Origin: Basidiobolus meristosporus CBS 931.73
Lineage: Eukaryota > Basidiobolomycota > Basidiobolomycetes > Basidiobolales > Basidiobolaceae
DNA length: 54,798 nt
Assembly: GCA_002104905.1 (NCBI GenBank)
Contig: MCFE01000597.1
Span: forward strand, 1 to 54,798
Direction: 5' to 3'
Within the stretch, counting starts at the first letter, position 1. Each line of letters opens with the position of its first letter. The notes beneath the pieces are model-generated. The model saw nothing but the letters and a program-made list of their open reading frames with translations, did no database searches and was not told the DNA's origin. Positions 1-54,798 of the stretch are shown here, in pieces. A program made the position numbers and the translations under genes.

Positions 1-328
1 ACGATTGATTGATAAGTAGACAGAGTGTTTAGGGTTTCGAGTTGCTGATGAGAGCCAAGTAGCCGGGGCATTTCGTTACCTTCAATCACACCCTCTTAAG
101 CGTGACGAAATATCCATTTCTAGACTTTGTGTCTATACCGTTGAGCTGGCTCAACTTCAGTCAGCCTATTTCACATCATTGCATTGCGCTGCTGTCAGCA
201 ACAAGAATCATCAAATCTCGAAGTTAATTCGACCACACCTTCACGGTCTGAGATAGGTAAACATGGGATACACATATGAGGAATAAAAAACAGAGGGGAG
301 AGCCGTTGCATTTCTGCTGCTTTTTAAA
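1..328. other. Intergenic, no gene recognised
   Basis: Normal-CpG sequence with no convincing coding frame. It precedes the RNase T2 pseudogene and may include its former promoter. I see no clear TATA box at the expected distance. Confidence 0.5.
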
Positions 329-959
329 AGGAACCTCCTCGTGTTCTTAGCCTTTGGTGCCATCGCCTCCTCTGCTATTGACTCTTCCCAGGATTCTTGC
401 CCAATAAATAACAACTCTTGCGCCATATCTAACGCTGATTTGTGCCGCGTCCCGCCCTACGGGATTTTTGTCCTCACTCAACAGGTATGTCCCATCAACA
501 AGAAACCCCTTGTGCAGCAGCCAAGTAATCCAGTGAATCCATGGTCCCGAGGATGCCTTTACGCTACATGGGCTATGGCCAGACACTTGGTAAGCGACTT
601 TCAGTATCCATTTTGTAAATGGTGTTACAGAGTTCTTTTTGATCTAGCTCTGGCGGCCAAGGTACATCTGATGGCCGTGATTCATTCAGGGCCTACTTGG
701 AAGTTGAAAAGATTGTCCGAGATGCTAACAGTACCCTTTACTATCAAATGAAGCTCTACTGGTCTTCCTACAACGGTGACAATGGCATCTTCTGGTGAGC
801 GGACTTTCGCCGACTTTTCACCACTGAGCACTAATGAATTTTGGCCGGACATGTAGGGAGTATCAATGGAGCAAGCACGGAACTTGCGTATCGATCCTAA
901 ACCCAGCGTGCTATGACTCAAGCTATCGCAAAGAGCTACCGGCATTGTACATGGACTGA
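329..959 (+). pseudogene. Ribonuclease T2 family pseudogene with short introns
   Basis: RNase T2 enzymes are secreted acid endoribonucleases. The gene can be read as exons 329-484, 534-589, 648-794 and 857-959. The introns are 485-533 (GTATGT..CAG), 590-647 (GTAAGC..TAG) and 795-856 (GTGAGC..TAG, with CTAAT as branch site). Exon 1 encodes a signal-like hydrophobic stretch, a Cys-rich start and FVLTQQ. Exon 2 carries the first catalytic motif FTLHGLWPD. Exons 3-4 carry LYYQMKLYW and then WSKHGTC, the second motif region. Lesions: the expected start codon at 329-331 reads AGG. A TGA at 534-536 sits where the family has Trp after TQQ. The His-Glu before WSKHGTC is replaced by Tyr-Gln, although the Lys and last His remain. 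TGA at 957-959 ends the frame well short of the family length of about 220 mature residues. A possible further exon lies near 1005-1060. The exact intron borders are inference; the family call rests on two catalytic motifs in the right order. Confidence 0.85.
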
Positions 960-1299
960 CTCACAGGTGTACTGCTTACTGCTAACTGCAACTAGACATC
1001 ACAGTATCGCCACGAAGCTAAGCCTTATATGGATTTGATGGAATTGGTTGGTGTATATGCAATGCTGATTCTCATGCTGCCTTCTTGGTTATCCCAAACA
1101 CCACGGTTCATAGCACAATGAAAAGTGTAGATGACTAGTGTTACTGAGCGTGTAACTAGTTTTTTTGAGAGTAGCCGCTTTGACAGCACTTGAATTTCTG
1201 CTATTTTCCTACGTTCCTCGTACAAAGTTTTTGCAAGGGAGCAACTATCTTACAATACCATCAATAGATGACCTGGTGCTTCGAAGTAGCCAAGAGATA
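960..1299. other. Between RNase T2 pseudogene and dehydrogenase 3' end
   Basis: GTGTAC at 967, CTAAC at 982 and TAG at 993-995 look like another intron of the RNase T2 relic, and the frame near 1005-1060 might be its decayed last part. Nothing else is recognisable. Confidence 0.35.
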
Positions 1300-1305
1300 T
1301 TTATT
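1300..1305 (-). terminator. Polyadenylation signal AATAAA of the dehydrogenase gene
   Basis: On the minus strand AATAAA lies 85 bp past the stop codon at 1390-1392. The giant gene has AATAAA at nearly the same distance from its stop. A functional role is inferred. Confidence 0.5.
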
Positions 1306-1389
1306 CAAAATTGTAGCCATAGCACCCATTGCATCCAGATAGTGTACTTTCGTAGCCAGATGGAGCAATGGTGGGGGCACCCTTAGTCT

Positions 1390-2517
1390 CTAGACGCGCT
1401 TACCAAGCCCAGCTTTTTCGTACACCATATCGATCGACTTCATCGAGCTCAAGAAGTCATCCCCATCAACTGCGCTATTTTCATCGACCTGATGCCAAAA
1501 TGGATCTTTGGTTACATTGAAGACTCTTCTTGCGAAGGTTTCTAGTTGGTACCGATATGTGCTATACCAGTCTACCTGCTCCGGCTGGTTGGGATACCGA
1601 TATATAGATTCGGTCACTGATTCTCCACCTTTAAGCTCCATCACGGTGAGTGCGTTGTGATTGTGAGGAAGTACATACCCATCCAGTGTTAGACAATGGG
1701 ATTCTGTATAAACCTTGACGATTTGCACCTCCTCTTTTAGCCCTTCTTTGCTCAACCCACATTCGATATGGGCCGTTCTTCCGTTCCCGAAATCAAGGTC
1801 TGCCTCAATCTCGTTATCGATTCTCTTATCGCCACCAGGTAAATGAGTAGCCTTCGCATTCGTACATTCAATAGGCTCCGCAGCAAAGAAGTACCGGCAA
1901 GCGGACAACACGTAGCCGAGATCCATCAAGGCCCCACCTGCGAACTCGAAGTCGTACCGGAAATCGGTAGGCTGGCAGACTCCCGGCACCAGAAAGAACT
2001 GGGCCTCAATGCGTGTAGGGGCGCCGTACTTTTTAGAAGCCAGTAGCTCGCGTACGTGCTGCATGAACGGGTGAAACCGGTTATGGAAAGCCTCGAGGAG
2101 GACCAGATTTTTCGCCTGCGCCTTGTTTAATAACTCCAGGGCCTGCTCAGCGTTAGAAGCGCCGGGCTTTTCGACCAGTACGTGTTTCCCCGAGTTGAGC
2201 GCTCGTAGGGTCCAACTGTGATGCAAACTGTTGGGCAGGGCGTTGTAGATGGCGTCAACCTCGGGGTCGTTGACGAGCGCCTCGTAGTCCTCATATACTT
2301 TGGGGAGGCTCCACTTTTGAGCGTACTCGGTGGCTCGAGCTTTGTCACGAGCAGCAACACCAGCGATGATGACGGACGACATGGACTTTGCTGGTCGGAT
2401 GACGGCGTTAGGGGCGATATTGGAGGCACCCAAGAGGCCAATTCGCAGTGCGTTGGGTTCTTTGTTGCTTTCGACTGGATTGTTAATAAGGTCACGACGC
2501 TGCTTGTCCGTCATCAT
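1390..2517 (-). CDS. Gfo/Idh/MocA-family NAD(P)-dependent oxidoreductase
   Basis: A 375-residue intronless gene. The family oxidises sugars or dihydrodiols with NAD(P). The closest type by pattern is dimeric dihydrodiol dehydrogenase / NADP D-xylose 1-dehydrogenase, but the substrate cannot be fixed here. The N-terminal Rossmann fold starts with GLLGAS (residues 27-32). The chain continues through NALPNSLHH (92-100) to the family hallmark EKP (116-118), whose Lys is catalytic in the family. It is followed by AFHNRFHP, typical of the second domain, and GGALMDLGY, typical of the central sheet. The length matches fungal members. The ATG at 2515-2517 is chosen because it follows a TATAAATA box by 42 bp; residue 2 is also Met, so the start could shift by one codon. 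About 25 residues precede the Rossmann fold and there is no signal peptide, so a cytosolic enzyme is expected. No frameshift or missing motif was seen. Confidence 0.93.
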   Translation of the reverse strand: MMTDKQRRDLINNPVESNKEPNALRIGLLGASNIAPNAVIRPAKSMSSVIIAGVAARDKARATEYAQKWSLPKVYEDYEALVNDPEVDAIYNALPNSLHHSWTLRALNSGKHVLVEKPGASNAEQALELLNKAQAKNLVLLEAFHNRFHPFMQHVRELLASKKYGAPTRIEAQFFLVPGVCQPTDFRYDFEFAGGALMDLGYVLSACRYFFAAEPIECTNAKATHLPGGDKRIDNEIEADLDFGNGRTAHIECGLSKEGLKEEVQIVKVYTESHCLTLDGYVLPHNHNALTVMELKGGESVTESIYRYPNQPEQVDWYSTYRYQLETFARRVFNVTKDPFWHQVDENSAVDGDDFLSSMKSIDMVYEKAGLGKRV

Positions 2518-2559
2518 GGATACTTCGATCGTCCTGCCATCAGAGGATTGGTGTGGCCG

Positions 2560-2567
2560 TATTTATA
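2560..2567 (-). promoter_or_regulatory. TATA box of the dehydrogenase gene
   Basis: The minus strand reads TATAAATA, 42 bp upstream of the ATG ending at 2517. The same octamer lies 41 bp upstream of the giant gene's ATG. The transcription start is inferred to be only a few bases before the ATG, giving a very short leader. Confidence 0.65.
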
Positions 2568-3200
2568 TGAGCTCATCCGGTCACATGTCGTCAGACAGTC
2601 AATCCGCATAAGGCACAAACTACATACCACACTATCATTAGCAATCATCGATCTGCCATGAAAATTTCCGAGTAAACGCCAAATGCCGGTTGGTTTCGAC
2701 CAATCGCAGCATTCAAGAGGAAATCAGGAGCCAGAAAACCCATTCCGCCTTGCAGAGGCCCGCAATTTTGAAATCACCCCCAACTGGAAAGGTGGTGATC
2801 ACGTATTGCTCCGTCACGGTGGTTGCTGTATTCATAAGGTGGCGAGGGCATTTGGGAGGTGCATCGATTAAAGCTTGTATGAAGGTGATAAGATACGCAC
2901 ATTGCAAACCTTCTACGGTCAAACGTCGTCCATAAGCATATCTCTTTCCGGATCTATGATTATTTCAGTCAAGAACTGCAAAAATCAATCGAACAGATGA
3001 CTAGTATTTTAACAGGTCATAACTGTACAATCCGGCACGTATCACAAGCGTCATAAAATGCGTCATGCAAGGTGCAGAAAGGCTGGGAGCCCAAATATTG
3101 TTGATGTGCTTTTTTATTGGGCATAAATATCAATAGTGGTGGGCAATGGAATCTGGGCAAGCATACTCTTGCTTGGCAGCACTATAGCAGTGTAGACATA
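2568..3200. other. Intergenic, boundary of normal DNA and transposon island
   Basis: Open frames here are short and unlike any family I recognise. CpG is still present up to about 3060, then becomes rare. No promoter, RNA gene or repeat is evident before the Harbinger terminus at 3201. Confidence 0.4.
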
Positions 3201-3223
3201 AGACTTGTTCCATTGGATAGTGC
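3201..3223. repeat. Terminal inverted repeat of a PIF/Harbinger-type element
   Basis: It begins AGACTTGTTCCATTGGATAG and is identical over 23 bases to the inverted right end of the palindromic MITE at 47277-48010. Subterminal AGTGCC / GGCACT motifs recur to about 3290, as in that MITE. The flanking triplet ATA could be half of a 3-bp target duplication. I did not find the matching right end, so the element is probably truncated or rearranged. Confidence 0.75.
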
Positions 3224-3378
3224 GACATAGTGCCAGCCTGTTTTAGTGCTGGATCAATCTGGCACTCTACGGCACTATCTGACACTCTAATTTTTACCAT
3301 TATGCCAGTGGTAGGATACAGTTACTGGTATTTTTACTCAATCTTACTTGTGTTGCTTAGAACAGTGCTTATCTTGCT

Positions 3379-4170
3379 TTATTTAACTTCATAATGCTCC
3401 AGACACCTTTCTCTCAGTGGATGTCTTCTTGTATGAATATACTGTGCATCAATAGGTATCTTAACTATTTTACCTATTCTGCTATTTTCTCCTATATATG
3501 ACTTTCCTCTGTATTTACCTGCTAATATGCTGAATCTCTTTAGATATCCAAATGTATGCTCTACTCTCACTCTGAAATGATTAAATATCTCATTGTAGAG
3601 CTTCTGCTTCCTGCTAAGCACTCCATTCCTTGGCTTCCTATGAGCAGTAATACATCCTGATCTCTGGGAATCCTCTCCTACATAAGATAAGTCTGCCATA
3701 CATTTCTCTCCTCTACTGGACCAGATGAAGTCACCCTCAATGTCAGACAGTGCTTGAAACTTCACACAGTGTGCCTTGAATTTACCAGAATAAAAGTGCC
3801 TCTGCCCTCCAGAAGGTCTGTTAATCCTGACTGAAAGGTATCCAAAATACTCCTAATATAGAACCTGTTGCTGAACACTCTGGGATATGGCAGACTATTG
3901 GAGCTTCTGAACCTAGTATTCCAAGCTTGCTCTGAGTCATTCATACCCTCTGCAAGGTGGTTCTCCATTGCTGTCTGCTGGGAATGAAAGCTTTTAAGAC
4001 TTCTGTTGCCATGAATGATGTGATGAAACCTTGTAGGGCAATAGTTCTTGTTATAGCAGAGAAGCTTAACAATGGATCTCCTTGGGTAGACTGGGGTAGA
4101 TGGTCCACAGTACTTGGAATAGATCTCCTCTAATGTGTCAAATGGAAATTTAGTGGTGTTGATGGGATTG
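3379..4170 (-). pseudogene. Degenerate PIF/Harbinger (DDE_4-type) transposase
   Basis: Two minus-strand frames that abut near 3765 read as the C-terminal part of a HARBI1-like DDE transposase, which cuts and pastes its element. Recognisable pieces in order are VKFQALSD, then MADLSYVGE at the place of the second catalytic Asp (family pattern D-x-GY), then LYNEIFNHFRVRVEHTFGYL, which holds the catalytic Glu and the FGxLK-type signature. Upstream of 3765 the frame stays open to about 4170, but I do not recognise its sequence, and the first catalytic Asp is not identified. One end of the element lies at 3201. The frame break at 3765 and the missing N-terminal part mark it as dead. CpG is very rare across it. 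Confidence 0.65.
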
Positions 4171-4200
4171 TTGAGAAAATACTATTCCAATGAGTAAGGC

Positions 4201-6180
4201 ATATCAGGATTGGTATGCAATTGAATTGTGATGATATGAATTGATTTGGTGCAATCAGCTTGATTTATCTGATATTCCATGTATTATGAATAAATCTCCA
4301 TCAATTGCCATGTATCCCATCATTATGTTGCAAAAATCATCCTCAAACAATGACTTGGTGACTTTTTAATGATTTACTTACATGTTTATAATTGAATCGG
4401 AAATCTGCAATTGATGTGATATGATCTGTGTCAATGGAATCCAAGAAGCATCATGCTTAGTATATGGAAAACCCAACAATCCCATTAGTTTTCATGCATA
4501 TTGCATATCAGACCAGGTTGATGCCAATATACTACTGTATAAGTATTGAAATCTGTCACTGTGGTCCCTATACCAAGTCTTAACTTATCTTTAGTACCAT
4601 CCAGACAAAATACATCCCCCAGCTCACAAGCATGGTCTGGACTGGAAAAGTCTATGTTGGATCTATTCAAGCTCTTGCCAAGTGCTTTTAATATGGCCCA
4701 AGTGTCTATGATGAGCCTTCATACAGATACATATGCACTACTCATTAATCTAGCAGAACTGGGTACCTCAGAGAGTTGACAGAGATGGAAGAATCCAAGT
4801 AGAAAGCTATGGCATGAGTTATACATCAAGATACCAGCAGATGTATGTAAGAAGATATATAAAAAGACAAGTACTGAAATCAAGATTGAGCTGACTGTGA
4901 GGGCATTTGATGAGGAAGCCGCATGCAATCTATGCAGTATGGGCTGGACATGTCTGTTTGTGCCTCAACTTTGGGAACTAAAGAGATTTTGAATGAGTTG
5001 TTGCCTCAAATGACTAATGCTCTATGTGATATACTAGTAGAGCTAAGTGGCTTCTGAGAGCAATACACACAGGACTCATCAAGGCAACATTTACAAAGTA
5101 TCAGACCAAGGGTAAGTGGGTACCTTGAGGAATCAGAAGGCATGAAGTCAACACATGTCAGTTCAATGTGCATGCTTCAGAGCAAAACCACCAGAACTTA
5201 CCAAACTACTCATTTGAACACAAGTGCATTGGAGTGGGCCAAGTTGTGTCAACATGTAACCTCACACCAAACTCAGCCAAGGGCTATACCAACACATCAA
5301 GTTGCACCTGCACATGCCAGCACACCTGAACATCAGCAAGTTACTTCTGGTGAACTGACTGATATTGACCCACATGAAGTGCTTCCACCACCAGAGGCTT
5401 AGGCAAATAAATGAATGCATCAGCATGTGGCACTTCAGGCTGGTTCCATAATATCTTCTGGAGCAATTCAGCACAGCCAAGCTCTAGCAATGCACTCATC
5501 AACTAGGAGGCAAAACACTGACTACAAGCACACAAGTAGCCAAGATGATAGTCAACAAGGAAGTAATTCAGGTGTGCAAAGTGAATTACAACCAAAAGCT
5601 TCAGCAGTAATCCCTGTGAGAAAAAATCTAGGAGAAGCTGATACAATTGCATTGAGTTGCTACAATTTGTCATGATCCAAATAGTTCATTTTTTGCAATC
5701 CAAATCAAGCCATTGCACATCAGTGATCACTAGATTTTTGTTGTAAGTAATATCAAGGTTGCTTCACATTTGATACAGAGCCCCTATAATAAACATCCTG
5801 CATATGTATACATCATCTGTAACACCAGTGCAGCTATTTGATCTGATTAGCACCTACACAATTGGTTGTGTGCTTGCTATGACACCTTGCCCAATCACTA
5901 AGATTAGGGATTTACTTGCTCAATGGGCAAAATAGGTTATTTGATGGCAATTTAGGTAGTTTGTGTATTGGTCAATGAGTAAATTGGGGGCTAAGAGCTT
6001 CAGACTACTTTTAAACCAATCAGTTATTGACATACCATCCAATTGGAGCAATTGTCACAAAAATGGTAAGTATCAGTGTAACTTAGAATGTGAAACATAT
6101 TTATTTCCATTTACATTAAAGCAGCATATCTAAGTACTGGATTTTACCTACCACAATAATGGTATTCAATTGCGCATGTG
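4201..6180. other. CpG-depleted, AT-rich degenerate sequence, probably transposon-derived
   Basis: Only short broken frames remain. A Gln/Ser/Thr-rich plus-strand stretch at 5142-5675, in two adjoining frames, is the longest, and it matches nothing I know. I counted two CG dinucleotides in 4141-4980. The region may be further Harbinger internal sequence, but that is a guess from position only. Confidence 0.45.
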
Positions 6181-6185
6181 CTGCA

Positions 6186-6534
6186 TGTTGTAAGAGTCTT
6201 GGAGATATTGGAAGTGATTGGGAGGACAAGTAGATTATGTGGTTTTCACTTAATGATTTATTGAATGTAAAAGTAGTATTTATACTTTTACCTGGTCTTG
6301 GCATTACATACACATAGAATAGGTTAAGGAAGGTCCCAAGAACATGTGTGCAAAGTTTGGGGCTGTTTGGACAACTTTGAGAATTTTCATGTTCTGGGTA
6401 CCTGGTATTTTGGTGAAAATATTCTAAGTAAATCCCAACAAGGAATTTGGTCAGTATTCTCTAGGATTTGAAGGTGATGATCTAAGTGACTAAGTTAGGT
6501 GAATATTTAGGTGGAAATACAAATTTTTACAACA
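6186..6534 (-). repeat. Solo LTR of copia family (349 bp) with target duplication
   Basis: On the plus strand it starts TGTTGTAAGAGTC and ends TTTTTACAACA. It is flanked by perfect 5-bp direct repeats CTGCA at 6181-6185 and 6535-6539. No primer-binding site or gag adjoins it, so it is a solo LTR left by LTR-LTR recombination. On the minus strand it contains TATAAATA (6277-6284) followed about 15 bp later by AATAAA (6257-6262), the element's promoter and polyadenylation signal. It serves as the reference copy for the other LTRs in the window. Confidence 0.93.
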
Positions 6535-6539
6535 CTGCA

Positions 6540-9500
6540 AGCATTACAAGTTGACACAATTGCTTGTGCCAACCTCATTGTGTCCAATTCTGCCATAGTG
6601 TGTGAGATTGCCCCACATAGTGCAAAATAGTCCAAGAGTAATCCTGCCTACTGGTAGCTACAATACCATGCCCAATTGTTCTTTGCAACTGTGGATTGCA
6701 CTGTGCACCCTGGCACAGTACAATGGAACAGGTCTATACCATTTGTGTTACAACCTGCTGGCTTGTACTCATAGTGTTCTCAAAATTTTGTTGGTCAGAT
6801 TGGGCACCATTGAGGAGTACCAAGTTGAGTGTACCAAGATTTTGTTGGTTTATGGCATCAAAGTTGCTGTTGTTATTGTGTAGCCTTATGAGCATAGCAT
6901 TTGCAATGCACTAGCTTGAAGCTTGACACACAATGTAGTTATTTAGTACTGCAGGTACTATCTTGGGACTCAAGATTCTAAACACCATAGATGTGGGGTA
7001 CCTAACTTCAGTACTATCTGTTTCTGAAGGCTACTGCATTCTGTGCATGGTGGCTGAAAAGAGAAAACTCTTTGTTTGACAAGTTTCAAATCTCAGCCTA
7101 TTGAAATAATCTCCCTCTACCCCTGACTTAGTGTTGGACTCCTCTAACCTGATCCCAGAAATATGGGTGGTGTCAAGTCTGATATAAGGATCCCTTGGGC
7201 TTGACATAATTTGCAAGATAGCAACCCTTACCATCATGTATGTCAGACTATCAGGTGTTTAGATCAATTGCTTTATCTGGTACCCAGCTGGCCTTTGCTA
7301 GCTGGTCCCTTTATAGACTGAGTGAAGCACTTGCCCAGAGCTACATTGCTTACTCTGAAATATGATAAAGTAGTATTTCTATTTTCTATATGTTGATCAG
7401 ATGATAGATTCTTGCTTTTAAAACTACACTGCAGCATCTGGTCATATTGCTTATTATGCCTTGAAGTCTCTGCCAACAACTCTATGCAAAATAAATGTGA
7501 TGGTCCTGTCAAATGGATGTCACATAATTTAAGTCCCATGACTAAGAGATATTGATGCCAGTAAGAAACTGTACCAAAACAGCTGGAAAAAATGAACCCC
7601 AGATAATGCAAAAAAATGTCTCAAATGTTCTCATCACAATGGTCCGTAGGTTGCTTTTGATTGTTGCTCTAGCTTTTATCTCACTTTCTGACACAAGATG
7701 TTCAATCTTATCTTATGTTAATGTATATTGATGCATTATGAAGCAGCACTCCAACCTCTTGGTGTGCCTATTAATGTTCCAAAATTCTACTATTGGCATT
7801 GCAATGTTGTTACTTTGCATATCTGTGGGGTCATCATTCTGTCTACAAATGAAGGATGTGAAGGCTGTGGTAGACAAATTGCCTTTCTTGAATACTCATT
7901 TATCCTAGTATGGTGGATTTCAATTGTCTAAGCTTCAAGAATCTGTGAAAACAGTTGTTGTCATGCTGGTAATTCTTCTTGGCTATCACAGGTGTCAGAT
8001 TGTGCTAGGTGGATGGCATCAATTGGTGGCAACTGCAGCTTTTCTCTCACACTTTGGAGTCTTTGCCTTGGGTGGGCTTTTTTTCTTCTCCTTTCCACTT
8101 ACCACTGATGGGTTGTTTACTGCACTTTCACTGTCTCTAAGAAAAATATTCAACAAGCAGCCACCATAATGCAGACTAAATATCAGCTGAGTTCCAAGTT
8201 TCTCAAAACTGATAGTTCTCTATTTCTCAGGTGCCAGCTATTGACCAGACAAGTAAGTCTATTTTCCAGGAGGAGACTGAGCCAATCAGCATTCACACCA
8301 AACTTTGTAACTAGCTTATCATTACTTCTATTGAATATTGCAATTGAAAATTTGAGCAACAAAAACAATCTGTTTACCAGCAAAATGTCATTAGAATCCC
8401 AGCCAATAATAAGCTAAAGATCAGATGAACTTCAAGCATGAGATCTCCCATGGAGTAAGTGCTTCTTGTACTGCTGTACATCTTTTTCTTGTTAAATGCT
8501 ATAGCAGTGCCTCTGTTTGTGCTTCTTTGTCCCTTTCCAGCACTCTTCTATCTACCTCATGGTTCTTTACCGCTTCTTTTGAGCATGCAGCTCTGCTTGA
8601 GGTGGGCCCTTGAGAAGCTACTAGACTTTGACCATGGCACCCTTGTACCTCTGTCTTTGATTATTTTGAATACTATTGCAATATCCTATTAGCACACTGA
8701 TTCTGGTCTAAGATCCATTTGCTTGTTTGAATTCAGAATAATGTATATAGAACTAGTCAAGCACAATCTACTTGGCCTTAGGCTCCTGGTGATCCCGCTG
8801 TATGCCAGCCTGTAGATGATTGCATGTCAGCCTTTTCAAGGCCTTGTAAACATTAGCTCACTCTGTGGTAATGGAAAGTACTCTATTACTACAATATCTC
8901 AAAATTAATATTGCACTCATTTCTTTATTTCGCTTTTTGCTATCATAGCACACAAGTGAAAGATCAAGAAGTTTCAGCTTTGAAGGACAAATACTCCAGA
9001 CCCTGACAAGCAATTCACCCAAAAAATTATGTCATACAGAACACACAGTAGCCAACATATGTTTCAAATTACAGCTCATTTGAAGCAGCACTTAAGGAGT
9101 TATGACCAAAAGAGTCCAATTGTTACATATACTAGGCCTCTATTGCAAGGATTACCATTGTGACTTTGATCACATGTAACTTTCAGACCAGCCAATAAAA
9201 TCATGTGATATATTTGCAGGTGCTGCGCCTATGTTTGATCTACAACACTGCACAATTTTAGCTTTGGATTGTGTGTATTGTTTGCGCAATTGTCCAAAAA
9301 CTTTGATCCTTCAGAAATTTCAAATGTATGACTTCCCCAGCTAAAAAAAAAGGGAGCCTCTCTTTCCAGAATCTCCCCACTATTATTACAAGTTTATAGA
9401 TTATAAGACTTCCCCTGCATCACTTGCACTGTTGAGTATTCTGACTTTGATCAGTACTACATCAGTAAAGATACCACAAAGCTAACAAGAATCCAATCTA

Positions 9501-12189
9501 AGTTCTACAAGAAACTACCACTTTTCTGCTGAAAAAGTCCCCTCTAAGAAACCCCTTTACTCTGAAGACTCCCCTTTAAGAAACATCTTTACTCTAAAGA
9601 AGCCCCTTTACTCTTAAGACACCCCTTTGATCCAAAGACCCCTTTAGAGACTTCTACAACACACCCCTTTAGGTTAAAGGGGAGTTCAGAATCTCTACTT
9701 TAGAAAATATTTTCTCAGAAAGGAAAGTGACTTCCAAACAAGGAAAAGTTACTCTGAAAGTAAATAAGCTCAATAGTCAACAGAAGGTCATAACTCTGCT
9801 TCAGAAGTGAGAATCACTGTCTATAGTATATTTTGAGCCTAAGATTTAGGATATTAGTCAAAGTTATATCTTCCATTGGTATATCAAACTCCCAATAAAT
9901 TATTTCAGTATTGGCATACTGGAAGTTGTTGTATATTGTTGATTAGCCTCTACATTTTAGAATAAGCCCTAAAATAATCATAATGCAACACAACAACTCC
10001 TCAGCAGTGTGCTCTGCAGCTTCATAGATCTCAATGTCTTTTGACTCTTGAGTTTTGGCTTGCATATCAGAGTTTCTCCATCACATGCTATGACAGGTTT
10101 TTTTGTGGGCTTAATCTTTGGGCACTTTTGTTGTATTTAAAAGACTGTACAGTAGTACTCTGCTGTTACATCATGAAATGGGGTAGTCCTGGTCTGTGAA
10201 ATAACACCACTTGAGTCCCTTCTTGGTGGAAAATGTACTGCACTCTATACCTGAGGTATTGAATCCTTTGCATGTATTATTCACTTATCCAGTCTCCAGA
10301 CTTTTTCCTGATTTCTCCATGCAATTGCATTTGTGGAGCTAGCCACTGCACTCAATTACCTCATCAATGCTCTGGTACTAGATGAATACATGCCTCAAAA
10401 TACTGGAGGAGATAATGTTATGATGTTCATTTGCTAGCTACACCAGTAGCAAGGCAATTGCTACCTACTCATCTTCCTGATTCTTATGGTCAGCTTGTGG
10501 CTCTGCAAAGATTTGCAATAGGATATTTACTTGAATGAGATTTTGGGAAGTCTGCATTACTTCCTTCAAGGAGCACACTGATAATAAGATTTTTTTCAGA
10601 TATAGCCCTACTTATGCAGGTCAAACCAAAATGTTGTCTAACTGTTCTCCTGCTGATCAGGTTCTTGCAATAAGGATGTCTTAATGCCAGTAGCTTGGAC
10701 TTATTGACCTTCCACACTATCTTGTGATGAGATTGTAACAGGGTTTGCCGGTTTTATTGCCAAGAAGAGTTAAAAATTTGATGGTTTTTAGCAGTGTTTT
10801 GGCAAGAATTGTACAGCTTCTTTACATCCTTGATGCAGTCAACATTTATTTGAGCAGACTTAACTGGCCAATACATCCAGCTGCCATTTATGGCAAAATA
10901 TATAACAGTGTTCTGACAGCATTTTAGAGGACCTCTGCTGCCATTTTAACTGTAGTAAAGCAGCCCACAGATAATTCTCTATAATGCTACTGTACCACCT
11001 TACCAAACAATATTTCCTTTTCTACCTCTCCTTATGCCACTTATATATTCCATTCAAGAATCACCCCTCTTTATTTGCCTACCATCTACTACCACAGGCA
11101 TTTGACTTGAAACTTGAATTAAAAAGAGCTATGGCCTTCTGCTTACTAATCACAACTTGAGCACACTCCATGTGCAATTGGCGCACTTTTATCACCCCAA
11201 CTTGATGACTTTAAGTGTGATAGTTTGTGTAGAAGTTGGCTTGTGACCTGGAGAAGCCTGGCATACTTTGGTAAAGCTGTCCTTATAAAAATTAGTTTCT
11301 TATTGTGCCCAACCCTATGCTGCATTACTTATCTGATTACTCACACATTGGGGCTGCTTAGCTTCTGAATGCCAGTCCTAAAGGTGTCCGCATGTGCATA
11401 TCTGTCCTTAGTTTTATCCACTCTTCCTAGCTCTCATCTGTATGCCAATGCATCCCATCTATGATAGGCTTAAAGCTTATATTCTTGATAGATTGGGATT
11501 TGGGAGTACCTGCACCTTGACTAGTCTTGCCCACAAATCTGCCTCATAGGAAACTTCTAGAAGGTGTAGCAAGACCCAATATTCTCTGCATTTCAAGTAA
11601 GATAGAGCACACAATCTACACATTAGCAGTGAAGATCTATGCATCCAGCTTTATAATTATGGTAAAGCCTCTTGAATCCCATTGCAAGCTCCTTGTATAA
11701 AAGCAGTAGATATGCCAAACTGGCATTGGTGATCTGCTTGTTGTTAAATAATTGTACAATGTCAACATATGACTCCCAATGCTTTCAATGTACTCTTGAC
11801 AGAGATTGCTTCAGAGGCCACTTGATTAAATACATATTCTGTGCATTCAGTCCTTGCATTGGTATTGTACAAATGAATATGCTTATATATTGGAGCACAT
11901 TAGAAGTACGTTGGGTAGTGGATGTTCTGTATTTCTTGCCAGTTCTTTGAAGTTTCACAGATATCTCAAAAGACTCATTGAGCCTCATATGCCACATATA
12001 CAGCTTAGCCATTAGTATAAGGATATTGTTGAAAAGTAAATGCGTTGCTCCCAGTGGAAAGCTTTTGCTCCAGCAGATAACCTCTATCTTAAGTATCACT
12101 AGCTTCCAGTTAATTCCAAACTCTGGCCAATGTCATATAGCTTGCCAACTTTGCCACAAATGCATGCTGACTTCTGTTTGTTCTCCATG
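6540..12189. other. CpG-depleted degenerate sequence, no recognisable gene
   Basis: About 5.6 kb with only short frames on both strands (for example 7273-7611 minus, 8169-8692 plus, 11785-12099 minus). None has a motif I recognise. Base composition and CpG scarcity match the neighbouring transposon relics, so old mobile DNA is the likely source. The only structured item seen is the CCCCTTT repeat at 9539-9682. Confidence 0.45.
9539..9682. repeat. Degenerate CCCCTTT minisatellite
   Basis: Seven CCCCT or CCCCTTT blocks are spaced mostly 17-19 bp apart, with intervening sequence resembling ACTCTGAAGA or ACTCTTAAGACA. The tract ends in an inverted AAAGGGG at 9676-9682. The units are imperfect and two spacings are longer. 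Confidence 0.6.
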
Positions 12190-12426
12190 TGGGAAGATTT
12201 TGTCTTTAACATTAAGGCAAATGCAGTTGAAGGCATTTTGTTCTTTCTTGTGGTACTTTAAGGCTTCCTCTCCTGCATTTTTAGGAGGGCATTCTTCTTA
12301 CATGACAATATCCCAAAGGCCTTTTTCTTGCAGCAGCATCTTCAGCTTCACCTTCCACACTTGGTAGCTAGATCCATCCAACTTTTCAGCAGGGGGGAAA
12401 ATTCCAGTAATAGCAGTAGTAGACAT
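12190..12426 (-). pseudogene. Copia gag N-terminal remnant
   Basis: Read on the minus strand from ATG at 12424-12426, it encodes MSTTAITGIFPPAEKLDG, then SYQVWKVKLKMLL and a stretch matching the gag start of the element at 46828-47010. A stop follows DIVM. Similarity to other gag copies ends near 12190. It lies just inside the LTR at 12458-12805, with the primer-binding site 12441-12457 (one change, ATAAGCC) between them. This is the 5' end of a truncated minus-strand copia element. Confidence 0.8.
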
Positions 12427-12457
12427 TGCAGAGAGTGACAGCTTGGGGCTTATAACC

Positions 12458-12805
12458 TGTTGTAAGAGTCTTGGAGCTATTGGAAGTGATTTGACAGAAC
12501 AAGTGGATTATGTGGTTTTCACTTAATGGTTAATTGAATGTAAGAGTTGTATTTATACTTTTGCATGGCCTTGGCATAACAAACACACAGAATAGGTTAA
12601 GAAAGTCCCAAGAACAAGTGTGCAAAGCTTGGGGCTGTTTGGACAACTTTGAGAATTTTCATGTTCTAGATGCCTGGTATTTTGGTGAAAGTATTCTAAG
12701 TAAATCCAACAAGGAGCTTATTTGGTAGTCTCTAGAATTTGAAGGTAATAATTTAGGTGACTAAGTTAGGTGAATATTTAGGTGGAATGGCAAATTTTTA
12801 CAACA
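12458..12805 (-). repeat. Copia 5' LTR
   Basis: A 348-bp relative of the LTR at 6186-6534 with the same TGTTGTAA and TTACAACA ends. The primer-binding site and gag lie on its low-coordinate side, so it is the 5' LTR of a minus-strand element whose pol and 3' LTR are missing. It interrupts the CACTA-like transposase remnant that begins immediately at 12806. Confidence 0.9.
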
Positions 12806-13760
12806 ATATAAGCCATCAAAGTAGCCCTTGCTTCTTAATTACCTGCAATGTTTGGCATCAAATATATTGTAAATATTTGTGCATGCATGATATTGAGTGT
12901 GGTACTTCATAGCTTCACAATACTTGTCAGAGTGCATGAGCTTCTGTACATGGGGTATTAGTGGAATATATCAAGAGCATGAATAATGTTTCCTTCTATT
13001 GTGGTGGATTTCTGACATGTTGGACACCTTGCAACAGTGGCATTTTCTGAAGTAAATGTCATGCCACTGTTAACACATGCCAGTATCAAGACAGTCTCTG
13101 GTTCATATGTTGCATGAAAGTTGTCCACTTGTACCATGTACATGGTAGTGCATTTGGAAATGATTTTGGCAAAAAGTTGAAGTAAATCCTCAAAGTCCCC
13201 ATATCTGAAATTGGTGGAACCATGCCACTTCTCAAGCTACAACATCACATCATTCACTGGAAGTTGAACTACTGGGCTCACCTTGCTCCATAAAGTATTC
13301 TTGGCACTTTTGTCCATAAGTATTGTCTCATTGCAAGTTGAGATTTTGCCAGGCTCATCAAGGCTACTGTTGATAGGGGAGATAGGCTCATAGCTCATTA
13401 ATGAGCCTTCTACTTAAGCGCTATCACTCTGCATGCCATATTCAGAAGGCTAAGATGAGCCTAAAGATGTCACAAACTCACCTGACTTAGTTTGTGCAAG
13501 GTGACAAGTAGAGCTAGGTGCTGTTATAAAAGTATCAAGTGGCTGACAAGTTATTGTTGGGACAGTAGTGACTGATGGATGGTCTATATGACTTGTGTGG
13601 CAAAACACTGGCCATAATCCTTGTAATTCCTCATACGCTGTCTGCATGCTTCATGGCTGAGAGGCTTGTTACAGTAGACACATGGTCATTTTTTGCTTCT
13701 CTGATGGCATTTGATCAGAGTAGTCTTGTCCTTGGGGCAGCATTTATCAAGAAGTAAACA
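12806..13760 (-). pseudogene. Possible CACTA/Tnp2-type transposase N-terminal fragment
   Basis: Minus-strand pieces, in different frames and with stops, resemble the N-terminal part of fungal Tnp2/Transposase_21-like proteins. They are a zinc-type start CVYCNKPLSHEACRQR (near 13660), later ARCPTCQKST (near 13030), and, after a frameshift, QKLMHSDKYCEAMKYH followed by NIYNIFDAKHCR. The last piece resembles the family pattern of a leader ending in DIFDG-x-x-YR. The copia LTR at 12458 cuts it off before any catalytic residues. The call rests on spacing and short motifs only, so another zinc-containing transposase type is possible. Confidence 0.4.
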
Positions 13761-13769
13761 TAGTTTGGT

Positions 13770-14778
13770 GCAAGAAGCACTCAGACAAAGTAGCAGTGAA
13801 AGACCTGGCAGTGATATAGGTAAAGGTGTAAGGGAAAAAAGTTCACCCAAGCCAGAGACAGGGAAGCGTAAGAAAAAAGCTGCAGTTCTCACCAATTTAG
13901 CACTTTAAGCCCAGAACAGGCAGAATCCTATCATAGCCAAGAAGAATTGCCAACAAAACAATAGTTGTTTTCTCAAGAGTTGGAAGATCAGCCAGCTAAA
14001 CTACACTCCAGTGAGATAAATGAGCTTGCAAAGAAAGGCAATTTGTCTACCATAGCCTCAACATCCTCAATTGTAGACAGAGTGGAGATCACACTTACAG
14101 ACAAAGCAACAATGTTGAGAACTCAAAAGACAATATCAATGCCTACAGTGTAGTTTTGGGGCAATAGCAGGCACAGCAAAAGGTTGCAGCACTTCTTCAA
14201 GAGCAGTGCTCAAGAAAACACACTTGAATATTGCATGGATTTATTGCAACAACTGGCAGATGAGGTGCTAGACCTTTCAATGCTGGCCAAGGATCAGGAC
14301 ATAGGGGAACCAGTGAATGAACAACAACACAAAGTTATGGGGTTGCTGCCAAAGGCATGGAAAAAGGGTTTTTTAACAGAAATACTTATTCAAAGATCAA
14401 TTTTGATGGAGTTACTTGTTAAGTGTGAGGTTTAGACTAATGTTAGTGTTGGGTATAGGGACTTGTATAGGTCAATATAATTGGCAATTGAGGTACAACT
14501 GAAGTTTCAAAGGAAATAAATCTATTTTTATGCATGTAAAGTAAGAGATTTGGTTGAGTTAGGAAGTAAGGATTGTGAGAAAGGGCAATAGCAAATCAAT
14601 GCACCCAAACATAGGATGTGATTGAGTGTCCAGGATCAGAAAGTTAGAGAATTGGCAGAGGACCAATCAAAAGCTGCTTATGTATTGTTGTGATGAAAAT
14701 TCAAACTAAATTTTTAGTGAAAACTGGGGTGCAATTTTTTTCAACAGTCTTTACACAGTGACCTTATGGGGACAATAC
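13770..14778. other. Degenerate region with unidentified plus-strand coding relic
   Basis: Plus-strand frames 13711-13908, 13965-14153 and 14184-14435 follow one another with stops and shifts between them. They read like one old hydrophilic protein (a Lys-rich segment, then an acidic helix-like segment around QENTLEYCMDLLQQLADEVL). I do not recognise it. It could be the second ORF of a transposon. Confidence 0.3.
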
Positions 14779-15128
14779 TGTTGTAAGAGTCTTGGAGATA
14801 TTGGAAGTGATTTGGGTGAACAAGTAGATTATGTGGTTTTCACTTAATCATTTATTGAATGTAAAAGTAGTATTTATACTTTTACCTGGTCTTGGCATTA
14901 CAAACATGTAGAATAGGTTAAGGAAGGTCCCAAAAACATGTGTGTAAAGTTTGGGGCTGTTTGGACAGCTTTGAGAATTTTGATGTTCTGGGTACCTGGT
15001 ATTATGGTGAAAATATTCCAAGTAAATCCTGAAAAGGAATTTGGTCAGTATTATCTAGGATTTGAAGGTAAAGATCAAAGTGACTAAGTTAGGTGAATAT
15101 TTAAGTGGAATTACTAGTTTTTACAACA
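14779..15128 (-). repeat. Copia solo LTR
   Basis: A 350-bp copy of the LTR family with TGTTGTAAG and TTACAACA ends and internal TATAAATA on the minus strand. Neither side carries a primer-binding site or polypurine tract. The flanks AATAC and ACTTG do not match, so the target duplication has decayed or the locus was rearranged. Confidence 0.9.
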
Positions 15129-15461
15129 ACTTGTAACATACTAATAGGAATTTGAAAAAGCATCTTGGGGATGCTTTCCTGCTGATACGGAGCAAGTTTA
15201 GAGTAGGTAAATGATCCACTACATACTACATTTTAACTTACTGTAACAGAGCAATTTGATGTTATTCAAGAGAACAACAAGATGTATTACTTCCCAGCAT
15301 AGAAGCTGAGTGGATCCCAGCTTATAAGACAATACATGGCTTGGAAAGCACTGTAAATATTTAGGTCTGAATCAATTTCCCCTATAGTATTGACAACAAT
15401 AAATGATGTATATCTTTCCTTAGAAAAAGCTAAGAAAAGCCCTGTACAATACCATCAAAAC

Positions 15462-15810
15462 TGCTGTAGGAGTTCTGGAGCTATTGGAAGTGATTGGAAG
15501 AGTAACTGTATTTTGTGCTTTTCACTTGATATTTTATTGAATTTTTAAGTAGTACTTTTACCTTGACAAAGTCTTGGCAGAGCTTATACACAAGACATTC
15601 TCAGGAAAGTCTCAAGAGCATGTGTTCCCAGCTTGGGGCTGCTTGGTCAACTTGGAGAAATATCATGTTCTGGGTACATGACATTTTGGTCAAGAATATT
15701 TGAAGTAAATCCTGCTAAGGAATTTGTTCAAAATTCTCTACGATTGGTAGACAAGGGTCTAAGTGATTAAGCTAGGTGAATATGTAGGTGTAATTACAAG
15801 TCTTACAACA
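15462..15810 (-). repeat. Diverged copia solo LTR
   Basis: A 349-bp older relative (starts TGCTGTAGGAG, ends CTTACAACA) with many substitutions, including loss of the canonical TATAAATA. The flanks AAAAC and AAAAA agree at four of five positions, consistent with a decayed target duplication. Confidence 0.8.
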
Positions 15811-16207
15811 AAAAAATCGGCTGAATTCAAAGTTTTGCCAAACTAATGACTCCAAATTTCTTGAGTACTAGCAACTTGGCAGAGAAGCCCACATATTTGT
15901 TTTGAGGAAACTGGCCCAACTAGCAATTATACCAGATATGGTAATCAACGGCACATTACCTCCATCAGAAATCGCTACTAAAAACCTGAAGGATTAACAT
16001 CAGCTGAATGCCAGTAAAATGGCCATTAAGCACAAGCAGAATACCAGCAAATTGTCAGATGAATTCCAAATTTGAGATATTTCGTAGGGACTAAGTAAAA
16101 GTTCCACTCTGCATGATACAACTCAGCACATATACTTAGGCATCCTTTCATCCAGGGGGCTACCAAGGATACCTCAGTGTAGTTTGTCTACTGTCCTAAT
16201 GATGCAC

Positions 16208-16395
16208 TATTACATTCAATAAATCATTAAATGAAAGCCTCATAACCCACAGGCTCCCCTGGTCACTTCCAATACCTCGAAAACTATGACAACAGATTAT
16301 GAGCCCCAAGCTGTCACTTTTTGGAATCCCTACTACCGCTATTACTGGAATTTTTCCCTCCGCTGAGAAGTTAGCTGGATCTACCAACCAGCCAC
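16208..16395 (+). pseudogene. Truncated copia LTR end, primer-binding site and gag start
   Basis: In plus orientation it carries the last 87 bases of an LTR (to ACAACA at 16294). The primer-binding site follows (16295-16311, one change), and then a gag start resembling the other copies (TAITGIFPSAEKLAGST). It marks the right edge of the first transposon island. Unlike the other copies it keeps CG at sites that read TG or CA elsewhere (for example 16336 and 16364). Confidence 0.75.
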
Positions 16396-16399
16396 AAAA

Positions 16400-19046
16400 A
16401 TAGGCATTTTCTCACACGCTAGCGGGTTCTATAGATAATTCAGCACCGTTCTACTTGGGAGTCTTGGAAAGTTTTAGATTTGCTGAAACATCCTGTTGAT
16501 CCTCTCCCAAGATCAAATCCGGGAGTTAATCTTGCTTTTTCTAACAAGTTGCATACATATGCCGCCCTGGAAAAGATGATGAGTGGCGCAATAGATCCGC
16601 AATGACGCAATTCATTCTCTATCAGGGGAATTGTTACTCCTAATTACTCTATTGGTAGAGAGATTCATCAAATCCAGCAGAAAAAATAAGGTTGTTTAGT
16701 TATACCCTTTAACAAGCACCTCAGGGAAAGCTTAGGCAAGTATTGTTATACCATGTGGGTGTTCGCGAAGGTAGCCTTTGCCGCCAATTGTGTTTAGATC
16801 CCTGCACCAGGCTTGGTGTTCGATTAGGCTTGATAGGCATGAAGGGCAAAACACTCGATCGATCTTTCCTTCCTTTAAGCTCTGTTTGCTATATGCTTAC
16901 ACCACCCGGAGTACTAGCCTAGGCTGTTGTGACGAGAACCGCCGAATCTATGGAAAATGTGATTCGCGGGCTCATATCTGCAGCGTACTAGCAATATCAT
17001 CACGAAGCCAGCACTCATTAAACACATATTTCCCCTTCATATGGCTCAACAAGTGCCTAGCAATACCAACAATACGCTTTGATGTACTCCAGGCTCCACT
17101 TTTATCGGACATTCAGTAGGTGCTCAATAGACTGGCCGTTGACTGCTGTCTGCCTTGCGACAGCTCCAACTTCAGATCAACCGCCAATTCGATTCACTCC
17201 ACTGGCTCTCGGAGATCTGGAAAGCGAATTTGAAGTTGGATTTTCTTTGCCTATTACTTTAACATGAAGGTCATGGTAGTGGCTGGATTCTGTGGATTTG
17301 ACGAGAAATCCCCTCACCAAGCCGTAATTCATATCTCGGGCATCCCATGTCAATATAGATGGATCCTCAGCGAGGTATCCCGCCAGCTTTTCCAGACTCC
17401 GAAGGGCTTTTCATTGGTTCATGCATAGAAATTTCCACCCTGCAACTGCCCAGATAGTGCGTTGATTTTCTACATTCAAGCGACCTTCTTACAATTGTGG
17501 CAAGCCTCACCTGGTCACCTTCAAGCCCAAGCTGGGCGTTGTGGATGGCTGATTGCTAAGTCAGTTGATTTAGTGTCGGTGTTCGAGACATAAGGTGTTT
17601 GGTCATATCTCTGTACCAAAGTGAGGCATCATTTAGCTGGTTGGTCGCTATTTGTAGCCTTCAACGGTACCACAGGCTTCATTTGAGCAAACTTGGCTTG
17701 CTTATCAGCCAAACACAGGTCTGATGAACCCACTTTTACTATCTTGCGGTCCGGATGTGTTGGCCTGTATCACCACATATGTCACGATGTGGATAGCCTT
17801 TTCCCTCACCGTGACAGATAGGCTACAAGTTTGGGAGCTACCCTTGTAGTGATGAGGCTTCTCTCTCCCTTCAGTGGCGCGAAGAGCCCTCCAATCGCCT
17901 GGTATTGAGTTTCGCGAAGAGGTGTGCCGCATATGTCGATGTCGGCATATCTCAGTCTAGAAGCGAGCAGAGCCTGGATCCCCAAGAAACCCATATCCAC
18001 CGATGCCAGCCAACGTAAGAATTTATTGCCAATAGATGAGGTGGGCACAGAGTAGTCCCCTCAATGCATTTTCATTATCAGTTGCAGGTCCTTTGTAGAC
18101 CAGGGAGTTCGTTCCTCTACCTATACCTTATTCAACAATCCTATTTTTGACCCACCAATCACAGTCCGAAGGTCGAAAACATTTCCGGGATTTCTTCGAT
18201 CAAACCGCTGAAGAATTTCCATCTATTATCGAATGCATGAGCTTCCCGAATTTGAGTTGCTGAGCCCTTGCCGAGAGTCAGGTGCGAGGTTGACCGATCC
18301 TTATTGGTGCAGCGCGCTGCTTGCAGTCAACTTGGTGCACAGACCACTTATTGTCCCAATAACCAGCGATCCTCCAGCACCGAAAAAGCTGGATGTCGTA
18401 TTTTTCAATCCAATTAAGAGATCCGCATCTTTTTAGGAAGTCCCCATCATTGATCACTCCGAAATTGGAGTATAAACAGATGGACCATTCATCCCGCCAG
18501 GACGCTTATCTATTGGCTGAAGGACAATGTTGCCTGCCTCCTACCACACTCCCATCCAGGATGGACCGAGCCTTGATACCGGAATAAATCAGGTATCCTT
18601 GACAAAAGCCTCCGTAGATTGTGGTTCAGAATGGAAGCGCGATTAAGCAGAGTACTCACGATTGATATGGATACTGGATGTAGACCAAGAGTGCCTAATG
18701 TGTAGGTTATCTGGACAGGAGCCGAGGTGACCTTGGGTTTCGGGATCATTTTTCGCACCGTTCTCTCTCGTCGCCTCCAATCCGAACAAGTGTGGAAAAT
18801 CATCCGGATTTGGTTTCCCAAGAAGCTATATGGGGACCGAAGTCCCACATCCCAGGAAGGATTTATTTCTGTTTTCCGCAGGGCTCACGATTGCGGAAGT
18901 ATGTTCTCCCTGGCGATAACCATCAATCCTTCTCAATCAGATTCACTAGATATCTCCCTCAGTCTCGATTCGGCTGGGTGATGTGTTTCAATTCTCCCAT
19001 CGCAACACGCGTTCCGAGATAGTGGCCAAATTTTGGAACAAAGGGT
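16400..19046. other. Normal-CpG intergenic DNA, no gene recognised
   Basis: About 2.6 kb between the transposon island and the 3' end of the giant gene. The longest frames (16778-17119 plus, 18510-18848 minus) lack known motifs and overlap frames of similar length on the other strand. A decayed or multi-exon gene cannot be excluded. Confidence 0.4.
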
Positions 19047-19052
19047 TTTATT
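19047..19052 (-). terminator. Polyadenylation signal AATAAA of the giant gene
   Basis: The minus strand reads CAATAAAACC, with AATAAA 82 to 87 bp past the stop codon at 19134-19136. The spacing is nearly the same as for the dehydrogenase gene. Confidence 0.55.
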
Positions 19053-19133
19053 GTTTCTCTTTAATATTACATAGTTACACCGGATGGGTGCGGGAATTGG
19101 TTCTACCCCGTTTGTTCTACAAGTGATTCTAAT

Positions 19134-22100
19134 CTATGGCCAGTCACAGATGATGGATTGGCCGTTCGTTTTACATACCGTCCCGGCGGCACAGTGGTTT
19201 TCGTAAAGCTGGCCGTTAGCGCAGATGGTGAACTTGTCAGAGATTCCTGAAAGGGCGCATTCATAGGCACCATTAACACATTTGGCCCCCGTGGGCTCAG
19301 TGGTGGGATTGGAGGTGACGGTGACCGTGGATGGAGCGCAGTTTTCTTTGATAGTTACTGTCTTGACGGGAGCATGAACGGTAACAGTCACTGGCTCGGC
19401 AACCACTGTGACTGTGGGCTGCGAGATGACAGTTGGGACAGCGGTGACCGTGATGGTCTCAGTGTAGGCTGGTTGGTGCTCAACAACATCAATAGTGACG
19501 GTCTTCACAGGCAACTCAGTATTTCTATCAGATCCCCGAGCTGCAGTTGGTACAGCAACTTCAGTACCCGTAGAAACAATAGCTTCCGTGGTGATAGTGG
19601 TGTATTCATTATCACCAGCTGTCTTCACAATCGTACGATATATGGTTTCATCTTGTTGACCGTTGCCGTCATTGGAATGATGTCCATTTGTGGCTACTGA
19701 GGCAGTGTGGGTAGCCTCTGGAGTCTGACTCTCAACAGTAGTGGAACTCTGGTAATCAATGGTTTCTCTAACAGTTTGAGTATATGTGCGCACTTGAGCC
19801 CCTCCGCTACCACTCAAAGATTCAGTAGCGGTGACAAATACGGTATCAGTGTTTACACGCTCCGAAGACTGCCTTTGATGAGTAGCAGGGTTTACGTGAG
19901 TAGAACGACTGGCCTTTGGAGTCTCATTTCCAGCAGCCCTACCGGGTCCGGTAACCTTAGCACTTTGAGTTTCCTTAGTGTAGTAGGCAGAGGAATGACC
20001 TTGAGAGTTACCATTGCTATTGATGGATTCGGTCACAGTGTAGTAAACAGTGTCAGTATCAGTATCAATGCTCTCGTAGTGTCCACTGTTGGAGGGATGC
20101 TCCTTGTGAGCGTCAGAGCTCAAGTGAGCAGAGTGGGTAGCCTTGGGAGATTCACCTCCAGAAGCGCTACCATGTCCGGTAGCCCTGGCACTATGAGTTT
20201 CCTTGGTGGAATGGGCAGAAGAATGACCTTGAGAGTTTCCATTGCCATTGATAGTATCAGTCACAGTGTGATAAACAGTGTCAGTATCAGTTTCAATGCT
20301 CTCGTGGTGTCCACTGCTGGATGGATGCTCGTTGTGAGCGCCAGAGCTCAAGTGAGCAGAGTGGGTAGCCTTGGGAGATTCACTTCCAGAAGCGCTACTG
20401 TGTCCAGTAGCCTTAGCATCTTGAGTTTCCTTAGTGGAGTAGGCAGAGGAATGGCCTCGTGAGTTACCATTACCATTGATAGTATCAGTCACGGTGTAGT
20501 AAACAGTGTCAGTATCAGTATCAATGCTCTCGTAGTGTCCACTGTTGGAGGGATGCTCCTTGTGAGCGCCAGAGCTCAAGTGAGCAGAGTGAGTGGCCTT
20601 GGGAGATTCACTTCCAGAAGCACTACCGTGTCCAGTAGTCCTGGCACTTTGAGTTTCCTCGGTGGAGTAGGCAGAGGAATGACCTTGAGAGTTACCATTA
20701 CCATTGATAGTATCAGTCACGGTGTAGTAAACGGTGTCAGTATCAGTTTCAATGCTCTCGTGGTGTCCACTGCTGGATGGATGCTCGTTGTGAGCGCCAG
20801 AGCTCAAAGGAGCAGAGTGGGTAGCCTTGGGAGATTCACTTCCAGCAGCGCTACCAGTTTCAATGCTCTCGTAGTGTCCACTATTGGAGGGATGCTCGTT
20901 GTGAGCGCCAGAGCTCAAAGGAGCAGAGTGGGTAGCCTTGGGAGATTCACTTCCAGCAGCGCTACCAGTTTCAATGCTCTCGTAGTGTCCACTATTGGAG
21001 GGATGCTCGTTGTGAGCGCCAGAGCTCAAGTGAGCAGAGTGGGTAGCCTTGGGAGATTCACTTCCAGAAGCGCTACCATGTCCGGTAGCCCTGGCACTTT
21101 GAGTTTCCTTGGTGGAGTGGGCAGAAGAATGTCCTTGAGAGTTACCATTACCATTGATAGTATCAGTCACGGTGTAGTAAACGGTGTCAGTATCAGTTTC
21201 AATGCTCTCGTGGTGTCCACTGCTGGATGGATGCTCGTTGTGAGCGCCAGAGCTCAAAGGAGCAGAGTGGGTAGCCTTGGGAGATTCACTTCCGGCAACG
21301 CTACCATGTCCGGTTATTCTGGCACTTTGAGTTTCCTTGGTGGAGTGGGCAGAGGAGTGGCCTTGAGAGTTACCATTACCATTGATAGTATCAGTCACAG
21401 TGTGATAAACAGTGTCAGTATCAGTTTCAATGCTCTCGTAGCGTCCACTGTTGGAGGGGTACTCGTTGTGAGCACTCTGGCTTAATTGGGCGGAGTGGGT
21501 AGCCTTTGGAGACTCGTGTGATGCAGCAGACGCTGGTGCAGTTACCGTTACATCATGAGTAACGGTATGCGTTTCCGTACGGATTGAGTAATGAACCACG
21601 CTTCTCGCGGATTGATGCATTACCGAAGCAGGACTATGGCTACTAAGTGGGTTTCTATTCACTGTTTCATACTTAATAATTGTATCAACAACAGTGGTAA
21701 CGACCGTTTCAGTGGTAACCGGAATGGTTCGTACTTGGGTAGGTTTTTGCGACTCGGCCGACTTGGAAACAATTTGTGGTTCTGTTGACACAGTGATTCC
21801 ATGAGATTCAACGGACCCGGCGGATCTGTGAGCACCTGAAGATTCGGACGGCTTGTGTGACTCCACTGACTGAGTTTCCTTGGGAGACCTGGAGGACTCA
21901 GTTGGCCCGTAAGATTCAGCGGACTTGGTAGATCTATGCGCAGCTGAGGATTCAGAGTGTTTGTGCGACCCGTCAGATTGGCTTTCTTTACGAGACACAG
22001 TGGGCTTGTGAGATTCATCGGATTCGGTAGATCTATGAGTATTGGGGGGTTCATCAGGCTTGCGAGATTCCTTAGGCTTACGAGACTCAACAGATTTGCT

Positions 22101-25100
22101 TTCCATACGGGACTCCGAAGACTCGGTTGGCTTGTGAGACTCAGCTGACTCAGAGGCCTTAGTGGACTTATAAGATTCAACAGACTTGGTAGATATATAA
22201 GACTGAGTGGACTCGGAAGATCTATGAGAAGCTGAAGACTCCATAGATTTGTGAGTAGCTGCTGATTCGCTAGCCTTCTGAGACTCAACCGATTGACGTC
22301 TCTTACGAGACTCGGAAGCCTCAGTTGGCTTGTGAGACTCAACGGGTTCGGTAGATCTATAAGGAGCGGAAGATTCAATGGGCTTGTAAGATCTAACGGA
22401 TTCAGTAGACCTATTAGTGTTAGAGGTTTCGACATGCTTGCGAGAATCAGTTGGCTTCTGGGGCTTCGAAGATTCGGTTGAATGGTGATGTTCAGCAGAC
22501 TCAGTTGATTTGTGCGCAGCCGATGATTCGGAGTGCTTGGGCGTCTCGACCGGTTTGACTTCCTTATGAGACACAGAGGCCTCAGTTGGCTTGTGAGATT
22601 CAACGGATGTAGTAGATCTATGAGTGTTCGAGGATTCAGCTGGCTTGCGAGATTCAACAGACTCGGTAGATCTATGGGCAGCTGATGATTCAGCGTGCTT
22701 GGTCAACTTCGCCGACTTGCTTTCCTTACGAGACTCGGAGGCCTCAGTGGGCTTGCGAGATTCAACGGATTTAGTAGATCTATGAGTGTTCGAGGATTCA
22801 GCAGGCTTGAGAGATTTAACAGACTCGGTAGATCTGTGGGCAGCTGATGATTCAGCGTGCTTGGTCAACTTCGCCGACTTGCTTTGCTTACGAGACTCGG
22901 AGGCCTCAGTAGGCTTGTCTGTCTGAACGGACTCGATGGATCTGTGAGTAGTTGTGGGCTCAACGGGCTTGCGAGACTCCTCAGATTTACTTCCCTTCTG
23001 GGACTCTAAAGATTCGGTAGATCTGTGCGAGGCTGATGACTCAATTGGTTTGCGAGATTCATTGGACTCGGTCGATCTGTGAGTTGCCGTGGATTTAGCA
23101 GATTTCTGAGTTTCCGTATGCGTACGAGACTCAACAGATTTGCCTTCCCTACGGGACTCCGAAGACTCAGCGGACCTGTGAGATTCAACGGACTCAGAGG
23201 CCTTGGTGGACTGGTGAGATTCAGACTCGGTCGATCTGTGAGTTGTCGTGGATTCAGTAGGCTTGCGGGATTCCGTCGGCTTAGGTGACTCAGCAGATTT
23301 GCTTTCTCTGCGGGGCTCCGAAGACTCAGTGGGCTTGTGAGACTCAACGGACTCAGTGGACCCGTGTGCAGCTGATGATTCAGAGTGCTTATGCGTCTCA
23401 ACAGATTTGCCTTCCTTATGGGATTCTGAAGACTTGGTTGGCTTGTGAGATTTAGCTGACTCGGAAGCTCTGTGAGTGCTCGACGCTTCGGCAGACTTTT
23501 GGGATTCTGTAGGCTTACGGGGCTCTACAGATTTGCTTTCCTTATGAGACTCCGAAGGCTCGACTGACTTGTGCGATTCAACAGACTCGGTGTATCTATG
23601 AGAAGCTGTTGATTCCGTTGGTTTGTGAGATTCATCGGACACAGTAGATCTGTGAGTTGTCGTAGATTCAGCAGATTTCTGAGATTCCGTATGCGTACGA
23701 GACTCGACAGATTTGCCTTCCCTACGGGACTCTGAAGACGCAGTGGGCTTGGGAGATTCAACGGACTCAGTAGATTCGTGTGCAGTTGATGATGCAGAGT
23801 GCTTGGGCGTTTCGACCGATTTGGCTTCTTTATGAGACTCAGAGGCGACAGTGGGCTTGTGAGATTCAATGGACTCCATGGATCTTTGAGTGTGAGAAGG
23901 TTCAGCAGGCTTATGTGACTCAGCAGATTTGCCTTCCCTATGGGACTCCGAAGATTCAGTGGGCTTGGGAGATTCAACGGACCCAGTAGATTCGTGTGCA
24001 GTTGATGATGCAGAGTGCTTGGGCGTCTCGACCGACTTGGCTTCCTTATGAGACTCTGAGGACGCAGTGTGCTTGTGAGATTGAATGGACTCTGTGGATC
24101 TGTGAGTGTGAGAAGGTTCAGCTGGCTTGTGCGATTCTGTAGGCTTACGGGGCTCTACAGATTTGCTTTCCTTATGATGCTCCGAAGACTCGGCTGATCT
24201 GTGGGATACAACAGACCCAGTGGAACTGTGCGAGACTGGTGATTCGGTTGGTTTGTGTGATTCATCGGACTCGGTCGATCTGTGGGCTGTTGTGGATTCC
24301 ACAGTCTTGCGGGATTCCGTAGACTTACGTGACTCAGTAGATTTGCTTTCTCTCCGGGTCTCCGAAGACTCAGTGGGCTTGTGAGACTCAACGGACTCAG
24401 TGGACCCGTGTGCAGCTGATGATTCAGAGTGCTTATGCGTCTCAACAGATTTGCCTTCCTTATGGGATTCTGAAGACTTAGTTGGCTTGTGAGATTCAGC
24501 GGACTCGGAAGCTCTGTGAGTGTTCGACGCTTCAGCAGGCTTTTGAGATTCTGTAGGCTTACGGGGCTCTGCGGATTTGCTTTCCTTATGAGACTCCGAA
24601 GACTCGACCGGCTTGAGAGATTCAACAGACTCAGTAGATCTGTGAGTGTTCGACGCTTCAGCTGGCTTTTGGGATTCTGTAGGCTTACGAGGCGCTACAG
24701 ATTGGCTTTCCTTATGGGATTCCGAAGACTTGGTGGGCTTGTGAGATTCAGCGGACTCGGAAGCTCTGTGAGTGTTCGACGCTTCAGTAGGCTTTTGAGA
24801 TTCTGTTGGCTTACGGGGCTCTACAGATTTGCTTTCCTTATGAGACTCCGAAGGCTCGACTGGCTTGTGCGATTCAACAGACTGGGTAGATCTATGAGAG
24901 GCTGGTGATTCAGTTGGTTTGTGAGATTCAACGGACTCAGTAGATATGTGAGTGTTCGAAGGTTCAGCTGACTTGTGCGATTCAGTTGGTTTACGAGGCT
25001 CTGCAGATTTGCTTTCCTGATGGGACTTCGAAGACTCGGCTGATCTGTGGGATGCAACAGAACCAGTGGAACTGTGCGAGACTGATGATTCGGTTGGTTT

Positions 25101-28100
25101 GTGTGATTCATCGGACTCGGTCGATCTGTGGGCTGTCGTGGATTCCACAGTCTTGCGGGATTCCGTAGACTTACGTGACTCAGCAGATTTGCTTTCTCTG
25201 CGGGGCTCCGAAGACTCAGTGGGCTTGTGAGACTCAACGGACTCAGTGGACCCGTGTGCAGCTGATGATTCAGAGTGCTTATGCGTCTCAACAGATTTGC
25301 CTTCCTTATGGGATTCTGAAGACTTGGTTGGCTTGTGAGATTTAGCTGACTCGGAAGCTCTGTGAGTGCTCGACGCTTCAGCAGGCTTTTGAGATTCTGT
25401 AGGCTTACGGGGCTCTACAGATTTGCTTTCCTTAGGAGACTCCGAAGGCTCGACTGACTTGTGCGATTCAACAGACTCGGTGGATCTGTGAGAAGCTGTT
25501 GATTCCGTTGGTTTGTGAGATTCATCGGACACAGTAGATCTGTGAGTTGTCGTAGATTCAGCAGATTTCTGAGATTCCGTATGCGTACGAGACTCGACAG
25601 ATTTGCCTTCCCTACGGGACTCTGAAGACGCAGTGGGCTTGGGAGATTCAACGGACTCAGTAGATTCGTGTGCAGTTGATGATGCAGAGTGCTTGGGCGT
25701 TTCGACCGATTTGGCTTCTTTATGAGACTCAGAGGCGACAGTGGGCTTGTGAGATTCAATGGACTCCATGGATCTTTGAGTGTGAGAAGGTTCAGCAGGC
25801 TTATGTGACTCAGTAGGCTTACGAGGCTCTACGGAGTTGCTTTCCTTATGATGCTCCGAAGACTCGGCTGACCTGTGGGGTACAGCAGACCCAGTGGAAC
25901 TGTGTGAGACTGGTGATTCAGTTGGTTTGTGAGATCTATCAGACTCGGTCGATCTGTGAGTTGTCGAAGATTCAGCAGGCTTGCGGGATTCCGTAGGCTT
26001 ACGTGACTTCGCAGATTTGTCTTCCCTATGGGACTTCGAAGACTCGGTTGGCTTGTGGGAATCAGCGGACTCAGAGGCCTTAGTGGGCTTGTGAGATTCA
26101 ATAGATTCCACAGATCTTGAGGCTAGTGAAGGCTCAGCAGGCTTGTGCGATTCTGTAGGTTTGCGAGGCTCAACAGATTTGCCTTCCCTACGGGACTCCG
26201 ACGACTCAACTGGCTTGTGAGAGGCTGGTGATTCAGTTGGTTTGTGAGATTCATCAGACTTGGTCAATCTGTGAGTGTGAGAAGGTTCAGCTGGCTTGTG
26301 TGATTCTGTAGGCTTACGGGGCTCTACAGATTTGCTTTCCTTATGATGCTCCGAAGACTCGGCTGATCTGTGGGATACAACAGACCCAGTGGAACTGTGC
26401 GAGACTGATGATTCGGTTGGTTTGTGTGATTCATCGGACTCGGTCGATCTGTGGGCTGTCGTGGATTCCACAGTCTTGCGGGATTCCGTAGACTTACGTG
26501 ACTCAGCAGATTTGCTTTCTCTGCGGGGCTCCGAAGACTCAGTGGGCTTGTGAGACTCAACGGACTCAGTGGACCCGTGTGCAGCTGATGATTCAGAGTG
26601 CTTATGCGTCTCAACAGATTTGCCTTCCTTATGGGATTCTGAAGACTTGGTTGGCTTGTGAGATTTAGCTGACTCGGAAGCTCTGTGAGTGTTCGACGCT
26701 TCAGCAGGCTTTTGAGATTCTGTAGGCTTACGGGGCTCTACAGATTTGCTTTCCTTAGGAGACTCCGAAGGCTCGACTGGCCTGTGCGATTCATCAGAAG
26801 CAGTAGATCTATCAGTGTTTGAAGGTTCAGCAGGCTTGTGTGATTCCGTCGGTTCACGAGGCTCTGTAGATTTGCTTTCCTGATGGGACTTCGAAGATCC
26901 GGTTGGCTTGTGAGATTCAACGGGCTCAGTGGATTTGTGTGCAGCTGATGACTCGAAGTGCTTGTGCGACTCAGCCGATTTGCTTTCCTTACGAGGTTCC
27001 GAGGATTCGGTAGATTTGTGAGCAGCTGATGATTCAGTGTGCCTGTGCGTCTCGATCGATTTGCTTTCTTTGTGAGATTTTGATGACTCAGATGGCTTTC
27101 GAGACTCAATGGACCCAGTAGATTTATGTGCAACTGATGACTCTGAGTGCTTGTGCGACTCAACTGATTTGCTTTCCTTGTGAGTCTCCGTCGACTCTGC
27201 TGCCTTGTGGGATTCAACAGACTTGGTAGATCTGTGAGAGGCTGGTGATTCAGTTGGCTTGTGTGCCCCATCGGATCCAGTAGATCTATGAGGGTGCGAG
27301 GGTTCAGCAGGTTTGTGAGATTCCGTAGGCTTAGGAGACTCGACAGATTTGTTTTCCTTGTGAGATTTTGAAGACTCGGTTGGTTTGTGAGATTCAGCTG
27401 ACACAGTAGATCTATGGGTAACTGATGACTCTGAGTGCTTGTGCGACTCGACCGATTTGCTTTCCTTACGAGACTCAGAGGTCTCAGTGGGCTCATGAGA
27501 TTTAACAGACTCGGCAGATCTGTGAGAGGCTGGGGACTCGGATGGTTTGTGAGATTCAGCGGACTCAACGGATCTATGAGTGCTTGAGGATTTAGCAGGT
27601 TTGCGAGTATCGATAGACTTAGGAGACTCAGAGGCCCTAGTGGAACTGCGAGAATCGGCGGATGCGGTAGATCTTAGAGTGCTTGAGGATTCAGTGGGCT
27701 TGTGGGTATCGGTATGCATACCAGACTCGATAGATTTACTGTCATTATGAGGTTCCGAAGATTTCGTTGGCTTGTGGGACTCGACGGACTCAGTAGATCT
27801 GTGAGAGACTGGTGATTCAGTTGGTTTGCGAGATTCCGTAGGCTTACGAGACACCACAGATTTGGTAGACTTGTTTACTGTGCTATTATCCAATGATTCT
27901 GTAGCCTTATGAGATTCCATAGACTTGCTTTGTTCACGGGACTTCGAAGACTCAATGGAGTTAGTAGGCTGCTGAGAGGTTGAGGGTATAACAGACTTGC
28001 TCTCTTTGTGGGAAGCTATTGGAGACTCCGAAGCAACAGTAGGCCTATGGGTTTCAGACCGTTCTGTAGGCTTATGAGATGTAGAAGACTCGGCAGGCTT

Positions 28101-31100
28101 GCGTGGCTCTACAGACTTGGTATCGCGGTGGGTCTGTGATGAGGCGATGCGCTTGTGTGTTTCAACAGTTGCCGAAGATTGATGAGAAACCGAAGTTTCA
28201 GTAGACTTATCAGATTTACTTGATTTGGTGGATTCGCGCACAGTTGAAGATCCTCGTGAATGATTCTTCAAGGTAGACGAGGCAGGCTTGGTAGATGGGC
28301 CAGTAGTGAAGGTATTAGCGTGCTTCTTACACTCAATACCGACAGCAGTGTTCATGCAAACTGAGTTGTCACCACAAGTGCCACTCCCAGTTGCCTTCGA
28401 ATTCTCACAAGTGACATAGTACGGCGAGCTGCCAGGAACGGTGCATCTCTCCTTCTGATCGCAAATGGGGGTGGATGTGCAAGGGTGAACTTGGTACGAG
28501 TGGGTGTTCTTCCCGCAGACCAAGCCCATTGGACATTGCTGCCATTCCCACACATTTCCGTTAGGTCCGGTGGTACAGGTTCGATAGGTGTTCACTCCTC
28601 CTTCAACGCAATGAGTAGAGCCAAGTGAGCAGCTAGCATCAGGAATACTTTCTACCGCCACACAGTTGATATTTTCACCGTCCTGTTCACATACTGTCCC
28701 ATTGTTACAATCATTCTCATACTCCTGTTCTTTGCTCCAGTAGTGGTATCTGTTGGATACTCCAGAGTTGAAGCACTTGGCATCCTTGCGACTACCTCTG
28801 ATATTGCTCGTGGGGTTTGGCTTGGTGCTGGAGGTTGTCGAGGATGAACTAGCAGAGCCCTGTGGGGGCACTCCACACTCCTTGAAAGCACCATTCTGCT
28901 CGATGCAGACTAGGCCTGTGCTGCACTCAGATGGAACCCATTTGCCGAACGAGCACTGACCAAAGTGCTTGGAATCAAGGCACTTGAATGTTCCCTCAGT
29001 GCAAGGCACATTTGAAGGACCAGCTTGCTGGCTACTGGTTGCTGCAGACGACAAAGAGATCTCGGATTGAGTATGCTTCTCCCTAGTTGTCACTGAATGT
29101 TGCTCGATAGATGTCGACGTTGGCTTAGTTTCTGAGCTTGTAGCTGTTGAGGGTTTGACGCTCGGTACTAATACCTGACTTTTAGAAAGTGTTTTCATTG
29201 GCGAAGTGCCTGGTTGGGTGGAAATCCTACTTGAATCATCTTTGGTATCAGCAGTTGACGTAGTCGAACTACTAGATGTATTGCCTCTTGCCGATGCTGA
29301 CTCGGTAGTGGGCGCCTTAGATGAGCTACTAGCACGTTTTTTACACTCGATCCCACTAGCAGTGTTCATACAGATTGAATTGTCACCACAGGTGCCACTT
29401 CCGGTTGCCTTCGAATTCTCGCAAGTGACATAGTACGGCGAGCTGCCAGGAACGGTGCATCTCTCCCTTTGATCGCAAATGGGGGTGGATGTGCAAGGGT
29501 ACACTAGGTACGAGTGGGTGTTCTTCCCGCAGACCAAGCCCATTGGACATTGCTGCCATTCCCACACATTTCCGTTAGGTCCGGTGGTACAGGTGCGATA
29601 GGTGTTCACTCCTCCTTCAACGCAATGGGTAGAGCCGAGGGCACACTTGTCGTCAGGAATGTTGGGCAACGCCACACAGTTGATGTTGTCGCCATCTTGC
29701 TCACATACTGTCCCGTTGTTACAATCGTTCGTGTACTCCTCGCCATTACTCCAGTAGTGGTATCTGTTGGACACTCCCGAGTTGAAGCACTTGGCATTCT
29801 TGCGATTACCTCTGATACTGCTGGTGGGGTTCGGCTTGGTGCTGGAGGTTGTCGAGGATGGACTAGCAGAGCCCTGTGGTGGCACTCCACACTCCTTGAA
29901 AGCACCATTCTGCTCGATGCAGACTAGGCCTGTGCTGCACTCAGATGGAACCCACTTGCCGAACGAGCACTGACCAAAGTGGGTGGAATCAAGGCACTTG
30001 AATGTTCCCTCAGTACAAGGCACGTTGGATGGCTCACCTTGCTTGCTGCTGGTTGCAGTAGATACTGATGATGATGATGTTGATAATGATGTAGGGTTCT
30101 TCGATTGAGTATGCTTTTCGATGGGTGTTGCTGACTGTTGGCCGGTAGACATCGACATTTCTTTGGTTTCTGAGCTTGTAGCAGCTGAAGGTTGGACGCT
30201 GGATGATGTAGTCATACTTTCAGTCAAAGTATTCATTGCCGAGCTGCTGGATGTAGTGTCTCTTGCCGATGCTGACTCGGTAGTATGTGACTTAGATGAG
30301 CTACTAGCACGCTGTTTACACTCGATGCCACTAGCAGTGTTCATACAGACTGAGTTAACACCACAAGTACCGCTCCCGGTTGCCTCCGAATTCTCACAAG
30401 TGACATAGTACGGCGAGCTGCCGGGAACGGTGCATCTCTCCTTCTGATCGCAAATGGGGGTGGATGTGCAAGGGTACACTTGGTACGAATGGGTGTTCTT
30501 CCCGCAGACCAAGCCCATTGGACATTGCTGCCATTCCCACACATTTCCGTTAGGTCCGGTGGTACAGGTGCGATAGGTGTTCACTCCTCCTTCAACGCAA
30601 TGGGTAGAGCCGAGGGCACACTTGTCGTCAGGAATGTTGGGCAACGCCACACAGTTGATGTTGTCGCCATCTTGCTCACATACTGTCCCGTTGTTACAAT
30701 CGTTCGTGTACTCCTCACCATTACTCCAGTAGTGGTATCTGTTGGACACTCCCGAGTTGAAGCACTTGGCATTCTTGCGATTACCTCTGATACTGCTGGT
30801 GGGGTTCGGCTTGGTGCTGGAGGTTGTCGAGGATGGACTAGCAGAGCCCTGTGGTGGCACTCCACACTCCTTGAAAGCACCATTCTGCTCGATGCAGACC
30901 AGTCCTGTGCTGCACTCAGATGGAACCCATTTGCCGAACGAGCACTGACCAAAGTGAGTGGAGTCGAGACACTTGAATGTTCCCTCAGTACAAGGCACGT
31001 TGGATGGCTCACCTTGCTTGCTGCTGGTTGCAGTAGATACTGATGATGATGATGTTGATAATGATGTGGGGTTCTTCGATTGAGTATGCTTTTCGATGGG

Positions 31101-34100
31101 TGTTGCTGACTGTTGGTCGGTAGACATCGACATTTGTTTGGTTTCTGAGCTTGTAGCAGCTGAAGGTTGGACGCTGGATGATGTAGTCAAACTCTCAGTC
31201 AAAGTATTCTTTGCCGAGCTGCTGGATGTAGTGTGTCTTGCCGATGCTGACTCGGTAGTATGTGACTTAGAGGAGCTACTAGCACGCTGTTTACACTCGA
31301 TGCCACTAGCAGTGTTCATACAGACTGAGTTAACACCACAAGTACCGCTCCCGGTTGCCTCCGAATTCTCACAAGTGACATAGTACGGCGAGCTGCCAGG
31401 AACGGTACATCTCTCCTTCTGATCGCAAATGGGGGTGGATGTGCAAGGGTACACTTGGTACGAATGGGTGTTCTTCCCGCAGACCAAGCCCATTGGACAT
31501 TGCTGCCATTCCCACACATTTCCGTTAGGTCCGGTGGTACAGGTGCGATAGGTGTTCACTCCTCCTTCAACGCAATGGGTAGAGCCGAGGGCACACTTGT
31601 CGTCAGGAATGTTGGGCAACGCCACGCAGTTGATGTTGTCGCCATCTTGCTCACATACTGTCCCGTTGTTACAATCGTTCGTGTACTCCTCGCCATTACT
31701 CCAGTAGTGGTATCTGTTGGACACTCCCGAGTTGAAGCACTTGGCATTCTTGCGATTACCTCTGATACTGCTGGTGGGGTTCGGCTTGGTGCTGGAGGTT
31801 GTCGAGGATGGACTAGCAGAGCCCTGTGGTGGCACTCCACACTCCTTGAAAGCACCATTCTGCTCGATGCAGACCAGTCCTGTGCTGCACTCAGATGGAA
31901 CCCATTTGCCGAACGAGCACTGACCAAAGTGAGTGGAATCAAGGCACTTGAATGTTCCCTCAGTACAAGGCACGTTGGATGGCTCACCTTGCTTGCTGCT
32001 GGTTGCAGTAGGTACTGATGATGATGCCGATAATGATGTGGGGTTCTTGGATTGAGTATGCTTTTCGATGGGTGTTACTGACTGTTGTTCGGTAGACTTC
32101 GACATTTGTTTGGTTTGTGAGCTTGTAGAAGCTGAAGGTTGGACGCTGAATGATGTGGTCAAACTCTCAGTCAAAGTATTCTTTGCCGAGCTCTTGGATG
32201 TAGTGTCTCTTGCCGATGCTGACTCGGTAGTGGGCGCCTTAGATGAGCTACTGGCACGTTTTTTACACTCGATCCCACTAGCAGTGTTCATACAGACTGA
32301 ATTGTCACCACAAGTGCCACTCCCGGTTGCCTCCGAATTCTCACAAGTGACATAGTACGGCGAGCTGCCAGGAACGGTGCATCTCTCCTTTTGATCGCAA
32401 ATGGGGGTGGATGTGCAAGGGTACACTTGGTACGAGTGGGTGTTCTTCCCGCAGACCAAGCCCATTGGACATTGCTGCCATTCCCACACATTTCCGTTAG
32501 GTCCGGTGGTACAGGTTCGATAGGTGTTCACTCCTCCTTCAACGCAATGGGTAGAGCCGAGGGCACACTTGTCGTCAGGAATGTTGGGCAACGCCACGCA
32601 GTTGATGTTGTCGCCATCTTGCTCACATACTGTCCCGTTGTTACAATCGTTCGTGTACTCCTCGCCATTACTCCAGTAGTGGTATCTGTTGGACACTCCC
32701 GAGTTGAAGCACTTGGCATTCTTGCGATTACCTCTGATACTGCTGGTGGGGTTCGGCTTGGTGCTGGAGGTTGTCGAGGATGGACTAGCAGAGCCCTGTG
32801 GTGGCACTCCACACTCCTTGAAAGCACCATTCTGCTCGATGCAGACTAGGCCTGTGCTGCACTCAGATGGAACCCACTTGCCGAACGAGCACTGACCAAA
32901 GTGGGTGGAATCAAGGCACTTGAATGTTCCCTCAGTACAAGGCAAGTTTGATGGCTCACCTTGCTTGCTGCTGGTTGCAGTAGATACTGATGATGATGAT
33001 GTTGATAATGATGTGGGGTTCTTCGATTGAGTATGCTTTTCGATTGGTGTTGCTGACTGTTGTTCGGTAGACTTCGAAATTTGTTTGGTTTGTGAGCTTG
33101 TAGAAGCTGAAAGTTGGACGCTGGATGATGTGGTCAAACTCTCAGTCAAAGTATTCTTTGCCGAGCTCTTGGATGTAGTGTCTCTTGCCGATGCTGACTC
33201 GGTAGTATGTGACTTAGATGAGCTACTAGCACGCTGTTTACACTCGATGCCACTAGCAGTATTCATACAGACTGAATTGTCACCACAAGTGCCACTCCCG
33301 GTAGCCTCCGAATTCTCACAAGTGACATAGTACGGCGAGCTGCCAGGAACGGTGCATCTCTCCTTCTGATCGCAAATGGGGGTGGATGTGCAAGGGTACA
33401 CTTGGTACGAGTGGGTGTTCTTCCCGCAGACCAAGCCCATTGGACATTGCTGCCATTCCCACACATTTCCATTAGGTCCGGTGGTACAGGTTCGATAGGT
33501 GTTCACTCCTCCTTCAACGCAATGGGTAGAGCCGAGGGCACACTTGTCGTCAGGAATGTTGGGCAACGCCACACAGTTGATGTTGTCGCCATCTTGCTCA
33601 CATACTGTCCCGTTGTTACAATCGTTCGTGTACTCCTCACCATTACTCCAGTAGTGGTATCTGTTGGATACTCCCGAGTTGAAGCACTTGGCATCCTTGC
33701 GATTACCTCTGATACTGCTGGTGGGGTTCGGCTTGGTGCTGGAGGTTGTCGAGGATGGACTAGCAGAGCCCTGTGGTGGCACTCCACACTCCTTGAAAGC
33801 ACCATTCTGCTCGATGCAGACTAGGCCTGTGCTGCACTCAGATGGAACCCATTTGCCGAACGAGCACTGACCAAAGTGAGTGGAGTCGAGACACTTGAAT
33901 GTTCCCTCAGTACAAGGCACGTTTGATGGCTCACCTTGCTTGCTGCTGGTTGCAGTAGATACTGATGATGATGATGCTGATAATGATGTGGGGTTCTTCG
34001 ATTGAGTATGCTTTTCGATGGGTGTTGCTGACTGTTGGTCGGTAGACATCGACATTTGTTTGGTTTCTGAGCTTGTAGCAGCTGAAGGTTGGACGCTGGA

Positions 34101-35024
34101 TGATGTAGTCATACTTTCAGTCAAAGTATTCTTTGCCGAGCTCTTGGATGTAGTGTCTCTTGCCGATGCTGACTCGGTAGTGGGTGACTTAGAGGAGCTA
34201 CTAGCACGCTGTTTACACTCGATCCCACTAGCAGTGTTCATACAGACTGAGTTAACACCACAAGTACCGCTCCCGGTTGCCTCCGAATTCTCACAAGTGA
34301 CATAGTACGGCGAGCCGCCAGGAACGGTGCATCTCTCCTTCTGATCGCAAATGGGGGTGGATGTGCAAGGGTACACTTGGTACGAGTGGGTGTTCTTCCC
34401 GCAGACCAAGCCCATTGGACATTGCTGCCATTCCCACACATTTCCGTTAGGTCCGGTGGTACAGGTGCGATAGGTGTTCACTCCTCCTTCAACGCAATGG
34501 GTAGAGCCGAGGGCACACTTGTCGTCAGGAATGTTGGGCAACGCCACGCAGTTGATGTTGTCGCCATCTTGCTCACATACTGTCCCGTTGTTACAATCGT
34601 TCGTGTACTCCTCACCATTACTCCAGTAGTGGTATCTGTTGGATACTCCCGAGTTGAAGCACTTGGCATCCTTGCGATTACCTCTGATACTGCTGGTAGG
34701 GTTAGGCTTGGTGCTGGAGACGATGGAGGAGGATCTTTTTGGTGGCTCACCACACTCTTTGAACACACCATTCTCTGCGATGCAAACCAGGCCTGGTGCG
34801 CACTCTGATGCATCCCACTTCCCAAATACGCACTCTCCAAAATGCTTGGAGTCTAAACATGTGAAGGTACCTTCCGTACACTCGGTGGTGCTTGCAGCGC
34901 GTTTCACCAACCGGCGGTGATTGGCGGTATCATTTACGGAATCCAAAACCTTCCTGGGCTGCGGATACGCAGCAATCCCGGCCGCGATGGCAAAGACTGC
35001 TAATGCTTTCGTAGCGAGACGCAT
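19134..35024 (-). CDS. Giant secreted chitin-binding-like protein with CBM19-like modules
   Basis: One uninterrupted frame of 5296 codons. The start is the ATG at 35022-35024 (MRLATKALAVF), 42 bp below a TATAAATA box; the frame extends nine codons upstream only from a TTG. Order: signal peptide about 1-19; propeptide ending in Kex2-type KR (41-42); seven units of four Cys-rich modules (49-2232, 22 Cys per unit); a stalk of Ser/Thr/Glu/His/Lys/Pro/Arg repeats (about 2233-4426); 76-residue repeats (about 4502-5031); a Thr/Val-rich segment; and a final six-Cys module (5248-5296). The modules resemble CBM19, the chitin-binding domain at the C-terminus of yeast chitinase Cts1 (pattern C-x-G-x3-C ... 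GxW ... C-x2-G-x2-C). No catalytic domain and no GPI-type tail is seen. An NGT sequon occurs in every unit. The likely role is a cell-wall or extracellular tether, adhesin or mucin binding chitin through both ends; that is inference. The long antisense frames are by-products of the repeats. Confidence 0.9.
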   Translation of the reverse strand: MRLATKALAVFAIAAGIAAYPQPRKVLDSVNDTANHRRLVKRAASTTECTEGTFTCLDSKHFGECVFGKWDASECAPGLVCIAENGVFKECGEPPKRSSSIVSSTKPNPTSSIRGNRKDAKCFNSGVSNRYHYWSNGEEYTNDCNNGTVCEQDGDNINCVALPNIPDDKCALGSTHCVEGGVNTYRTCTTGPNGNVWEWQQCPMGLVCGKNTHSYQVYPCTSTPICDQKERCTVPGGSPYYVTCENSEATGSGTCGVNSVCMNTASGIECKQRASSSSKSPTTESASARDTTSKSSAKNTLTESMTTSSSVQPSAATSSETKQMSMSTDQQSATPIEKHTQSKNPTSLSASSSSVSTATSSKQGEPSNVPCTEGTFKCLDSTHFGQCSFGKWVPSECSTGLVCIEQNGAFKECGVPPQGSASPSSTTSSTKPNPTSSIRGNRKDAKCFNSGVSNRYHYWSNGEEYTNDCNNGTVCEQDGDNINCVALPNIPDDKCALGSTHCVEGGVNTYRTCTTGPNGNVWEWQQCPMGLVCGKNTHSYQVYPCTSTPICDQKERCTVPGSSPYYVTCENSEATGSGTCGDNSVCMNTASGIECKQRASSSSKSHTTESASARDTTSKSSAKNTLTESLTTSSSVQLSASTSSQTKQISKSTEQQSATPIEKHTQSKNPTSLSTSSSSVSTATSSKQGEPSNLPCTEGTFKCLDSTHFGQCSFGKWVPSECSTGLVCIEQNGAFKECGVPPQGSASPSSTTSSTKPNPTSSIRGNRKNAKCFNSGVSNRYHYWSNGEEYTNDCNNGTVCEQDGDNINCVALPNIPDDKCALGSTHCVEGGVNTYRTCTTGPNGNVWEWQQCPMGLVCGKNTHSYQVYPCTSTPICDQKERCTVPGSSPYYVTCENSEATGSGTCGDNSVCMNTASGIECKKRASSSSKAPTTESASARDTTSKSSAKNTLTESLTTSFSVQPSASTSSQTKQMSKSTEQQSVTPIEKHTQSKNPTSLSASSSVPTATSSKQGEPSNVPCTEGTFKCLDSTHFGQCSFGKWVPSECSTGLVCIEQNGAFKECGVPPQGSASPSSTTSSTKPNPTSSIRGNRKNAKCFNSGVSNRYHYWSNGEEYTNDCNNGTVCEQDGDNINCVALPNIPDDKCALGSTHCVEGGVNTYRTCTTGPNGNVWEWQQCPMGLVCGKNTHSYQVYPCTSTPICDQKERCTVPGSSPYYVTCENSEATGSGTCGVNSVCMNTASGIECKQRASSSSKSHTTESASARHTTSSSSAKNTLTESLTTSSSVQPSAATSSETKQMSMSTDQQSATPIEKHTQSKNPTSLSTSSSSVSTATSSKQGEPSNVPCTEGTFKCLDSTHFGQCSFGKWVPSECSTGLVCIEQNGAFKECGVPPQGSASPSSTTSSTKPNPTSSIRGNRKNAKCFNSGVSNRYHYWSNGEEYTNDCNNGTVCEQDGDNINCVALPNIPDDKCALGSTHCVEGGVNTYRTCTTGPNGNVWEWQQCPMGLVCGKNTHSYQVYPCTSTPICDQKERCTVPGSSPYYVTCENSEATGSGTCGVNSVCMNTASGIECKQRASSSSKSHTTESASARDTTSSSSAMNTLTESMTTSSSVQPSAATSSETKEMSMSTGQQSATPIEKHTQSKNPTSLSTSSSSVSTATSSKQGEPSNVPCTEGTFKCLDSTHFGQCSFGKWVPSECSTGLVCIEQNGAFKECGVPPQGSASPSSTTSSTKPNPTSSIRGNRKNAKCFNSGVSNRYHYWSNGEEYTNDCNNGTVCEQDGDNINCVALPNIPDDKCALGSTHCVEGGVNTYRTCTTGPNGNVWEWQQCPMGLVCGKNTHSYLVYPCTSTPICDQRERCTVPGSSPYYVTCENSKATGSGTCGDNSICMNTASGIECKKRASSSSKAPTTESASARGNTSSSSTTSTADTKDDSSRISTQPGTSPMKTLSKSQVLVPSVKPSTATSSETKPTSTSIEQHSVTTREKHTQSEISLSSAATSSQQAGPSNVPCTEGTFKCLDSKHFGQCSFGKWVPSECSTGLVCIEQNGAFKECGVPPQGSASSSSTTSSTKPNPTSNIRGSRKDAKCFNSGVSNRYHYWSKEQEYENDCNNGTVCEQDGENINCVAVESIPDASCSLGSTHCVEGGVNTYRTCTTGPNGNVWEWQQCPMGLVCGKNTHSYQVHPCTSTPICDQKERCTVPGSSPYYVTCENSKATGSGTCGDNSVCMNTAVGIECKKHANTFTTGPSTKPASSTLKNHSRGSSTVRESTKSSKSDKSTETSVSHQSSATVETHKRIASSQTHRDTKSVEPRKPAESSTSHKPTERSETHRPTVASESPIASHKESKSVIPSTSQQPTNSIESSKSREQSKSMESHKATESLDNSTVNKSTKSVVSRKPTESRKPTESPVSHRSTESVESHKPTKSSEPHNDSKSIESGMHTDTHKPTESSSTLRSTASADSRSSTRASESPKSIDTRKPAKSSSTHRSVESAESHKPSESPASHRSAESVKSHEPTETSESRKESKSVESHKHSESSVTHRSTVSAESHKPTESSKSHKENKSVESPKPTESHKPAEPSHPHRSTGSDGAHKPTESPASHRSTKSVESHKAAESTETHKESKSVESHKHSESSVAHKSTGSIESRKPSESSKSHKESKSIETHRHTESSAAHKSTESSEPRKESKSAESHKHFESSAAHKSTEPVESHKPTGSSKSHQESKSTEPREPTESHKPAEPSNTDRSTASDESHRPVEPSESPKESKSVEPRKPTESQKPAEASNTHRASESAKSHKPTKSSESHKEGKSVETHKHSESSAAHGSTESVESHKPTESSEPRRESKSAESRKSTESRKTVESTTAHRSTESDESHKPTESSVSHSSTGSVVSHRSAESSEHHKESKSVEPRKPTESHKPAEPSHTHRLTKSDESHKPTESPASHKPVESSESRREGKSVEPRKPTESHKPAEPSLASRSVESIESHKPTKASESADSHKPTESSKSHREDKSAKSRKPTESRKPAESSTTHRSTESDRSHKPTESPVSHSSTGSAVPHRSAESSEHHKESNSVEPRKPTESHKPAEPSHTQRSMESIESHKPTVASESHKEAKSVETPKHSASSTAHESTESVESPKPTASSESRREGKSVESRTHTESQKSAESTTTHRSTVSDESHKPTESTASHRSTESVESHKSVEPSESPKESKSVEPRKPTESQKPAEASSTHRASESAKSHKPTKSSESHKEGKSVETHKHSESSAAHGSTESVESHKPTESSEPRRESKSAESRKSTESRKTVESTTAHRSTESDESHKPTESSVSHSSTGSVASHRSAESSKSHQESKSAEPRKPTESHKSAEPSNTHISTESVESHKPTESPASHRSTQSVESHKPVEPSESHKESKSVEPRKPTESQKPTEASNTHRASESAESHKPTKSSESHKESQSVAPRKPTESQKPAEASNTHRSTESVESLKPVESSESHKESKSAEPRKPTESQKPAEASNTHRASESAESHKPTKSSESHKEGKSVETHKHSESSAAHGSTESVESHKPTESSETRRESKSTESRKSTESRKTVESTTAHRSTESDESHKPTESPVSHSSTGSVVSHRSAESSEHHKESKSVEPRKPTESHKPAEPSHTHRSTESIQSHKHTASSESHKEAKSVETPKHSASSTAHESTGSVESPKPTESSESHREGKSAESHKPAEPSHTQRSMESIESHKPTVASESHKEAKSVETPKHSASSTAHESTESVESPKPTASSESRREGKSVESRTHTESQKSAESTTTHRSTVSDESHKPTESTASHRYTESVESHKSVEPSESHKESKSVEPRKPTESQKSAEASSTHRASESAKSHKPTKSSESHKEGKSVETHKHSESSAAHGSTESVESHKPTESSEPRRESKSAESPKPTESRKPTESTTTHRSTESESHQSTKASESVESHRSAESSESRREGKSVESRTHTETQKSAKSTATHRSTESNESRKPIESSASHRSTESLESQKGSKSEESRKPVEPTTTHRSIESVQTDKPTEASESRKQSKSAKLTKHAESSAAHRSTESVKSLKPAESSNTHRSTKSVESRKPTEASESRKESKSAKLTKHAESSAAHRSTESVESRKPAESSNTHRSTTSVESHKPTEASVSHKEVKPVETPKHSESSAAHKSTESAEHHHSTESSKPQKPTDSRKHVETSNTNRSTESVRSYKPIESSAPYRSTEPVESHKPTEASESRKRRQSVESQKASESAATHKSMESSASHRSSESTQSYISTKSVESYKSTKASESAESHKPTESSESRMESKSVESRKPKESRKPDEPPNTHRSTESDESHKPTVSRKESQSDGSHKHSESSAAHRSTKSAESYGPTESSRSPKETQSVESHKPSESSGAHRSAGSVESHGITVSTEPQIVSKSAESQKPTQVRTIPVTTETVVTTVVDTIIKYETVNRNPLSSHSPASVMHQSARSVVHYSIRTETHTVTHDVTVTAPASAASHESPKATHSAQLSQSAHNEYPSNSGRYESIETDTDTVYHTVTDTINGNGNSQGHSSAHSTKETQSARITGHGSVAGSESPKATHSAPLSSGAHNEHPSSSGHHESIETDTDTVYYTVTDTINGNGNSQGHSSAHSTKETQSARATGHGSASGSESPKATHSAHLSSGAHNEHPSNSGHYESIETGSAAGSESPKATHSAPLSSGAHNEHPSNSGHYESIETGSAAGSESPKATHSAPLSSGAHNEHPSSSGHHESIETDTDTVYYTVTDTINGNGNSQGHSSAYSTEETQSARTTGHGSASGSESPKATHSAHLSSGAHKEHPSNSGHYESIDTDTDTVYYTVTDTINGNGNSRGHSSAYSTKETQDAKATGHSSASGSESPKATHSAHLSSGAHNEHPSSSGHHESIETDTDTVYHTVTDTINGNGNSQGHSSAHSTKETHSARATGHGSASGGESPKATHSAHLSSDAHKEHPSNSGHYESIDTDTDTVYYTVTESINSNGNSQGHSSAYYTKETQSAKVTGPGRAAGNETPKASRSTHVNPATHQRQSSERVNTDTVFVTATESLSGSGGAQVRTYTQTVRETIDYQSSTTVESQTPEATHTASVATNGHHSNDGNGQQDETIYRTIVKTAGDNEYTTITTEAIVSTGTEVAVPTAARGSDRNTELPVKTVTIDVVEHQPAYTETITVTAVPTVISQPTVTVVAEPVTVTVHAPVKTVTIKENCAPSTVTVTSNPTTEPTGAKCVNGAYECALSGISDKFTICANGQLYENHCAAGTVCKTNGQSIICDWP
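19137..19283 (-). other. C-terminal CBM19-like module
   Basis: It encodes residues 5248-5296 with six cysteines: KCVNGAYEC, then FTICANGQ, HCAAGTVC and IICDWP. It aligns well with the second module of each N-terminal unit (KCFNSG...NDCNNGTVC...INC), which lacks two of the six cysteines. The protein ends three residues after the last Cys. Confidence 0.75.
19930..21520 (-). repeat. Tandem 228-bp repeats (76 residues) with two 111-bp short units
   Basis: Eight units each start near SESPKATHSA. Six are full length (76 residues, containing DTDTVYYTVTDTINGNGNSQ). The third and fourth in protein order are 37 residues, lacking the same central 39. A ninth, strongly diverged unit (NETPKASRSTH) follows below 19930. 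The summed unit lengths equal the span of the array. Confidence 0.9.
21745..28328 (-). repeat. Stalk-coding low-complexity repeats (Ser/Thr/Glu/His/Lys/Pro)
   Basis: About 6.6 kb of degenerate short repeats of roughly ten residues, such as SHKPTESSE, SHKESKSVE, PRKPTESHKPAEPS and THRSTES, with no Cys, no Trp and very few aromatic residues. Longer blocks (beginning ETHKHSESSAAHGSTESVES) recur near 26.6, 25.3, 24.4 and 23.4 kb, showing higher-order duplication. The strong mix of Lys/Arg/His with Glu makes it a polyampholyte rather than a plain Ser/Thr mucin. Heavy O-glycosylation is expected from the Ser/Thr content but not shown. Confidence 0.9.
28329..34880 (-). repeat. Seven tandem 975-bp units coding four CBM19-like modules each
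   Basis: A fixed landmark recurs at 28753, 29767, 30742, 31717, 32689, 33664 and 34639, giving spacings of 1014, 975, 975, 972, 975 and 975. Each unit encodes module A (CTEGTFKC...FGKW...GLVC, six Cys), B (KCFNSG...NNGTVC, four Cys), C (CALGSTHCVEGG...WEWQQCPMGLVC, six Cys), D (CDQKERCTVPG...CMNTASGIEC, six Cys) and a Ser/Thr linker. Central units are almost identical at DNA level. The first and last units in protein order are the most different, and the linker before the seventh is 39 bp longer. Confidence 0.95.
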
Positions 35025-35065
35025 TATAGAAATAGCAATGAAAATCAACAACCCAATTTTCGGGC

Positions 35066-35073
35066 TATTTATA
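35066..35073 (-). promoter_or_regulatory. TATA box of the giant gene
   Basis: The minus strand reads TATAAATA 41 bp upstream of the ATG ending at 35024. It supports that ATG rather than the upstream TTG, and a very short leader. It is the same octamer, at the same distance, as in front of the dehydrogenase gene. Confidence 0.7.
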
Positions 35074-35074
35074 A

Positions 35075-38000
35075 CTGTGATTGCTGACAGTCCCTTGACC
35101 GATTTTGGTAGATTTTTTGGACGAAATTTTCATCTCACTTCGATCAAAACTGATGACCGATCGTGTTGCAAAATCTGGATGACTATGTGTATCAATCTCC
35201 ACCAAGAAGATTCGAATATATTCCTGCATATAGAATGTTGCATCCAAAATGCCCATCACGAGTGAGATGAGCCAATGATCACTGAGGATCTCGTGAAGTT
35301 ATTGCGAGTCTTATTGCCTCCCACGTGAGAAGCACACCTGATTGCTCTTATCTTGACATATAGCCCCATTTATCTGCCTCTATTCGTAGCAGAAAATTTC
35401 CTGGAATCGAGGATAGAAAAATCATAGAACAGCATCCTTTCCGACAGGAACGCTGGCTGATTAAAAATCGAATGAGGCACTGATTAGAGGGTCCACATTC
35501 CTGAAAGGGCCGGGAATCTCGAAATATTAAGCGTGGGAGGCTACTTATTGGCCAAGTATGGAGCATTGGCCATGTATGGTAGAGCTATAGCCTCCGAAAT
35601 GGGATTATTACTATGACAGTATCGGGGACCCGCTTGTTCGCATTCTGCAGGCTACAGCCTTCGTCGGCTAAATCAGCCCGAATGAAGAGTCGCCAGGCAT
35701 TTGTTTTTGGATTAGTAAATACGCCAAACTTTAAGTTGGTCTGCATTTGGCCACTTTGGGATTGTCGTCATCTGTAATGCTTCCCATTGTTCCTGGGAAT
35801 TGTTTATGCCATCTCCAGGTGTTTCGAACTTTCTGCGCTGGTTGGCCTGGCTTACTCACGCCTGGAATCCCTCCAATTGGCGAATGTAGATGTTGACGTA
35901 AAAATTGGCATGATTATTGCACAGGCTTAATCAGACCACCGCATTCCCTGGGCATAGCGGATCTCAATACGACGGAGTGTATCTATCAGTGGTGATTGCG
36001 GATTAGAATTCGCCTCTCCAGTGGTGTGTATTTGGGGTGTCCAATGCAGGATTGCGTCTTGGTCAATGCTCTGCTAAGAGGGCCTGCATTACGTAAACTC
36101 TGGAGAAGAGGCATGTGTGGTCACCCGTGTTCTAGGGGATGTGAGCGCGGCAATGAGGCGTTGGCACACTCGGGGAATGGTGGATATGAATGACAACTCT
36201 CTTCTGCACCCCAGAATTTGCATCTCCGGTCCGATATTTCTGGTAGATCTGAATGATTTGTGGCAAAATATAGAGGATTGTGTTGCCTAGACAAACCGCT
36301 CTTCCATTATCAATGGCTTCCTAATCCATGCCGTATACGGCAGTCGGCCGAGTCTAATTCTGACCCAATGCTCTCACTGTGCCGTACATGCTAGCTCATC
36401 GCGAGATGGATCTATCGGATCACTTGAAGGAAAGTGGCTCACTAACCGGAATAGAAAGTAGCTGTGCAGGTGTCCGATATGGGACACTCCAATGCTTAAG
36501 GTTCATCTGGCATGAAGGAAAATAAGGGAATCAGCGCATGATGTCATCGAGTGACTCTCCAATATTTCCCGTCCTATATTTGGCACCCAAGCCATTCGAG
36601 CGATAACCTTATAGGGGGAATGCTCCATATTGGTCGCCCGGTAAATCTATTCACACTCGCCGAAAATACTCAGTGAGCCGTTTGGATTGCCCTTACCACA
36701 GAAGGTAACTACTTGATTTGCACTGAGGTTAGAAATCTCGGGTAAGTCATTTGCGTGAGCATTCCCACCAATCATCGTTGGTTCCTACCGATTTAGTGGA
36801 GATTCGGTCTGAACAAGCTACTGGCCCAGTATCCAGATATGGGTGATACACCGCTTGGAAACAATAAGCGAGTGCTGGTCAAATGTGATGCATCACCGGC
36901 GTCAGACTGAATAGAAGTGCCCTTGAGGGATCCAGCCTTTTACGTACATATCTTTCCAAACCGAGGTGATCGCTGAGCATTGCTTAGATTCAGCGCTTGA
37001 ATGATCGTTTAATTCGAAATAGATGGATGCGCATTTTTGGATGGTTGCGATAATTTGCCCACCGTCCTTTATGGCCATATTCGATAGATGCACCTCTACC
37101 CGTCCAAATTTCACCCACTTTTTGGGTGATTATCAGGGAGTCAGAATTCTTGGTTAATTTCCTGCTCATTTCCTGATTGAGTAGTCCTGGCTGGGTGGAA
37201 GATAGCCAGGATCTTTCTAGCCGGCTGCTCGATTGGCTCTCCTTACGTGCTTATCGCAAGCAGGCATTCGATCTCGGTGGCAGCGTCTTGGTCAGGAAGC
37301 ACGCTGATTCAGTTGCTCATTCGACCCTTGCTACTAAATGAGGTAATGGCTATCTAGGTGTATCAATGTTCCTCGTAGCCGTACAAGTTATCGCAAGTTG
37401 GGATGATAGGACTCATATAGCTTTACTGCCTTCTATTAGGGGTAACGCTGCATGAGAAGACACCAGATACCAAGTGAGAGGCTTGGGGCTTCATTCAAAG
37501 TGTCAGCGCTTACAGTCCGCGGTACAAGCGTTTGCAGAGCTACGCGATTCACAGCCTGCGAAAGCATGTATCTGGAGAGATGGTGCCGTCACTGATGGGA
37601 CGCCAACCGTTGGTTAGTTCGAGGCTGGCTCAAGTAGCTTGCTTAGAACAAGTGGACCAAGATGCCACAAAGCTGGTGGCTGACTGGAATGTTCGGAGCT
37701 TTTCGAGATCGCATGCATAAATGGATCGGTTCGATCGTTGTGTACAGTGCGCAATGTTTGGAGAAACGGATAACAATTACAACTATCTGGATGGCTGGCT
37801 TTGGAATTTCTTCAAACAATATGCTGCTTATCGAGGGAATCTCACGAGTACCCGATCTTGGGAAAGTCCCTACATCAAGGAGATCCAACGATACAACGCG
37901 TACTGTACGATGGCTGCTCTTTTGTAACTGGGCTCTGCCAGCAAGAGGAGTGGAATTTAATGGTCCTCTCACCCTACTAAGTGTCGGAATCACTAGAAAT

Positions 38001-40436
38001 GCGCACCGCGCTTTCGATGGTACATGCAGTGAATATGCACTTGCACCTTAGGGGTGGAGCTTATCTGTGAGATAAGAATATATTTGGCGTTGACCGCACG
38101 AATCAAGTGCCGCTCGATGCCATCGTGGCTGCCAAGCCAATCTTGGGCGAGCATGACTGGGAGAGATCTCAGCCTTCCAAATGTATAGGCCGTGTTGGAA
38201 GGGAAGTGGTCATTTGATGGGATGAGGGATCCGATGGAGAGTGCAAAAGTAGCTGGGTAGGTCACCAGCTCATCAGGGAAGGAATCGTGATTCGAATCGG
38301 TTCGAATCGTATAGCTCGTACAATATTGGTAGAGGAAAATCCCCGTTTTGTTGGATTATTATCAGAACCATCTCCGTAAATGTGAGTGGAAGAGATAAAG
38401 ATAGGTGTCAAGGAATTGCATGGAACATTGGCCGCCAGTAATGGGCTATCGTCGATGATGTTTGGAAGGGGCTGGGGTGACTCATTCCATTTGAACCCAA
38501 AACTACCGATGGCTTACATACGAGACGCAGTTCCACTCAGCTGTGGTGTAGAGACACACGTTGTTTTCTCCCGAGCAAGATATCGGGCGTTTTTGGCTAA
38601 TGCAAATCGTCCAACCAGACTCAAAGGCCAGAAACGTCTTGTACTATAATCTCCATCAAGCCACACATGCTGCAATGTCCTCTGTGGCTAGTGGAGCATG
38701 ATAATACCTCTTGGCTGTTTCCGTGCAGAACTTTATCAACATAACTGGCACTCGGTATGCCCCCCTAAATCAGGAAGATATTACTCGGTGCCTCACCACA
38801 AGGCACCCTTTATTTCTCCAACCAAGCATTGCCATGGTCATGTGGATCACGAAACTTTTCTTTCGTAGATCTTGCACCCAACCGTTCAGCCCTGTTGCGA
38901 ATCTCAAAACACCCCTCCATCACATTGATTGCAGCATGCCCTGCCTTGGTAGCGGCTCTAGATGCGAACAGAAGCAGTGTAGCCTGGTCTTTTGCTCATT
39001 TGGGATGGTATTCATTGTACACTAAATAGCGAGCGGATTGGAGTTGAAGGATTGGTGTGTTGCTCATTCGCCAATCGAATAGGCTAAACCACCTTCGCAC
39101 TAAACGGATATTGTCTAAGGATTTTCGCAGTGGGCGATCCTAGAATACTCTGACCGTGCTTTTCTGCGCTACAATCCGAAATCACTACATGGCCCAGCCC
39201 ATTTTAAGCGTAGGTTTCCCCGTCGCCTGGTCTGATTCTAAATGCGCGAGATGTTCCAGAAAGCGTATAGTCGTTTCCAGTGATCTGGAAACTATGGGGA
39301 AGAAAAAACCAGGATTGGCAAATTCGCGAAGCTTGTCCAATTTCGAGGAGCCAACCGCACCAAAAATATCGGCCTCAAGGAACGATTGTGTATGGTTGTT
39401 GTTTTATGACATAACCATTCGGCCATTTCGGGAACCTCGGGATTTTCCCTATTCTATCGAAATCCTGTTCGTCGGCGACCGCATTCTCAGTCGCACCCAA
39501 TTGGTTTCCGGGAAAAATCTTCTTTTTGTGGTCAAGTGGTTGCTTTCTGTAACAATGCACCAAGTCACGACTGGCTCCCTAAAGCCAAGTGTTCTAGATG
39601 CTTCCTTTCCAGATGGCTGGATTTTCTTAGGATCCGGGTTTTTGTACGGACGCAATCGCGTAGCAAGTTGCCATGGCACTCTAACTTCATGACCCTTGAA
39701 TTTGTGCTCTATGCTCTGACCTTGTTCTGATGGGACGATGTGTACCAATTTATTCCCGAATATCAATAATAATTGGCGGGCCGTACATCGGAATCTTCTC
39801 TTCAGATATTATTTTGTCAGCTGCCGTTCAATACCATGTATCCAGTATATGCCGTGCCTACAGTGATCAAAGATCAGAGAGGCGCCCAGGAGAATATTTT
39901 GTCACGTATTCATGAGATTCCAGTCTCGTATGTGCGTCCATTGTACTCAAAGTGTTGGGACACTTGCCTCTGGTAATGTTCTGCTGAAAGCCTAAGCCGA
40001 CTATTTCTGTAGCCTGACTTGAATGATATCGATGCTTTCCATTCTGGCTGTGAATGGCAATTGTAAGAAGCCCTTTGTGCACTTGTGGTAGTCGATCTAG
40101 ACGGTCATTGTTTTCATGACCATAAGCTGGTTATTCAAATCCGTAACTCTAGCTGAAACTCATAATATGGTCTCTACTGGAACACCATGCAAATGCCTGA
40201 CCATTTCCAACCTGAATGGAGCCTGAAATCTCAAAGTTGTGTGGTAACCTATAACAATATCATGGTTGATGGGCCATTGGACTTCTTTTCAGTCCTTCCC
40301 ATTCATAGGCTTTATCCATACTGGCTCATCAGTCGGAAAGCTTATAATAATGTAGATTCTGTCATTGATAAGCTCCGAACAAAATTGTCATCGATAGCCA
40401 TTACACCCTACCATAGGGGTACACCCTCCGTGAAAT
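35075..40436. other. Normal-CpG intergenic DNA, no gene recognised
   Basis: About 5.4 kb upstream of the giant gene. Frames such as 39156-39692 (plus, 178 codons) and 37662-38051 / 37721-37927 (plus) carry no motif I recognise, and competing frames are open on the other strand. It could hold regulatory DNA for the giant gene, unrecognised intron-containing genes, or relics. I found no RNA gene by eye. Confidence 0.4.
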
Positions 40437-40570
40437 TGTTGCCAGAGTTTTGGAGATATTCAAGATAATTGGGAAAAGTAGATTAAATGGTGTTCACTTG
40501 ATGATTTACTCGATTTAAGAGCAGTACTCACATTTTAGCATGGTCTTAGTCCAACAAGCATATACAATAG
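40437..40570 (-). repeat. Truncated, diverged copia LTR
   Basis: It starts TGTTGCCAGAG and follows the LTR consensus for about 134 bases, then stops at the Harbinger-like fragment beginning at 40578. It marks the left edge of the second transposon island. Confidence 0.7.
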
Positions 40571-40577
40571 ATATTTT

Positions 40578-40640
40578 CCGTTGGATAATGTCACATTGAG
40601 CCATGAGTGCCAAATAGTGCCACAGTTTGCCAGTGAGGTG
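40578..40640. repeat. Fragment of Harbinger-type MITE terminus
   Basis: CCGTTGGATAATGTCACATT and the next 43 bases match the left arm of the MITE at 47277 (from its eleventh base on), including GAGCCATGAGTGCCAAAT. It lacks the outermost AGACTTGTT and lies wedged between two copia LTRs. Confidence 0.75.
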
Positions 40641-40645
40641 TAGCC

Positions 40646-40964
40646 TGTTGTAAGAGTCTTGGAGATATCAAAAGTGATTGGGAGAACAAGCAGATAACAC
40701 AATTTTCACTTGATGATATATTGCATGTAAAAGTAGTATTTATACCTTTATATAGTCCTGGCAAAACAAACATATAGAATATGATGAGGAAGGTTCCAAG
40801 AGTATCTTTGCAAGGTTTGGGGCTGCTCAGACAACTTATCAAAATATCATCCTTTGGATACCAAATGTTTCAGTAATTTGTTCAGAATTCTCCAGGCCGT
40901 GCAGGTAATAATATAAGTGACTATGCTAGGTGGGTATTCAGGTGTAATAACAAAACTTACAACA
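40646..40964 (-). repeat. Copia 3' LTR
   Basis: A 319-bp copy of the LTR family with an internal deletion of about 30 bp. On its high-coordinate side, 40965-40977 read on the minus strand gives the polypurine tract AGTTGAGTGGGAG, so this is the 3' LTR of a minus-strand copia element. Confidence 0.85.
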
Positions 40965-41212
40965 CTCCCACTCAACTAAGTAATCACATTAACCAGTGCT
41001 GATTGTGATCTAAGATATTGAAAATTGTCTCTAGCTAATGGCTTGGTGAATATGTCTGCAATCATTCCATCTTTAGGACAGTAAACTTAGTTACTATCTG
41101 CACCTTCACATATGCTATGGTGTCTAATATTCATGTACTTGACTCTGGCACAAAGAGCTGGATTTCAGCCTAATTGTTCACATTCTGGATAATCTTAAAA
41201 TAATGTAGAGGG
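40965..41212 (-). pseudogene. 3' tail of copia pol (RNase H end)
   Basis: This stretch parallels 43073-43330 of the better preserved element, base for base with many changes. It covers the polypurine tract and the end of the RNase H domain. It is cut off by the LTR at 41213, so only the last part of pol remains, without an open frame. Confidence 0.7.
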
Positions 41213-41511
41213 TGTTGTAAGAATGTTGGAGATATTGAAAGTGACTGGGAGAATAAGTGGAGTATGTGGTTTGCACTTAATAGCTTATTGAGTGTAAAGT
41301 TATACTAATACTTTTACATGGTCTCAGAAAAACAAAAATGTAGAATACATTTTAAAAGTACTCAACAGCATATGTGCAAGGCTGGGGCTGTTTGAAAACT
41401 TTGAGAGTTTTCATATTCTTGGTACATAATATTTTGGTGAGACTATGCTAGGCAAATTTCAATAAGAGATTTGGTCACCATTTTCTCAGACTTACAGGTA
41501 ATGGTCAAAGT
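41213..41511 (-). repeat. Copia LTR truncated by insertion of another LTR
   Basis: It starts TGTTGTAAGAATG and follows the LTR consensus for 299 bases. It ends abruptly where an oppositely oriented LTR begins at 41512. The remaining 50 or so bases of its far end were not found. Confidence 0.8.
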
Positions 41512-41859
41512 TGTTGTAAAAGTTTGCAATCCACCTTAATACTCACCTGGCTTAGTCACTTTGATCATTACCTTCAAATCCTAGAGAATACTGACTAAAA
41601 TCCTTGTCAGGATTTACTCAGAATATTTTAACTAAAATATCAGCTATACAGAATATGAAAGTTAGATATGTTGTCCAAACAGCCCCAAACCTTGCATACA
41701 GGCTTTTGGGACCTTCCAAAACCTATCCTATGTGTTTATTATGCCAAGACCATGTAAAAGTATAAACACTACTTTTACATTTAATAAATCATTAAGTGAA
41801 AACCACATAATCTACTTGTTCTCCCAATCACTTCCAATATCTCCAAGGCTCTTACAACT
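41512..41859 (+). repeat. Copia 5' LTR in plus orientation
   Basis: A 348-bp LTR starting TGTTGTAAAAG and ending CTCTTACAACT. It is followed directly by the primer-binding site GGTTATGGGCCCCAAGC (41860-41876) and a gag fragment. Confidence 0.87.
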
Positions 41860-41889
41860 GGTTATGGGCCCCAAGCTGTCATTCTATAC

Positions 41890-42255
41890 AAATCTCTACT
41901 ACAGCTATTACTGGAACTTTTCTCCCTACTGAAAAGCTGGATGGATTCAGCTATCAAGAGCAGAAGGTGGAGATCAACATGCTGCTACAAAAAAGAGGCC
42001 TTTGGGATATTGTCATGAGAGAAGAATGCCCTCCTAAAAACATCCATGCTTAAGAGCAAAAACGGCAAAGAATGCCTGGAAGGCATTAGAAGACACCTAC
42101 CAGCCATGTTCAGCTGCTAAGAAAGTGTATCTTAGACAAGAATCCTTTACTTCAAATATGCTTCCAGAAATGAAAAATTTAATTAACAGAATCACCCTGC
42201 TGGTGGATGAGACGGAATCTGTGGGCATACCAAATGCTGATGAGGATGTGATAGT
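41890..42255 (+). pseudogene. Copia gag fragment
   Basis: It encodes a decayed copia gag N-terminal region (TAITGTFLPTEKLDG, then MLLQKRGLWDIVM, later RITLLVDE after frame changes). The start codon is lost and there are several stops. It ends where the next LTR begins at 42256. Confidence 0.75.
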
Positions 42256-42604
42256 TGTTGTAAAAATTTGTGATTCCACCTGATTATTCACCCAATTTAG
42301 TCACTTAGATCATTACCTTCAAATCCTAGAGAATACCTACCAAATTCCTTGTTGGGATTTACTTGGAATATTTTCACCAAAATACCAGGAACACAGAACA
42401 TGAAACTTCTCAAGGTTATCCAAACAGTCCCAAACTTTGCACATATGCTCTTGAGACCTTCATTGACCTATTCTACAAGTTTGCTATGCCAAGACCATGT
42501 AAAAGTATAAATACTACTTATACATTCAATAAAACATTAAGTGAAACCATATAATCTGCCTGTTCTCCCCAATCACTCCCAATATCTCCAAGACTCTTAC
42601 AACA
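42256..42604 (+). repeat. Copia 5' LTR of the plus-strand element
   Basis: A 349-bp LTR with TGTTGTAAAAATTTG and CTCTTACAACA ends. A primer-binding site and a gag start follow, so it is the 5' LTR of an element reading rightwards. Its outer flank is ATAGT; the matching 3' flank lies beyond the disrupted part of the element. Confidence 0.9.
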
Positions 42605-42621
42605 GGTTATGAGCCCCAAGC
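42605..42621 (+). promoter_or_regulatory. Copia primer-binding site (half-tRNA type)
   Basis: GGTTATGAGCCCCAAGC lies immediately after the LTR. Its reverse complement, GCTTGGGGCTCATAACC, contains the initiator tRNA-Met anticodon arm (GGGCTCATAACC, anticodon CAT) rather than a tRNA 3' end. Drosophila copia is known to use a cleaved 5' half of initiator tRNA-Met in this way. Four other copies in the window keep the site with at most one or two changes. Confidence 0.8.
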
Positions 42622-42635
42622 TATCACTCTCTGCC

Positions 42636-42723
42636 ATGTCTACTACTGCTATTGCCGGAACTTTTTCCTCAGCTGAAAAGTTGAATGAAAATAACTACCA
42701 AGTGTGGAAGGGGAAGATGAAGA
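42636..42723 (+). pseudogene. Copia gag start, interrupted after about 29 codons
   Basis: From ATG at 42636 it reads MSTTAIAGTFSSAEKLNENN and then YQVWKGKMKM, after which the minus-strand copia element begins at 42724. The rest of this gag is absent; plus-strand sequence resumes only within pol at 48128. Confidence 0.8.
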
Positions 42724-43072
42724 TGTTGTATGAGTCTTGGAGATATTGGAAGTGATTGGGAGAACAAGTAGATTATGTGGTTTTCACTTAATGATTTATT
42801 GAATGTAAAAGTAGTATTTATACTTTTACCTGGTCTTGGCATTACCAACACGTAAAATAGGTTAAGGAAGGTCCCAAGAACATGTGTGCAAAGTTTGGGG
42901 CTGCTTGGACAACTTTGAGAATTTTCATGTTCTGGGTACCTGGTATTTTGGTGAAAATATTCCAAGTAAATCCCGACAAGGAATTTGGTCAGTATTCTCT
43001 AGGATTTGAAGGTGATGATCTAAGTGACTAAGTTAGGTGAATATATAGGTTGAAATACGAATTTTTACAACA
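42724..43072 (-). repeat. 3' LTR of the copia element
   Basis: A 349-bp LTR whose plus-strand ends are TGTTGTATGAG and TTTTTACAACA. The polypurine tract AGCTGAGTAGGAG (minus strand) adjoins it at 43073-43085. It differs from the 5' LTR by scattered substitutions, so the insertion is not recent. Confidence 0.92.
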
Positions 43073-43089
43073 CTCCTACTCAGCTAAAT

Positions 43090-46000
43090 GTTCATACTGA
43101 CTAGTCCTAATTTTGACCTAAGATATTCAAACTTGTCTCTAGCTAATGGTTTGGTAAATATGTCTGCAATCATTTCATCTGAAGGACAGTAAACTAAGCC
43201 AACTAAGTTATACTCAATAGCCTCACATATGAGCTGATGTCTAATATCTATGTGCTTAGTTCTTGCATGAGAAGTTGGATTTCTACCTGATTGTATGAAT
43301 TCTTATTATCTTGAAATAAAGTAATAGGTGCTTTTTGACATAGGCCTAAATCTGTAAAAAGCTTTCTTAACCACATTGCTTCCTTTGTTTCTTCACAGGC
43401 TGCCATATACTCTGCCTCTGTGGCAGAAAGTGCTACAGTTGGTTGCTTTCTTGAATTCCATGAAATTGCTCTTTACAGTAAAGAAAGGTGTAACCTGTGG
43501 TGGATCTTCTGTCTTCCAAATTTTGTCACCAATCAGTATCAGAGTATCCCACAACATCCTGTTCTGAATCCTTATAATTGTATCTTAAGCAGATATCAGC
43601 AGTTCCTTTTAGGTATCTAAAAATCCACTTAACTGATGCAATATGATCAGATCCATAATTCTGATTATGTTGGCTGACAACTCCCACTGAATATGAGACA
43701 TCTGGACGTGTTCTAAGCTTGATATACATTATACTGCAAGTCATAGATTGACAAGGAAAGTCAGGGCTTTCAGATGGCACCAAGCTCTCTTGATTTGGTT
43801 GAGTTTTGACCAAGTTGAGATTTGTCTCCATTGGGGTAGCTGCCGGTTTACAGTCTTCCATTTTGTACTTCTTTAGTATATCTTGCATATACTTGGACTG
43901 GCTTAGGGTAATAGTCTGGGTACTTCTGTCTGTGGAGAACTTAATCCCTAAGTAGTGATTGAGTTCTCCTAGATTGGACATCTTGAACTCCTTAGATAGG
44001 CTGGATTTAGTCTCTTCCAATGTTTCTAGGTCATTGGCAGCTATTATAAGCTCATCCACACATAGAGCTAATAGAACTGAATTTGCTCTATCTGGCTTGT
44101 AGTATACACTACAGTCAGCATTACTCCTTTTGAAACGCAAAGATTCCAAATAAGAATCTGTCTTGCAATTCCAGGCTATTGGTGATTATTTGAGACCATA
44201 TAGAGACTTTTTAAGCTTAAAGATCAAATGGGGGTTATCTTGGTCAACAAATCCATCAGGCTGGTCCATATACATGTCTCATCAAGTTTTCCATTCAAAA
44301 ATGCGGCTTTTACATCTATTTGATGAGTAAAAAACTTATATTTGGCTGTAATAGCCAATATTAATCTGATGGAATTAAACTTGGCTACCAGTGCAATGGT
44401 CTGAGTATAGTCAAGTCCTTTTGTTTGAGAGTATCCTTTGGCCACAAGTCTTGCTTTGTATCTTTCAACTGTACCATCAGCCTTGCGTTTTGTCTGGGAG
44501 ACCCATCAGCAACCAATTGAATTTTGGTTGATTGGTAATTTGACAAATTCACAAGTTTGATTCTCCATTAAGGCCTGATATTGCTCAGTCATTGCTGATC
44601 TCCAGAACTTTGTCTGAGGGCTATTTACGGCCTCTTTTACAGTCTGGGGCTCATCAATATGGACTGAACAGGCATAGGCTAAGTTTGTGCCCTCATTGAT
44701 ATAGTAATTTGGGCTATTTCTTGTCCAACTGGATCTCTGGGCATTTAATACTGGATTGATCACTTCTAGGATATTCCTAGGCACTGATTCTGGCTGAACC
44801 ACAGCTGTAGAGTCCTCTGGAGTAAAAAAGGACTCATTGTTTTGCACTGATTCAATCCTGACAATTGGTGGACTTGAGATCAGATTTTTGTCATCATTTG
44901 ATCTCATTTTTTGTGAAAATCTTGAATTTTCATCAAACAACACATTGTTGGACTTGATTAGCTTCTTTGCTTTGGCATTGTAGAGTCTTTATGCTTTACC
45001 CTCATTGCAGTAACTCAAAAATAAGCATTTTACACTTTTTGGCTCAAATTTTGACTGATTTCTGGGCAGTTTCTTGGCATCTGCTGTACACCCATATATT
45101 CTTAGATGTTCAGCACTTGGTCTGTGCCCATACTATGCTTCAAATGAAGTAGCATCACAAAGTACACTGTTATAACTCCTATTTTTAAGGTGTACAGCAG
45201 TGGCAACTGATTCTGCCCAAAATCATAGGATAATTTCTGATTATGGATCATGGATCTTGCCATATCAGTTATTGATCTGTTAGCACATTCTGCTACTCCA
45301 TTTTGCTGTTGGGAGTATGGTACAGTAGTCTCTTGTTTTATCCCATGAATTTTGCAGAAGTGGATGAAAAGTTTTAAGGTATATTCCAAAGCATATTTTC
45401 TTGATTTACTCACAAGTTTCTCTATCCACCATGGCTCTAAGCTCCATGAACTTAGACAGAGCTTCTTCCTTTCTCTCCATGAAGTAAATCTACATGTATC
45501 TTGTATAATCATCAATAAAAGTGATTAAATATTTCATCCCACCTGAGTATAAAGTTAGCATAGGTCCACATAGATCTGACTGAATTAGTTGTAATTATTT
45601 CTTAGTTTTGATTAACCCAGAGCTCTTGAACAATTGTCTGGCTTGTTTCCTATATATGCAGGCCTCACAGTGCTCTAAATTAGCTGAGGGATCAATTTTT
45701 ACTCAAGAAATTAGCTGATCTTTGATCATTTTGCACAAATAATCAAAATTGATGTGCCTTAATCTCCAGTGCCAAATCTTTGGTGTTTCTTCATTTGAGT
45801 CACTGATATTGGCTTCCAAATATGATGGAATATAAGTCATCTTGTATATATTCTGATCTCTGATACTCAAAGCAATATGGGTACCATTTTGATCAGTGAT
45901 CTTGAATCCAGAATTGTCAAAGCTGAATTAAGTCCTTCTCCAGTAGCCTTGCTTACTGATAGTAGGTTCTGAGCAATTTCTGGTACATGGAGTACTTCTT

Positions 46001-46190
46001 TAAAAGTCAGTGTATGGCTTCCTTCACTGCTTCTAAGGTTTACTTGGATAGTTCCTTCTCCCACTACATCAAGTGTTCTATTGTCACCCATGAAGACCTA
46101 CTTGATTGGAATTTCTTGATATTGGGTAAAAAGTTCTGTTTGGAGTGTAAAGTGTTGAGATGCTCCAAAGTCAATATACCACATCTGAGA
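43090..46190 (-). pseudogene. Copia pol pseudogene (protease, integrase, RT, RNase H)
   Basis: Pieces in minus-strand order: protease with IDFGAS where copia has D-S-G (near 46170); the pre-integrase stretch HVPEIAQNLLSVSKA (near 45960); integrase core containing HGIKQETTVPYSQQQNG and AECANRSI (45250-45360); RT with AKGYSQTKGLDYTQT (44440) and KAAFLNGKL (44300). The YVDD motif is degraded to CVDE (near 44060), and the EFKMSNLGELNHYLGIKF block follows. RNase H ends near 43090. The longest intact stretch is 43526-44149. Stops, frameshifts and active-site changes in protease and RT show it is dead. Confidence 0.88.
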
Positions 46191-46199
46191 ATCCTTGTT

Positions 46200-47010
46200 T
46201 GTGATCATATTTAGTGCAGATACTAATAGTCAATCTTTAGTTGTTGCAGCATTTCCATATTCAGACTTTTTGTGCTGATGATCTTTCTGATTGTGACACT
46301 AGTCTGATGTGTGTTGTTTCCTTTTGCAGTAGTTGCAAAACAGGTTGTTGTTACCTTAGTAGGATGTTGGGTACCTCCTTTATTGGCTATCATTGCTTAT
46401 TAAAGCATTTTCTTCTTCCTTCTTATTGGCGCTTGATTTTCTTGATTCTTCATCCAGGAGCCCTCCATATATGTAAATTAAGGACAAATCTTCAGTTCTG
46501 GACTCTAGACTGATACAAGGCCCTGAAACCTCTCTGTCAAGCTATTCAGGATGGTAACTATCACATCCTCATCAGCAGTTGGTACACCCACAACTCCAGT
46601 ACTTCTACCAGCAGGGTAATTCTGTTAGTTTGATTTTTCATTTCTTCTCCTGGCTGTATTTGTGTAGTAAGTTATTCTTGTCTCAGATACATTCACTTAG
46701 CAGCTGTGCCTGACAGGTAGGTGTCTGCTAATCCCTTCCAGGCATTCTTTGCCAATTTTGCTCTTGAGTATAGAATTAGCAATTTGTTGCTAACATTAAG
46801 GCAAATGCAGCTAAAGACACTTTGTTCTTACTTAAGGTACTTTAAGACTTCCTCTCCCATGTTTTTAGAAGGGCATTCTTCTCCCATAACAATATGCCAA
46901 AGGCCTCTTTCTTGTAGCAGCATCTTCATCTTCCCCTTCCACACTTGGTAGTTATATACATCTAACTTTTCAGCAGAGGGAGACATTCCAGTAGTAGCAG
47001 TAGTATACAT
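46200..47010 (-). pseudogene. Copia gag pseudogene
   Basis: It starts at ATG 47008-47010 (MYTTATTGMSPSAEKLD, then NYQVWKGKMKMLLQERGLW). It runs on with several stops to a zinc-knuckle remnant of the form C-x2-C-x4-H-x4-C near 46320, with a stop inside it. Gag forms the virus-like particle that holds the element's RNA. The frame breaks first after EEVLKYLK at 46828. Confidence 0.82.
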
Positions 47011-47024
47011 TGCAGATAGTGATA

Positions 47025-47041
47025 GCTTGGGGCTCATGACC
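47025..47041 (-). promoter_or_regulatory. Primer-binding site of the minus-strand copia element
   Basis: The minus strand reads GGTCATGAGCCCCAAGC directly inside the 5' LTR, one base different from the copy at 42605. It is complementary to a Met-tRNA anticodon arm. Confidence 0.75.
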
Positions 47042-48127
47042 TGTTGTAAGAGTCTTGGAGATATTGGAAGTGACTGGGAGGACAAGTAGATTATGTGGTT
47101 TTCACTTAATGATTTATTGCATGTAAGAGTAGTATTTATACTTTTACCTGATCTTGGCATTACAAACATGTTGAATAGGTAAAAGAAGGTCCCAAGAACA
47201 TGTACGCAAAGTTTGGGGCTGTTTGGACAACCTTGAGAATTTTCATGTTCTGGGTGCCTGGTATTTTAGTGAAAATAGACTTGTCCCGTTGGATAGGGCC
47301 ACATTGAGCCATGAGTGCCAAATGATGCCATAGTGTGCCAGAGAGGCCAAATGAGCCTCTACCCGGCCACAGAGTGTGAAACATAGCTCTGCATCTTCAT
47401 GTAAAGCAGCCCCTGTGTTTCACCCATTGCGCAGAAGAAAATCCATTTTTTGACCTTTTTTTATGGATCAATGTAGCTCAGGATGTGTTAGAGCACAGGA
47501 GAACTGAAGATATGCATCTGGTACTCAATACCCATGGCATTCTGAATCTAGCTCCTGTAGCTTGTATCATGTCACAAAAATGAATGGCACTATCTTGGTC
47601 CACTGGTACTATCTGGCACTATAGGTGCTTTGTATAGATCTTACTTCAGGGCTAATATTTAAATATAGTGCCAGATAGTACCAGTGGACCATGATAGTGC
47701 CATTCATTTTTGTGACATGATACAAGCTACAGGAGCTAGATTCAGAGTGCCATGGGTATTGAGTACCAGATGCATATCTTCAATCTGCTTGTGCTCTAAC
47801 ACATCCTGCACAACATTGATCCAAAAAAAAAGGTCAAAAAATGGATTTTCTCCAACACAATGGGTGAAACACAGGGGCTGCTTTGCATGAAGATGCGGAG
47901 CTATGTCTCACACTCTGTGGCCAGGTAGAGGCTCATTTGGCCTCTCTGGCTCACTATGGCATCATTTGGCACTCATGGCTCAATGTGGCACTATCCAATG
48001 GAACAAGTCTAATATTCTAAGTAAATCCCAACAAGGAATTTAGTCAGCTTTCTCTAGGATTTGAAGGTAATGATCAAGGTGACTAAGTTAGGTGAATGTT
48101 TAGGCGGAATTACAAATTCTTACAACA
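47042..48127 (-). repeat. 5' LTR of the copia element, split by a MITE
   Basis: The LTR parts 47042-47276 and 48014-48127 add up to 349 bp, exactly the size of the other copies, once the 734-bp MITE and its 3-bp target duplication are removed. Confidence 0.93.
47277..48010. mobile_element. Palindromic PIF/Harbinger-type MITE (734 bp)
   Basis: Two inverted arms of about 347 bp (47277-47623 and 47664-48010) surround a 40-bp loop. The ends are AGACTTGT and ACAAGTCT, and the site is flanked by the triplet AAT on both sides (47274-47276 and 48011-48013). The first 23 bases of its inverted right end are identical to the terminus at 3201, beside a Harbinger transposase relic, which names the likely source family. 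It has no coding capacity and would depend on that transposase. A 3-bp target duplication fits PIF/Harbinger, although TWA triplets are more usual than AAT. Confidence 0.88.
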
Positions 48128-50205
48128 GTGAGATCACTGATCAAAGTGGTGCCCATATTGCTTTGGGTATCAGAGAACAGAATCTATATAAGTTGACTTT
48201 ATTCCATCATACTTGGAAGCCAATATAAGTAACCTGAATGAAGAAACACCAATACTTTGGCACAGGAGATTTGGACACATCAATTTTGAATATTTGCACA
48301 AAATGATCAAAGATCAGCTAATTTCTGGAGAAAAATTGATCCCCCAGCTAATTTGGAGCACTGTGAAGCCTGCATGTATGAAAAGCAAGCCAGACAACTG
48401 TTCAAGAGCTCTGGGTTAATCAAAACTAAGAAAAGACTAGATCTAATTCACTCACATCTGTGTGAACCAATGCAAGTTTTATCCTTATGCAGGATGAAGT
48501 GTTTAATCACTTTTATTGATAATTATGCAAGATACATGTGGGTCTACTTCTTGGAGAGAAAGGAAGAGGCTCTGTCTAAGGTCAGGGAGCTCAAAGCTAT
48601 GATGGCAAGAGAAACTGGTGAAAAAATTAAGAAAATATGCTCTGACAATGGTGGAGAATATACCTCAAAACCTGTCATCCACTTCCACAAAATTCACGGA
48701 ATAAAGCAAGAGACTACTGTACCATACTCCCCACAGCAAAATTCAATAGCAGAATGTGCAAACAGATCAATAGTTGATACAGCAAGATCTATGATCCTTG
48801 ATAAATAGTTATCCTAAGATTTTTGGGCTGAATCAGTTGCCACAGCTGTATATCCTAAAAATAGGAGTTATAGTAGAATACTCTCTGATTCTACTCCATT
48901 TGAAGCATGGCATGGGTACAGACCAAGTGCTGAACATCTAGGAATATTTTGGTGTACCACATATGCCAAGAAACTGCCAAGCAATCAGCCAAAATTTGAG
49001 CCAAAAAGTGTAAAATGCATATTTTTGGGCTGCTACAATGAGAGTAAGGCATACAGACACTACAATACCAAAGCAAAGAAGCTGCTCAAGTCCAGGGATG
49101 TGTTGTTTGATGAAAGCTCAAAATTTTCACAAAAAATGACATCAGACAATGACAAAAATTTGATCTCAATTCCATCAATAGTCAGGATGGAGTCAGAGCA
49201 AAGCAATGAAGACTTTTTCACTTCAGAGGACTCTACAGCTGTGGTTCAGCTAGAATTGATGCCCAGAAATATCACAGAATTGATCATTTAAGTATCAAAT
49301 GCCCTGAGATCCAATTGGACAAGCAAAACAATCAGTCCTTTTTTACTCCAGAGGACTCTACAGCCATGGTTCAGCCAGAATCAGTGCCTAGGAATATCCT
49401 AGAAGTGATCATTCCAGTTTTAAATGCCCAGAGATCCAGTTGGACAAGACATAGCCCAAATTACTATATCAATGATGGAGCACACTTAGCCTATGCCTAA
49501 TCAGTCCATATTGATGAACCCCAGACTGTAAAAGAGGCCCTAAATAGCCCTCAGACAAAGTTTGAGAGACCTGCAATGACTGAAGAATATCAGGCCTGGA
49601 TAGGTAATTAAACTTGGGACTTGGTCTAATTACAAATCAGCCAAATATCAATTGGATGCCAACAGATCTTCAAGACAAAATACAAGGCTGATGGTACAGT
49701 TGAAAGATACAAAGTAGGACTTGTGGCCAAAGGATACTCTCAAACAAAAGGACCTGACTATACTGAGACCTTTGCACCAATAGCCAAGTTTAGTTCCATC
49801 AGATTAATATTTGCTATAGCAGCAAAATATGTGCATTTTATTCATCAAATGGATGTAAAAACTGCACTTTTGAACAGAGACATTAATGAGGCCATCTATA
49901 TGGACCAGCCTGATTGGTTTGCTGACCAAGATAGCCCCCATTTGGCCTGCAAGCTTAAAAGTCTCTATGTGGTCTCAATTAATCACCAAGAGCCTGGAAT
50001 TGCAAGATAGATTCTTATTCGGAATATCCAAGTTTCAAGAGGTGTAAGGCTGACTATGGTATATATTATAAGCTAGAAAGAGCAAATCCAGCTCTATTAG
50101 CTCTATATGTGGATGATCTTATAATAGCTGCCAATAACCTAGTTGCATTTAAAGAGACTAAATGCAGCCTATCTAAGAAGTTCAAGATGTCCAATGTAGA
50201 AGAAC
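48128..50205 (+). pseudogene. Copia pol fragment in plus orientation
   Basis: It begins inside the region between protease and integrase and parallels the minus-strand element from 45905 downwards. Seen in order: a pre-integrase zinc region with stops; an integrase core with FIDNYARYMWVYFL, CSDNGGEY and a Glu in AECANRSI (48353-48808); a linker with an internal duplication; RT with AKGYSQTKGPDYTET (49723) and an intact LYVDDLIIAAN (near 50110). It stops after KKFKMSNVEEL, where the gypsy LTR starts at 50206. Several stops and shifts make it inactive. It may be the distal part of the element whose 5' LTR is at 42256, but about 1.2 kb of gag and protease is missing between them. Confidence 0.87.
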
Positions 50206-50725
50206 TGTCATGATCACATGACAACCATGAACACCCAGGCCAAGTTTCAGCTTCCTAGCTCAATTTCCAAGAGATTCCTTCTGGAGCCTTCTACCACCTT
50301 CCAGAAAGTTCCTGACCATTCCAAACCATTGTTACACAATGGAACATTCCATGGAAGCTTTCCATTGTATTTTTCATAGTCCAGTACCATATATGGAAAT
50401 TCCATGTCACATGACTTAGTCACATGATCAGGTGACCCAATCCATTTCCCCATCCTGTCTCAGTGCTGTGTCATCTATGTCATTATCCCCAGCACCATTG
50501 CAGTGCCTTACCCCACAACCCCATTAGTATTAGCTAATATCTCTTGGCATCAGTATAGCCAAAAGTATAAATAGTCCTATCCCCCCTTAAGTATTCCTCA
50601 GTCTGATAAACACAGGTCTTGAATAAACAGCCTTGCCTTGAATCCTGCCTTGCCTTGATGGTCCACACCTAAGTCCTTTCCTGCCGTGCCTAGCTTTCCC
50701 TCCTGCCTTGTGTCTATTCATAACA
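50206..50725 (+). repeat. 5' LTR of the gypsy element (520 bp)
   Basis: It starts TGTCATGATCACATGAC and ends CTATTCATAACA, giving the usual TG..CA borders. The left border is set by loss of copia pol similarity, the right one by the adjoining primer-binding site. The far LTR is outside the window, so borders and target duplication cannot be confirmed. Confidence 0.8.
50566..50573 (+). promoter_or_regulatory. TATA box of the gypsy LTR
   Basis: TATAAATA lies 34 bp upstream of A50600, where the sequence AGTCTGATAAA begins. That is the expected TATA-to-start distance, and it places the transcript 5' end on the 11 bases that match the primer-binding site. Confidence 0.65.
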
Positions 50726-50727
50726 GT

Positions 50728-50738
50728 TTTATCAGACT
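50728..50738 (+). promoter_or_regulatory. Self-priming primer-binding site of the gypsy element
   Basis: TTTATCAGACT, two bases after the LTR end, is the exact reverse complement of AGTCTGATAAA at 50600-50610, the predicted 5' end of the element's own RNA. In the Tf1/sushi group the first 11 bases of the mRNA are known to fold back on the primer-binding site as primer. I see no tRNA 3'-end complement (TGG start) here. Confidence 0.75.
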
Positions 50739-51131
50739 CTCCTGACTTACCTGTGGATCTCTGGCTTCTGCCCAAAGTTTGAAGAAAACTTGTAAAAGGA
50801 ATACTCACTGTAGGTATCACCCATCATCTTTCCCTAGTCTTGTCCTATAAAGGCAAAGATACTTTATCTTTGTAAAACTATTGGTCAAAGCTGCATTCAC
50901 TTTATTACCCTGCTGGTGGAGTTTACAGTTGTTATAGTATTGGAAGCTTTAGTACAATACTCTATCAAAGGATGTTGAAACCAGTACCTTCTGAAGTGAT
51001 GCTAACTTATTTAAGTTGGGGATTGTGGCCCAATAGTTGTATTCTTGACATACTAGTGGCTTTACAAACCCACAACCTAGTTTAGTATATTCCAGTATTC
51101 CTTGCAAGTTCCTCCGCCTTCCTCTGCTACC

Positions 51132-52063
51132 ATGTCCAACCTAGAGCTGAACTTTGCCCAGCTCATGGCTGCCTTTATCTAACTACAGCAAGACCATGCA
51201 GACCTCACAAACACTCTTGCTCAGTTCCAGAACCAAAGTGTCCAGCAAACTAGCCATGTCCCAGTCTACCAAGAACCCAAGTATACTCCTGCTACCAAGT
51301 TCAATGGCTCTGAGAATGAATTCCGTGGCTTCATCAACATGGTGAAGAACAATCTTGCCCTCCAGCCCAACCGGTACCCCACTGACCAGGCCAAAGTTGG
51401 TTTCATCTCCAACCTGCTTACTGGTACAGCTCTCAAGTGGTTCTCCCCATTAGTGCAGACTAACTCTCCCCTCCTCAGAGACCACCAAGCTTTTTTCACT
51501 GAAATGGAGCTAACATTTGGTAACCTTGACCAAGCCAGAACTGCTGCCAACAAGATCAAGACCCTCAAGCAAGGGAACAAACCGCATCAGTCTATGCCTC
51601 AGAATTCCAACAACTCTCCAGTGACCTCAGCTCCTGGGGTCAAGCAGCCCTGATTAGCCAATTCCAAGATGGCCTCAATGATGAAGTTTGTGATCTGCTA
51701 CTCACACTCCCAGATCCAGATACATTGGTTGAAGCTATGCACCAAGCAATCCGGTGTGATAACAGACTATTCCAGAAGAAGCAAAAGAACCGTCAAAGAC
51801 ACATTCCTGTTGCAGTCCCAGCCCCTCCTGCTCCCCAAGTCACTCCAGAAGATCCCACGCAGATTGATAGTGCCAAATACAAGAAACTATCAAAGAGTGA
51901 AAAGTCCAGACGTCAACTAGCCAACCTCTGTCTATATTGTGGCCTATCAGGTCACTTTGCCAAGTCCTGCCCCAACAAGAAGTCCAGCTTCAAGCTGATG
52001 CAGTCCTCCAGTAACCAACCTGATTCAGATCTGTTGGGAAACTCCAATGTCCAGTTGCACTGA
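51132..52063 (+). pseudogene. Gypsy gag pseudogene
   Basis: It starts with ATG at 51132 (MSNLELNFAQLMAAFI) about 400 bp after the LTR. An in-frame TAA at 51180-51182 follows after 16 codons, with a clear gag capsid region beyond it (NRYPTDQAKVGFISNLLTG, GTALKWFSPL). A one-base frameshift near 51582 moves the frame to the part that ends with the zinc knuckle CLYCGLSGHFAKSC (CX2CX4HX4C, near 51930). The protein would form the particle shell. Two lesions break it. Confidence 0.87.
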
Positions 52064-52068
52064 CAGGC

Positions 52069-54798
52069 TTGCAACTGGACCCACCCATGAAAATCCAGCA
52101 TATCCAAGAATCTTCCTTTGCCACAAAATCTATCCAGTCCTTGAGAATGCCTTTCAAAATCCAGATCCCTGACTCCAGTCCTGTTCCAGCCCTAGCCCTG
52201 ATTGATTCCAGTGCTCATCCTGTTTCATTGACCAAGCCTTTGTCCAGAAGCACTCTATTCCTGTTTCCTTGAAATCCTGTCCAGTCCAAGTAGAAGTTAT
52301 TGATGGAAGATCACTCTCCTCTGGTGCCATTACCCATGAAACATGCTTACTCCAGCTGTCCAGTACTGCCCACCAAGAAAGAATTGCCTTCTACATCATC
52401 AACTCACCACACTATCCTATTGTGCTTGGAAGCTCATGGTTGAGCTACCACAATCCAAGTATTGATTGGAAATCCAAAATCCTGTCATTCACCAGATCCC
52501 ACCAAGTCAACTCCATGAAATCTCCAGACCCTGATAACCGTGAAAAGACTGTTGCCAACAGTTCAGCAGCCCAAGATACCTTGCCAGCCAAAGGAGCCCC
52601 CTCAGCAAACATACCAGCCAAGTACCAAGAGTTTGCCCATGTCTTTGACAAGAAGAAAGCAGAACTCCTCCCTGACCATTGGCCTTATGACTGCCCTATT
52701 GACCTTGAAGAGGGAAAAGTCCCTCCATTTGGCCCAATATATAACCTCTCCCAACCAGAGTTGAAAGAACTCCATGGTTATATTAAAGAAAACCTCCAGA
52801 AGGGTTTTATTCAGCACTCCAAATCACCTGCTGGAGCCCCAATCCTCTTTGCCAAGAAGAAGGATGGCACACTCAGAATGTGTGTGGACTACCGTGCTTT
52901 GAATAAGATCACAGTCAAGAGCCGCTACCCCCTGCCCCTGATCAACAAACTGTTGGATCAGCCATCTGCTGCCCAAGTCTTCACCAAGATTGACTTGAGA
53001 GGAGCATACAATCTTTTCAGAATCAAGCCCGGTGATGAATGAAAACTGCCTTTTGCACAAGATATGGTCACTTTGAATACAAAGTAATGCCATTTGGCCT
53101 CACCAATGCCCCTGCTGTGTTTCAACACCTCATGAATGACTTATTCCGTGAATACCTTGACCAGTTTGTGGTAATCTACCTTGATGATATTCTCATATAC
53201 TCCAAGAGCCAAGATGAACATGATGAACATGTCAAGAAAGTATTGAGAAAACTAGACTCTGCCAGTCTCTATGCCAAGCTAGAGAAGTGTGAATTTGACC
53301 AGAGAGAAGTGGAATTTCTTGGTTATCTCATCAGCCCTGAGGGAACAAGAATGGACCCAAAGAAAGTTGACTCAGTCCAATCATGGAAAACTCCAAGCTC
53401 AGTCAAGGAAGTACAATCCTTCCTGGGATTTGCCAACTTCTACCGCAGGTTCATAGCCAACTGCTCCAAGATAGTCACCCCTCTGACAAAGCTTACCCAG
53501 AAGAACACACCTTTTGCCTGGAATGAGGAGCAATCCAGCTCATTCAACCAACTCAAGAAATCTTTCCTGAAGGCCCCCCTGCTTGCCCACCCTGACCTTG
53601 AGAAGCAACTCATAGTGGAGACTGATGCTTCTGATTTTGCCCTTGGTGCCATACTCTCCCAGCATGATGAGGACAATGTGTTGCACCCCATTGCATTCTA
53701 CTCTTGCAAGCTTTCCCCTGCAGCGATCAACTATGATATCTATGATAAGGAGTTGCTTGCCATCATTGTAGCCTTTGAGCAATGGAGACACTACCAGGAC
53801 GGTGCAAAACACAAAATCAAAGTCTTCTGTGACCATAAGAACCTTGAATACTTTGCAACTTCTAAAGTACTGAACCGGAGACAAGCCAGATGGTCACTCT
53901 TCCTGTCCAGCTTTGACTTTACTATCACCTATAGACCTGGGGCAAAACAAGGAAAGCCTGATGCCCTGTCCAGAAAAAATGAATATGCCCTGGAAGAGGG
54001 AGAAGATGCCTGTCGGCAAATGGAACACCCATTGCTGAGCAAAAAACGTTTTGAGATTCTTGCCACCCAGTCCTCAAGTCTTGTCATCCCTTCTTTCCTA
54101 GTAAGGATATCAGAATCCCAAGCCTCTGATTTGACTTCCAGCACCGTCAAGAAATATCTGGAATCCCCAGTTGGGCCCCCTCCCAAGTTCCCAAACATCC
54201 AGAACCTGCATTTGGTAAACAACCTCATCTACCACAAGCAGCAGCTTTATGTCCCAGACCTTGCCACCCAGCTAGACATCATTAAGTCTTGGCATGATTC
54301 AATGGCTGCAGGCCACTTTGGTACTGCCAAAACCTGGAATGCTATCAAAAGAGATTTCTGGTGGCCTAGAATGATAACTTTTATCAAAGAGTACATTCGG
54401 ACTTGTGGTATTTGCAACCGTGCAAAACCAGCCTGACACCAGCCCTATGGACTTCTTCAACCCCTGCCTATCCCAGAACACCAATGGAGATCTATATCTA
54501 TGGACTTCATTACTGACCTCCCTGAGTCATGTGGCTTCAACGCTATACTTGTAGTGGCTGACTGGCTGACCAAGATGGCTCACTTTATCTCTTGCTGTAA
54601 GAACACTGATGCAAAAGAAACTGCTGCTTTAGTCCTGAATAATATTTTCCGCCTTCAAGGTATCCCCAGTGATATTGTGTCAGATAGAGGCCCACAGTTT
54701 GTGTCCAAGTTTTTGGAAACACTTCATGCAATACCTTGGTGTTCAAGTCAAGCTCTCTACTTCCTTCCATCCACAGTCTGATGGCCAGACTGAAAGAA
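52069..54798 (+). pseudogene. Gypsy pol pseudogene (protease, RT, RNase H, integrase; incomplete)
   Basis: The protease active site reads IDSSA, where retroelements have D-S/T-G-A, and a one-base loss just after it shifts the frame. The frame resumes from 52269 with protease remains and VLGSSWL. RT follows: [19 protein letters not shown], then [12 protein letters not shown], a TGA at 53040-53042 where the family has Trp, and the intact YLDDILIYS. RNase H has TDASDFALGAILSQ and DHKNLEYF. The integrase zinc domain keeps H..H and C-x2-C (AGHFG ... RTCGICNRAKPA), then TGA at 54434-54436. The core has MDFITDLPES and SDRGPQF, a frameshift in the T run near 54712, and HPQSDGQTE at the window edge. 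Confidence 0.92.

Follow-up and report, generated by a model that had tools for sequence, protein, structure and literature searches.

A giant secreted-type protein of Basidiobolus meristosporus with tandem cysteine modules, a long stalk and a chitin-binding-type tail shared by a same-genome family

Results

The open frame and its surroundings

The window, by which is meant the whole 54,798-nucleotide stretch of contig MCFE01000597.1 (assembly GCA_002104905.1, strain CBS 931.73) that was analysed, contains a single uninterrupted open frame on the minus strand, at 19134..35024 with the stop codon included, which runs from an ATG at 35024 to a stop at 19134 and encodes 5,296 aa with 0 internal stops and 0 N. 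When this DNA was simulated 100 times with an order-1 Markov model, the longest frame that arose by chance had 330 codons, and a chance origin for a frame of this length is therefore rejected. The GC content of the gene is about 0.50, and most of the window lies above the 26-37% GC given for genomes of Harpellales (PMC5954228), a group that was set aside as source for this reason. Read directly, the TATA-box-like sequence TATAAATA at 35066..35073 on the minus strand, which starts 49 bp upstream of the ATG, is a candidate promoter element, and a polyA-like AATAAA lies 81 nt past the stop codon.

Transposable elements lie around the gene at window positions 3382-3852, 43529-44149, 48290-48805 and 51183-54433, comprising a DDE transposase fragment, a Copia-type RT (RVT_2), an integrase core and Ty3-type gag and pol. 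The window also holds an intronless GFO/IDH/MocA oxidoreductase gene of 375 aa (1393-2517) and a plus-strand frame of 154 codons (287-748) that opens with a hydrophobic stretch and has several cysteines, for which no Pfam match was found at E<=0.1.

Architecture of the protein

All features of the protein given below lie on the minus strand. The signal-peptide-like N-terminus, judged by eye, covers about residues 1-20 (MRLATKALAVFAIAAGIAAY; 34965..35024) and is followed by a Kex2-type site, K41-R42 (34899..34904), and by an array of 28 cysteine modules arranged as seven units of four, with 6, 4, 6 and 6 cysteines in modules A, B, C and D respectively. Unit 1 (A1-B1-C1-D1) occupies residues 49-270 (34215..34880), unit 2 (A2-D2) residues 371-595 (33240..33914), unit 3 residues 696-920 (32265..32939), unit 4 residues 1020-1244 (31293..31967), unit 5 residues 1345-1569 (30318..30992), unit 6 residues 1670-1894 (29343..30017) and unit 7, which has 92% identity to unit 2, residues 2008-2232 (28329..29003). 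Units 2-6 are spaced about 325 residues apart and the linkers are Ser/Thr-rich.

Downstream of the array is a charged Ser/Glu/Lys/His/Thr stalk, recognised by composition (residues 2245-4420; 21765..28292), in which autocorrelation gives a period of 9/18 residues and no Pfam match was found (residues 2240-4450 scanned). It is followed by 76-residue repeats with TDTVYYTVTDT motifs (residues 4491-5020; 19965..21554), the period again from autocorrelation. Serine and threonine make up 36% of residues 2245-4420 and 32% of residues 4421-5215, and together with these periods this gives the Ser/Thr-rich tandem-repeat stalk expected of a GPI adhesin. A Thr/Val-rich segment (residues 5120-5248; 19281..19667) carries a CAPSTVTVT motif, a form common to many paralogues, and leads into the C-terminal tail module (residues 5249-5296; 19137..19280), which ends in CDWP and whose last tryptophan, Trp5295, is encoded at 19140..19142. 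The 161 cysteines of the protein are accounted for by 22 in each of the seven units (6+4+6+6) and 7 at the C-terminus. The 29 tryptophans all lie inside modules, with one in each A, one in each B, two in each C, none in D and one in the tail, and the roughly 3,000 residues of repeats contain none.

By eye, no GPI attachment signal is seen, the protein ending in ...SIICDWP without a hydrophobic tail. Pfam gave no GH family match at E<=10 in residues 1-270, 360-600, 1990-2245, 2240-4450 and 4451-5296, the remainder (residues 271-359 and 601-1989) being linkers and near-copies of scanned units, and a catalytic role is rejected because no enzyme domain was found in the scanned residues. Pfam also matched the C-terminal piece weakly to PRAP (E 0.027, under the cut-off) and two units to CFC, and these matches were set aside. 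The observation of a giant, two-ended module protein is thus confirmed: the sequence-only reading had described a single intronless frame with a signal peptide, a Kex2-type site and a very long charged stalk with about 3,000 repeat residues, and lacking both an enzyme domain and a GPI tail; each of these points held, the secretion signals and the lack of a GPI tail by eye, and the stalk is of low complexity.

Substitution patterns in the array

Between the modules of unit 7 and those of units 2-6, dN is 0.046-0.052 and dS 0.30-0.37 (dN/dS 0.13-0.16), and between modules B-D of unit 1 and those of unit 7 dN is 0.061 and dS 0.43. For A1 against A2-A7 dN is 0.14-0.16 and dS is saturated or undefined, and for this reason no ratio was taken. 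These values indicate that the modules are under purifying selection. The modules of units 2-6 share 97-99% protein identity, from which it follows that the array has recently been expanded or homogenised, and its copy number may differ between strains.

Identity of the N-terminal modules

Module A scored above the Pfam CBM_19 (PF03427) cut-off of 20.1 bits in all three units that were scanned of the seven (20.5 bits in A1, 21.6 in A2 and 21.6 in unit 7). In the same three units modules B, C and D had no CBM_19 match of their own, there being one CBM_19 stretch per unit, in A. To assess relationship to the tail, the window's tail sequence and 23 others from elsewhere in the genome, all 24 distinct, were combined into a profile; the search pattern behind this profile demanded C[DN]W, so the count of 24 is no evidence for the tryptophan. 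Against this profile B2 scored 38.8, A2 31.6, C2 11.3 and D2 10.2 bits, and among 1000 shuffles with the cysteines held fixed (998 scored for B2) the real score was reached by none for A2, none for B2, one for C2 and five for D2. Modules A and B are therefore relatives of the tail module, the kinship of B being clear at the level of sequence, and a relationship of C and D to the tail is probable but weak.

The genome also encodes a GH18 protein (C483, L014) whose end module is 40% identical to A over 47 residues and itself has no Pfam CBM_19 match at E<=1. By sequence, residues 1-270 had no match among solved structures at E<=1. With A2 the only such matches were to luciferase chains and to cellulose-binding chains of the CBM1 type, the best at E 0.021, and they were set aside. 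The predicted structure of a four-module unit was too poor to use (mean pLDDT 44).

The tail module

Taken alone, the tail scored 20.9 bits against CBM_14 (PF01607), under the cut-off of 22.1, and 15.4 bits against CBM_19, under the cut-off of 20.1; inside the 846-residue C-terminal piece it scored 13.1 bits against CBM_14 (E 0.11) and did not match CBM_19. When the tails of the family were aligned, 16 of 16 matched both models at E<=1, the best values being 6.5e-5 for CBM_14 and 6.8e-7 for CBM_19. The two models belong to one Pfam clan, and the profile scores suggest that the tail is a CBM14/CBM19 intermediate.

An AlphaFold2 model of the tail, made with an alignment of five window modules, has pLDDT 86-89 over residues 31-75 and five short strands. 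Foldseek ranked the CBM14 of human chitotriosidase first for this model, with an E of 0.47, and gave no match at E<=0.001. In VIA-align, 9 of the 11 rows were chitin-binding or CBM14-type proteins, including 8in3 and 8in6; the other two were the different folds Fusexin1 and Avr1/SIX4, and Z was never above 4.2. Among the solved structures the tail profile weakly matched chitinase and chitotriosidase chains (E 0.038 to 0.29), then a chitin-binding beak protein (0.31), with isocitrate dehydrogenase chains directly beneath at E about 1. Since all of the structural scores are weak, the reading of the fold rests on the company of the matches and on no single score: the predicted fold appears to match chitin-binding CBM14 structures best.

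The structural alignment with chitotriosidase, for which residue pairs were not printed, reaches model residue 75 and chain residue 466, and Trp5295 would therefore fall on Trp465. The same end, CDW and one further residue, occurs in the CBM14 of an insect chitinase that was aligned with the tail profile (E 0.038). Trp5295 is thus the likely counterpart of Trp465 and, by this predicted equivalence, the conserved C-terminal tryptophan of CBM14. In chitotriosidase, substitution of Trp465 is the change that most strongly affected chitin binding (PMC5459812), and binding was lost when a construct lacked Trp465 and Asn466 (PMC4844120).

It had been proposed that both ends of the protein carry chitin-binding-like heads, and this stands, with A above the CBM_19 cut-off and the tail between CBM_14 and CBM_19. 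The description of the modules as 28 CBM19-like modules plus one at the C-terminus overstates profile membership, because only A passes the cut-off (in the three units scanned) and the tail, at 15.4 bits, does match CBM_19 yet falls below it; B is related to the tail, and C and D weakly so. Of the checks that the sequence-only reading had named, the Pfam search thus supports the CBM19 label for A and not for B, C, D or the tail, and structure prediction gave a usable, weakly CBM14-like model for the tail and none for the four-module unit.

A family of frames that share the tail

A search of the genome (89.0 Mb in 1,311 contigs) with the tail listed 93 rows at E<=0.01, of which the window's own contig accounts for 10. 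Outside that contig there are 45 strong places at E<=3.2e-9, of which 18 lie in open frames of at least 1,000 codons (1,221-7,374), six of these reaching at least 3,000 and the longest 7,374. Near-identical places are paired on different contigs (C805 and C824, or C11 and C646, for example), so the number of distinct genes is smaller than 45. At the 19 best fetched loci, whose selection rested on similarity to a query that itself ends in CDWP, C[DN]W(x) stands directly at the stop codon in all 19 (16 distinct tail sequences); the weaker matches L014 and L023 do not end in this way.

The N-termini of these frames differ. Twelve upstream ends were fetched and the ends alone were read, their positions agreeing with the frame lengths: six carry cysteine arrays, two another cysteine domain, one a GH16 domain (E 4.8e-6, above the Pfam cut-off), two have no cysteine head and one is cut by a contig edge. 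A signal-peptide-like start was recognised by eye in nine of the 12, and L055 and L058 start within a domain, as if after an intron. Among the paralogue arrays CBM_19 is above the cut-off in L050 and L054 and below it in L051, L052, L055 and L060. One paralogue of 97 aa, at 24.9 bits against CBM_19, consists of little other than a signal-peptide-like start and the tail. The protein most closely related to the window protein in its N-terminal part is on C691: after a signal-peptide-like start come one A-like module and ten copies of another cysteine module, then a Ser/Thr stretch and a charged stalk closely resembling that of the window protein. This relative is not one frame, because the tail is encoded further downstream in a frame of its own, of 151 codons. 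As read from the sequence, this tail-sharing family with exchangeable N-termini in the same genome is the main new result of the analysis, and it makes the window protein one of the large members of a considerable group of stalk proteins that are probably chitin-anchored.

Several further observations concern these loci. A recurrent N-terminal cysteine domain of the type FPFxYPxxC...AGKKCWPxY was grouped by eye at L025, L043, L038, L028, L056 and L059, and had no Pfam match over the cut-off in L025, L056 and L059. Contigs C824 and C805 (L028, L029, L036, L038, L059) each bear six tail-bearing places within about 35 kb in similar frames, as if they were two copies or haplotypes of one cluster. 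On C387 weaker tail matches follow one another in frames of only 171-297 codons, possibly a cluster of small CBM19-type proteins. A protein database was searched with residues 1-2300 of the window protein and with residues 470-577 of a paralogue of 577 aa; neither search gave a match at E<=0.001, and since the query's own protein was missing in both cases these results have no bearing on other fungi.

Discussion

Comparison with known systems

Fungal GPI adhesins such as Als and Flo have a signal peptide, an N-terminal binding domain, a Ser/Thr-rich tandem-repeat stalk and a C-terminal wall attachment, and form gene families with varying heads. The window protein resembles them in its start, its head, its Ser/Thr-rich stalk, its proposed C-terminal wall attachment and its membership of a family with varying heads, and differs in that no GPI signal is visible and the C-terminus is instead a CBM14/19-type module, in that an array of cysteine modules forms the head, and in its very large size. 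Judged from its sequence, it would work like a GPI adhesin yet it lacks the anchor by which that family is defined. The CBM19 modules of fungal GH18 chitinases are matched by module A, both in profile and in the 40% identity noted above, although the GH18 end module concerned is itself without a Pfam CBM_19 match; in contrast to those chitinases no catalytic domain was found, and A occurs in seven tandem copies alongside three further types of module. The tail shares with CBM14 (peritrophin-A, tachycitin, chitotriosidase, Avr4) six cysteines and the terminal tryptophan, and its predicted fold, with weak scores, may be the distorted beta-sandwich of that family, but it lies just under the Pfam cut-off and matches CBM19 also.

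Insect intestinal mucins and peritrophins have several chitin-binding modules parted by mucin-like stretches. The window protein has the same two elements, whereas it is fungal, has about 3,000 repeat residues and ends in a single tail common to a family with other N-termini. An expanded surface family, the fasciclin adhesion proteins of Harpellales and B. meristosporus, has been described for insect- and amphibian-associated fungi (PMC5954228); the genome analysed here has 68 fasciclin matches, but the domain is a different one and 'CBM' has 0 occurrences in the text of that paper. No description of CBM19 arrays on a stalk was found in the portions consulted of the open-licence CBM19 literature (PMC6784888, PMC12387763, PMC4746824, PMC8042737). 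The sequence-only reading had called the protein one of an unfamiliar kind; unusual it is, though not alone, since its tail ends dozens of frames in the genome.

Proposed function and rival explanations

The frame, its architecture, the family, its exchangeable N-termini and the kinship of A, B and the tail with chitin-binding modules are established here, and on this basis we infer anchoring, binding, orientation and function as follows. It is suggested, at what we regard as an even chance of being right, that the protein is a giant adhesin-like surface protein in which a chitin-binding module takes the place of a GPI anchor. Where the C-terminal part stays constant while the N-termini change, the most natural reading is that it serves as an anchor or an address, and given that the tail is chitin-binding in type and that the fungus would secrete the protein, chitin of the fungus's wall is the simplest target. 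The protein would be secreted via its signal-peptide-like start, the CBM14/19-type module would dock non-covalently on the chitin of the fungus's own wall, and the roughly 3,000 Ser/Thr-rich residues, presumed disordered, would carry the N-terminus through and past the wall. An extended polypeptide measures 0.35 nm per residue, by which the stalk would reach about 1 micrometre if fully extended. The 28-module array, seven of its modules CBM19-type, would then form an outward multivalent head that binds, by avidity, to chitin or a similar glycan of a second surface, for which the arthropod cuticle met by sticky capilliconidia would be the likeliest candidate. The adhesive tips of Basidiobolus capilliconidia stick to insect exoskeletons, according to PMC10964425, and it is from this that the cuticle hypothesis is drawn, as a lead and not a test. 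Basidiobolomycetes have comparatively many chitin-binding domains in their chitinases (PMC8042737).

The chitin-binding-type ends had earlier suggested a cross-linker or a tether, and a cross-linker within the wall or the spore coat of the fungus, with both ends on chitin of the same wall, would find an analogy in the insect peritrophins and intestinal mucins that link chitin in the peritrophic matrix. Chitin-binding-type modules at both ends and the Ser/Thr-rich character of the intervening repeats (36% and 32%) are consistent with such a role. However, paralogues place the tail behind a GH16 domain, another cysteine domain or no cysteine head at all, so a second chitin-binding end is not a common feature of the family, and some 3,000 stalk residues would be more than a short-range link requires. 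We consider this explanation unlikely, and the symmetrical cross-linker is set aside as first choice because the same tail ends dozens of frames with different N-termini, which favours an anchor with a displayed head.

A mucin-like composition and a predicted tail fold weakly like that of Avr4 could instead point to a component of shed mucilage or glue, or to a chitin shield against host chitinases of the kind provided by the effector Avr4. Avr4 shields chitin against chitinases (PMC6128652), and adhesive material is borne on the capilliconidia of Basidiobolaceae (PMC13370150 and PMC10964425), which would suit a glue; a shield, however, would seem to need neither a stalk of thousands of residues nor exchangeable N-terminal enzymes, and this explanation is held to be distinctly improbable. 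That the gene is a relic or an unexpressed repeat expansion without function is barely credible, for although the 97-99% identity of the modules in units 2-6 speaks for recent expansion or homogenisation, the indications of purifying selection in the modules, the intact 15.9-kb frame and the promoter-like and polyA-like signals that flank it all argue against decay.

The adhesin-like reading with a chitin-docking tail can be widened, tentatively and with less than even confidence, to a GPI-independent system of surface display, in which dozens of genes would share one C-terminal chitin-docking module and stalks of up to several thousand residues, the displayed part being swapped by evolution among tandem chitin-binding arrays, a glucanase and other cysteine domains, and in which the window gene would supply a multivalent chitin-binding head gluing spores or hyphae to arthropod cuticle. 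If right, this would provide a molecular candidate for the attachment of an early-diverging fungus to arthropods, a fungal route to long adhesins beside GPI and a small chitin-docking tail usable as a reagent. It would also mean that anchoring of the whole family should depend on one residue, Trp5295 and its counterparts, and because this residue is predicted to be essential the proposal is directly testable.

Two further features of the genome were observed. NRPS condensation domains number at least 77 at E<=1e-10, and long uninterrupted frames hold many of these. The 28S primer Ba1, from a pair described as specific for the B. ranarum group (PMC7913143), had 0 matches in the genome, which would speak against Basidiobolus or else reflect an error in the primer letters used or the absence of 28S from the assembly. 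L046 (1000-1990) holds a 5.8S-bearing rDNA unit, and the flanking sequence, shortly outside the ITS region on both sides, is by eye unlike 18S or 28S.
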